This document shows, piece by piece, positions 1-64,000 of a stretch of DNA of 64,000 nucleotides. The notes under the pieces were generated by a model. That model ran no database searches. It was given only the letters and a program-made list of their open reading frames with translations, and had not been told where the DNA came from. The stretch is from the NCBI GenBank assembly GCA_963931925.1, contig OZ007570.1, positions 35,528,084 through 35,592,083 on the forward strand, read 5' to 3'. Each line of letters opens with the position of its first letter. The stretch's first letter is position 1. Source of the DNA: Onchidella celtica (taxonomy: Eukaryota; Mollusca; Gastropoda; Systellommatophora; Onchidiidae). The position numbers and the translations under genes were made by a program.

Positions 1-745
1 GTACCTGAGAGCTGCAGCCTTGATGAATGTGGTAATGCCACAGTTTTGCTTGAATACCATTATACTGTAATTGGAATTGTTTCCTCCATAATCTTATCAT
101 TTTATAGAGAATTGAAAATGGTGCAAAGAAAAGTGAACATTATTTGAAATTCATATCCCAGCATTATCATAAAGTTGCAGAAATAAAATCATCAAGAGTG
201 TGGAAACATCGTGTTGTTGACCAGCAATATTACACATTCATCTAATTCGCGTTACTGCAGGATTAGCTCATTTATTTATATAAAAGATCATTCTGGGTGG
301 AGCACAGAAACTGCATTTAAGAACTGATAAAGTTGCAACCAGTTGTTCATGGATTGTTGAATGTATCCGCTGAGGCAAATTGTAGTAAGCCTAATTTAAA
401 AAATATTTATACCTTTTCCAGGTTTCTGAATATATGTCATGGAGAGAAAGTGCCAGAAGCTGAGGACAAGCCTTGTTTGAAAATTACATGGCCAGTTTTT
501 ATGCTGATGGGACATAAACCAAAATAAAAACTTTAGCTCTGTACCGTATTTGTTTAGTTTTTTCTGTCAATTGTTGTTTTAAAAAGAAATCCAAGAAACT
601 ATCAAAGACAATGCCTAAACTGGGAAGATGATTTACTTTTAGTGTCCAAGTTAATGCGGGCTGCATAATTACATGTATAGAAGGGAGCATGGCTGACCAG
701 TGTGATGCATATCATTATCATTCACTAATCAGAGATTTGTCTGGG
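1..745. other. AT-rich non-coding DNA, no gene seen
   Basis: No open frame here resembles a known family, and no convincing exon flanked by splice sites was found. It may be 3' UTR or intergenic sequence of a gene to the left, but nothing in the sequence decides this. Confidence 0.4.
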
Positions 746-1345
746 CATTAACAGAAATGCCACCCATTTCGTTTTGATCGGAATCATTCTGACTTTTCTT
801 GAAAAATGGGCATGATTCCGATTTTCCGATTAGCAAGGCCAGTATTCCGATTTTTTTTTGTTACTTCCAGCAATCGGCTTTTTTTTTCCGTTTTTGTTCT
901 TCCGGATTCTAGTTTTTGATTATAACTTTTACAAAATGCGCCGAATCGGAATATTGTGATCATTTTATGAATAAACCGGAAGTTACTTGTACTTTCTTAT
1001 CGCTTGGTTTGGCATCATTCGGGAATTTGATCACTTGCAACGCGTTGTTTACATTCTTTTTACCGTTCCGCATGGCGGTGATTCCGAAACTAACTGCATA
1101 GATCTGTCAGTTCGCCCTCACTTAAGTCTAAGTGTTATATTTGGTTGCGACTGTAATGGAAGGAGGAATCAGTTCTAAACCTAGCTAGATTTATATCTCT
1201 TCCTTCAAATTTAAGCTTTAGCTAGACATCGCCTAAGTCTAGATCTAAGTGATTTACTTGGCAGCGACAATGACGGATGCAGGAATAAGACCTGGCAAGA
1301 TCTATGGATAGACATATTAAGACCAAAGTAATTTATGCAGCAGTG

Positions 1346-1811
1346 GGACAAGGTGGTCTAGAGGCAAGGTGCTCGCCTCTCATGCCAAGGGTCCCGGGTT
1401 CTAAACCCGGGCAGTGCAGGCATGTTGGAAAGTGGATTTTTCTCATATTTTCAGGTCCCTGGTCCTATTGGGGGGTAGGATCGAGTAGTTCTTGGAAATT
1501 GGATTTTTCTCATATTTTCAAGTCCCTGGTCCTATTGGGGGGTAGGATCGAGTACCTAGTCTTCTCGGATAAGGACGAAAAAATTCGGAGGGCCCGTGTG
1601 CATGTTGCGCACGTTAAAGATACCTTGGCAGTTGGAAATCGTAAAGAGCAGGCCGAAAGGCCGCTGCCCGGGCAAAATTGAAATTAATAGATTAAAATTT
1701 ATCCATATCATCTCCCCCCCCCCCCCTGCCAGAACAAGAAATAATAAAACAAGTAAAGTGAGGTGTAAATGCCAAGGGCAGCGAACCTCCTAAAATAAAG
1801 ACCTCAAACCA
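1346..1811 (+). mobile_element. tRNA-derived SINE, copy 1
   Basis: The 5' part is tRNA-like, with an A-box-like segment (GGTGGTCTAGAGG) and a B-box-like GGTTCTAAACC inside a CCCGGGTT..AACCCGGG T-arm hairpin. The body contains a 67-bp tandem duplication (repeats begin near 1434 and 1501), then a poly-C run and an end AATAAAGACCTCAAA. A perfect 11-bp target duplication ATGCAGCAGTG lies at 1335-1345 and 1812-1822, showing retrotransposition. The near-identical copy at 23971-24449 indicates recent activity. The open frame at 1304-1681 is a by-product of this repeat. Confidence 0.9.
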
Positions 1812-2192
1812 ATGCAGCAGTGATTGTGACGGAAAGAAAGAGTAATCAATTTTAAACTTGTCTTGACCTAGATTTCTTAAATCCAAGCCATGAACATGGA
1901 GGAGGTTGAAGTTGCATGGGCACAAATTGGCAAATTAAAACATGAGATTGGGATTGTGAAAAAACTCCTCAGCGCAGAATGGGCAAAAATTATGCAGGGT
2001 ATCTGTGCATTTTGGAACCCAAATCCCAACATGTCAAGGCAATTCTTATCTGACATAACTGTAGGAAAAACACAGCTCCAGAGCAAAGACAAGTTTGCCA
2101 CAGTGCTTTTCTGGAGAAGGTTCTCTTTCAGTTTTGACCAAGATCAAGACAAAGGGCTGATAATAAGATATGTTGAAATGAACTGTAAATAG

Positions 2193-2405
2193 GGAAGGAC
2201 TTCTGAATGCGTTCCATAGCCCGAGTGAAAACAGTATATAGCTACCCTGGCGGCTTTCCCTGATATGTCAATCTGACTAATGCCCAGACGAACATCGGCC
2301 TACAGCCACGATGATACAAACTGACTAGACCCTCACGTCGTTACATATCAATCTGACAATGCCTATGCACTTTTCGAGCTATGGAACGCATTCAGAAGTC
2401 CTCCC
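2193..2405. mobile_element. MITE A (8-bp TSD), core-sharing family
   Basis: This 213-bp element has inverted ends of about 35 bp: left GGAAGGACTTCTGAATGCGT..., right ...ACGCATTCAGAAGTCCTCCC. It is flanked by GTAAATAG at 2185-2192 and 2406-2413. The interior (2242-2369) is related to the cores of the MITEs at 17847-17946 and 34667-34770, including GATACAAACTGACTAGACCC. No coding capacity. An 8-bp TSD fits hAT-like or P-like transposases; the family is not assigned. Confidence 0.88.
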
Positions 2406-2599
2406 GTAAATAGTGTAAGTTTTTAAGACGATTTTCAGCTTAATCCTTTGTGATCAAGAAAAAAAAAAACATGAAAATAATTATGGATCAAAGATCCGCC
2501 GTTCGCTTCGCACCTATTCAGATTTTTTTCCCCAGATTCAGATTTTTTGGGGGGCCTGATTCAGATTTTTGTTTTTGTAGGGTGGCATCTCTGCATTAA

Positions 2600-5302
2600 G
2601 GTAGCCACATGTTTATGTCTTGTTCAGGCAGCACATTGCATCTGAGTATGTGGATGTCTGTGTTTAAAAGAGACTTTTCAAGCACATGTGTTTTGTTTTT
2701 GTGTTTGAACTTGATGTGCTTTCCTGCAATAAATGTGTCAACATGTATAATTTTTGTTTACATCAAAGCATGAACAATAATCAAGGCATACTTACAATTA
2801 TATCAGCACATAAATTTTTGCTATACGGTATTCAAGAATTAATGCTGAGAGATTGTGAATAGTTTTATATGTTGCATGAAGTTTATTATATCTCATATTC
2901 CACACTTGCAGGTACTTATTTGCATTAACACTGTTCTCTGAAAGCAGTGCTGTGCTATTTTATGGTGCCATGACATTGTTCAAGACTTCCACTGCCCCCA
3001 AAATTAACAGATGTCTTCCTATTTAAGATCAGCAAAACCACTTTCATTGCTGTTTGGTCTTAACTGTAAAATTATGATTCTTGACTGTGAACATGGCACT
3101 GGCAGTAAAATTCTGATTTCCAATTGCTCACTTTTTCTCATTTTTCCTTCATATTTTTTTTAAGTGTTTGTTCTAAGTTTACATTTGTTTTATTTACAAA
3201 TGCATATTGCAAAAAATCAGATTCAGTGAGCATCTTACACGACTAGGCCCTGATCATTACCGAACATATTACTCAAGCAAAATAACCCACCTTATGCCCA
3301 GGCTTACAAAAATATGCTTTCATCAGCATCTTGATTTGCAAAACCTTTAGGTTTTAGAAACTGTTAAAGAAACCACTATTCTTTGTGCTTTTCATGACTG
3401 TTCATATAAGAACAGTTCGCATACAAACATGAAAGCCATTACAATCACCTGTGATGTGATCCAGCTGGTGGAGATTCCAAGCAAATGCAAAAAAAAAATT
3501 GTTTAGTGAATGCAACACTGGAAGAAGTACACTGCGATTTTTTTTTTTTTTTTTAAACAAAATATGTTACAGATGTTAGATTCTAAAAATACAGTGGAAG
3601 GAAGGGTATGTCTTCAAAAATTATCCTCCCTGAGCATAATAAGAATGTGTATCTACAATTTTATTTGTCTGCTGCAAACTGCATTGTTTTAAGAAAAATT
3701 GGTGAAAACTGCATGTTTCTCAGTTTTATGGTTGTCTTGGAGTTATCAGCTGAAGTTTTGTAAATCACTCTTATTCATATAGATTTATAATCCACAAAAC
3801 TGACGTACGTACGTGAACATTCTGAATGGTGTATAATACAACAGTTTAATGAGCAAAAAATTGAAGCTGTAACAAGTTGGTGCCAAAGCATGATCAGTGA
3901 GTGAAAAATGGTAGCAGAACAAGGCAATGGAATTAGATGGACAAGTAATTACAAGACATTTTGACTGATTCACTTGACTGAACCCGGAGAACTGGTTAAG
4001 TATTTCTTCCCTCGCACGTATGACCATTAATTTATGGTTGGTATACATTAAACTGTAAAATGAGACATATTGACTCATTTCACTGCCACTAATAAGCATT
4101 GTCATTTGCATCAGAAATTCAGCATTTTGTGGCAGGTACTGATTATTTGTCAATAATTTACTTACTTGTGGGAATATTGTCAGGAAATTTCATACTAAGG
4201 CTGAATAAAGTCAAGAAAGGAGGGTTTCAGATCAAAGTACAATTAAAGTAATGAAAGTATTATACAGGTTGATTTCAGCCTTTTTATTCCAAAGGTGGGG
4301 CAGGGGGTTACAATATTGACATCAACATCAGCTTATAAAAAAAGAAAAAACAACTGATCGAATGTCTGTTGGAATAAAATGCAAAAATGAAGACTTTCTG
4401 GACGAAGTTCTATCATTTCCATTTCTCAAAATCTTTGTAGATCATGATGAAATTAAACAGTAATTCACCTACAAAATCTTTTCCAGGTTCTGACAAATTT
4501 TTCTCAACATCCCTAAAGCCTTCAGTTTTATCTTTATCCCTGCAATATACAAGCAAAATACAACATGGAAGTTATTCCACAAATTATAAATACAACAGAT
4601 CCAGAGAAAAAGATTTCTTCTCGTTGCCTTGAAGTGCTTCAGTCTGAACAAAACTTCTTTGATCCTTTGCTCAGGATTCTTTCTGCACAGACATAAGTTT
4701 TTTTTACTGAATGTAACTTGAAGGAATGAAGTTGCAAGCACAAAATGGTTAATTTACATGTGATATAGAATACTATTGCCATGCACAACAAACCAGAAGC
4801 TTTGAAATACACCCATAACAATCACCTTCTAAATCCCAACCTGATGGACGGCTCCATAGAGCAAGGGCAACCTATGCCCTGGTTCTGCAAGTTGTTTTAA
4901 AAAATCAATGCACTACCAATGACATATAACCTACATTAAAAAAATTAAAATTTCTCTCGCAGTGGTAGTGTTACAATTCAGAATAATAATTATTATGATT
5001 TTGGATGATATCAAAAGACAAATGTTGCCTTCAAACTATAGCAATTTACAGATCTATTGCTTTGTAAAATATTTCACCTGTCTGTTTCTGCTGTGCCTCA
5101 GGAATGTTTTCAAACCCAGCCATGTTTTATTTTGTCCACGTGCTATTTTTCAATTGTACAGAAATTTATGTTTTGTTTTCCTAACACGCTGGCGTTCATT
5201 GTTCAAAACTGCCGTGCGACATGCAAAAAGACCTATGAGATTGACATGAATTTGCTTCAACAAATGACAGTATATTATACATGTGTGTACAAAATGACAG
5301 AA
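2600..5302. other. AT-rich non-coding DNA, no gene seen
   Basis: Contains homopolymer T runs (for example 3540-3555) and AT-rich sequence. The longest open frame (3785-4153, minus, 122 codons) has no recognisable domain and low-complexity composition. No credible exon, RNA gene or repeat boundary was identified. Confidence 0.35.
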
Positions 5303-5304
5303 AC

Positions 5305-5665
5305 AGGCATGTTTGCCTACTACTCTTCTTGGATCCCAAACTTCTCTGACAAAATACAACCTCTTGTCATCAACCACACTTTTCCATTACCAAAGGAAGT
5401 GAAATGTGCTTTTGAACTGCTGAAGAGAGAGATAGAGAATGCTGCTGTTACTACCATTGACCAGGATATCCCTCTTGTGGCCGAAACGGATGCTTCTGAC
5501 ATAGCGATAGCAGCTACCCTGAATCAGAATGGGAGACCGGTTGCTTTTTTTTCAAGAACACTAAATCATAGTGAGAAGAAACACTCATCCGTCGAGAAAG
5601 AAGCATATGCCATTGTGGAGGCTCTCCGAAAGTGGAAACATTATTTGCTTGGAAAACATTTCTAA
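5305..5665 (+). pseudogene. RNase H fragment of Ty3/gypsy-type pol
   Basis: The frame begins at the end of the RT thumb/connection (motif FAYYSSWIPNFS), then shows the RNase H motifs TDASD (first catalytic Asp) and SVEKEAYAIVEALRKW (catalytic Glu). It ends at an in-frame TAA at 5663-5665, directly before the next RNase H motif, which is read in the following frame (VTDQ). The open frame extends upstream to 5057, but that part does not resemble pol. The upstream RT palm is missing, so no functional polymerase is encoded. Confidence 0.85.
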
Positions 5666-5668
5666 CTT

Positions 5669-7036
5669 GTGACTGACCAGAAAAGCGTTGCTTTTATGTA
5701 CAATAACACTCAGAAAGGAAAGGTGAAAAATGACAAAATCCAGAGATGGAGAATTGAACTGTCGTGCTACAGCTATGATGTAGTATACAGACCTGGCAAA
5801 GAAAACCATGCAGCAGACGCCCTCTCGAGGGGGTACTGTTCTACTGCTAACTGGAACGCTGAAGCACTGCAAGATCTCCACAACACACTATCCCATCCTG
5901 GGGTTACGAGGATGATGCATTTCGTCAAATACAGGAACCTCCCTTATTCACTAGATGAAGTGAAGAGAGTGTGTGCAAACTGTAGAATCTGCTGTGAACT
6001 AAAGCCTTCCTTCTACAAATCGACTGATGCTAACCTTATCAAGGCCACTCAGCCTTTTGAACGCCTTAGCGTGGATTTTAAGGGGCCTTTGCCTTCTTCC
6101 TCGAGGAACAAGTACCTTCTGACAATGATTGATGAGTACTCCCGCTTCCCCTTTGCTTTTCCATGTGCTGATATGAGCGCCTCAACCATAATCAAATGCT
6201 TCTGCCAACTCTTCTCTCTGTTTGGAATGCCATCCTATGTGCACTCTGATAGGGGCGCTAACTTCATGTCCAGTGAGCTCAAAGACTTCCTTCACAACAA
6301 AGGTATAGCTACTAGTCGCACTACTCCGTACAAAACTAGAGCTAATGGGCAAGTGGAAAGATTGAACGGTACGCTCTGGAAGACAATAACGCTTGCGCTG
6401 AGTGGCCTAGAGACCCATCAGTGGGAGCTCGTTCTCACAGATTCACTTCATTCCCTAAGATCTCTTCTGTGTATCGCAACAAACGAAACTCCGCACGAGA
6501 GAATATTTCGCTATAACAGGAAATCCACAACTGGTATAACTCTTCCAAGCTGGTTAACTACTCCTGGTACTGTGCTCATGAGAAGAAACGTGAGGACTTC
6601 GAAGTGTGACCCCTTAGTAAATGAGGTTGAACTGTTAGATTGCAATCATCTGTATGCTCATGTCAGACTTCGTGATGGGAGGGAGACAACAGTGGCTCTG
6701 CGCCACCTGGCACCACCTGGAGACACGACTACATTGCATACTCACACTGTTCCGAATGAAACGGCTCCTCCGCCGACAAATAATGACTTAAATGTGAATG
6801 ACCAGACAAATCAGATAATGCTTGTTCCTACACCAGCTGTTGTGCAGACCGGTACGCAAAATCGTAGCTTGGATCTAACAGACTCTCTAAACACCCCAGA
6901 TAGTAACCCTTCAACTTCACTCAGAGAAGAAAACTCTGAGATTCAACCTGAAACACCTGTTGAAAGTAGACCTAGTCCAAAATGCCGTCCTTTTGTTCGG
7001 ACCAGGGCTTATAACTTACGGAACAGAGAAGCTTGA
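5669..7036 (+). CDS. RNase H C-terminus and DDE integrase of the Ty3/gypsy-type element
   Basis: A 455-codon frame. Residues ~1-55 finish RNase H (ending HAADALSRG). Residues ~70-110 form an H2C2 zinc-binding finger (HNTLSH ... CANCRIC). The integrase core follows with its DDE triad visible in SVDFKGP, HSDRGANF and GQVERLNGT. The rest is a C-terminal region with basic blocks and a Ser/Thr/Pro-rich end. The first ATG is arbitrary because translation would normally continue from the upstream RNase H frame, which a stop codon interrupts. The integrase motifs are intact although the element is a truncated relic, suggesting a fairly recent insertion. Confidence 0.85.
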   Translation: MTDQKSVAFMYNNTQKGKVKNDKIQRWRIELSCYSYDVVYRPGKENHAADALSRGYCSTANWNAEALQDLHNTLSHPGVTRMMHFVKYRNLPYSLDEVKRVCANCRICCELKPSFYKSTDANLIKATQPFERLSVDFKGPLPSSSRNKYLLTMIDEYSRFPFAFPCADMSASTIIKCFCQLFSLFGMPSYVHSDRGANFMSSELKDFLHNKGIATSRTTPYKTRANGQVERLNGTLWKTITLALSGLETHQWELVLTDSLHSLRSLLCIATNETPHERIFRYNRKSTTGITLPSWLTTPGTVLMRRNVRTSKCDPLVNEVELLDCNHLYAHVRLRDGRETTVALRHLAPPGDTTTLHTHTVPNETAPPPTNNDLNVNDQTNQIMLVPTPAVVQTGTQNRSLDLTDSLNTPDSNPSTSLREENSEIQPETPVESRPSPKCRPFVRTRAYNLRNREA

Positions 7037-7201
7037 ACTTTACAAACAATCACCAAGACTATTTCTATGCCTACTTGATGCAATTTGTGACAATAACGTT
7101 TCAATGCATTTTTGTTCGCTAGTATTAATTGGTGGTCACTGTAATTTTGAAAATCATTCCTTGTGTTTAATGATGTCCCCTTTTATCTGAGGGGGGAAGA
7201 A

Positions 7202-7400
7202 TGTTGTGATGTTGCTATGTTTATGTGCTTTGTATTATTTTCATCGCTCGTCATGGACTGTTTGCTTTATCTGTTTGTCTAACTGTCTGCTATCTGTTTG
7301 TGTTACAGATCACGCATCTAATCATAGTTACTTCAGTTGAATGTTGAATAAAGCCAAGATAAGTGGCTAGAAACAGGCTTCAGTCTTTCTGAATTTCATT
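7202..7400 (+). repeat. Probable 3' LTR of the Ty3/gypsy-type element
   Basis: Starts TGTTGTGATG immediately after a purine-rich tract, as LTRs do after the polypurine primer. Contains AATAAA at 7347-7352. The 3' limit is approximate because there is no second LTR in the window to compare. Confidence 0.55.
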
Positions 7401-7404
7401 TATT
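7399..7404 (-). promoter_or_regulatory. Possible poly-A signal of the lectin receptor gene
   Basis: AATAAA on the minus strand, about 390 nt downstream of the stop codon at 7793. It sits at the edge of the probable LTR, so the 3' UTR may run into that repeat. No nearer AATAAA was seen. Confidence 0.3.
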
Positions 7405-7792
7405 CATATCATTAAGTATAATAATGATTGTAAAATGATGAAATTCACTTCGCACAATATTTTCTCCTTGTATCTTGATCTACTGTGTGGAAAGGAAAAT
7501 GGTCGTCTTGAATATTGTGAAGTAAGGAACGTCAGATTGAACATTTTAGCAGGATTATAATTATAGTTGATGATTTCCAGTGCTTAAGGGAAACTACCAA
7601 GTATTTCCATCTCAAGAGATGCATTGGAATGAGAGTCTGCACACAATTCAGACAATGAAAAGTATCCTCTTATGGGAAAAAGATTTCCTTCACAAAATAT
7701 TGAATGATCGTGTAAACAAAGTGCTGCCATTGTCTGTGTCAGGAATTATGCCAAAAATAACAAGAAAATGAAAATGTCAGAGATGTGCTTTC

Positions 7793-10700
7793 TTAACATT
7801 CAGTTCCTTTCTCTGTATTTGGAATAGCCACTGCATCAAATTTGGATTTTTGTCGTTTGCTCACTTGAGAAGTATCCCTTTGATCAGCCTCCTGGTCAGG
7901 TGACTTTTTGTCTTCTGCATGCCCAGGGTCAGCCTGTGATGTGATACCCTTTGAATGGGCATTGCAATTCTTTGATATGTCCTTGTTTTCAGTTGTTTCT
8001 CCGACATTATTATTTGAAGAATCAAAGTTAGGGTGTTTGCTGATGTCTTTTGAAGGTTTCTGCTTGTCACTCTTATGTTTTGAATGTCTTCCACCTCCAG
8101 GTTCTCTTGATGGATTGTCATGAGAATGGTGGTGGTTGTTTTCAATACTCTGATGAGACAGTGAATTCTGAACGATATTTTGATAGACATGAGATGTCCT
8201 ATGGACCTCCGTGTTGATTGTGTCTAGATTGACTGATTTCACCACATCCTCCGACTCCAATGAATCGCTGCAAGATGAGTTTTCCTGGCCAACTGGAGCC
8301 ATTCGGGCACTTCTTGAAGACTTATCTGACATAGTGTTTGATGATTCTGAGGGTTTTTTCCTCACTGCTGAATTTTGTCCATCTTTTGATGCAGATTTGC
8401 TGGACTTAAAGCAATGCGGCTGTTCCAGACAAATACAGATGACACAGGATCTAGATCCGGGTGAATCTGTGTTATTTTCTGTTTCATCCTTGTCACCAGA
8501 CCTGTGGAGATAGACAGTAATTTTAGATTCATTCATTACATTAGTAATGCAGATCTAGAGATGTCATTTTGGAATGGAAATCTTGACAAAAGATATCATG
8601 GTGCTGATCAAATGGAATATTATTTCCTTTCCCACGTCTTGCTCTCGCTCATACATTGATCTCTTGTATTTTTACAAAATCTGTTGCTTTGAGAGTTCAC
8701 AGATGTAAAACATGCAGTGTTGCATCTATAGTGATCTAAACACTAGTAAAGGGAGTGAATTCTCCTGAGAATTACCTGACAGAGATTTCACTGGAATGTT
8801 TGCTGTGCTTTTGACATTTTAAATTGTTGTGGCTAACTGGAATTAACGTTTGATTTGCAGGAAGGATAACTGCAAGTTAAACTAGAGACATAAGAAAGTC
8901 TCTGAAAATGGAGACATTGATGAACACTTGAGAAAAGTAAGGAAGGAACCTGGATTGGCCATCCCAGGTCATTTTTTTATTCATTTCTATAGCACATACA
9001 GCACTGAAGGAGAAATGTCACCAGGATTCGTGCTTACTCTCACAGCTGTTTTCATCCGAAGTTGATACTTCATGGAATACTGAAGAAAGACCTCAGCGAG
9101 ATTTTATTAAGCCTCTACACCTCGTCTTCATAATTTTTATTGCAAATACACCATCATGAAAGAAGTGATACTTGTAGAGTATTCATAACTACTGTCAGAA
9201 CTGTTATTTTTTGTTGTAATGGGATGCTTAACAAAGAGATTTTAATCGTTCCCTGCAACTTGATTTAAAGGTGAAGTGTAGGTGAAGGGAAACTGGCATA
9301 GCCAGATGCCCATGACAGGATGTTATGTGGATTATATTATATTAACATTACTTTGTGAAGTTATGACAAACACTACTTACTGACACAATCGCCTGATGAC
9401 CATGATGATTGCAATGATCAGGGCAATGACAGTAATAACAGATGCAATCACACATCCAATGATCAAACCAATTTCTGTGCAGGACAAACATAAAATACAT
9501 GTAAATTGTAATACATTAGATAGTTATAGAAATGATAGATGCTTCTGTCAGATTTATTTTTGTGTTGAAATGTTAAATCTTAAATTCTGATTTTAAATGC
9601 TTACTGAGAAAGAGGTGTATGTCTAATTTGAATTCTTTTAAGCACTCACAAAAACATCCCCATTCATATTTATCCAAATCTTCCCTTTCCCGTCCACCTA
9701 CTAACACATTCATTTATCCCTAGTTGTAGAGTTAGAAGTTTCTTCATCGTATGACTAAATATACTAAAATAAAGTCTATTTGAGGTTTACACAAGAAATA
9801 GTGAAGTACATGTAGAAACAATGACCGAAAGACATCATGACAAGAAGTCATGCAGTAACTGAAAGACTTTTGAAAGAAAGAGCTCAGTTGAGTTAAACTG
9901 CAACAAATCAGTCTATAATTTCTTCGCCCAGTTTAACAAAGTAAATATATCACTAAAGTCACTGGGTTTCTAGAAACTATTAGAATGAATTCAGAAAAGA
10001 GCCTGAAGTGAGAAAGTATAATGCAGTCTGTGCTTGTTAAGAAAAGTTGACTACCTTCTGCATCATTATCTTTATCCTTCTCAAGGTTCAGTGTTTTGGT
10101 TGTTCGTTCCCTTTGCTTGTCTTGCAAATTTTGTACTACCCATGGAGTAGAAATAGTGGTAGCTGTAGTAGATGTTTCTACCATAGTTGCATAAGCTGAA
10201 AAGACCAAAAAGACAAGGTATAAATTCCCACTCCATTTCCACATGGTCTTTTCATAGTTTTAACAAGAGACCTCAATAAAAGATAGTGAAGATCTGATGG
10301 CCACAGGATGTAGGTTATGCGAAATCATTTGTTAAAGTGTTGTAATTGTTCAAATGAAGCTTTTTTCCTTCACTTTATAATTGTTCAAGAAAATAAGGAG
10401 CACAGTAATGCAAACTTATTAATGCCAAAATATTTGTCCAAAATACAGAAAAACTGAAGGAATGCAGGTACACTTAAATTCCAGAACACATGCTGGTAAG
10501 CCTGATTTTCTGCCAATCATTCACTGACAGGCTCACAATCACATTAGATAAAATTAAGTTCAGCTCTGAAAGTATGCCATAGAAATTTATCTAATGTAGT
10601 AATAAGATTGTCTCTGCTTTGCTACATTCTCTGTTGTTAAAATGCTGAAAATTATGGTGAATACTTAACAATATCCATAAAAAATAGTTTTTGGCTGGGA

Positions 10701-13700
10701 TGGGGTAGCTGTGTCTCGTGAAATTGAAATTGTAAGCCCAATTAGAACTACAAACTTTAAACAGTTCTTTCATTTAATAATAAACCTCATGTCTCATGTC
10801 ACTCATCTGATTTTGCTAACTTTTTCTCAATATCACTTAGTATGTTTTGTGAAGAGGTCAGCAATACAAAATAATGTAAACATGCTCTGCATCAACAACA
10901 ACAACAAAAAAGCCAAAGAAACACATTTTAGGCTTAGGGCAGCAAAAATCTGTAAATACTTTAGGACCACCCATGAAGTATGTGTGTCTGATTAGGATGA
11001 ATACACCCCCCCCCCCCAAAAATTGACTCATTAGAAACAATTTTTCAATCTAAAAATCCCCACCCCCCCACCCCATGTACGTTTTTTGTACACTGGGGGC
11101 ACCCCCTCCCCCTTCTGGGTATATGTACTTTATGCATGAACCCCCCCCCCCCTACTTAATGGGTAAATATTTTCTTTTGTTGTTTTTGTTGTCGTTTTTT
11201 AATATTTCATGACTTCACCACAGAAACTCACGTACACAGAGTACAAGAAAAACTCAGCCTGAGCACTGTGATATATCCACCACATTTGGAGGAATATGTC
11301 TTGAACATACGTGTGCAGTTATTCAGGCCTTCACAGTTATTGAATATTTTGGTCTTTTCTGTACAGTCTCCTTTTACCAGAATACAGGCTCCCCACTTGT
11401 TTTTTCCGAAGACAGCCTCGTCTATGTTGATGACATGACCCTCTGGACAAGTCAAAGTGACATTTCCAGGGGGGTCGGATTCCTTGCCACCAAAGCATTC
11501 CTTGACTCTGTTCCCAGCTGCAATTTGCAAAAATAAATAAAAATTCAGACGTAAGCTTGAAAATACTATCAGGCGAAATACTGAATCAATAAGTCTGAAT
11601 AGACTGATTACATAAATATAAAAAATATTCAACAATACACGCAACATTACACTCGTAGACTGAATTAAGCTTTCCTATTCAGGATTGCCACGGGTCGTGT
11701 CGACGTTCTATGTGGTGCTTTACACAGTCTATTCTTATGTGATAATGCTTTCCCTGGGAAAGTCTGCTGTGAGAGGGTCCCATAGAACCTGTGCCGCCAT
11801 GTCAGGATGTACAAGCATTGATTAATCCCGCAATGCCAACACCTTTCCGTTCAACTTAAAAATCTTTTACATTTTCCCCTTTCTTCACTTCTTCTTTTCT
11901 TGTTCTTCTTCTGAGTAGTAAAATGAAAATAAAAATGAATAAATATAGGCTACATGTATAAAAATTCGGACTCCACAAGGAGGCTCATGGGAAAGAATTT
12001 AGAAATACACTGTAGTAGTGGGTAATTTCACAATAAGAAGGATCAGGCATTAGAATAAAAATATAGGCAAAAGTGAACCACAAAGTAAAGCTTTCTAAAT
12101 ATTTTGTTTGTTTCGTAAGTAGCTATCATTCCAGTATCCTAGTTCCAACCCCAGACACTAACTCACGTTTAATAGGGCGCCACTAAAAAGGGGAACAAGA
12201 GTAAGAAAGAAGAATAAGACGAAGATTAACAACCCCACCCACTCGTTTCAATTAGGGGTACCGTACAAGGATCATCTCCCTTAAACGGCTGCAAGATTTA
12301 AGACAACATTGTGTGAACTGAAAACCGTAGGCTACATACAACGAGATATATATACACATATCGCCTTGAGCTGAGTGAGCAAATTCACTCATAACAATAC
12401 ATACAGGCTAAGTAGAGTGCGTAAACTATACTTTCATCCCATCTCAAAACATCCGTAGAAAATGAGTGACCACAATGATAAGCCCCACCAGCACTACTAT
12501 GCCTACATCGCCCTGAAAAAGTTAACTCAACATAACACACAGGCTCGATAAAGTGCGTAAACTATATAATACTCTTATCCCATCCCAAAACTTCCGTAGA
12601 AAATGAGCTACCACAACAATGATAAGCATCAGTTCTATTTGTCCGAAACGGTCTTATGAATCGTTAATTCTTCCCATATCTCTGACATTTGGAATAGGCG
12701 CGGGAAAGGGGGGAGGAGGAGAGGGGGCGCTGAAGAAAAGGTCCTCCGCAGTCTAAATATTTACAGACCTTCAGTATGTCAAGAGCCCAATATATGACAA
12801 ACCCATTATTAGACGCACGCAGTCTTTGTTGTCTCTACCATTGAGTTATTAACTGCCTTGTCTCGAACAATGTTGCGGAGATTGGCTGGGAGGCAGGTGG
12901 CGTCCGGGACTACACTGTTACATAAAATGCGACCCATAGACCAGAACACCGGTACATGATTGTATCAGTATTTATTCACATAACGCTCGCACTTCCCCGC
13001 GCCGCCATCCACAGACAGATAGATCCCGGATGACCTCCCGCAGAAAAGGAATCCCATTTTAAAAAATCAGAGTTCACATCTTTGTAGACATTACAGTAGT
13101 CACAGTTACAGTCCAAGTTACGCCAAATCTTTGCGCCAAAAAATGCAACAACCACCACCTTATGTGTCCTGATCATCTTTCGCCCCTCCCTCCCCCCCCC
13201 CACACACACAAAGAAAAACACGCACACTCACACAAACTCTTACTGTCTTATACACACATACAATACATGTACGGTAATATTATGTATTATATATAGGTAT
13301 ATTTGGGCCGAAACATCTGCTACTGGTAACATGTAATCCAGTCCAACCTGTTCCATGAACTGGTACGCTAGCATGGTATCAGTGGGCGTGCACCTGTCGG
13401 TGCAAACGGCCAGGGCGGAGGAGGTTTCATCTAACCCAACGGCCACATGCTAGGGCACAATGTGACCCTCAGTATTTGAGTCCTTCATATTGGCCCCCGG
13501 TAGCGGTGTGGTCATAGGCTTGTTTGCCTAAATCACAGACGAAGAATTGAGCAAACTTCCCGGACGCAGCTTCGAAGCTGGCGGCAGCAGGCCAGTGGTT
13601 GATTGATAGGGCAGATGGCAATATACCGTCACTCTGGCCTGGATATCGTGACACAGAGCATCCACCAGTATTGGTGTTCTTTGGTTTGGGTCTTTCACCC

Positions 13701-16700
13701 TAGTCAGTTGGGACTGCGAGGCTGTGGAGTAGCCTACAGGCAGCCGGTCAGGCAATATGACTGTCCCTCTGGCATCCTCCTGCACCTGGATACATTTCCA
13801 GTCGTCTTGACCCTGTCTTGCCACTTGGATAAGTTGTGTCCAGGCGAGAGAGTGAGTCTGATGTTTGCGCAGCTCTTTTTCACTAAAAACAAACTCTTTG
13901 CGCCAGTCTTAACACTCACCTCGTCTTCTTTCATCTTTGCGCCAGTCTTAACACTCACCTCGTCTTCTTTCCTCTCAAAATTCCAACGGCGATGGGCGAG
14001 TGCGGTGGCAGCAGGTTTGGATAGACTGGAAGCTGTTAGCAAAGACCTACACGTTGGTGGCTGTGGGCTATGGTCGCTTCATCGTCAATTGAAGTGGAGG
14101 CGTGGGGAGGCAGCACCCACAGTAGCTGAGCAGCCTTATTTAAGGATAGCACTGCTCACCTCAACTGAGGAAGGGGCTAGAAAAGGTGCCCTAAAGAAAG
14201 CCCACTTCACATCACCCTGACTGGTATACCGCGACCAGTGGGGATCCCTTTTTGCGGTCGAAACAAAAAGAAATTCAGCTTACTCAGGATAGGAGCCTGG
14301 AATATACGCACACTACAGGACAACTCAAACAACCCGGAAAGACGCACTGCACTTATTGCCATTGAGCTCAGCAGGTACAACCTGGACATAGTGGCACTCA
14401 GTGAGACCAGACTCCCTGATAGTGGCCAACTCAAAGAGCTCAGTGGTGGATACACCTTCTTCTGGAAAGGCAAGGGTGCAGTCGAACCGAGACAGCATGG
14501 TGTTGGGTTTGCAATTAAAAATGACCTTGTCAGAAACTTGCAGTCCATGCCAATTGAAATAAATGACAGGCTAATGACACTCAGGATCCCAGTTGGGAAA
14601 AGCCAGTCAGCCACCCTCATTAGCGCATATGCGCCCACCATGACAAACCCAGATGAAGCCAAAGACAAGTTCTATTCTGATCTAGAATCTGTCATATGCT
14701 CTGTCCCGGCAGCTGATAAGCTGATTCTCTTGGGGGACTTCAATGCTAGGGTTGGCTCAGAAATCTCAGCGTGGCCAAATGTTTTGGGCCCTCATGGAGT
14801 TGGTTCATGCAATAACAATGGGTTGCGCTTACTTACTTTGTGCGCTGAATTTGGCCTGTTCATTACCAACACAAATTTTAGTCTCCCCGTGAGAAACAGA
14901 ACGTCATGGATGCATCCCCGCTCAAAGCATTGGCATCTCATAGACTATGTCATTGTGAGGAAGACTGACAGAAAGGATGTCCTTGTAACAAAGGCGATGT
15001 GTGGTGCCGAGTGTGGAACTGACCACAGACTCATTGTTTGCAAACTCAGACTAACATTGAGGCGCAATAGACGCCCTCAAGGGAAAGCGCCACCTAAACG
15101 CCTAAATGTTTCAAAACTCTGCTCAGCTGAGAAACAGAGCGAGCTCTCCTCAGAACTCTCCTCAAAATTGGATTGCATGACTTTTGACCCTGAGAACATT
15201 GAACAGAGCTGGACTGACCTAAATACGACTGTACACTCTTGCGCCAGCAGCACAGTTGGTTTTCCTGTCCGCAAGCACCAGGACTGGTTCAATGATAATG
15301 ATAATGAAATCAAAGTGCTCATCAAAGACAAAAATAGTCTCATCCAAGCTCACTGCAGTGACCCCTCTTCCACAGCAAAAGCTGATGCACTGCGTGCATG
15401 TAAGGGTGTACTTCAGAAGAAGCTGAGGAAAATGAAAAATGACTGGCTTGAAGAGCGAGTAAGAGAAACTCAGAAATATGCCGACACAAACAACACTAGA
15501 AAGTTCTTTGAGAGCATCCGAGCTGTGTTTGGACCATCCCGCTCTGGCACTACACCACTTCTTGCGTCAGATGGTTCAACATGCATTGTTGAATTGAATG
15601 CCATAATTCAGCGTTGGGCAGAACATTTCGGAGGTGTGCTAAATCGGCCATCAAATATAAATACTGAGTCCATTGACCGCCTCCCTCAGACTCCTATTAA
15701 TGCAGCTCTTGCCAAGCCATTCACAGCAAATGAGACCCGGACTGCCACAGATCAGATGTCCTTTAACAAATCACCAGGCGTGGATTCAATTCCTGCTGAG
15801 GTGTATGCCTTCGGTGGAGAAAAGCTTATTGAAAGGTTGACCGAGTTGTTCAATCATATGTTGAAAGCAGGGAAGCTGCCACAGGACTTCAAAGATGCTT
15901 CAATCATCCATCTGTACAAAAACAAAGGGGACAGCCAAGTCTGTGACAACCATCGGGGAATCTCTCTACTTTCAATTGCTGGCAAAATATTGGCAAGAAT
16001 GCTTCTGAATCGCCTTCTTGATCACCTCTCGTCAAATGACTTGCTTCCCGAGAGCCAATGTGGCTTTCGTAAAGAGAGGGGAACGGCGGATATGATCTTT
16101 GCTGCCAGACAGATTCAGGAAAAATGCATGGAACAAAATAAAGCGCTGTACATCACATTTGTTGACCTCACAAAAGCATTTGACACAGTGTGTCGTGAAG
16201 GCCTCTGGAAAATCTTGGCGAAGTTTGGGTGTCCACCCGTATTCATCACAATAGTGCGCCAGTTTCATGATGGCATGCAAGCTGCAGTCAAAAGCAACGG
16301 CAGTGTTTCAGAGCCCTTTGCTGTCACAAATGGGGTAAAACAGGGTTGTGTCTTAGCCCCAACTCTGTTCAGCATCATGTTCTCTGCAATGCTACAAGAA
16401 GCCTTTAGCTCTCCTCCTCAAGGGGTAAGCATCAAGTACCGAACTGATGGCAGTCTATTCAACCTCAGGAGACTTCAGGCAAAAACCAAAACCAAAAGTA
16501 CTCAAGTCTGTGACCTACTATTTGCTGATGATTGGGCACTTCTGGCACACGATGAGGATAGCATGCAAAACTGTGTTGCTAAGTTCTCTAGTGCCTGTGA
16601 CAACTTTGGCCTCACAATAAGCACAAAGAAGACGGAAGTGCTCCATCAGCCTACTCCAGACGATAAGTATCCTGTGACCCCAAATATCAAAGTCCATGAC

Positions 16701-18597
16701 AGTCTTCTGAAGGTGTCGGAGAACTTCACCTATCTTGGCAGTACACTGTCTTCCACGGCTCGTGTTGATACTGAAATTCCCTCAAGAATCAGCAAAGCCA
16801 GCTCTGCATTTGGCAGGCTTCGAAAGAGAGTGTGGGATGTTGCCGGCATTCGCACAGACACTAAGCTGAAAGTGTACAATGCTGTGGTCCTTCCCACCCT
16901 ACTCTATGGGGCTGAAACCTGGACAGTGTACCAATCGCATGCCAGAAAACTAAATCACTTTCATCTGGCCTGCCTTAGAAAGATCCTAAGGATCAAATGG
17001 CAGGATAAAATTCCAGACACTGAGGTCCTCAATCGTGCCAAGGAATTGAGCATCTTCTGCCACCTGAAAAAAATTCAGCTACGTTGGGCAGGACATGTTG
17101 TCAGAATGCCCGACTCCAGACTCCCTAAGCAAATCTTTTTCTCTGAGCTCTCCAATGGAACGAGGAATGTTGGGGCCCCAAAGAGACGTTACAAAGACAC
17201 TCTCAAGCAATCACTGAAGGCCTTTGCCATTGATGTGAGTGAGTGGGAAAAGCTCTCGCTTGATCGTGCAAATTGGAGGGCGGCCCTTACCAGAGGCAGC
17301 AAAGCATGGGAAGCTGACAGAGTCCAGCAGGCTATCAAAAAAAGAGAACGGCGCAAGAAAAGGCCCAGTGGTACTGAACCAACGGAGCACTCTTGTCACT
17401 TATGCGGAAGGGTCTTCAGGGCAAAAATAGGACTTATCAGTCACATGAGAAGCCATAAGTCATGAAAGAACAGTCTTTCCATTCTGTCCTCTGTGTCCTT
17501 TACTTCTCTTTATTGTCCATGTGTTGAAATTCTCAACAATTTCTGTTCTTTATTCCTCTGGTGTTGTTAAGGTCATCATCATACCTGATGGACGAACTAT
17601 TATTATTATTTGGGCCGAATACGACCTAAATAGCACAAAACCCTGGTTCCGGGCTATTTGGGCCCGTAGGACGAGTTTGCAGTTTGCACTGTTCTGGCCT
17701 TTTGTTTTTTTTTTAAACACAGAATTTGTGTCCGTACAATATTGCCTAAAAGTAGCGTCAATTACCAACGCATTTTCCGGTAGCCGGTAGCGTCAATCAT
17801 CACCGCATTTTGCGGTGGCCATTGACGGTAGGTCGATCGCTAATGGCTACCCCAGCGCCTTTTCGCCTGATTGGTCAAGCTGACTATCGCCCATTGATAC
17901 AGACTAGACCCTCAAGCCCCCAAGTCCATCTGACCATTCCAATGCACACTTGAATCCACAATGGACACAGTATTCCGCGGTGGCAATTGACACTCCCTGG
18001 CCTAAAATACCTTCGGCCCAAATAGCACAGCACCGGGTTGTATGGGCAGTATTCGGCCTAAATATATACTTCCTATCTAAAAAAAATAATGATGTGAAGA
18101 CCACATGGGAAAAAATAAGCACAGTCACAAAGAGTGATTTTCGCCTCTATCCCCACTATGTACAGGCTTGATTCATCAGCGTCGTCTCTGCAAAATCAAA
18201 GTCAGAAATAAGACCTGCAATCATGAAATATTAGAAATCACCTTTTCAGTCGCAAGAGGGAATTAGCTGTGGACTTTCAAACTTTAAAAATCGATATTTT
18301 GTTTCATAGCTTTGTGACAATGGTTGTTTTTCCCACGAGGTCTTCATATACATACATATAATTATATATACTTAAAAGGACTCTTATTATGGCCTACTGC
18401 TAGAGCCCTAATGTCTATGTATAAGGTTAGGGTGACACTAACATATTAACTGCATGATCTAGACAGCCCAGGACAGAGGCAAACAAACCTGCAATAACGA
18501 AACTGCTCCAGAGTACCACCAGGATCAAGCCAAGCTGTATGAGGTCACACCGCCCCGGCCACTGCCGCCTCCTATTACCGCCAGAGGCCATCCTCAT
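7793..18597 (-). CDS. Single-SUEL-domain lectin-like type I membrane receptor (5 exons)
   Basis: Exons, 5' to 3' on the minus strand: 18597-18489, 11517-11236, 10195-10055, 9474-9381, 8501-7793; 1335 nt, 444 residues, every junction in phase with GT-AG introns. Residues 1-37 form a signal peptide with an Arg-rich start (GGNRRRQWPGR) and hydrophobic core (LGLILVVLWSSF); an in-frame TAG lies 30 nt upstream of the ATG. Residues ~38-130 are a SUEL/Gal_Lectin domain with eight Cys, TCPEGHVINI and the ANYGR-like AVFGK. Then come a Thr-rich stalk, a ~25-residue TM helix (GLIIGCVIASVITVIALI) and a 236-residue polar tail with a Cys patch (SCVICICLEQ) and NNHHHSHDN. SUEL domains bind L-rhamnose/galactose-type glycans in known lectins. 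EVA-1/EVA1C proteins also pair SUEL and TM domains, but they have two lectin domains. No kinase or adaptor domain is seen. The exon 2 donor is the weakest boundary. Confidence 0.75.
9381..9474 (-). other. Transmembrane exon of the lectin receptor
   Basis: 94-nt exon between a tgcacag acceptor and a gtaagt donor. It encodes a glutamate followed by a long run of Ile/Val/Leu/Ala and a VIRRLC stop-transfer end. Phases (2 bases in, CA left over) fit the stalk exon before it and the cytoplasmic exon after it. Confidence 0.8.
10985..11160. repeat. Poly-C-rich tracts in a receptor intron
   Basis: Several C runs (10 at ~11007, 12 at ~11142) with interspersed C-rich sequence. Low-complexity DNA between the stalk and lectin exons; no coding signal. 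Confidence 0.7.
12359..12632. repeat. Tandem duplication, ~148 bp period, two degenerate copies
   Basis: Copies 12359-12506 and ~12507-12632 share blocks such as GTGCGTAAACTATA, CATCCCAT, CCGTAGAAAATGAG and CAATGATAAGC. Divergent, so old. Lies in the receptor's first intron. Confidence 0.75.
13896..13971 (+). repeat. 39-bp tandem duplication in the LINE 5' region
   Basis: Two adjacent copies (13896-13934, 13935-13971) begin CTTTGCGCCAGTCTTAACAC. Tandem units in LINE 5' regions can carry promoter function, but nothing here proves that. Confidence 0.85.
14238..17465 (+). CDS. LINE ORF: AP endonuclease - reverse transcriptase with C-terminal C2H2 finger
   Basis: A 1075-residue intact frame. 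The N-terminal ~240 residues form an APE endonuclease with GAWNIRTL (Asn), SETRLP (Glu), SAYAPTM, LGDFNARVG and GTDHR. The RT (~480-800) shows NHRGISLLS, FVDLTKAFDTV, GVKQGCVLAPTLF and the catalytic FADDW near 761. The C-terminal part has LRWAGHVVRMPD and ends in a C2H2 finger, CHLCGRVFRAKIGLISHMRSH, probably for nucleic-acid binding. No gag-like ORF was identified. The layout is RTE-like, but the terminal C2H2 finger is unusual, so the clade is unsettled. An intact frame suggests a young, possibly competent copy. Confidence 0.9.
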   Translation: MGIPFCGRNKKKFSLLRIGAWNIRTLQDNSNNPERRTALIAIELSRYNLDIVALSETRLPDSGQLKELSGGYTFFWKGKGAVEPRQHGVGFAIKNDLVRNLQSMPIEINDRLMTLRIPVGKSQSATLISAYAPTMTNPDEAKDKFYSDLESVICSVPAADKLILLGDFNARVGSEISAWPNVLGPHGVGSCNNNGLRLLTLCAEFGLFITNTNFSLPVRNRTSWMHPRSKHWHLIDYVIVRKTDRKDVLVTKAMCGAECGTDHRLIVCKLRLTLRRNRRPQGKAPPKRLNVSKLCSAEKQSELSSELSSKLDCMTFDPENIEQSWTDLNTTVHSCASSTVGFPVRKHQDWFNDNDNEIKVLIKDKNSLIQAHCSDPSSTAKADALRACKGVLQKKLRKMKNDWLEERVRETQKYADTNNTRKFFESIRAVFGPSRSGTTPLLASDGSTCIVELNAIIQRWAEHFGGVLNRPSNINTESIDRLPQTPINAALAKPFTANETRTATDQMSFNKSPGVDSIPAEVYAFGGEKLIERLTELFNHMLKAGKLPQDFKDASIIHLYKNKGDSQVCDNHRGISLLSIAGKILARMLLNRLLDHLSSNDLLPESQCGFRKERGTADMIFAARQIQEKCMEQNKALYITFVDLTKAFDTVCREGLWKILAKFGCPPVFITIVRQFHDGMQAAVKSNGSVSEPFAVTNGVKQGCVLAPTLFSIMFSAMLQEAFSSPPQGVSIKYRTDGSLFNLRRLQAKTKTKSTQVCDLLFADDWALLAHDEDSMQNCVAKFSSACDNFGLTISTKKTEVLHQPTPDDKYPVTPNIKVHDSLLKVSENFTYLGSTLSSTARVDTEIPSRISKASSAFGRLRKRVWDVAGIRTDTKLKVYNAVVLPTLLYGAETWTVYQSHARKLNHFHLACLRKILRIKWQDKIPDTEVLNRAKELSIFCHLKKIQLRWAGHVVRMPDSRLPKQIFFSELSNGTRNVGAPKRRYKDTLKQSLKAFAIDVSEWEKLSLDRANWRAALTRGSKAWEADRVQQAIKKRERRKKRPSGTEPTEHSCHLCGRVFRAKIGLISHMRSHKS
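18489..18597 (-). other. Exon 1 of the lectin receptor: signal peptide
   Basis: Coding part of exon 1. It starts at ATG 18597-18595, with a second in-frame ATG two codons later, and ends with a phase-1 G before a gtttgt donor. It encodes a basic n-region and a Leu/Val-rich core ending SSFVIAG, typical of a cleavable signal peptide. The phase matches the CT-starting exon at 11517. It is too short to stand out as an open frame and was found by looking for the missing N-terminus. Confidence 0.7.
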
Positions 18598-20299
18598 CAG
18601 AGAGCTTCTACAGGCGTCATGAATCTACATGGACTGCTGCATTATGAAAAGGTCGAATTAAACCACATATTATTATCGTGCCTGGCGTCATTCCAGGACA
18701 TGAACATAATCATATAAACTTTCAGTAATCTCCTACCTCCCCTCCCTCTCACACAGATAGCTCACATGGTTTTTCCTGGCTCATTTCATGACAGTAGACA
18801 ACAGAGAAAAAGGGACACAACATTCCGTGGTGATTGATCCAAGGGAGGCAAATTATACTCGAGCCACCAGAAACGCCGGAAAAAAAAAAAATGGTCAGAG
18901 AGAATGAAGGCGCCGGTATCGACGACAGATGGTCCCCCGCGTCTATAATCTTACTGTTCCACCCCATGTCATTTTTTTTTTTCAACCACAGAATGTAACT
19001 AAATTTATACAAAGAGAAGGGTCCAAAACAGAATGAATAACCTACATTTTAAAACAAAGTTCTAACAAAGTAACGCTCTACGCGGAGGCCAACAGCATTA
19101 GGCTGAGGCCCCCGAGAAACCAAAGGACCTCAAGGTAACGCTCTACTTCAGTTCTGTCTTTTACGAGCGTAATTATACCCTGGAGCCAATTGTGTAAAAG
19201 CTTGAGGTTGCCATCGTCCCTAAACAAGAATCCTCTGATGTTATTCCCAGCCCCCTCCCCTCCCAGTATCCGACACAGATAAATCTCTTTTCAGGCATTC
19301 CTGTCAATTATTTTGATTTCCAGTAAGCAATAATTATAAATGAATCTGACAGTCAGTGTAATTATAATTACATGTATTAAAATCTGCTCTAATAATTTTG
19401 TTGATGAATTTGATCTGTCACCATTACTTTGCGTTATAAATAAGTATTTGATGTTATAAATGTGTTATTTATCTATCTTTGCTGTAGATCTGTTGATCTA
19501 TTATTACAACAAAATGCACACAATGAGTACACATTAAGACAAAACAAATAACTTCCAACAGAGAGAGTTCAGAACCAGTTTTAGAGTCAGAAAACATTAT
19601 GTCTTAGTCTTAGAATTACGACCACCTCCACTGCACTCCACTTTTTTTGGGTTTGTTTTTAATTCCACGTTACCTAGGTACCTCACATCGAAAATGGTCA
19701 CTTTAACCCAACTACACGCCCTCCCCAGGTAATTTATATGAAACAAACAAAACACGCAGAGTGTCCGTTACAAGGCAAAACAACGCCCACATGATATGAA
19801 GAAAAAGACATGATACGCCAATCTCAGCTATTTTCGCTTTAAAATCATTCATAAAACTAGCTGGCCCTTTGACTCGAGGAATATTCAGATATGATATTTA
19901 GAGTTTCGACCACCAATGTTTAAAATATTGGGGTGCAGAACGAAACTTCCTGTCAATGTTTTTAATTCTACTGCAACAAAATGCGCTTTTTATTTCTCCG
20001 GCTCAAAATGTCGCAACACTTTCTCCTGTTCAACTCAGTAGCGGCTCAACATCAACGTAAGTATTAAAAATATAGTGAACATCAAGACCTTTTAAAATAT
20101 GCCCACGTATACCTTTACGTCTTTCTGTGCGTAATGTGATATTTTGTAGAATTTAAGTTTTAAGGCTCTGTGGTTAAAAAGCCTTTCACGATTACACTGG
20201 AGGCCTTACTTCCCTTATAATATGATAATGATGATGAACTGCGCTCTTTCTTTCTATGTCTGAGTTATAATTTTTGGTCATCACACTAAAAAAATTGAC
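18598..20299. other. Region upstream of the lectin receptor, no gene assigned
   Basis: Likely contains the 5' UTR and promoter of the minus-strand receptor, but no TATA box or defined start is evident. Mononucleotide A/T runs occur at 18881 and 18971. At 20008-20056 a short ATG frame ends at a perfect gtaagt donor on the plus strand, a possible first exon with no visible partner exons. Confidence 0.35.
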
Positions 20300-22721
20300 C
20301 AACGAAAAACAAATCAAGTGGTGGTCACATCTTAGATTTAGTGATCATCAAACAAACCTTGAGCACCTTCACCAATACCGCCGTCCTAGAAAAACTCATT
20401 TCGGATCATAAAACCATCGTACTCGATATTGATTTCGCAAAGCCAAATACATGTATCATCAAAAAAGTTGTGTCGTCCAGAGACATAAAAGGTATCGACA
20501 TCAATGCCTTCAAGACGGAAATGGCCAATGCTCTCGAGAACTTTGAAGGCGACATCACATCTTATAATAACATCCAGCAAGATCTACTTCAGCGACATGC
20601 ACCTATCAAGACCAGGTCAATCTCCAACAGACCGTTCGCTCCATGGTACACCCTAGATGTCAAAGCAGCCAAAGCAGAATGTCGCAAATCAGAAAGGAAA
20701 TGGTTAAAGACTGGTCTTACAGTCCACAAGGACATTTTCAAACACCAGAAGAACAAATGGAAATGTGTTATTAAACTTGCAAAAAAAGACTTCTATGTCA
20801 CTAAACTTCAAAATTCTACATCTTGCAAGGAACTTTTTAGTATTTGTGATGAACTCACAGGGAAAAGAAAGGAAACACCTCTACCCACAATTTACGAGAA
20901 CAATTTGTTGCCCAATGTTTTTGCTGATTATTTTGATAAAAAAGTTACAACTATCCGAGAAAATCTTGACAGTTTTGATGCCATTGATCATTTTGATGAG
21001 TTTCAGGGAAATCCTATAGACACTTTTGGTGTTGTGTCGAATGAATCTGTAAAATCTATCATCATGGCATCGCCATCAAAATGTTGTGACCTCGATCCTA
21101 TTCCTACATTTTTGGTTAGATCTTGTATTGATGAACTGGTTCCAACTATTACAAAAATAATAAACAACTCTATTTTAAGTGGGTCTGTCCCTGATTATTT
21201 TAAAACAGCCTGGGTAACGCCACTTTTGAAAAAAACGACTCTTGATCAAAACATGTTGAAAAATTATAGACCCGTCTCAAACCTTCCTTTTCTTTCAAAA
21301 ATCCTTGAAAAGGTGATATTACAACAACTAATGTGTCATTTGAGAAATAATGACCTGTTGGAACCATTTCAATCTGCTTACAGAAGTAACCACAGTACTG
21401 AAACTGCACTATTAAGAATCATGAATGACATATTAGTAAAGGCAGATTCTGGAAATATTACTCTGCTAAATTTGTTGGATCTATCAGCAGCGTTCGACAC
21501 CATTGATCACGAAATCCTGCTCAGAAGGCTAGAAACATCGTTTGGAATCAGAGGGGTCGCCCTTAAATGGGTCGAATCTTATCTGTCAAATCGCCACCAA
21601 TTTGTTGTAACCAACAAAATAAGATCTTTTTCCTATGCGCTTCAGTATGGCGTACCACAAGGCTCAGTGCTTGGTCCTATTTTGTTTACTTATCTATACT
21701 ATTCCACTTGTACATGAAATAAAGAAATTTAATTTACAATATCATTTCTATGCTGATGATACCCAGCTCTACAGTTCTGCCTTGCCATGCGAATAACAGA
21801 CTGTATAACAGAAATTAAAAGCTGGATGAACCAAAACAAACTGGCTCTAAATGAGGATAAAACTGAGGTTATTTTATTAGGCCGTGGGCGGGTTCTGCAA
21901 GAAGTGGACAGAACTGAGATGATAATTGGCACTAATTCAATAGAAATTTCAAAAAAAGTAAAAAACCTAGGGGTTTACATTGATTCAAATCTTTCTATGT
22001 CATCTCAGGTTAGTCACCTCATTCGCATTCTATACATGGAAATCTGGAAAATCGGTAAAATCAGACATCTTATTTCGACTGAAACTGCGGCTGTTTTAGT
22101 AAATTCTTTTGTACTTTCCAGCAACTCCCTTTTGGCTGGAATTTCACAAAAAAAGATTAGAAAACTCCAAATTGCTCAAAACAATGCAGCGAGACTTGTT
22201 TTGAAGAAAAAGAAAAGAGATTCAGCCCTGCCACTTCTGCAGAGTTTGCACTGGCTGCCAGTCGAGAAAAGAATAATGTACAAATTGTCATCCATTTGTC
22301 ACAAATGTGTCAATAATACTGCTCCATCGTACCTAGTTGATTTAACTGATTACTATGTTCTATCTCGTCAACTAAGATCATCATCTGACACTATAAAATT
22401 GAAAGTACCTAAAATGACTCTGTCCACTGTAGGAGAAAAGTCCTTTTCATTTCTTGGCCCTACTATCTGGAACACTCTTCCAAAGACAACCAGGGAAATT
22501 AATGACATTGGTTCTTTCAAACGCCATCTGAAGACCCATTTCTTTCAGACAAACTAGGCTAGATGTTTTTCGGCAGCAACAAGAGTAAATATTTTTGAAT
22601 TTCTTTTGTGTATGCGTGTGTGTGTGTGTGTGTAAGAGTTTGTTAAAGCGCCCAGAGCTTGTCATCGACGGGGCTGGGCGCTATATAAATGCAATATATT
22701 ATTATTATTATTATTATTATT
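20300..22721 (+). mobile_element. 5'-truncated CR1/L2-like LINE, frameshifted
   Basis: Begins inside the endonuclease domain (GGHILDLVI ... SDHKTIV) and runs through the RT to a 3' UTR with a (TG)n run (22616-22634), the 3' stem GCGCCCAGAGC...GGGCTGGGCGC, CTATATAAATG and an ATT microsatellite tail ending near 22721. No target duplication was recognised. The truncated 5' end is typical of incomplete target-primed reverse transcription. Confidence 0.85.
20341..22557 (+). pseudogene. Broken CR1/L2-like reverse transcriptase
   Basis: Two main frames, 20341-21717 and 21787-22557. The first carries the endonuclease end (SDHKT), RT motifs NYRPVSNLPF, LDLSAAFDTIDH and GVPQGSVLGP. The FYADDTQLY catalytic box at ~21750 lies in a different frame, and a stop follows shortly after, so at least two frameshifts or nonsense changes separate the parts. 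The second frame carries the RT thumb and C-terminal region (LNEDKTEVILLG ... LQSLHWLPVEKR). Not functional. Confidence 0.85.
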
Positions 22722-23956
22722 GTACGTCTCTTGTCAAATTTTGTTTTGGGCACATGCGGTGTTTTTTTTACGCGACAGCGCAGGTACACACAAAACTACT
22801 TCTCGTGCTTCTGATGCAGTTTTGAACTTATTACTGCACGCCTGGCAGTACACAAGGGCCAAATTTTATAGGTTAACTCATGGTTCGTCCAAGGAATCGA
22901 TCTGTTAATGATAAAAGACCTTAATATATATTGTCGTGCCCGCATGAAAAAGCAAACAAAACAAAAAAAATTGTGGTTTTGTGGTTGAAGGCAATGCGAC
23001 GCACCCAGTGAACCATGTCAGTAGGAGTAAATAATTTCCTGTGCATAGGCTCCTACACCCAGCTAAACATTTTTGTTCTTTCATTTATTCCTTTGTTCCC
23101 TGATCCAACACTCGAGCGCTAGCAATATACTGTATAAAAACACCGTGAGAAATAAACAGAAGACATGGTGCAGAGCTGAGGCCGATATTGAAACTACTTT
23201 GAAGCGCAGCAGGCCTTATTGCAAGTCATTATATCCATAAACGGTGCACGTAAGTTCGAATTTGGCCATTTTTTACCCACCCACCCCATATAATACGATT
23301 AGAATTGTGCGTGATCATGACAATGCCACACAGTGAGACGAAAACAAGACAAAAACAGCAGCAACAAAAACAACAAAAATCGCACTTAATAATTCACTCA
23401 TTACTGTCATGATTTGGAAGTGTACGTATGCTCCCCAGACCCCACACCCTCCTCCCCCAAGTACACTCCCCTCTTCAAGCAACGTACTCTATGGGTGGCC
23501 CCTGATTATTTCACTCTCTTGCTGCCTATACTGCTGTTGTTGTGTTAAACAGCCACCTATTATCAGTAGCTTTATCACAATTTCTCTGCAAGTCTTAGTG
23601 GACACAGATAGGCAGTCGGTCGTTATAGCGTTACGAGTCGTCCCCCCCCCCCCCCATATAATCTACGATTAGTACGAAGCCCTCATATATGAATACAACT
23701 GAACTTTACAGGATCATGAAAAACCTAGGAAAGACGCCAGCAGCACCCATACACTTTTCAGCCATGTACAGGATGTCGCCAGTGTATGCGTGTATTGGCC
23801 TATATAAATTATATGTGATAGAACACGCCAAAGCAAAACCACTGTTTTAATGCCGTATACTCATAGACACATTCAAACATACACCGGTCTTGAACAGAAC
23901 TCTTGCACGATGTTTCTCTGACGTCCAGAAATGTTATAAATGCAGTCACACGACAT
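22722..23956. other. Non-coding DNA between retroelements
   Basis: No gene recognised. Contains poly-C/CCCACC stretches (23441-23470) and a 14-C run at 23641-23654. Confidence 0.4.
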
Positions 23957-23970
23957 ACAGATTTTCACAC

Positions 23971-24449
23971 ATGTCCATGGGGACAAGGTGGTCTAGAGGC
24001 AAGGTGCTCGCCTCTCATGCCAAGGGTCCCGGGTTCTAAACCCGGGCAGTGCAGGCATGTTGGAAAGTGGATTTTTCTCATATTTTCAAGTCCCTGGTCC
24101 TATTGGCGGGTAGGATCGAGTAGTTCTTGGAAATTGGATTTTTCTCATATTTTCAAGTCCCTGGTCCTATTGGGGGGTAGGATCGAGTACCTAGTCTTCT
24201 CGGATAAGGACGAAAAAATTCGGAGGGCCCGTGTGCACGTTGCGCACGTTAAAGATACCTTGGCAGTTGGAAATCGTAAAGAGCAGGCCGAAAGGCCGCT
24301 GCCCGGGCAAAATTGAAATTAATAGATTAAAAATTTATCCGTATCATCCCCCCCCCCCCCCCCCGCCAGAACAAGAAATAATAAAACAAGTAAAGTGAGG
24401 TGTAAATGCCAAGGGCAGCGAACCTCCTAAAATAAAGACCTCAAATCGA
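23971..24449 (+). mobile_element. tRNA-derived SINE, copy 2
   Basis: Nearly identical to 1346-1811: the same tRNA-like head, 67-bp internal duplication, poly-C run (longer here) and AATAAAGACCTCAAA end. Flanked by a perfect 14-bp duplication ACAGATTTTCACAC (23957-23970 and 24450-24463). About nine extra bases (ATGTCCATG) lie between the left duplication and the shared head, so this copy may be more complete at its 5' end. Confidence 0.9.
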
Positions 24450-24463
24450 ACAGATTTTCACAC

Positions 24464-27400
24464 GCCTCAACAATTGTGAACATTCTCTTTCGCTCATTAT
24501 ATAAACCTGTTTTGATCATTTCTGCAAGAAAGAGCTGCCCAACCCATAACCTTAGCCCACCAGCAGAAATGTGTGTTCTGTTAGGGATTAATGAAAGTTT
24601 AATCATGTAGGCCTATGAGATGTGTCACAAATCCCAGACTGGGAGATGTAATAGTTTGACAGGACAACAATCACGAACAAACAAGTTTAACACTTAACAG
24701 AACAATCCATCAGACTCACACATTTATTAAACATAATTATACAGATAATAGCGCAATTACATACATTATATTATTGGGATTAACTGCCGTACAACGGCCT
24801 TATTCTCACACACACTCTCCCTCGGATCCACAACCCGGTAGTTACTCCTAAAGGCACTTCGGCCTCAGCCTCTCCCCCCAGGGTCTTAATAGCACATTAA
24901 TAATTCACTGGCACCGCAGTCTCTCAATATCACCTTCCTATTGTCATACACCTTAGCACTCCCCTAGCACCTCAGCAGGGCAATAACACATTATCATTTC
25001 AATAGCCCCTCAACATGGCAATAGTACATTATTAGTTCCTAGCCCATCAACATGGCAATAGTACATTATCACATTCACGCTCATATCTACGTCCCTGTCC
25101 GTGGCCTGACTGCCACGACTTTATGTGCCTCTACTGTCCTGCACTGACAGCCTCACTTCTGGCCTATGTGTGGCCTCCGGCCCTATGCTGGCCTATCATC
25201 GTAGGCGGCGCTCTTTGGCCCGACCTCGGCACCTACAAGAATAACATTACATTGGTATAATACCCTACCATTTCTATTCACTCCACCTCTCCTTACAACC
25301 CATGAAGCGTACACACCATAGTTCACCTTTCACTCACCACACATCTTACGGTAACACACCTCCATCGGAGTACACAATACTCACTCGTGCTACAAATCCA
25401 TGAACTCACTTTCATCTATCGCTCATGGCGCACATTGCTATATCCAATATCAAGGACTTCCACATTCCTCACATATACTTATTTACATCATGGTAATAGA
25501 CGAATATAATATAATACATCAATCATAATTATCAATCAACGTTCTACCTACCAGTCATCACTGGAAAAACACTCTCATCCGTCTTCTGACTGCTCCCCTT
25601 ATGTTCGCCCGCTGGGCTCTTACTAGCGTCCGTTCAGTAGGACCTTCTAACTTGCAGTGATAGTAATACAGCGCTTTCGCCTCATTCAGACCCCCCACCA
25701 CTCATAACATGCACGCTTCCCTTACTTGTCTTCGTGCGTTAATTTTACTCTCTTCCTTTCACGTCTTTCCCTACCTGTCTGCCGTGAGCCCTTCTTACTC
25801 TACACCCGCTCTGTAGCAATCCCCTTAATTGCACTCACTCCACTCGTGACAAGATGCATGCTGTGATATATCATTATAATATCCCCTATTACATGTATAA
25901 TACTGTTTAAGAAATGCAACATTTATTCCAGAAGCAGGTTCTGATATAATGACCCCATAAAATCTCTTACAGTACCCCATTATAATGCATGTAAATACAT
26001 TAGATGAGATACACAGTATCACGAGGACCGAAGATGGGAATAAAGTTAAACACTGCTTGAAGCACGGATTTACATACCTAATAGAAATGATAGCCGACGT
26101 CATGGAGCTTCGTATAGTAAAAGTCTCTATACACAGTCCTACAGTACAAAAGCGAATCTCCCAAAAGTCTTACACAATACCATTCGAAAGTCTCTCTTCA
26201 CTTCACTCAAGCTGAATTTAAAGTGTTTGATGACTTTATTACGCCATGAAACTATGCTTATTTCACTTCCAGAAAGAATAGACGAACATCACATAGATCT
26301 ACTACGTGTCCTGCGCATAATCCGTTTAGATGAACTATCCACGGTAAGGGGGTATCCAATTTCACATCAAATCAACCTTCAGTAGCATTAGAAGCTGCCT
26401 CGACACTATAAAATGAAACACATTTTATTTAACAGTTTCATTGGGGAAGTTAAAACTCATAGGGCATCGTAAACACAAAGAATATGAGGCCAAGTCGCCG
26501 TAACCCACTGCGCCACAGCTCCTCTATGGGAATTCAGCAACCTCATGGGAAAACGAAGAGGGGTACGGGAAAATCTCACGGCAAAGAGGAAACGGGGTGG
26601 GGGAGTGAAGAGCGCTACTTAACGGGAAGCGGGAAAGAAGAGAAAAAGAGAGCTGCAGAAGCGGTGTTTAACTTGCAGTAAAAACCAACAGGCGTCGAAG
26701 GGGATCGAGAGCTGATGAGGTAGATCGTGATAGAAATAGGATAGCTGGATGGGATGGGAGTGGATGGATGAGGGCAAACGCGGTAAATTTGTGGATTTAT
26801 TTGCAATTGCACCCGGCCACAAGTATAGCCATACAGAGGCGGGTGTGTAGAAACAATTATAAAACCCACCGCATTCAGTGAAAGCAAAGGCAAGGAAGGT
26901 GGTTTGAAGTATACTGCTATTGATAAAAGTTCATTTCAAATAAATGTTAGCACGGCGTGGGAAAACTTTTCTCCAAAAGGTTTGATCAGTCTACAGTGCG
27001 GGCCCTTATTTCATCCGTGGTCTTTCTGAATCTGCCTAAGTCATTTTAATGTTTTATGGGTAAGACATAATAACCAACATCATATTATTCACGTATTAAG
27101 ATACATTTAATTTCGTAGAAACCTGTTCATTTTTATAACAAACAAATAGACCAAACTTGTATTGTACACTAACAGTCGGTAATTTCTATTGCACACCCAC
27201 GTTTTTCCCTCCACTTTGTGTTCATCGTGTTTTCCATAAGGCCCTAAGAGATCAGGTTATCTTTTGTTATCTTCAACTGTCGGGTATTGTTACTACTGTG
27301 CCCCCCCCCCGCCCCCAAAGACCCTACAATGGCGCGAAGACGGCAAGACAGGGTACCACAGGTTGACCCGCAGCTGGGTGAGTTCAGTCGAGCGTGCCCC

Positions 27401-28740
27401 ATCTCGCATCTGTCGTTTTTTTTCACGCTTTCCGGTGACATTTTCCGTTTTCGCCTTAAAAAGTTTTGATCACACACATAAGAACGAATTGTGCTGGGTA
27501 CTTCTGAATTTCGGAGTCGCCCCTTCCCCTCCCCCAAATGAATATATATTTCAGTTACAAAGGTTTGTCTAATGCACATAGTAAGAGTCCATGCGTGTGC
27601 GTTGCACGAACATTAGGTAGCGGTATTGAGAAAACATATATTATTGCATTAATTTTGTGTTCAGACCCCTCTGTTTGTTGCTCTGCTTTAGAAACATTCC
27701 TTGTTTTTCTGAGAGGGAGTCTCTGTTCATAGCATTGACCTGATAAAATAATAATAATTTTTTTAAAAAAGTGCTGCATTTAGAATATCAGAAAATATCA
27801 GAATATATGTTAACAGTTTAATACCATGCAGACTTTTAGTATATATACAGAATATAAAGAATTGTTGAATATTAATCTAACATGCAATACTCAGTGTGAA
27901 CATCGAAATATTATCAACTAGATGAGCTACCGGGCATTGCCCGGAATAAACAATCATGTGCTCCCACACCCCCCCCCCCTCCCTTTCTCTCTGTCTCTCA
28001 TAATTATGATAAAAGTAATAAACTACAGTCTTGCTTCAGAACTCATGCGCCCCACAACACTACGCACCAAACTGAACGCTTGATACGTTTACTTTTTATG
28101 ACATGCACGTTACTATATATTACGAAACAAACATGCAAAAATACAGATGTTACATAGCAATAAACATTGTTTTTTTTTTTTTTAACACATGCTTGAAGTA
28201 AACAACAGATATTATTTTCTGGCCAGCAAAATTTATCCACGCACCGAACACCAGCTTTTTTTGCCCCCCCCCCCCTACTTTGTTTCGCGCCCTGTTTCCA
28301 AAGGTAAAGTTCAGGCCACGAGCAATATCTGGGCAGCCAATCATCTTCCCGGAATCACAGCAGCTGTTGACAATAACAAAATGTGGGAAGCAGGAAAAGA
28401 ATAAAAAATCCCTAGAGTATGTGGTGTTCTTCCACAACAGAGAACCACGTACAGTGGCAGTGAAGAATCAGAGACACGATGTTAATGGTGTCAAAAATAG
28501 TTTGCATAAAATAGTACAATTAAGTTTAACAAATAAAAAAACCAAGATAAAATAATTGGGTCACGACTGAAAATTTGTCGATTCCACGGGGTGTTAACAA
28601 ATTTTGCAAAGCAAGAAAATGACCGAGAAATTCGTATTACATGCGATATGTTATAATGCCTTACGTGACTAACCACTCCCCCCCCCCCCCCCCCAGTAAG
28701 TTTTACTGTTCACACTACTGTTGGATGAACTACGAGTGGG
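24464..28740. other. Gene-poor region with C-skewed segment
   Basis: No gene assigned. 24730-25830 is visibly poor in G relative to C on the plus strand, and 24971-25080 holds a short tandem repeat. 26480-26680 is purine-rich. C runs occur at 27301, 27968, 28264 and 28679. A 49-nt ATG frame with a gtgagt donor (27329-27377) could be a lone first exon but has no visible partners. Confidence 0.35.
24971..25080 (+). repeat. Short tandem repeat, ~37 bp x 3
   Basis: Three adjacent units starting at 24971, 25009 and 25046 share TCAACATGGCAATAGTACAT (first unit more diverged, TCAGCAGGGCAATAACACAT). Confidence 0.7.
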
Positions 28741-31467
28741 TAATGTGGTTACTGCGTGGGTTCAATAGTAACTCCCTTAAGGATACACAGGATTAACAAA
28801 CACAGGGTTCTGCTGGCAATCTTATTTATTCAAAAGCCTAACAAAGGTATCGCTACCAAAAGGCATAGGGAAAACCCTATCAAGAAAAGGAAAATGAAGC
28901 CCAGAAAAAGAAGAGAAACCCAGAAAAGAAGCCCAACCAGCCATAAGCTGGAACAAGAGAAAAAGACAAAAATATGATTAGGATATAATGACAACATTAA
29001 TCAGGCAATCAATGGTGGACATATATAGTGATAGTATTAAGTATTAAATCAAACAACAACATAATATAGAATTTAAGCAATAACCAACTGGATATGTATG
29101 CATGGAATAAAATAGCGCTAAGGTTAATGAATAACAACTACAAGTGGCTATATCATATACACAAGGAGTTTCCTAGTACACTGGCAACATAAACTAATGT
29201 ACTAATCAAAGTATGAAGGACATAACAAATGAAGGGGCAAGAACACAATAGTTTCGCTCCACTGAGCCGGTGTACAGCACATCCAGAGTGGCCATTCCAT
29301 TTAATAACGCAGTGGCCAACATGGCCCACTGACCGTCCATAACACAGACGCTGCATCCCAATGCAGGCCATCCTCATAGGCCCACTCCCATTATTAGTAC
29401 TAACCCGCCCCAGGGCTATTGTATTGGTTACTTCCCTTCCCAATCGATACTCAAGGGTCATGCCCTTTGACCTTAGCCGCGGAGCTATGCCGCCAGGCTA
29501 ACATGTGTATGACACACCACTAGATACATAAAGTAATGTGTACATTCCTTAAAATGAAACTGTCCTTCACACACTTACGAAACTCATAGAAGCATAATAC
29601 ATCTGGATAACCATAATACATGCACATGATATATATATATAGGTCGGCGAGACTCATTGCAACATGTGTAGACTCACTGGAACATTGTTCATCCACCGCC
29701 GCACATAGGACAATCCTGGGGCTCACCCATTTGAGGCCCAACTAATATTATACATCTCCAATACATGTAATTAATTACACATCTTAAACACTAAACACGC
29801 AATCACAATCACACTGCTCTCTATAGCATAGTGGCACTGGCAAGATACACAAATACCCGTAATACAATCAAGTGTATAGTGCCGCTCGCTATAACATAAC
29901 ATTAACATGTCAGGAAATCCTCACTGCCTACCACAAGGCAATGCTACACATACACTATATATATATATGCACACAAGCAAATCTTGATAGCTTGGTTAGC
30001 GAGCCATCATTATCATCTAGCACCGCAAACGTTAACTTTGACAATAAAGTCACAATATCAAGACACTGCGCTGCATCGCGCATCTTACACGTCTAATGAC
30101 AATGGCAATTACCGTTGAGCCGGACTCATAATAGTCTCTGTAGATCAGCATTCTCTACGCGGCTTCCAAGAAAGGGGGGGGGGTGCGCAAATTAAAGTCA
30201 CTTCTAATATAATAGTCTCCAACTTACCCAAAGTCTCTCCGGGTCCTGCGCTACCGCTTCATGCCTTATGGGGCGGGGTGGCGATGGCAAGCGTCGGCAA
30301 GCCTCTGAGCTGCTACGGGCCCGGGTTGCTGGTCTGGGTTCACTGTGCTGTCGGCTCTTGTCTCTGCGTCTATGATGAAGTGTGCTGACCACTCGAACTC
30401 GCATCTTATTTATGAGCCAGCGCGGACGTCCGGGAGAGCTATTACGTAGCCCGTGTTGCACAAGTGAAAGGCTCGGACATTGAGTCCAGCCGAACAACAT
30501 AACCGGTTAGGGTCCTAACACAATCGAATTTACAGTACGGTTAAAAGGGTGCACACAAAAGTCAATTAGGTATCCCAGTAAACTGCAGAAATTACTCTAA
30601 CGTCCCCTCCAGCAATAATTGAATAAATTTGACCCAGGTTGGATTTATCGGGGATAACATGCGTCTAACTCGTGGTTTACTTTAAATCCGAGATCCTCTT
30701 ATTAATTATTTCAATAGGACCTGTGCATCAAAGCACAACGAAATTGGTACCATTATAAAGTAGAAATTTGCTGCTACAATTCTAACTGACTACTTATACC
30801 AGAAACCCGGTAATAGTTTTAATATAAATTTTCAAAGTGTCAGGACTAACAACATTCGACAATTTTGTGCGGGATACTTTCGTCCATTAATACGACGTAT
30901 CTCCATTGATAACAAACGTTATCATGAGTACCTATTTTGTACCGATAGGGTATTGTCTACTCTCAAAAATGAATTCGGGTTCCCGTCTTTCTGTCGGTGG
31001 ATAACAACGAAGGAGCGAGTTGTAAGAAACTTAAAGCCATGATATAAGAGTTGGAAGCCCGGTGGTCAACATTTCCAACTGACCAATCAAAAGGCGCGCT
31101 TTTCACCGTGATGTGAATAACGGGTCCCGCGCTAGTATTACAAGGGAAATAATCCAATTAATGGTACTCGGCCAAGTGTCCATAAACTACTATGAGTGGC
31201 CGTCCCTCACTCACGCACCAGAGTTACCATGAAAGCACATTAAAAATAGAAAGTCGTTCATCCTCTCACACTACAGACTGGCGTTGCATGTTCCACACAC
31301 GGAAAGCGGTTACAGTAATCTGTGTTGGTCTTCGTTTGACTTAGATCAAACATATTTTTCAGTTGCCCAAGAGCCAGAATAGACTTCGGCTTATGTGGAG
31401 TCAGACAGCATGATCACTGATTTCACACAAACAGACAGACGACTGGATATAGACCGGCTGGTAGCCA

Positions 31468-31557
31468 TCCATCATTCTACCCATCCACCCACACAATCAC
31501 TCGTCCACCCATCCATCCATCCATCCACCCGTCCATGCATCCATCCGCCCACCCACC
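31468..31557 (+). repeat. CATC/CACC microsatellite
   Basis: Imperfect tetranucleotide repeat of CATC, with CACC and CGCC variants, over about 90 bp. Confidence 0.85.
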
Positions 31558-32410
31558 AAGAGAAATTGATATGTTCATTCGTTACTCTCGTTTCGCTAAT
31601 GTTTCAAACATTTCTTACTTTTCCACAAAAAGAAAACTAAAATCAACTGTTGGTTTGATGCTGTTTCCTTGCAATGCCACGAGGACTCAACAACCAATTA
31701 ATCAATGATAATTTTACGCTTACGTCCTTTGGCCATCCACCTTAAAATTTTTACTGAATGTCTTTGGCCGGTAATAAAACAACAACAACAATAACCACAG
31801 AAAAAAAATCTCAATTAGAAATGCTGCATTTGTTCTACCATCCACATCTTAGGAATGTTACTGTTTTCAACCAGCATTAGGCCCCGCAGCTGTCGCCTTT
31901 GCTTTTTAGCCTAGCGGTGAACGTTTAGGCCGCTCTAATTATTTTCTTTTACATCGCTGGCACCCTTTTAATATGCGGTTGGAAATAATTATATATCATC
32001 AGGATGGTAACACAGGGCATGATATAATGATCTTTGATAACCACCAGGATCAAGTGTGTTCAATGCATACGTATACACTAACAGAAATGTTATTAAAGTT
32101 TTACAAATAGATATAAATAATAACAGTTAATAAGATTATATTTGTTTTACCTTATCCACCGGAACTGTACGTGGCCTTCGTAACTACAAGGCCACGAACT
32201 GTAGCTGACACCAGTGGTGATGAAAAGTGGATTGAGATGATGATAGTGGCTTATTTGAAGAAAAAAAAAACAACAACTACTCACTTCAGAAATGATCTCT
32301 ATATTATTCTGTCCACATTCTCTGGGACCTCCTATGACGACCCACTTTAACTCACTTTGCAATATGTATGAGACACATTGATGTAGCAATTTTACAGGAC
32401 ATATTTTCAA

Positions 32411-32598
32411 TATAACAGAACAGTAGACACGACTTTGCTTAAAGTATACACGAACAGAAGACATATAGTTAAATACGGTAAAACATTTCCTGGCCACATC
32501 TTTAAATGCGGCAGAACAGCGGACACATCTTTAAATACAATAGGACAGCAGTCATATCTTTTAATACAACAGAAAAGTGGGCATGTCTTTAAAAACTT
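32411..32598 (+). repeat. Degenerate ~29-bp minisatellite
   Basis: About six diverged units of the form AGAACAGCGGACACATCTTT followed by AAATAC; the clearest are at 32512-32598. It keeps short frames open on both strands, but no protein is implied. Confidence 0.7.
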
Positions 32599-34625
32599 GA
32601 TGGGCCTGACCAAAGGTTTGTTACACAAGTGTTCCACTGCCATATAAAATGAGAATGGACATAGCAACAAAGTATCTCGAGACACTGAATCATAGCCAAC
32701 TTCTGGATCATAAACAATCTGTCCCTCCACTACAAAAAAATACTGTACAAATCCATATAGATCTCACTTTTTCTCTCAGCGATCTTTTCTTGCTACGGTA
32801 GTTACATGACCTTGTAACGCAATAAGAGTGATAAGTTATGCACAGATGTTCATGTGACATTTAAGAAAAGGGGGAGAGAGTAGGCTAGACATATAGACTA
32901 TTTGGTATTCTCTTCCATCACACCAAAGGAGAGATACTGTATGTATTCCGAAAGGAATAAAAGGAGAAAAGGCACTAATATTTAACAGTTGCTGTCGCTA
33001 CATAACATAAGGCCCACAGGTAGGTGTGTGGAAAATGTAGGCCTATGTGTAAACATGCAGATTTGACAGGACCTGCATTTACCTTTTCGTGTCACGTATC
33101 GTCATTATTGTTGTATCCGATTTTCATTCAATCGTCCCAAGCAAACTCACTACATATATTAGTAATAACCTCGAGATCTGGTCCAAACAGATTATATGGA
33201 TAATTTATTATGGTGTCTTGGGGATGCTGGCCAGGTTTATCTCTCTACATTTAGCCCTACGCAGGCTTACTGCATCACCGAACGAGGCCTGGCGTTGCTT
33301 ACACTTAGACTTCGGCCCATATACAAGACCTAGCTGTGATTCATTGCTTGTGTTTATACCGTGCACTAAAATATGTCTGTGCTCAGGCATTTGCACAATA
33401 ATAAATGTGTATGATTTCTATATTAAGAAACCTCAACCAGCTGTGTAGCTTATTGATGTCAGAATTGGAGCCAACGGATGAAAGCTGAGATAACTTCATC
33501 TCATTTAGCCTATTTGCATAAGGAAGATATCAGAAATACTTAATTGTGTGTACTCACTATTACTGAAATTTTATGTATTTAAAAGTAAATCAAAATCGAT
33601 AATTTATAGCCCACAAAAATGACAATGAGATCAGTGCTGCCAGTGTTTGGAAAATCGAAGGGAAATATATATGCTTTTGGCTCGTGACACAGTGTTGCGG
33701 ATATTGAGTTAGGAGAAAGCACGTCACGCGATAAGGTCACATTGTGTTAGGAAAATTAAAAGCAAGACTGAAGACAGAATATAACAGAACGACAAGACAG
33801 CAGGAGACCCTATGGCCTACCACCAGCGCCCACCAACCATCCTCTGTCGCGGGTAAAAAAATTTAATTTTACGTATCAACATTACTTCTTCTCCAAGTTC
33901 CGGATCTGGAACAGATGTCGACGATCATGGTTCGATACTCATTCCTCCGCTCGGATGCTCTCAAAAAGCCTATTATTGTCCTGGTTTTTCGTTGTCGCCC
34001 ATCTGTTCAAACTCTCTAGATATGTTATTCTTAGTCTACCTCTGCTTTTTTTTGCCCTCTACAACATAGGCTACTGCATTAATTTTTTGCTGCGTCGCCA
34101 GGAAAGAATAACCTTTTGATCGATTAGGAATGTTAAAAGGCACGGTCTAAGAGCATCGGAAGGACCACATCAAGCTGTTAGGCCAACGATGACATCTTTT
34201 TAATACTAATAATGAAAGTGCGATAATTCAAAATCATATTTCGTTTCGGTTTAACCTTCCGACACATATTTCTACTTTCCAAGATAAATAAGCACAAAGT
34301 TTGGAAAAGCTTGATAAAATGAAACAGTCACAGTAAACAGTAAAAGTCAAGTCACAAGACTTTATTTTCAAGTTAACTGAGACTTCGGAAAGAACGGTGA
34401 TTATTAATATTAATATTATATTGTGGAATATGTAACAGCTTCCAAAGACACAGGGCCCGTGAATGCTAAACATTCGATAATCGGCTTGAGAATGTCAGTC
34501 AAAGATAGATCTATTTATTTCCAATATCATCCCGTGCTATTTGTTTAGGCCTACAAGACAAAGAGTCAAGACAAATGGCGAAATAACAACCGTTTCTTTC
34601 ATAGGCTAGAGACTGATGTTGAATC

Positions 34626-34849
34626 GGAAGGTCTTCCGCCCGTCCGCGCCAGTCAAGAAAACACAACTACCCCAGCCCCTTTTCGCCTGATTAGTCAATC
34701 TGACTACCGCCCATTGATACAAACTGACTAGACCCTCACGCCCCCAGGTCCATCTGACCATTCCAATGCAGGTTGTTTAAGCTTATATCTTAATCATACT
34801 ATGTTTGTTAACTTTTTGGTAAGTGGCGCGGACGGGGGGAAGACCTCCC
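34626..34849. mobile_element. MITE B (8-bp TSD), core-sharing family
   Basis: A 224-bp element. The left end GGAAGGTCTTCCGCCCGTCC and the inverted right end GGGAGGTCTTCCCCCCGTCC continue to GCGCCA, 26 bp with two mismatches. The duplication GTTGAATC at 34618-34625 and 34850-34857 is perfect. The core (34667-34770) matches MITE C closely and MITE A more distantly. The first ~11 terminal bases resemble MITE A; the rest of the terminal repeat is unrelated. Confidence 0.9.
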
Positions 34850-34857
34850 GTTGAATC

Positions 34858-35873
34858 ATTTCCCATTATAGATTTGACAGTTTTTCAAATCAACTTCAAA
34901 CCCAGATTCATTGTATGCATCGGCCTGCCAATAATAATAGAGATCTAGATCGAGAACTAGTCTATGAGTATGTCATTGTCAAGTGTGTTTGACCAGTCTT
35001 GTGAAATTGACTTAATTGTGATAGCATAATAAATAATATAATTAATATTGACGTCTGGAGCTATCTTTTTTTTGAAGTTCACCCTTCAGAAATGTTTTTT
35101 TTTTCTCCTTTCACTGCTATAATATAGTTTTGGACAGTTCACTTGGTAGGGCTCACGACGAAGTGTAGTAATTAGTATGCTCTTCCATGCAGTCTATAGA
35201 TATAAATACAATGTGCAAGATGATTCTGTTGCAACTACAGAGCTCTTGCCCTGACATGTTTTAACCCTCTTAGCACGTGACCTTTCTAAGTATTCTGTTT
35301 CCAAGAATACGCAGGGGTTTTGTAGAGACAGGGAAAAGAAAGTGACTAGTCACAGAAAATCACGCTTTTCACAAGGTAGGAGTTATCAGGCCCTATTACA
35401 TATAATTTATAGTTTTTTGATGGGAAGACGGAAGAGAACAGAGAATGAGAATATGAATTTGAAACAGGGGAAACATTTAGTCTAAATTATAAATGTAATT
35501 GCAATTCAAAACATAATTGTCAACAACAAAAAGTCAACTGTTGAAGCAAGAAAACCAACTTGGAGAAACTTTGCATGCAGTAACTCACATTTTTATGTAG
35601 TCCTGGCCTTTTTACACTTGTGTTTTTTTGTCATGCAAACCCCATGGAGGCCTCTTTCATCAGAGCTAACTGCAGGAGTATCTAGATTTAGATCAGATTC
35701 ATCATTTGATGCCATTGGTTTAAAAAAAATCACCAGATCTAGATCTAGATCTAGCCTCAGAAAAATATTCTCAAAAAATATAACTGGTCTTGTCCAGGAC
35801 AACTCTAGGAATTCACTTTGTTCAGGCCAGAAAGATTGTGGGAGTAGCTTCCCTTGAAGAAGTAAAAAGTAGT
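34858..35873. other. Non-coding DNA between MITEs
   Basis: Contains a GATCTA hexamer repeat (35738-35757). A minus-strand frame (35593-35886) matches no known family. No gene supported. Confidence 0.35.
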
Positions 35874-35877
35874 TTAA

Positions 35878-37382
35878 CCCTTTCATGTTTAACCTGGCTG
35901 AATCCGGCCTTTAACCCTCACCCTGCGCGGGGCGGCAATAGTTGGTATTGACTTGCAAGCGCTCACGCCGCACGGGCGGCAAAAGTCGCCCAGGTCAAGC
36001 TGACCGCGACACGCGTAAGCCGTATTTTCACGCGTCAGGTCACTGACCTTTTTGAGACGTAACCACCGTGTTATTGTTCACTGTATCTCTTCTAAATCAA
36101 ACACATTGTGACATGGACATGTTAACCAGTGAACCACTGGTCGGAATCACAAAGACTAAGCTTTCAAAGGCTCTCCCCACACTTTCAAAAGATGTAACAT
36201 CGACATGCGAACTGTTGCTCAACAAATTTGCAATATTATCTCATTTTCTCACAAGCTGACCACCATCTGGAGTTGTCTGTATCTAAGAACCAATGAGAAG
36301 CAAGCTCTGAAATAATCTTTGCCCCAAATGCCCACATTGGTTTATTAGTATGTGTCGATCAGGATGAAACCATTTGTGTAGGGCTTGGGAGGGCGTGGCT
36401 TGTTATCACGCTTCGTTCTCACGAAAACTACAGCTGTCAGCTTGGAATCATATGTCAGATCATTGGTTAGAGACTGACAGACTAAGGTTTTGCTAGTTAA
36501 TTCATTATCAAGCGTGATAAGGCATAGCAGCGAATGTTTTCATACCGATCAATAAAAACCGAACCACGTGATCATCGTCTAGCGGCACGGGTCAGTGACC
36601 CCAGATAAGATTCTCCGTGAGTAAGGTCACTGACCAGGCAGCGGGCTTTACGGGTAGCGCGCGGGGTATGGGTTAAATATGATTTGTTCATCCCGGCCGA
36701 ATCAGGCTTTGTCTATTTATATGCCGCCATGTGTTCAACCCGACCGTATCCGGCCGGCCAGTGTATCCCTGTTTTGTATACAATTTTGAGAAGAAGAACA
36801 GTGCATGAATAGCTATAAATAGTAAATGAAATCACCAGGTAATCTTCAGATGCCCACTGACCCAGTTTGAACCGTAAAGCGTGGGTTAGGCCTACAACTA
36901 CAAGTAATGTATCGTATTACACATGGTCATCCAACAGCCTGTTCCTCCCTCTAAGCCTACATCATGTATTGGTCAGCACATGCTTTTAGTATACGGTACA
37001 TGCATGTACTAGCGTGGTGCCTATGTTTGGGTAGTGTTGTATGCTTGGATAACAAACAGGATGGGATGCGATAGTGTGTAATATGTGTATTGTCCGTCTG
37101 TCTCAGAGGTAGTGTCATACATCCCCGTTCAGCATATTTACTTTCACAAAACCAACAAGCAAATTTGGCATTCCGATGTAAATAGATTCATCTTTTAGTT
37201 CATTCATTTCTCAATAAGTATGCCAAAATTCATTATCATAGATCCGACATGGGGGCTTCAATTTCCAATTTAGGAAGACACGCTGTAGGGCTGAAAAATG
37301 TAAACAAATCAGGGCGGCTGCATAGCCAGGAAGTCGGCCATTAGAGCCCTTCACAGGTAGCCCGAATAGAAACACGAAAGGG
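35878..37382. mobile_element. Outer piggyBac-like non-autonomous element
   Basis: Starts TTAA|CCCTTTCATG and ends CACGAAAGGG|TTAA, giving inverted CCCTTTC(A/G)TG ends and TTAA on both sides (35874-35877, 37383-37386), the hallmark of piggyBac insertion. A second TTAA element sits inside near its left end. No transposase is encoded. Confidence 0.7.
35915..36672. mobile_element. Inner piggyBac-like non-autonomous element
   Basis: The left end CCCTCACCCTGCGCG and inverted right end CCCATACCCCGCGCG are bounded by TTAA at 35911-35914 and 36673-36676; 758 bp. It is locally GC-rich near both ends, with palindromic GGTCAGTGACC-like segments. No coding capacity. Confidence 0.75.
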
Positions 37383-37386
37383 TTAA

Positions 37387-38050
37387 AAAGTTGGAGCTGG
37401 CACACAGATTCCCAAAACAAGACATCCGATATATCGGATCTCATGTATTTGTCGCTACTTAATCCACATCCGATATCACGTGTAATATAAGTGTGAACAT
37501 TGTGCCTTATGTTCTTTATCTTCTTTATTTATCATATTTTAGTTTTAATGATGAAGTCTTTGCATGCAATCCATCGCCAATATTCTTCTCTGTCACAGAA
37601 ATGTTTGGAAACAGATTGACTATTTCAGGAAGAGTTCTGTACATCCTGACCACCCACTCAACCCATAACCCTGTCCTTAGTCCTACCCCTGACCCTTTCT
37701 ATCAGAAAACAAAAAGAAAATATTGAGACTATCTGTGAAAATTGTAAGAGTTCAAAATGGTCAAGACATACGGAACTTTGAACTTTTCCCATTATTTCTG
37801 AAGGAGTTCATAGATGGCATATTACCGGTCATGACCATATTTAGATGCTAGAATTAGAAGTTGTTACAGACATATTTAAGATGGGTTCAGTTCAAGTATA
37901 TTTTAAAAATTTGTCCTGAGATATAAAACAGGTTCAATAAAAAGCAAGTTATGAATGTCATTGAAATTTTTGTTTGTTTACCCGACACAATTGTTTTTTT
38001 TGTTTATTTTTAAACGGAAATATTCATGTAATTTGTTTTATTTTGTGTCA
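37387..38050 (+). other. Region immediately upstream of VPS13D coding start
   Basis: No CpG-rich promoter or TATA box is clear. An acceptor-like tract ending TTTTGTGTCAG at 38051 suggests that the first coding exon begins with some 5' UTR and that one or more non-coding leader exons lie farther upstream, not located. Confidence 0.4.
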
Positions 38051-38053
38051 GAC

Positions 38054-38104
38054 ATGAAAGGAAGTGATCTTCAAATCATCAGATGCTGCCCCTCATCACC
38101 ATAA
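38054..38104 (+). promoter_or_regulatory. Upstream ORF (16 codons) before VPS13D
   Basis: An ATG at 38054 opens a 16-codon frame ending TAA at 38102-38104, nine bases before the VPS13D ATG. If the mRNA includes this segment, ribosomes would meet it first; the short gap would disfavour reinitiation, so it could lower VPS13D translation. This depends on the true transcript start and the acceptor at 38051. Confidence 0.5.
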
Positions 38105-38113
38105 ATCAACAAA

Positions 38114-39709
38114 ATGCTTGAAGGACTGGCTGCCTGGGTCCTCAACACTTATGTAGGGGAGTATGTGGAAAATCTTAACACAACTCAATTGTCAATTGCT
38201 CTTCTTCAAGGTAAGCATGACATTATAATATAATGTGCAAATGCATCCATTTTTTGTCTTGAAAGTCAGGGAACTTAATAGAAATGTATAAAATGTAGTG
38301 GAAATGAACACATTTAATAGTTGGCATGAGAATTGAAATGATTTATCTGTGTGAATAGAAGTTACAATTTCAATGAAACAGATATTTGTAATACTGGAAT
38401 GTTATTCTAGGGTAGTAATTCTTAATTATTATTTATGGAATGTTTCCTTCCTGTAGTAGAGCCTAAATTGCGGGTATACAGCAAAATTGTTGTATTTCCA
38501 GGTTTATCAATAATGGGAACTTACTTGGAAACACCACAATATTGCTCTCAATGAACTCATTTTTAAGGGACATACAACAATACTGCTTCTCTGTAACTTG
38601 GAACTGGTTAAAGATAGCGGAATAACAAAAAAATTGGTTCATTATGAACCGCACAATTCATAAACCTGGAGATACAACAATTTTGCTCTATACCCGTGAA
38701 ATGAACATATCAAGCTGAACTGCTTTTTCAATTCATTGTGATTTTGTGTCCTTTAGGGGCTGTTGAATTAGAAAACCTTCCGCTTAAGAAAGATGCCCTC
38801 AAAAGTTTGGACATTCCAATTGAAGTCAAGTCAGGTAAGTAAATGACTGTTTTTGTGCAGGTTTGAAATTAAATATGTTACTGTAAAATCAAATGTTTAG
38901 CTTGCTTACAACAGTTGTCCTGATCAATCCAAGTCCCGCAAGCAAGTTTCATGCAACAGAATTATGGTTTTAATATTTTCTTTCAGTTTAAATATGTTGT
39001 ATGTGATCTCTATAAATTGACGGTTCAGTGGGCAGAAATAAAGATTCTATTTTGATTGCTGTCTAAGGAGATTTGACATGTATTACATCACATATCATTT
39101 TGTTTCACAATTGATGTGATGATGAAGCATCTTTGTATTCTGTTGTTGTATGTTATAGTCCATGATATTAATTTTCATTATGCAGTGTAAACTGCATATT
39201 TGTACCAACAGTGAAATAGTTGAGTTTTACAAAATGTCTTTTCTTCCCAGGTTTCATTGGAAAAATCACACTGCAGATTCCTCTGCGACGGCTGAGAAGT
39301 GAGCCATGGGTGATCTCCATTGAAAAGCTTTACCTTGTCGCTGGGCCGTTGGATAAATTACATGTAAGGCCCGCATATGTTCAGTCAGTGATATCATATT
39401 TCCAGTTGAATATAATGAGGAAAGTGAAGTCTTGCTCTTTGATGCATTAGCGAGATGGGATATTGTTGTTCATTCATGTTTATTCCAATGTTAATTTTAC
39501 ATTTCAAAATGAATAAGTGTGACATGGGAGAAAGAGAGAATGTATTTGAATGATAATGATGCTGTCTTCGAAGATGAATTTGCATGTTTATTTTACAATC
39601 ATTTTCCTACCTTGTCTCTTAATATTCACAGTATGATGAGGAAAAAGAAAAGAAAACAGAACAAGAACTGAAGAAAGTGATGCTCGATGCGCTAGAAGAA
39701 AAATGGAAG
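38114..39709 (+). other. VPS13D: VPS13D exons 1-4: chorein N-terminal domain
   Basis: Residues 1-122. The amphipathic start [15 protein letters not shown], the NLPLKKDAL segment and [20 protein letters not shown] form the lid of the lipid-transfer groove in VPS13/ATG2 proteins. Exons end in phases 1, 1, 0, 0. The initiator is the conserved family Met with purine at -3 (AAAATGC). Confidence 0.9.
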
Positions 39710-42700
39710 GTAAAAAATGTTGATAACATCCTCAGCAGCATTTTGATGACTTTGAAATCTTTGTTTGCGTAAAGTTGATTTTAGATATAGACATCCATTG
39801 CCATGCAAGAAAACTAAGTCTGCATCATGTTTACAGTACATGGACCACTCCATTGTTTGAAAGATGAATTATTTCTTTTTTGACATTTTGATCATTTTGA
39901 TTTGTTTTACCCTATCAGTCAATAAGGCAAATGCATGATGCCAGATGTCTCTTTTGAAATGTTGAAAGTATGAACAGACTGCTACTGTGCTTTCCTTTGT
40001 AGATTTTTCAAGGAGTGCAGCAAGATTCTTCATCAACATCCTGGTTCTCGTATGGGACATCAATGGCTGCAAACATTCTGGAGAACATACAGGTACGAAT
40101 GGAAAGGCAAACCATGACATTTTATGGCAGCTCAACTTGCATTTGGTTTGTTTTTTGCCTTTTATTCAAAACAGTTGTATTTCTTGACTTATTTCAATTC
40201 ATTGTTATCTTATGTGCAATAAATTAAAACAGATTGTGGGGAGTAGAAAGAAAGCAGCAATCTGTTCAGTTTGAAAGTTCAATGCATTACAGATTCTCAC
40301 AAAAACAAAATCTGTACACACTTGATGAAATTGTTGGAAATGAAATTTTCAATAATTATTCTGCAGATGTTAGTACTGATAAAGCCATTTTGTGTATGTA
40401 ATTAGAAATCAGCTCTAGTTCCAAACTGTTTTAACATTTGTAAAGAAAAGTTTAAGAAGTGTGTTGCCGTTTTGTCTAATAGTTGATTAAGTGCATACCT
40501 GTGTAGAATGTGAAATCTGCGCAACTGATTTACAGGTTTAAATTATGTTGTAGAAATAGAGATGCTTAAGAATATTTGTCCTGTTCTTGAATTCTGATTT
40601 ATTGATGTGGAAAAGTGTAGTAAGAAGCTAAACAATGAATAGTATGTCATGAAAATTTTTTTGTTGCCAGCTAAAAGTGAAGGACGTCCACCTGAGATAT
40701 GAGGATGATAAGACTAATCCTTCCTGCCCATTTGCCTGCGGAGTGGTCATTAAAAACCTGAGTTTACAGAGCACAGATGCATCATGGGTAAAATTCATAA
40801 CAATTTTGTTTACCTACATCATCCTGAAGCAGCCAGTTTTTTTGTTTTTTTTTAGGGAACTATTTACCTTGCAGTGTAAATCGTAAATTATCATAGACAT
40901 TTACAGTTGAAATTTTGAAGAGAAACTGTAATGTATGTTGTGGGCTACTGAGGGTTCTTTGCTTGTGAACTTGTTCTCGAAATTAACTGGAGAAGTTGCC
41001 CTAGTCAATACTGTAACTAAACATCTGATTTCTTCCTCAGATACCAAAGTTTGTGAGCCACTATGATGCAGAGGACATGTTCAAACTGGTAGATCTGAAA
41101 GACTTTGGTGTCTACTGTGATGCAAATGTGACTATGGTTGGAGAGCTCTCAATGTCAGACTTGGCGGTGAGTGATATTCATATGATCTGCACATGAATGA
41201 GACCTCATTTATGAGACACCAGTCAAATGAAATGACTTACGTAAACTTCAGACAATTTATTGATTTCCTTCAGCTGGTATATCTGCAGATAGCCGCCTGA
41301 GACTTGGATGGCTGTCTTTTTGTTTGCTTTTTGTTATGTTCTGGCGGGTATAGGTTGTCATATGTTCTTAAAGGCTTTAAAAACAAATATTTCAAAGTTG
41401 AGATAGCATTGTGCATGTGAATGTATTCCCCAGCATCTGTTGATCTTTTCAAACCCTACTTGTTGTAGAATAGCAGATTTTGGCCTGTCTGTGTTTGTGT
41501 TCAATACATGGAACATGAAAGAACTGTGAAGATGAAGAGTGTTTAAGAGAAATGGCTGTCAGAAACTTACTTAGATGTTTGTTTTGCAGTGAGAGATCAG
41601 TCTGAAACTGTACAACATACATTCTTATTAAAAATAGTGCGGAACATTTAAGATGACTAAAACTTAAGGAGTGCCATGGGCTAAACACAACGGATGATGT
41701 CATTATATTATTTTCAAGCATAAATTCTATATTACTGTTTGATTTGTAGATCTCATTTCTGGCTTACAATTACAATTCCTTCGCTACCCGCATTTTCACA
41801 GGATGCTTTGGAAAGAGATATGTACATGACTACTGCTTCCCAATTTGAGGTAGGAGATTTCAAGGTCCGGAGTTTTTGTCAGTTTAAAGAAGAGGAAAGC
41901 GAATTTTTAGAATATTCAGATATGTTCTCATCCCCAACCTGCATATGATTTAACTTTTTAAGTATGTACTGGAGTTCAACAGCTGTATTACACACACTCC
42001 CCTAAAATCCATTTATAGCAGTGGAGCCCATAAATATCCCATATCAAGTAGTGACTGGTTATTGATCTTGCCACCCTATACCTCCCACATCCATTGCGGC
42101 ACAACACCTGGGCAAAAGCAGTTAATGTGTGATACATGAAAAGCACATTGAATCAAATGAATGGGCCCAATGTTTGCTAATATGACTTGTTGGAATCTCG
42201 GGAAAGTATTAAATATATTTATTCAGAGACACTTTTCCCCTGAAACACTGTTAAGAACTTTGGACATGGACCTTCTTTTCTTGTGAAATAAAGACTGGCT
42301 TAAAGAGATCACTGTATCAACAACAACAACAATAAAAGCACACGTAGATGCAATACAAATACTGTGCAAAGTACAATGAATAGATATGTTAGCCGATGTC
42401 ATCTCAAGCTCACAAGTCACATATTGTCTTTTTAGTTTAAAGCCAGCAGCAAAATGTACCACATATGTATAAAATGTATATTTAATTTCTGTTTGTCTTG
42501 CAGGCTCATGAGTACATTCTGAAACCAATAACAGCACAAGGCAAAGTGAAGAGGCACACATCAGCTTTACCTCTGCGTTCGTCCACAACACCCCGTTTAT
42601 CGGTAGAGTTGACTTTGGGTGATATGTCCTTCAATTTGGCCACAGACCAGTATCAAAACCTGAACTTGTGGCAAAGAGAATTTTCACGTCATGGAAAACG

Positions 42701-45700
42701 GAGAAAATTTCGCAGAGGCCGACCTTCTTGCACAATCACCTCAAAGTCAGTAGTTTTCATGTTGTTCTGCATCAGTTCCAATTTTCATCTCAGTGTACTT
42801 GTGGCTAGTGGTACAGTAGTCTCCGCCTAAGAACCCGGTCAACAGGAGACAGAAAAAGCGGGTTCTTAGGCGGACCGGGCACTTAGGCGGATACCAAAGG
42901 ATGCCACCCATATTTGACTACCCGTGTCCATGGCTTATCCCCCTTGATTGCTCGGACCTGGGTCGTGACCACATAATGAAAATTAAGTGTTGAACATTAA
43001 TTTAAAAAAAAAAGTTGTTTTTTGCGAATGGTCGAAGTTACAACTTATGGCTAGCAGAATTCTCTTTTCTTACAGTGATGATTGTGTAATGAATGGAATG
43101 ATTCAGACTGAACAATCAAGTTGTGAATCACAGATGCCGATTTTAGACAACACGAGGCCCAGTGATACCCTGTGTAATAACCACAATCAGCCCTAAGTAC
43201 ATGTGTGCCATGCAAACAAAGCATGTGGTCAATTACGTATAAAATTCTGCCCCTCGAGTTAGACAACAATAGATGTTAGGTAATGACTATGCTAATTTAG
43301 TCTAGGAGTGGCCTGCTTGCACACGAAAGACATAACTGGGCTCCACCCTTTGTACAGTTCGCCTCCCCCTACCTTCCCTCCACCCGCTCTTTTTCACTGT
43401 ACTGTGTGGCTTTGTTCTATCCCGTCTACTTGAAAGAGAATTTTGCGTTTAATAATATGGACATTTTACGAAAAAGTGTGCTCGTGTCTCTGTCAAATGC
43501 CGGGTTCTTAGGCGGATTTTTTGTTTCGGAGCGGGTTCTTACGCATGTAAATTACAGTGAAAAAATTCTGTTTCGCGGCAACAGCGGGTTCTAAGGCGGC
43601 GAGTTCTTAGACGGAGACTACTGTACTTCTGTTTTATTTGCCCTCTGTCGTTGAAGATTGTTGTCCCCTTAGGTATCATCCATAACATGTCCCAAAGGAA
43701 TGGGACTCGTTTCACTGAGCTTCATTCCATAACGGAGGCATTCAGGGAGAACACCTTGTAGTAGTTACAGAATGTTCATGAAGATTATTAATTTATTTTT
43801 ATATTTCATCGACATCATGCCCCAAAGATTATTAAATTATAATTAGGAGTTATCCATATCATTCCCCAAAGGAGTGAGACACGTCTTTTCACTGAACTTC
43901 CTTCCATAATGGAATGCCCTGTACTAGTTACCGAATCTTCCTGAAGATTATTAATTTATTATTTCAATGAAAACAGTTTCCTACTCACTGAATTATTTGA
44001 TTCAAACTGTAGCAACATATTTTCTCTCTCAGATTGGTCAAAATGCACAGGCAGATGTATATTGGGGAAAAAATGTGGAAGTGGTCACTTCATGGGTGCT
44101 TCTGCAATGTATCATAGATCAAAGACTTGAATTTAACTGATGGAGTTAAATCTCTAGTGAAATTTTGAGTGTTTTACACTCTTTTTTGAGGTGGAGTGAC
44201 ACTTGTAGTGAGATATTCCACCCGATATATTGTATAATATATATTATATATATGTATATTGTAAAAATGGCATAGGATATGTGCACTTTCTTTTCATTCT
44301 CACACCTCTATGGTAAATGAATTGAATATTTCAGTCCTCGCAAGTGGTGGCATTTTGCACAGAGATCACATCTACATGCAATTCAGAAAAGAAATGAGAA
44401 ACTGACCAAAAAGTTCATGGTGGAGCGAGCACATGCTGTTGTGGTGTATGCCAGAATCTATTCAGCTTATCTCAAAGGAGAAACATTGACAATTCAACAA
44501 AAAGTAGGTTTTTATATTGAAAGTAATCAGTCAGTTTATATAATCAGACATTTCACAGTTAATTGGACTGCGAGGAGACAAATTATGGAAATGAAACTTA
44601 TGTGTAATTTATTTTATGTTCACTTTCTGTGCATTGATTTGGAAGGTGAGTAGTAGCTTTCACCCTTTTCTTAGAAAGAGTAACAATTATGGAGTGGAGG
44701 TGGGGCAGAACTGCTGGAATCAGCCAGGAGAATTTAAAGTATCACTCACATATTGTTAGAAAACTGACTTTTTTTTAGGTTTTGTGTTTAGTTATGTTAT
44801 AGATGAAAATTCTGTTATATTTTGAAGTTGTATCTAATGGTCGTGCAGACTTGGCATTTTCTTATGTTCATGTGAATAACCAAAATATTTTATCCTGCCT
44901 TGTTACTTACAGAGCTCTATCATCAGACAATAGTAGAACTTCAATGAAATACATGTGATGAAGTTGTGTATCTGTTCTGTAACTAAGTAAGGACATTTAA
45001 TACTTATATTTATAAAATAAGACAGATTTCACAAATCGAGTGTAGTATACTGTAATGAAATATTTATAGAAAACTGATCTCCAGTTTTAAGACATGGTTA
45101 ACAGATAAATTATATAGTTTGTTCATGCAATGCCTTCTTAAGGGAATTATGTTATATTCCATTGCTAGACAAACAAATCAGCTATTGAGGAGCAGCTGGA
45201 GTTTGATGAGCTGAAAGTTATCAGAGAGGCTGTGTTCATTCGAGTAAAGAAGAACAATCAGATGGTGAGTATCAGGTATTTAAAATATTCCAATGATAGG
45301 GAATGGTTAACCCTCTGATGGCAAACCGAAAAATTTTTGCAAAATATTATTATGTGCCTTCTCTTCTGGCATCATTTTTAACTTCAGAGTTAAAGCTTCA
45401 TAAAGCTAAACCGCACTGATATTTAATTTGTTTGGAAAAAGCAATGAAATTCATGAAATTTATTTGCTTAATTATGAATCATAAGGGAGCTGTATATTTT
45501 CATTGTACATATTTTCTTTAAAAAACTGACTTGTGGTATTTTACCGCTGCAAAATAAATAAATACATTTGCATTTGTCTCCTCAGGCATCAGTCACAGTT
45601 CCAAAGAAAAGCCCAAAGCCAGTAGAAATATCCCCCCCTCCAGCACAGGCAGAAAGTGGCAGCCTGTTTCAGCGGTGGTTTCCTGGGTGGTCTGGCTGGT

Positions 45701-48700
45701 CTCAGCCAGCGTCAGCCACAGCTACAAGCCAGCAACATCATGCACCGTCTTCCATGGTGGACGACAAAGATTTGTCTCCATCCTCCTCCTCCTCATCCAC
45801 TTTGTCATCCACCTTATCTGCTGCTACCCCTGAGTCATCAGTTTCCACACAGGGTATTCTCACAGAGGAAGAAATTGGTAAGTCAGATTTGCTGTGAAAA
45901 ACTTAATTGAATGTGTCACATTATTTGAATTTATTTGACTTGGATTCCATAGAAGAAGTGACAAAAAGTCATGACTACATGGCATTGACTCTAATGTAAG
46001 ATGAGATTTCTCAAATGTCTTTTGTCAACAGTGAAAAAGGTGTTAATCAGAACGCTTTTGAGATAAAATTAGTATTTTTGAATTGAGAATTAATAAAGCT
46101 AGATACATTTAACTGATCTCTGAAATGCTGCTATGCTTGAATATTCCTTTTCTTTTTTATGTATGTTAATGTTATATATTGTGATTTGATTTTGTTTCCT
46201 TTTTTCCTTCAGAACAAGAACTTCAAGATGTGATCAATGATTCTTCAGAGAATAGTTCTTTTCTACGTAAAGACACTGTGTTTGCCAAAATGGCCTTTCT
46301 ACTGAAGAAAGGTTCCTTCAAACTGCAGGAAAGCAAACAAACAGAGAGAGGTGAGATGTGAAATGTGGAAGGTACAGCTAAAGTGTTTTTATATGTGGTG
46401 ATTCTGTTGCTTTCATGAAAGGGGTGTGAACTGACATTGAAAGATGTATTTTGTATACATTGTTGTGTGTTTAAAGTTGTTTCCTTTAACACTGAATGAT
46501 GCTGTGTTGTGTTGGACCTGGACTTAACGTGACGGTAACCTAATTTAATGTGTGACGTCTCAGTGGAAGTGATTTTTTTCTCTGTTATAATTTTTGTGTG
46601 CATATTAATTCTATAACTCTAGGTAAGAAAAGATTATTAAGAATTAACAGGTGGCCTGACCTTGATAACAGTTTAGAAGGTTTGGATTTGTTCATGGGTT
46701 GAAGAGTGACCATGCTCAGATGTTAAAGGCTTAAGACTTTTTAAATGCACTGTTTGCTGATTTTTATTGGCTGTGAAAGGCTAAGGAAAGTTCAACAAGA
46801 AAAATTAACATCAATATCATTTGACAGCATAGCATTGACATAAATATGATCAAAGGATGTGGAGACATTGCCTGAAGACATATTTCTGTACCCTTTGACA
46901 TCGTTTCAGAACTTAAATATCATGTGTGAATTACAGTTCTTTATTCTTAAATTGAGGGACATGATCCTAAAATTCTGAAGAGAAGTCATAGGGTGGAAAT
47001 CTAAGTTTGATTGAAGAATTTTCCTGTGACAGGTGTATTATATTGATGTGAACAGATTGCAGGGGTCTTACTTTTCTGCAGATTAATGGATTTCTGTGGT
47101 TTTTGTCTATTCCACTGATTTGTCATTGTCTCATCTGACAGTTTTCAGTATTCTTTTATGTTTTTTCGATTCCACTATTGTTTTTGAATATAAAGCCTTT
47201 GTGAGCATCCTTGTAAGTTTGGTGGTTTCGGCAGATGAGACCCCCTGATACTGGATGTACAGATCAGATTATGTACGTTAAATTGACAGTCCATAATTGT
47301 TGTTCTTCAAAGGCACTTGGAGTCATTCACCACTAGTTGAACTGCAGTGCTCAACAATAAGTATGGAATTTGAGTCCAGACCTCGTACAAGTGCTATGAA
47401 ATTCTCACTGGCAGTAGGCAGCCTCTTTGTGCAGGATCAGACGGCAAATAACTCGGTGTTCACTCATGTGATATGTCCACAGACAAAGGTGGGTTGACAT
47501 TGTTACTTGGTTGTTTATTGATAAATCACCATTGTTCTAAGGCCATTCTATCAGTCATTCTGATGATTATACATATTTCTTATGGACGCTCTACTCGTTT
47601 AATAGATACTGCCTGCAGAAAAGAATGCGATATCCCAATAAATCTGAGACCATTCACAGATGCGATAGAGACTTCTCTCCTGTATTGGCCAGTTCTGTCA
47701 CAAGTGACACTGCACCAGCAGAGCAAAACAGTTAGGATTCAAAATTTCATGGTCATCACTAACTGAGGGTGGCCTCAGAATGCCCAATAACAAATTTGAA
47801 TAATAGCTGTGTATACGGTCTCCAATGTTATTTATTCTATAGGACTTGCACTGCGAAGGGATATTTACCTGTTATATACAATGATTCGCACTGAGAGATC
47901 TTTCATAGTTTTTGTGAATACAGACATAGAGATTTGTATTTTCAGGATTGGACTCAGTCATTTGTGTAAATCATAAAACCATTATATCTTAGCCAGAACC
48001 CAAGGCTTCTGATACATATCAGTGACAGAAAGAAGTGAAGTTTTCCATGACCATCAGGGCAGGGTAGAAGTGCTCATACTACAGGAATCTGTTCAGTATG
48101 GTGACCAGCATGCTAATTGAGAATCAATTTAATATAGAGAATTGAATTTACAATCTATTATATATTTCAGGATCCACAGTGCAAGACAGCATTCAACCCA
48201 GTCTCACAGATGGTAAATACACAAGGCATGGGACATGTGACAAAAGGAATGGAATTTTTCAAACTGGTTTATGAAAAGAATCCTCATGGAACCTTCAAGT
48301 ATAAGTAAGAGGAAAATTTTTATCATTTATGTGTTGCAGTGTTATGTACTGGGAGATGTGCTTCCTATGTTTTTGTTATTGGCTGAAGTAGTGACGTTAA
48401 AATCATTGATATAGATGGGCATGAAAGAAGCATAGATAAATGTAGATTATGGTATTGTTGATTTGAATTTGAGAATTGTATCTCACACAAGTTTTAGATA
48501 TGTCCTTGTTGTGATAGGTAGTTGATACCTCCTGGTCTTTCAGAACATGTTTTCGGATTTTAAAGAGACCTTTTGAATCTGTGTTGTTTTTTTTTGTTGT
48601 AATTATTTCTGTATTTCTCACCCCCAGCCTCATCATCAAAACTCAGCCCTTGGACATCATCTATGCACCTGATCTCATCCGAAGGGTGAAAGATGTTTTC

Positions 48701-51700
48701 AGTTCCTCAGCTTCTGGGATGTCACGGACAGCAAGCTCAGGTCAGTCATTTATACCACACAACTATGTCAGTTAACTTTTTGGTTACAGTAAATGCTGTA
48801 CATGAAGAAGCCAGTGTGAGGTCTGACTTTGCCTAATTTTGAATGGTTTACATTTTAATTTTTGCTATTGGAATAAATTTTGTGCTATTTTTCACTTCAA
48901 TAAAAGACAAAATTCAAGTACTTTTTATCAGTTTCACCCGTCTTTTGATTCTTTCGCTACAGTTTCAAGTGGACAATTTGAGAAATTCAGGAAGCAAACT
49001 CAGGAGGAACTAAAAAACACATTAGATCAGCTGCTAGAGGTGAGTAATGGTCAAGTTGCTTCTGTCCTTTACACAGACATAAGCTGGATATTCTTGTTTT
49101 GAATAATGTTCTGAATTTTTAAGGGTAAACCAGGGGATAGAACTACTAAAGGATCTTCTGGCTGTTTCGCACCTTTATATTATAAATATAACGTAAATTT
49201 GGTCTTTGACCCATTGTTTCTTATTTTATTAGTCAGAAAAAAGATGGAACATGAAATTTTGTGAAGGGATCTTCTGATTCTTTCCTTCCTTTTTTTTTTA
49301 TCCGTAAAATTTATTTGGTCTTTGATTCTTTATTTCTTATCATATTTTGAAGGGAAAAGCCAGTAGATGGAACATAAATCTGGACATCAGTGCCCCAAAG
49401 TTTGTCATACCAGAGAGCACTTCAGCTTCCAACCCCCAACTGGTTGTGATGGACTTGGGAAATTTCAGAGTCAATACAATCTCATCCCTCAATGATCAAC
49501 AAAAGAAAGGGAAGACCAAAGATGATGATGGAGAAGGTAAAGAGAAGACTATTTATTGAGTTTAGTGATTACCATGTTGAATGTAATTTCAGTTAAGACC
49601 TCTGTCACTGTGTTGGCAATTTTTTTTTCATTTAATCCATGAACCTAAATAAAATACTGCAACTGCAGTTCAGTAGTGCTGTTAATGAATTTTTCTATGC
49701 TGTGAAAGTTTGGATATTCTGGTTTTGATGTCTTATTTTGAATCTTAAAGCGACATTAAAATCAAGGTTCAGATTCTGCCAGTACTATTGATAATATTGT
49801 TGCCCTGTGTTTACTGCCTGCTTAATATATGGAGATATGTAGATTAAGACTGCTGATATTTTTAATGTTCAGGTCAATTTCAGTTTCCTGTAAGATGTGT
49901 GGCTGACTTTAATGTTTGAGTTTCTTAGCAGAATTTGACATTTATATTTCATCGAATTCATGAAGTAGTTGTTTTCAGTTTACACTGGCTTGAAAGTAGA
50001 CTGTATTGCTTAGATATTAATCTCTTTTTTGTTTTGTTTCAAGTGGGACTATATAATTGTCAAAGTTGCTGATATATTTTCAACCACAGACAAATTTGAG
50101 ACACCTCTATCTACCCCACCGAATGAGGAAGATGAAGAAGTGAAGAAAACCATGACATCAGGAATGAAGAAGCCACAGAGTTATGATTCTCTCTCAGAAG
50201 CATCTGCAGATTTCATGTTCCAAGACAGGCTATATGAAAAGTAAGGCTTTTAAAATGAAGAATTACAACTGTATTGTTCCTCTGTTTCCCAGGAGCAGGA
50301 AAGAGACACATTTTATCATCATCATCATCATTGCCTTTCTCACCCTGGATCAGGGTATAGGCCACCAACAAACACTTTCCATCCCTCTCTATCATGGGCC
50401 AGCCTCTTTACATTATTCCAAGTCTTTCCGGTTCGTTGCACATCATTTTCTCTGGCTCTTCTCCACGTTCCGCGCGGCCTTCCTCTTGATCTCTTGCCCT
50501 GGGGATTCCAATCCAATACCTTCTTCGCGATGCTGTTTCCTGGCCTCCTGAGAGTGTGGCCGATCCATCTCCATCGCCTCCTACCAATTTCCTCTCTGAC
50601 TGGGCTCTGTCTTGTTCTTTTCCAAACAATTTCATTGCTGACCTTGTCTGTCCATCTGATCTTAAGTAGCTTCCTCAAACATCTGTTGATGAAAACTTGG
50701 ATTCTCTTTATGCAGGCCTGGGACGCATTCCAAGTCTCACATCCATACAACAGGACTGACTTCACGTTCGAGTTGAATATCCTCAGCTTTGTTTTTAGAG
50801 ATATATCCTTGGTTCTCCAAATCTTGCTTAAGGACGTGAAAGCTGCCTGTGCCTTTCCAATTCGTGCTTTGACTTCTGCCTCTGTTCCTCCCTTATTGTC
50901 AATGATACTACCAAGATAGCAGAAGGACTCTACATCTTCCAGTGGTTGATCTCCTACTTTGACTTGTTCGCTTGGGGGTGCAACAATTTTTAGGACCTTC
51001 GACTTCGCAGGATGTATCCTCAATCCGATAGATTCTGAAATTTTGTTTAGAGCTGTAGTCTTTGCTTGCATCTGGTCGTGTGTGTGCGACAATAGTGCCA
51101 AGTCATCTGCAAAATCTAGATCGTCCAGCTGTGTCCATGGGGTCCATTGTATGCCATTTCTTCCTCCATTGGTGGTTTCTTTCATAAGCCAATCAATCAC
51201 CAGAATAAACAGAAATGGGGACAGCAAACAACCCTGCCTAACACCAGTCTTGATATCAAAGCTGTCAGTAAGCTCACCATCGTGTACAACTCTGCAACTT
51301 GTCCCCTCGTACATGCTCTTGATAAGATTCACCATCTTCTCTGGGATTCCATAATGTCTCAATATTCTCCACAGCGTTTCTCTATCGATGCTATCAAAGG
51401 CCTTCTCGTAGTCAAGGAAGTTCACTATCAGTTGGGAGTTCCACTCTAGCGACTGCTCTACTATAATTCTCAGCGTGGCGATCTGGTCGGTGGTTGATCG
51501 ATTACTCCTGAAACCAGCTTGCTCCTCACGAAGTTTTGGGTCTGTTGCATTCTGTATTCGCTTGAGAATAATCCGATTGAAAACCTTTCCTGGGATGGAG
51601 AGAAGTGTGATTCCTCTGTAGTTACTACAATTGCTGAGGTCCCCTTTTTTTGGAAGCTTCACGAGGTGTCCTTCCTTCCAGTCCTTTGGAAACTTGCCTC

Positions 51701-54700
51701 CGATCCAAATCCTCGAGAATAGTGAGTGCAGACCCTCTGCAGCCCCAGCAGCATCTGCCTTCAGCGCCTCTGGTGGGATCTGGTCTGGTTCAGCTGCCTT
51801 GCCTCGATTTAACTGCTTTATGGCATCATTAGTCTCTGCTTTAGTCGGAGGGTCGCAACTGATCGGTAAATCATTTCTTGCGGGTAGAATGTCGGGTGGG
51901 TTGCTTGGTGGAGGTCTGTTCAAGAGGCTACTAAAATGTTCTATCCATCTTTTTGCCTGAGCTTCCTTTCCAAAAATAGCCTTCCTGTTGTAATCCTTGA
52001 CAGGAACTTCCGGTTTTCCATATTTTCCAGCAAGAGTCTTTGTAGTCTGGTAGAGGATCCTCGTGTGTCCTCCTGTTGCTGCCTTCTCTGCTTTCTCTGC
52101 TAACATTCCTATGAACTCCTCTTTGTCTTTTTTAATTGATTTTTTGACCTCTTTAGCTGATGCTCGGTACTCTTCCTGGTTACCAACTCTTGAGCTTCTT
52201 GTACGACTTGCATTTACCTGTTCTTTTAGGTCTCTTCTTATCCTTATCAAGTCCAGTGATTTTTGACTGATCCATTCCTTGTGTTCCACTTTCTTTTCCC
52301 CAAGAACATCCTGACATGTCGATGTAAATACTCCTTTTACCTTAGCCCAGTGAGTCTCCAAATCTACTGGCTCTTCGAGGTCAACAAGGTGTTTGAATCT
52401 ATTCCTCAGTGTCAGCTGGAACTCTTCCTTCTTGTCTCCATCCAGAAGGCTCACTTGAAACTTTCTCCTCTTTGTTCCTGCTTTGGTACCTTGTTTCTTG
52501 AGGCGGAGTTTGAGTCTTGCCAGCAGCATGTGATGGTCAGATCCAACATCAGCTCCTCTCTGTACTATGACATCCTCCAGTGAGCGTCTGAATCGTCGGG
52601 TGATGCAAAAGTGGTCAATCTGGTTTTCAGTTACTCCATCCGGTGAAATCCAAGTGGCCTTATGGATCCTCTTGTGTGGGAATACTGAACCTCCAATCAC
52701 ATAGCTGTTAAATGCGCAGAAACTTGCAAACCGCTCTCCATTCTCATTCATTTGTCCCAAACCATTGCACCCCATAATGTCCTCATACCCTGTATTGTCC
52801 TGTCCTATCTTGGCATTGGCGTCTCCCATTATAATGTTCACATCTTTTCTTGGCAATGTGTCAACTATTTCCTGAAGCTGGTTGTAGAAATCGTCCTTGT
52901 CCTCATCGGTTGCTACATTTGTTGGGGCGTATATCTGCACAATGTTCATGTTGATGTTCTTGTTCTTTGTAGTAAATGATGCCAATATAATTCTCCTTCC
53001 GTAGGGTTCCCATCCCCTCAGTGACCTCTGGGTGTGCTTGCTCAAGATGATCGCTACCCCTTCTGTATGCTTTTTGTCCTCCCTTCCAGAATACAAAATC
53101 TTTTCCCCAGAATTAAGTTGTTTCAGTCCGGACTGTATCCAGCGGGTCTCGCTAACTCCAAGTATGTGCAGTCTGTATCGCCTCATCTCCATTGTAACCT
53201 GGGCACTCTTTCCTGCTTCATACATGGAGCGGACATTCCACGACGCAATCCGGAGTGACTTGTTTGATGAAGGAGCAGTCGGGCCAGTGGAGTCCTTTCG
53301 GCTTTGACACATTTTATAATGTATCTGAAATACACTGACTGCAACTTTAGTGTCATGTCATTTCTTCAAATTCTTATATGCCCGCAGAAAGGTCACAAAG
53401 CTTTAGTATACGGAATTTGTAATCCTCCAAGTTAACACTCTTTGTAAAAAGGCATATAATTATATATCTGTGCCCAAAAATTATGTTACTCATTAAGTAT
53501 AGAGAGTTATTTCTGATTCCAATCAAAACTCACATGAACTCGCATTGCGAATACACAAAATACTAGTACTTTCAAATTTTCTAATTTTGAGTTTAAATTT
53601 GGATAACACCAGATTGATAACTGCATTGTGCCCAACAAAGCTTTCTCTGTCAGGTCTGATCACTGAAACAGGATAGTTTACAATAAGATTCTGACTATGA
53701 AAATGACAGCTGTAGGTCAAGGTAATTTGAAGTGTTGTCTCAATGGAGATTTGAGGCAAGCATGAAGAAACTTATTTCTCTTATTTTAGACAAGACTCGC
53801 CTTCAAGTTATATGACATGTCTAATTTTCAGAAGTCTTTGAGGTGAAGGATTTATCAGGTTTTGGAAAACTTAGTAATGCATTTGCTATTACTTGGCAAG
53901 CAAATTCCAAAGAATCTGTCAATTGCGTTTTTCTCTATAACTCTTCAAAGAAAATAAATAGGATATTGTAAGTACTTTCCACTGCCATGTGTCATATTTA
54001 CAAAAGATGGCCCAGCCTTTATGATATCATTGCTTTTAATTTATCAGTTGACATGTATTGACAGCTTGTCACTGATCTAAATGTATGCGCTCATTTTTTC
54101 ACAGGTATCGGATTGGTTTGACTGAGATGCAAGTTCTGATAGGTCGACTCCATGATAACTGGCGCCATGCATATGCTAGAGGCACAAGTCTCATGCATAT
54201 AGTTGACAGATTCAGCATATCAGTACAACTGGATAGGTCAGTGTCTGTGTTATTTTTATAAGTTTTTCTGGCATCTGTCAGTTTTCCTTGAATGTTAGAA
54301 AATTGTAGAACAGGATTTCCTGTAATTTTAGGACGAAGTTTGCTGATATCTTTTGCAGGAGAGTGGCAAATCTGCTCTGCAACTACATTCTAACAATGCT
54401 GTAAAATTGTCCTCGAAAATTCTCACAAGATTTCAACCATTTTGTAACTCCCATTATTGAAATGGAGTTTTAGTTGCAGTGTTTTGTGTTCTATTAAAAT
54501 GATAGAGTTTTATATTGGAACATGCCTAGATTTTTCCATAAACTTGACATTTTTTTTTAACGAGATACTTGATGTCATTTTCCATGTTGTTTATGAAATG
54601 ATAGACCTTTATGTATATTTAAAATATCTCTTCTGGAATGTTCTATTAAGAAGTTTCATCAGTTTGAATGTCTCGAGGCTCTGAAATTTGACTATCACTT

Positions 54701-57700
54701 GTATAGGGTTTCAGTCCTTCTGTGTCAATCACACAAGTTTTCACTTCATTTTCGTTTCACATTGATATATTTATTACTTTTTTTTTGTCCTCAGGCGATT
54801 GATCATGACATCAGACATCCAATGGCCCACAGCCAAACTCTCAGGAAACCTACCATCTCTAACGTTTCATTTGAATGAAAAAAAGGTGAGGCGATACTTT
54901 CTGGATGGTTTCAGTGGGTAGTAAGCTTCAATCAGTGGGAAAAAGAAGTAACAGCAACGGTTTATAAATAATGTTTTCTTATTTTCCTAGAGCTACAATA
55001 AAGTAATCGTTGAGCACATTCCATTGATGGTATTTTGTGAATGATGGTCTTGGACAAGAGAAACAAATAGGTATCTATAGTTCTGTAATGCAGAAATCGT
55101 GACCCGCTTCAAAAATTTCATTTCAAGAATTTCAGTATTACTGATATTGTTCATCTATTGAATGAGTCTTGAAGGAACATCACTTTACTCTTCTGTTCAT
55201 TCTGTCATTAATCCTGCCCCTGGCTAGGGAAGTTTCCCTTTTAGAAAATCTGATTGGAGTGTTCTAAATACATCGACTTAACGATCTGCAGATTCAAGGA
55301 TTGCAGAAATGTCTGGACAAATTTTCAGAGCCAAAAGCTTCAGGATTGTCTCAGTCTTCCATGTTTCAGCAGTCAACATCATCGTCCTTTGACAGTACTT
55401 ACAGCTCCATTCAAGAGCAAGCTAGTTTTGACTTGTATGTATGAGATATAACATTGTACAAGGTTTCTCTCTGTAAACTGTATTACATATGGATTATAAT
55501 CACTGGTCACTTTAGTAGTTGATTTTAAAGTAATGTTAATGTTAAAGCTATCGCTTCTTTACATCAACAGAAATTGAACATAAACTCATACTAGTTTTCT
55601 TTTCTTGGGAAAATTGCTGTTACCTTGTATGTGAAGAGACTGGATATTACAATGCACTTCACTTAAAGTAGCTGAAGTAAAATAAGACATCTATTGCAAT
55701 CCTAAGGACCAGGACATGGAAATTAGCTGCCTGCAAATGCATCATGTTTGAGGTAAAAGAAACACTGATTGAAGTCGGAGGAGTACAGAATAAAGTCTGT
55801 GTCCTACCAGTGTAGTATGAATGTACATGTTACAGTGAATGCCAGTCATATTTTCTGTCATATTGGTGGAGATAATGTTAATAATCTGGGAGTATATTTC
55901 TGGTCTTCTTTGATCAACCAGGCCAAGTCCTGTGCCCGGGTCTCCTAAAGAGATGAATGAAGACAACAAAATGGTTGTGCTGCAGTTTCTCATCAACAGT
56001 TTATCCCTTGAAGTGCAGAGCCAAGGTAAGGTGCCATAAAAATTTAGTAATATGTCATTTAATATGTTACAAATTGGTCCACTGGTCACACTTTATTACC
56101 TCAGGGATGGAACCGGTTCTGGAGCGGAAATTTTTTTCCGCCGACTTTTATCCCAGCGCTATCGATAGTTTGTCCACCCAAAAAAAAAGTTAAACTGCAA
56201 AAACAGCATTGATAGAGCGATTGCCAGAAAACACCGATACCGGAAATTCAGAAGTTTATGTTTCCGGTCTTCACCGCGGGTGCTTTTCATTGTCTAGGTC
56301 TAGGCCATGCCAGTCTTGGCAGTTCAGCTCTTTCCTTTGTGTTTGAGTAATAGATCCAGCACCTGCAAAGAGGAATAACATGATGAAACATATTGTGTGA
56401 CCGTTTTGGTGCCTCATGAGTGATTTTCTGTTGGATTTATTACAGGTGAAGCCTGTGAGATGAAATTTCAAGATAGTGTTAATGGTAATAGTCAGTCTAA
56501 TTTTCACTCCATCGTTCAAATAAAAGTAGAGAACTAGACTAGACCTAGGTCTATACTAAATCTAGAGCCAGGCATAAAGAGATGTTGTCAGCATGGTGCA
56601 ATGTCACAAGCACACTTTTCAAAATGTAGCTTAGACCTAGAAATAGAAAAAGATCACATCCAGCTTAGAATATAGCCTACACATTTCTTTTTAGTGTTTC
56701 ATCCAGGATGAATTGTGACTTGATAGGTTAAAGATTTTCAGCTGTGTTAATTAGAATATTAGACTTGAATTAGGTCTAGTTTGTTCAAAAAAAGGGTTGG
56801 GGGGGGGGGGGGGGGTTACTAAATAAAGTTACATCTATCTTGCAATGGGTAGGCTAAAGATTAGTTCAACAGAATATTTGGATAAAGTCACTAGTAATAA
56901 GTTTTTTATGTTTTAGTTAGCATGTAACCTTGCAGTGTAACCCATCCAGATCTAAGAGTAAGATAGTGTGGTCTCTTAAGAGACAAGTGACTTGGGATCA
57001 AGATGGCACCTTATATAATTCATACTTGATGATATTATTGACGTGCCTTTTTGTATTGTTGAGTCATCTTTTACATTCTCCCGTGACATGTGCTTGCCGG
57101 AAAAATTTCAGGAAATTTTTTTGTGGACTGGTTCCATTACTGTTACCTTTATCGCGCTACAATTTGTCAGCTAATTAATGTACATTGATATTTTAAAGTG
57201 TATGCTAAAACATATTGATATCATTAGCAGAAACATTTGAAGCCTTAAAATCTGCTTGTTTTTACTATTTGCATTCACTTTGTCAAATTTCTTTACTGTG
57301 CTATCTTTGTGATTCATTTTTCTAACTGAGCACAATCTAATGGCAAAATGGCAGGGCGTTTGCCTGTTGCATTAAGAACTTTCATCTTGACCTTTTGTAA
57401 TGAAGTCTTCCAACTGGTCGCTAGCGAGGAATCTCTTTAAGCCATTCATACCCCATATTTAATCTGTGTCGTAGGTCAGGCCTTGATAGAACTCCAGGTC
57501 ACAGGAGTACAAGCAGATGTGCATACAAAACCACTGAACACCTTGCTGGTGCTAACTGTGCATAGTCTGTTGCTGGTGGATGCTTTCCAGACTTATGGAC
57601 CCGATTTTGAGTTATTGGTGGCATCACACAAAAATGTCATGTGAGAATCACTTATACCTATTCATCATTCATAACTGGTGTTCTTGTCTGTTATTATCAC

Positions 57701-60700
57701 TTGTAAATAGTTGGATATAATAATATAAAATTTTGTGTATGAAGGGAGTTGTAATCCGTGGTAGACCTAAGAGAAGGTTCTTAAGAAAATTGAACATGGT
57801 AACAATACTCATGTCCTATTTTACCTCTTTTGGACTGGATTTACAGCATTTGCTTTACCACTCTTGAGACAATATTCTTAATTCTAAGTACATACATTTG
57901 TCTTTGTAAAAGACCTCCATTATAGACTGCTGTATGCTTTCACCAATGAATTGTGTAGGTACAATATAGATTGCTTGAGCTGAGTGGTGTAAAATCCAAC
58001 TTCGAACTTAAATTTTAAATCTCTACTCACCAATATATACTGGCTTTTGTGGGAGTCAATACTGATGTTCAGATATTTTGAGCTCGATTCAGACATGTAT
58101 CTGTGCCATTCAGAACTGTTGGCATCAAGTATATTTTCACCATTTTCATTTGTGTTACTGTTTTCATATTTTATCATCACTATAAGGATGAAGTACATAC
58201 AACGTTTATGATATAGGCTTCATTCATCTCTCTTTTGCCCGTTCACAAACTTAAAAATATTTGCACATTGCACATACTCTTGTCACAGGCATTACTATGT
58301 TTCTGTCATTTTAATTAATTTTAATTACGTGTTTAGCTCCAGCTGTTTGATATTATCTTTTATGCAGGTACCAAGGTGAGTTAAAAGCAGTAATTTTGTT
58401 TTAATCTACTGATTTATCCCACATGGATGTAGTTTGAGCAGTTATGATCATTTTTATGACAACTCTAAGTATATTCAATTTCAAGAACTGCATTTATTTC
58501 ATCAAGTTTTGGTCAAAGAATTTCATATTTCTATGTCCAGGCTGGACAGTCGGAGTGGAAGTATTAAAGGATCAGAGTTCAACTCTCCGGCATCTCCCAT
58601 GTCCCCATCGTCCCCTGCGTCACCAGGTTCACCAGCCCCAGACCTGACACCATCGATATCTTTCAGTGGTTTTCAATCCATTCAGGATGCCATCAGCAAT
58701 GCTTTTCACTCTGTAATGCCACAGGGTTTGTAACGGAATACTGATTCTTTGTCTAGATTTGTTGTATTTATTCCAGATGGTATTACATCAAAATGTGTCA
58801 TGTTTTTTTTTTTTTTCAAGATTCTGGTAGCTGCTACCCAAAAATCACTATTCACTTCAAAATTTAGCAAAATTCTAGCAAACTTTAGCAAACTATTCAG
58901 TCTTAAAAAAACAACAACAGCCTAAACCTTAAGATCTGCTCTTTTTTTTTTTTTTCCTTTTTTGTTTTGTTTTCAGTGATGTTCTCTTTGTGACATCTTT
59001 TTATTGTGGTATCCCTAATGTATTATTTGTCTCATGAAGACTATAAAAGTTTGTGTGTGGTTGCTGGGAAAAGGAGAGCAGTCTTGGGAATGATTACATG
59101 GATACACGAGGCAAATTCAGTGATAATGCTGTTTTGTTTTCTTACTGAATTTAAAGAATAAATGAGGACTAATGCTCGTGATAAATGGATTTATCAAAAG
59201 AATGGCCATTCCTTTCAAACATTGCATTGTCTGATTGTATGAACAATCTTTTCAGTAAACTTTTCCCAACAGATAATTTTAGTGGGAAACAAAGAATGTC
59301 CAAAAACTGCAATTTTTGAAACAAAATTATTTTCAAGAAATTTGAAGTTCAGGCTGTTGAAAAAAGTTATTCTCTGATATATCCAAATGATCGTACAGGA
59401 AAGCTTTTACCAATCTGTGAATTGAATTTAATATTATGTGTTAATGTTTTTGTTACATGTGTATTTCCTTCAGCAGCTGCTTCCCCTCCGGAGAGAGATC
59501 CAGTTGTTGGACAAACCATGCCACACAGCAATGGCCCACCTTCTGATGCCAAAGTTCTGATTTTGTTGGAGTATGAAGTGATTACAACCCCTTCAAGTTC
59601 AACACATGAAGGTTCTTCTGAGGACACCTGCATGAGAATACTGAACCTGCATTTCAACAGTTTGGATTTCATTGGTGAGTGAACTATATGTTGTCAGTAT
59701 TATTTGATTAGATTGATGTGATTTAAAGTCTGTATGTGTCTTCAAGTCTTACATGTATGGATAAAACCATACAGATACCAGCCTGTAGATAAATTCCTTG
59801 ATTGTCAGGTCAGAAAAAGACTTTGAGTTTATCGTCAGTGCTCTATGTGGATGGCATAAGTCATTTTTGATGCTTTTGAGATATTAAAAAAACACTTTTC
59901 TCTTCCTGACATTTGGTAACTTATGTCATCATGATTCTGTTGGATTATTAATTTCTTCTGTTGGTGCATTTGTTTTTCTATAATATTATCTGATAGCCGT
60001 CATGCTCAGGCATGCAGTGAACAGTCAGTTTGCCATATGCCATTGTCGTAGCACAGTGTTGGTACGTACCATAACCATTACTGCTCAGTTCAGAATGCAC
60101 CCAAACGATCATACAAAAATTGTGATGTTTTCAGGGAAGTTCCCTTGAAATATCACAGTTAATGATGGTGATTTCCAATGTTCAGGTTAGGTATTAAACT
60201 GTGTCTTGATTCTTGTGCTGACAAATTCGGTTTCCAACTTGGGCATTAATTTCATGTTTATTACCTTTGTTCTAAAAAATCAGCAAATCAAGAGACTTTG
60301 GTGGAGATCATGGGTTTTGTCAATCGCACCTTCCCCAAGAAAGCACCCAGTGAAACAAAGCAGAAACCAACAACCAGTTCCAATATGCCCGGTGCTGGAC
60401 AAACAAGGGTATGAGAATGACTTGCATATAATAAGTGAGGTTGTCTTGAGTGTTAATAGAGCTATTATGCTGCGGGATTTCAATAAGCAAAAAGTGTTAC
60501 TGGTGTAGATATTTAAATTCTATCATATCTGACATTTTGTTCATATATATATACAGATGAGGAATATATTTATACAATGTTGGTGAAAAGTGAGATTTTA
60601 CCATTTTATGTTTCAGAATCCTGGATTCATGAGTGTAGACACTGTTTCATTTGAACAATTTTTATAATTGTATTGAGTTATCTCTCAGATGTTTCTTGTA

Positions 60701-63700
60701 AATTTCATATATACTTTTTGTAAAATCATAGATTAAAAAATTTATGAGTAAAAGCTCTTGCTGAGCAAATATACAGAAACTGGTATGGATCTTTCAAACC
60801 TGATAGAAATAATTTCACAAGATAAGCTAGGGTCTTACAGCTCAGTTCATTTTATAAGTACCGCCCATTTTGAACAAAGGTATGGCTATTATATAAAATG
60901 AATCCAAAAATCCTCTCTGACACAGAGCAAGGACATTGTGCATGTCAGTGCTGACTTCAAAAGACTGAATGTCATGATGGTGCGCTTCTTGTCAAGTGAT
61001 GGCCACAAAACTGCCAGGAAAGTGGCTACAGCAACCATGTCATCAGCTAAACTGCAGGCAGAGTTAGGTAAGTTTGTGACATGCCCCATGTAACAGGCAT
61101 AAGTTTGTGCCCTGTCCCATGTAACATGTATAAGTTTGTGTCCTGCCCCATGTAACAGGCATAAGTTTGTGACCTGCCCCATGTAACAGGCATAAGTTTG
61201 TGACCTCCCCAATGTAACATGTATAAGTATGTGACCTGCCCTATGTAACAGGCGTAAGTTTGTGACATGCCCCATGTAACTTGTATAAGTTTGTGCCCTG
61301 TCCCATGTAATAGGCATAAGTTTGTGTCCTGTCCCATGTAACAGGCATAAGTTGATGGTCTGCCCAATGTAACAGGCATATGTTTCTGACATCCCCATGT
61401 AACATGTATAAGTTTGTTTCCTGCCCAAGGTAACATGTATAAGTATGTGACCTGCCCCATGTAACAGGCATACGTTTGTGACATGCCCCATGTAACTTGT
61501 ATAAGTTTGTGGCCTGTCCCATGTAACAGACATAAGATTGTGACATGCCCCAGCTAACAGGCATATGTAGAAGTATGAGCTTTCTGTTTTCTCCAGATTA
61601 ATTCAACTTGAAATCATTTGATCATCCTTGTCCAATATTCATACTGTAATGTTTAAGTGAAGCTCTAAAGCAGTTGGGGTTTCAGGCATTTTTTATTTGT
61701 GTCATGAAAGCGTAGAATCACAACCTTTTTTTTATAAAGCAAACTTTACTTTTATGAGAGAATTGATTGTTGACTGTTACATTATAGTCAATGTACAGTG
61801 CAGGTTTCCAATTGATGCTTCTTTGCCAGTGAGAGCTCTGAAACTGCATTTTAAACAAAAATGGCTTGAAGAAGTAGGTGCAGACGTAAGTGAATGGTTT
61901 ACGAGACATAAAGAGAATTTAGTGCAGTCATCTCATGCATTTCATTTGTCTTTCATTCATGTTATAACAGTAATCATCACAAACATCTCTTCAGTGTTCA
62001 AATTTACTGATGTAAAGATGTAGATCTGATTCAGGAACATAGATTTTATGTCTTGTTATATTTTAAAAAAAAAACAAAAAAAAAACGAAAAACAAATTAC
62101 ATGAATATTTACGTTCTTAACATTTTTTGTAACAGATGAGAGTTGGGAAGTAGAGGGCAGCCTTGGTGGTCTGCACTTGTTAGATGTGACACCAGAGGGC
62201 ACTTTGTACCAGCAAGTTGTCAGTATTGGTCAGTTTCAAGAGATGGATTGTACCACAGGAGGCATCATTGTGGGTGTTCCCACCTCTCCTGACCCAGAAA
62301 TGTTCCAGACAGCTATTGATGAGAAAGCATTCTCAGGTGCACCCTCAGGGTCCAGAAAAAATGCTTGTACCTTTGTTGTTAGGGCACGACAACAGCACAA
62401 ACAAAATCAGGTAGATACCAGTTGTGTGAGAAATTGTATTGTAAATTATATCTTTCATAGGTGCCACTTTTCCGCTATATAGCGGTTTTCCGCTATTTGA
62501 ATTTTTTCCAACTTCCAATTTATTTTTGTGATTAAATGATATTTTATGTTTTATTGACTATCAATCTTATATGTAACTGTCTATTTCAGTGAGTCAAGGA
62601 AAATTAATAAAATAGCACTTTCGGTTCCGCCAAATTGTGTTATTTATGCTTGATTTTTAAAAAAAATTCTAAATTAGGAAGGGGCAACGCCCCCCTCCCC
62701 CCGGTGAGTCGATAAGAAGTTCCTCCTTTTTCATAAATCCCGGGTGGCACCTATGATCTTTGCAAAATGATTTTACATGCTTTCCAACAGCTTTTCTTTC
62801 TTATTAGTAGTTTTTCATGTTTTATTTATTTATTTTTCTGCTAGTGTTTTTTGCCTTTTTTTTTTTTTACACACTTGTGAATTCGTTTGAAAAAGCAAGA
62901 ATTCTGTTTTTTTTGTTTGTTTTTGTTTTCATATGGTCCTCACTTAAGTAAACAAGAGGGGAAACTATTCATCCCCTTAAAATGACAAGGTTCTGTCTCC
63001 ATTTTTTTGGCTAAACACTAATTCCACAGGCCTTCTCCATTATGTTTGAAAGTATTGAGCGGATTCGGTGTGTAATTTGTAAGTATTACTGAAATAAAAA
63101 AATGTCGTATCTCCAAAAGATATGAGCAAGTGAAAGTTTAATTATCAATTTCTGAGAAGTTGATGGAAGGGAGTAAGAACTTTGTCATTCCAAGGAGAAG
63201 TAATTTGAAGTCTTGCATTGATGTTGTGTAAATCATATTGAGTTGGCTGTTGTGGTAAATTTGCACCATTAAGCATATGAACCTCTTTCATGCCTAGCTA
63301 GTTCCCACCTCTGTTTTGCAGGATCTGGGAATTGCATTGGGTGGGAGCATCTTGGATTTATCCAGAGGAGAACCAGAGATGATTGAAGCACTTTTTGACA
63401 TGGCTGCCCTCAGCTACATACATTGCCCGAAGTTTTTAGATGAATTGGTGGATTGTGTCTCAGAGTTCCGTGATTATGTGACCAAGGTGGCTACTTCAAT
63501 CAAAACAGCAGCCACAGAAGTTGCCATGGGTATGGTTGGAGTGCGAGGAGAAAAAGATGGGACAAATGTGGACGCATCCCTCACACTACATAACATCCAA
63601 CGAGATCAGTCACTGGCAGATATTACAAACACAGTTTTGCTAGAGGACAATTCTTGGATGCTGCAGGGTAGTTCTGCTGTTGAGCCCAATAAAACCATTA

Positions 63701-63765
63701 TTGTCATCAGTGCTAGAATGGAATCACCAATTTTGGTTATCCCAAGGACTCCCAACAGCCCACAG
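38114..63765 (+). CDS. VPS13D: VPS13D, N-terminal third (30 exons, continues past window)
   Basis: Exons: 38114-38210, 38757-38834, 39251-39363, 39632-39709, 40003-40092, 40671-40787, 41041-41166, 41802-41849, 42504-42745, 44335-44503, 45169-45264, 45586-45877, 46213-46350, 47313-47488, 48171-48304, 48628-48740, 48963-49039, 49353-49536, 50090-50240, 54105-54236, 54795-54885, 55292-55434, 55922-56025, 57475-57640, 58541-58725, 59474-59674, 60284-60408, 60926-61067, 62136-62410, 63322-63765. All have GT-AG introns; the 1509 codons join without stops. VPS13D is a rod-like bridge that moves phospholipids between ER and mitochondria/peroxisomes. Family marks: chorein start [83 protein letters not shown]. 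These fit VPS13D better than VPS13A/B/C. About two thirds of a usual ~4400-residue protein (UBA, VAB and C-terminal domains) lies beyond the window. Confidence 0.93.
42814..43623. mobile_element. Pogo/Tigger-like MITE in VPS13D intron 9
   Basis: The left end CAGTAGTCTCCGCCTAAGAA and the inverted right end CAGTAGTCTCCGTCTAAGAA are flanked by TA (42812-42813, 43624-43625), a Tc1/mariner-pogo style TA duplication. The motif GCGGGTTCTTAGGCGGA is repeated in variants near both ends (42857, ~42880, ~43500, ~43530, ~43585). 810 bp, no transposase. Confidence 0.85.
43677..43972 (+). repeat. Imperfect direct repeat in VPS13D intron 9
   Basis: Two copies (about 43677-43803 and 43852-43972) share ATCCATA, CCCAAAGGA, TTTCACTGA, TTCCATAA and GAAGATTATTAATTTATT. 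An extra fragment CATGCCCCAAAGATTATTAA lies between them. Confidence 0.7.
50090..50240 (+). other. VPS13D: VPS13D exon 19: probable phospho-FFAT segment
   Basis: Encodes [17 protein letters not shown] at about residue 790. Human VPS13D has a closely similar D-E-Y-K-T-P-L-A-T-P-P segment in the corresponding linker, reported as a phosphorylation-dependant FFAT motif that binds VAP on the ER. The aromatic and Thr positions are kept and acidic residues flank it. Function here is inferred from the family. Confidence 0.65.
50317..53305 (-). mobile_element. RTE-like LINE, antisense in VPS13D intron 19, 12-bp TSD
   Basis: GACACATTTTAT lies on both sides (50305-50316 and 53306-53317). On the minus strand the element starts AAAGCCGAAAGG and ends with a (GATGAT)n tail directly after a very short 3' UTR (~23 nt), typical of RTE elements. 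It is slightly 5'-truncated or starts at its natural end. It lies between exons 19 (ends 50240) and 20 (starts 54105). Confidence 0.9.
50340..53312 (-). CDS. RTE-like LINE ORF: AP endonuclease - reverse transcriptase
   Basis: A 990-codon uninterrupted frame. Endonuclease (~residues 20-270): [39 protein letters not shown] (~480-790): [30 protein letters not shown] and catalytic FADDL near residue 733. The C-terminal part has [13 protein letters not shown], and there is no C2H2 finger, unlike the 14238-17465 element. The first ATG lies in the flanking target duplication, not in the element, so the true start may be internal or lost. The intact frame suggests recent insertion. Confidence 0.9.
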   Translation of the reverse strand: MCQSRKDSTGPTAPSSNKSLRIASWNVRSMYEAGKSAQVTMEMRRYRLHILGVSETRWIQSGLKQLNSGEKILYSGREDKKHTEGVAIILSKHTQRSLRGWEPYGRRIILASFTTKNKNINMNIVQIYAPTNVATDEDKDDFYNQLQEIVDTLPRKDVNIIMGDANAKIGQDNTGYEDIMGCNGLGQMNENGERFASFCAFNSYVIGGSVFPHKRIHKATWISPDGVTENQIDHFCITRRFRRSLEDVIVQRGADVGSDHHMLLARLKLRLKKQGTKAGTKRRKFQVSLLDGDKKEEFQLTLRNRFKHLVDLEEPVDLETHWAKVKGVFTSTCQDVLGEKKVEHKEWISQKSLDLIRIRRDLKEQVNASRTRSSRVGNQEEYRASAKEVKKSIKKDKEEFIGMLAEKAEKAATGGHTRILYQTTKTLAGKYGKPEVPVKDYNRKAIFGKEAQAKRWIEHFSSLLNRPPPSNPPDILPARNDLPISCDPPTKAETNDAIKQLNRGKAAEPDQIPPEALKADAAGAAEGLHSLFSRIWIGGKFPKDWKEGHLVKLPKKGDLSNCSNYRGITLLSIPGKVFNRIILKRIQNATDPKLREEQAGFRSNRSTTDQIATLRIIVEQSLEWNSQLIVNFLDYEKAFDSIDRETLWRILRHYGIPEKMVNLIKSMYEGTSCRVVHDGELTDSFDIKTGVRQGCLLSPFLFILVIDWLMKETTNGGRNGIQWTPWTQLDDLDFADDLALLSHTHDQMQAKTTALNKISESIGLRIHPAKSKVLKIVAPPSEQVKVGDQPLEDVESFCYLGSIIDNKGGTEAEVKARIGKAQAAFTSLSKIWRTKDISLKTKLRIFNSNVKSVLLYGCETWNASQACIKRIQVFINRCLRKLLKIRWTDKVSNEIVWKRTRQSPVREEIGRRRWRWIGHTLRRPGNSIAKKVLDWNPQGKRSRGRPRGTWRRARENDVQRTGKTWNNVKRLAHDREGWKVFVGGLYPDPG
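56102..57142. mobile_element. 6-bp-TSD DNA element in VPS13D intron 23
   Basis: The left end CAGGGATGGAACC and inverted right end CAGTAATGGAACC are flanked by TTACCT (56096-56101, 57143-57148). Subterminal GAAATTTTTTTCCGCC and AAATTTTTCCGGC recur near the two ends. 1041 bp; no transposase. Contains a 17-G run at 56799-56815. Resembles 752-2593 and 62456-62755. Confidence 0.7.
58370..58377 (+). other. VPS13D: Candidate 8-nt microexon in VPS13D intron 24
   Basis: GTACCAAG is flanked by a pyrimidine-rich tract ending ATGCAG and a perfect GTGAGT donor. Skipping it keeps the main frame (AT + G at 58541). Including 8 nt would shift exon 25 into a frame that meets a TGA within it. It may be chance or a regulated poison exon. 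Confidence 0.3.
58541..58725 (+). other. VPS13D: VPS13D exon 25: Ser-Pro-rich linker
   Basis: Encodes a run of SP/TP-type repeats ([17 protein letters not shown]), a likely disordered and phosphorylatable linker following the VDAFQTYG strand block. The corresponding human segment (RDSRAQSP) is shorter. Confidence 0.8.
61068..61568 (+). repeat. 31-bp minisatellite starting at the exon 28 splice donor
   Basis: About 16 imperfect units of (G/A)TAAGTTTGTGACCTGCCCC followed by ATGTAACAGGC. The first unit begins at the authentic donor gtaagt of VPS13D exon 28; most later units read ataagt, and one (61254-61259) reads gtaagt again. Because 31 is not a multiple of 3 and the minus strand lacks stops, all three minus frames stay open; these are not genes. 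Confidence 0.9.
62456..62755. mobile_element. 300-bp 6-bp-TSD MITE in VPS13D intron 29
   Basis: The ends CATAGGTGCCAC and GTGGCACCTATG are perfect 12-bp inverted repeats flanked by ATCTTT (62450-62455, 62756-62761). A TTTTCCGCTATATAGCGG hairpin follows the left end. No coding capacity. Confidence 0.8.
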
Positions 63766-64000
63766 GTAAATTCATATGTAAGCTAGAGACATGTTAGGTT
63801 CAATTATCCACTTGTAAGAGGTATAAAGTAGCTAATTCAGGAACGCAGAGCTATTCTTGATGTGTTCAGAATTCTCATTATCAGAATTCTTTCTTTTGCT
63901 CTGTGATTTGAATTTGGATATTGAAAGTTTTGTAAAACCTTCAGATCTTAAGGGGTGGTGCGGGTCCTGAAGGCGATTTTTGTTATTATGAGAAATAGAC

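Follow-up and report, generated by a model that had tools for sequence, protein, structure and literature searches.

Introduction

Ends are the usual basis on which MITE families are defined and masked. A lineage which keeps its middle and changes its ends would escape such a scheme and be broken up into many 'families'. Among retrotransposons, a conserved middle with changing heads and tails characterizes CORE-SINEs and other SINEs that have conserved domains.

Galileo, a foldback-like transposon of the P superfamily, forms chimeric copies with recombinant, extended terminal inverted repeats (TIRs) in Drosophila mojavensis (PMC3573991). One central region is found with the TIRs of three subfamilies (D, E and X), all versions of one transposon with long TIRs, a 7-bp TSD and a known transposase, and ectopic recombination or conversion is proposed for the exchange of ends (PMC3573991). 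Another example is the MITE MER6/MER6A, which is of chimeric origin, with a V-SINE conserved domain inside a DNA-transposon MITE (PMC6887750). The pearl family and DTC84 of bivalves are called modular MITEs, and DTC84 contains a conserved palindrome (PMC5139131).

The elements described here were found in a window of 64,000 nucleotides from Onchidella celtica (C4:35528084-35592083 of a 1.14-Gb genome in 43 contigs; loci and contigs are designated below by L and C numbers). They carry related cores inside different ends, and we consider it likely that they belong to a MITE lineage that has been re-ended again and again through nested capture and the copying of arms, the core being its inherited middle. 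No description of this system was found in open-licence papers.

Core-bearing elements of the window

MITE B occupies positions 34626..34849 (+; 224 bp) of the window, with the TIR GGAAGGTCTTCCGCCCGTCCGCGC / GGGAGGTCTTCCCCCCGTCCGCGC and a perfect 8-bp TSD, GTTGAATC, at 34618-34625 and 34850-34857. Its core, designated the B subtype, spans 34667..34770 (+) and contains CTGAC boxes starting at 34696, 34720 and 34750. The 3′ interior (34771..34822, +) lies between the core and the right arm, and part of it is also present in core-less B-ended elements of two other loci, L017 and L029. A 23-base match to this 3′ interior at 48762-48784 was dropped, as no inverted repeats surround it. MITE A (2193..2405, +; 213 bp) has the TIR GGAAGGACTTC(C/T)GAATGCGTTCCATAG, the 8-bp TSD GTAAATAG and a core of the A subtype at 2242..2369 (+), in which boxes 1 and 2 are spaced 48 bases apart versus 24 in B. 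The arms, as reported with lengths that slightly overrun the elements, measure 35 nt at 91% complementarity in A and 46 nt at 78% in B. The inverted ends and perfect 8-bp TSDs assigned to both elements in the preliminary description are exact, and the two share their outermost ~11 bases, GGRAGGWCTTC, as it had claimed.

Perfect 8-bp TSDs flank 24 of 30 MITE B copies (22 of 29 when element lengths are fixed), and the 40 scored among 2445 first-look candidates in the genome all stand at 99-100%. Mean divergence from the majority is 0.64% among 27 full-length copies, a value biased low by the choice of the best-scoring ones. The MITE B family looks young. Both A and B are MITEs: they are short, possess TIRs and TSDs, and exist in many near-identical copies, this last property being documented on B.

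Most of MITE C lies at 17607..18064 (+), where inverted outer arms of 16 nt (17607-17622 and 18049-18064; 94%) flank a core of the B subtype. This core (17847..17946, +) has a 4-base deletion inside the 20-mer GATACAAACTGACTAGACCC, which is present in both A and B. The left end is interrupted by a LINE-like element: a left fragment of MITE C (13296..13311, +) precedes the insertion, and 13 identical letters, TATTTGGGCCGAA, stand on both sides of it. The true left end was probably near 13296 and severed by the LINE. Inspection of the flanks of MITE C revealed no TSD, and its exact core junction occurs once genome-wide, in the window itself. MITE C is thus a real element with inverted arms around a core and a LINE-split left end, though one with a single-copy core junction and no TSD found.

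The LINE-like element that splits MITE C contains a 1075-codon open frame at 14238-17462 (+; GTG start as listed) with endonuclease and reverse transcriptase domains and, by eye, a zinc-finger-like end. A second, uninterrupted LINE-like frame of 990 aa is located at 50343-53312 (-), with endonuclease, RVT_1 and DUF6451 domains. Two adjacent frames at 5057-7036 (+) encode RNase H and integrase domains left over from a retroelement, and an open frame of repeated 23-residue units at 60889-61533 (-) is probably a translated tandem repeat.

Relatedness and abundance of the core

Local alignment scores between cores are 71 (A/B), 50 (A/C) and 162 (B/C), far above the maxima of 24-26 reached in 300 shuffles for each pair; the three cores are truly related and have the same orientation in A, B and C. 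The 20-mer GATACAAACTGACTAGACCC has 5995 exact matches genome-wide (2946 + 3049) and its reversed control has none, so its abundance is not due to chance. An exact 35-mer from the start of the A-type core has 819 matches, and the exact junction between the B left arm and the core has 430; set against 5995 cores, these counts make exact B junctions a small fraction of the whole. That the shared core reflects assembly error or chance similarity is hardly credible at all: exact junctions recur on many contigs with zero control matches, the junction of C being the one that does not repeat, and no evidence in favor of error or chance was found.

When the window was searched with a core profile together with 29 B-copy loci and 20 random loci of 10 kb each, 46 core matches emerged, of which 30 fall in B elements, two are those of A and C in the window, and 14 lie in the flanks of B copies. 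These 14 represent 13 elements, since the G-ended element of L019 counts twice. The 20 random loci yielded no core in this search, with 1.05 exact 20-mers expected.

Ten terminal types

The preliminary description distinguished three terminal types. All three exist, C with the limits given above, but the count was too low: the core sits in ten in a non-random census made up of the window, a further 29 loci with B copies and three that were chosen for their paired cores. It is therefore not tied to a single type of end. The A ends (GGAAGGACTTCCGAATGCG) are found in the window, in L004 and twice each in L024 and L005. B elements have the GGAAGGTCTTCCGCCCGTCCGCGC ends. The D ends (GGAAGGAGTTCCGTACTCGAGCGC) occur in L010, L018, L007 and L053 and on a cut copy in L029, and the E ends (GGAAGGAATTCCGTACGAGATCCG) in L003 and L053, in two elements 99.6% identical to each other. 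The remaining types come from single loci: F (GGCGCTTTTTCGGTTGTTCCCACC) from L029, G (GGTAAACGTGCAGTATCGCGACAT) from L019, H (ACATGAAGCTACACAAAGCAGTTC) from L008, K (GGCACTACCGGATAAGTGCGG) from L051, M (TAACGCTGTGGCTATTCTTACGG) from L052, and C from the window only.

An exact TSD of 8 or 9 bp accompanies at least one copy of eight of the ten types. It measures 8 bp in A, B, D, F and K and 9 bp in G and H, while the E-ended elements have 8 bp in L053 and 9 bp in L003. For M and C, no TSD was demonstrable when the flanks were examined. The exact D junction occurs 432 times genome-wide.

Separation of ends and core

Ends and core separate in both directions. In the GGRAGGNNTTCC group (A, B, D and E), ends are combined in differing ways with left arms, core subtypes and right arms. 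For instance, the left D end is identical over 26 letters in five copies; it precedes an A-type core in L007, L010, L018 and the cut copy of L029, and the D-ended element of L053 has a B-type core that is 98.1% identical to B over 106 bases. The D-ended element of L007 and the E-ended element of L003 are 92% alike in their 3′ interiors and differ in core subtype. Beyond this group, G and H have 176 interior bases in common (98.3%) and no shared ends, and a stretch of 146 bases is 100% identical between M and G. At positions 60-316 of L053, a complete E element with an 8-bp TSD lies inside the D-ended element that carries the B-type core.

B ends also exist on elements that lack the core. One occupies 1501-1894 of L029, with the TSD GATCTAGA and a B copy within it; another lies at about 1135-1329 of L017, between the flanks ATAAAATC and ATAAACTC, which by reading are alike at 7 of 8 positions; a comparison whose bounds were one or two bases off gave no TSD there. 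Both have a different interior (CTAAAGAGGGGACTTTTGAG...). Exact B left arms number 514 genome-wide; on C1, 32 of 57 are followed 22 bases on by the exact core junction, and the other 25 are mutated or core-less. The shared interior with differing ends that had been proposed is thus real, multi-copy and reassorting, as recurrent junctions and mixed modules demonstrate.

Intact copies of A, B, D and E have GGAAGG as the left end and GGGAGG as the right end, letters from which mutated copies and core-less elements deviate, and the orientation of the core relative to the ends is constant. Because the end letters and the orientation of the core do not change, the pattern points to common descent of A, B, D and E with TIR blocks altered jointly on both arms.

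The core could alternatively be an independent mobile or recombining cassette moving among MITE families. Its presence in very different elements, including C with its unrelated ends, would suit such a cassette, but neither a TSD nor ends were seen at the edges of the core in the copies read, and outside C the bases next to the core are common to at least one other type. This reading is disfavoured and appears highly improbable.

Nested layers and copied arms

F, H, K, G and M seem to form a single lineage in which older ends were wrapped or replaced and the inner right end was damaged. The F element holds the whole A left end and core, and the A right end is absent. Bases 1-248 of the 258 of F are found inside H at 93.6% identity, with the left end of F intact and the final bases missing from its right end, while K contains an F remnant with the A left end and core. 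The right inner stretch of F, GACTAATATAGCCTAGGTAAGT or a near version of it, is carried by G, H, K and M, and on this ground these four are grouped with F in one lineage. H is thus arranged around F, around the A left end, around the core, and K around the F remnant, around A, around the core.

These chimeras have themselves multiplied, as their exact junctions recur many times: 229 genome-wide for F>A, 33 for K>F and 8, on six contigs, for H>F. The G junction is found at 18 places, namely eight inverted pairs and two singles. Over C1-C5, the range of the F>A places listed, an F>A place lies 39-41 bases from each of the four H>F places and 11-14 bases from 11 of the 12 K>F places. All three layers are seen in order at C1:85556404 / 85556445 / 85556490.

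The right arm of G repeats its left arm in inverted orientation, and the copy runs on into the core. K and M likewise have inverted arms that include the core, of 129 nt and 146 nt, respectively, both at 98%. The pattern of an A arm followed by a CTCACCC core occurs at 449 places in the genome, and the first 100 of these include 33 M-like -/+ pairs with a spacing of exactly 80, one with a spacing of 81, and two G-like +/- pairs spaced by 197. M-like core pairs are frequent. Cores are also clustered: the 87 kb of sequence flanking B copies at up to 1.5 kb contain seven exact 20-mers, versus 0.46 expected. Among the first 100 core places of C1 (0-12 Mb), 13 of 99 gaps are shorter than 3 kb versus 2.5 expected, some of these short gaps lying between the cores of an element that is itself palindromic or nested. 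The clustering therefore indicates that elements insert near or into one another, which provides raw material for the exchange of ends.

A simpler account would be nesting alone, in which a very abundant core MITE landed in many other MITEs by chance and its inner ends decayed later, with no copying or reassortment. Nesting is clear in F, H and K, where one inner end or both are damaged. The excess of neighboring 20-mers indicates that insertion of elements near one another is common, and the E element with its 8-bp TSD within the D-ended element of L053 fits as well. However, A, B, D and E have the same core orientation behind different TIR blocks, D and E share interiors, and the arms of G, K and M are inverted copies that reach into the core. 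Nesting had been named as a possible cause of the core similarity; it holds for F, H and K, but it does not by itself explain A, B, D and E or the interiors common to D and E. Chance nesting as the complete explanation is unlikely.

Evidence for a special role of the core

The core might instead be a selected module, such as a cluster of transposase-binding or host-factor sites, which boosts the amplification of whatever ends are attached to it. The idea resembles proposals made for the conserved domains of SINEs. It is consistent with the four of six A copies compared (without L024b and the cut copy of L005), in which the core has 15 differences in 512 positions and the arms 21 in 340 (Fisher 0.024). 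Pairwise differences among seven A-lineage elements, 7.2% in the core and 11.4% in the arm, with the K row misaligned near the end of the core, are also in its favor, as is the occurrence of the CTGAC box three times in A and three times in B. In 27 B copies, however, the core (16/2808) does not differ significantly from the non-TIR rest (18/1836; p 0.12), and it is the TIRs that differ least (5/1404). Selection on the core is accordingly weakly hinted at by the A copies and not by those of B. The longest perfect run between the A and B cores, 26 bases, was matched by 1452 of 20000 shuffles and is not significant as a sign of constraint, the fold of the core is not significant, and B ends exist without the core. 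Selection for such a module is an improbable explanation.

The fold-back role suggested earlier for the core itself is unsupported, its single-strand DNA fold (z -0.94) being no better than that of shuffles. No Rfam family matched positions 34500-35000 up to an E value of 1, and ARAGORN (bacterial code) found no tRNA in the window from which a tRNA-derived SINE part could be recognized. The comparison with CORE-SINEs made in the preliminary description consequently stands for the modular pattern only. Because the signs of constraint and folding are weak, the core may simply be what remains in the middle, and a special role for it is weakly supported.

Proposed mechanism of end replacement

These elements show nesting with loss of inner ends, modules in differing combinations, arms copied in inverted form, and chimeras that have been amplified. 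We infer from them a large lineage of non-coding, TIR-bearing transposons (MITEs) that would spread while repeatedly gaining ends. By one route, a core element would insert into or beside another transposon and lose its own right end, so that the outer ends come to carry the core; loss of the inner end would stop the cargo from leaving. By a second route, template switching, or else conversion between the arms, would copy a new end onto the opposite side and so create a matched pair of TIRs. Some of the new ends of G, K and M could also be pre-existing tiny MITEs invaded by a core element, for which no copying of the outer arm is needed.

Each matched pair of new ends would recruit a different helper transposase, and the lineage could keep spreading for this reason; presumably, re-ending went along with a switch of helper. 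Domain scans of six proteins of the window revealed retroelement domains in five, nothing in one, and no transposase. A more active part for the core is conceivable, with its inverted words and palindrome-forming arms favoring the acquisition of foreign transposon ends from A to F and then, in parallel, to H, K, G and M, across transposases that produce 8-bp and 9-bp TSDs. This addition is rather doubtful.

Repeated re-ending by capture and arm copying suggests that a genomic parasite can keep spreading by gaining new ends. The elements appear to move to another helper when theirs is lost. The layered, multi-copy junctions give the relative order of events, and the survival of non-autonomous elements after the loss of a helper therefore becomes testable.

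Comparison with known systems

CORE-SINEs are retrotransposed without TIRs, whereas the elements described here carry the TIRs of DNA transposons and TSDs of fixed length. A head derived from tRNA, 5S or 7SL is also not in evidence, as the window has no tRNA and the surroundings of MITE B match no Rfam family. MER6/MER6A differs in that one SINE domain entered one mariner MITE (PMC6887750), whereas a single core recurs here across ten types of MITE and a SINE head was not detected. The pearl elements contain internal satellite-like repeats, unlike the single or inverted core with changing termini seen here (PMC5139131).

Galileo is a close precedent by analogy, as in both systems the same center is found with several types of TIR. 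The TSDs here are 8 or 9 bp and not 7 bp, however, and the ten end types, several of them mutually dissimilar and partly layered, belong to elements of about 200-460 bp whose junctions number from 8 to hundreds, C having only one. Set against these reports, the system is of a kind already known and is a new variant of it, with the novelty lying in the number of unrelated ends, their layering and the copy numbers reached.
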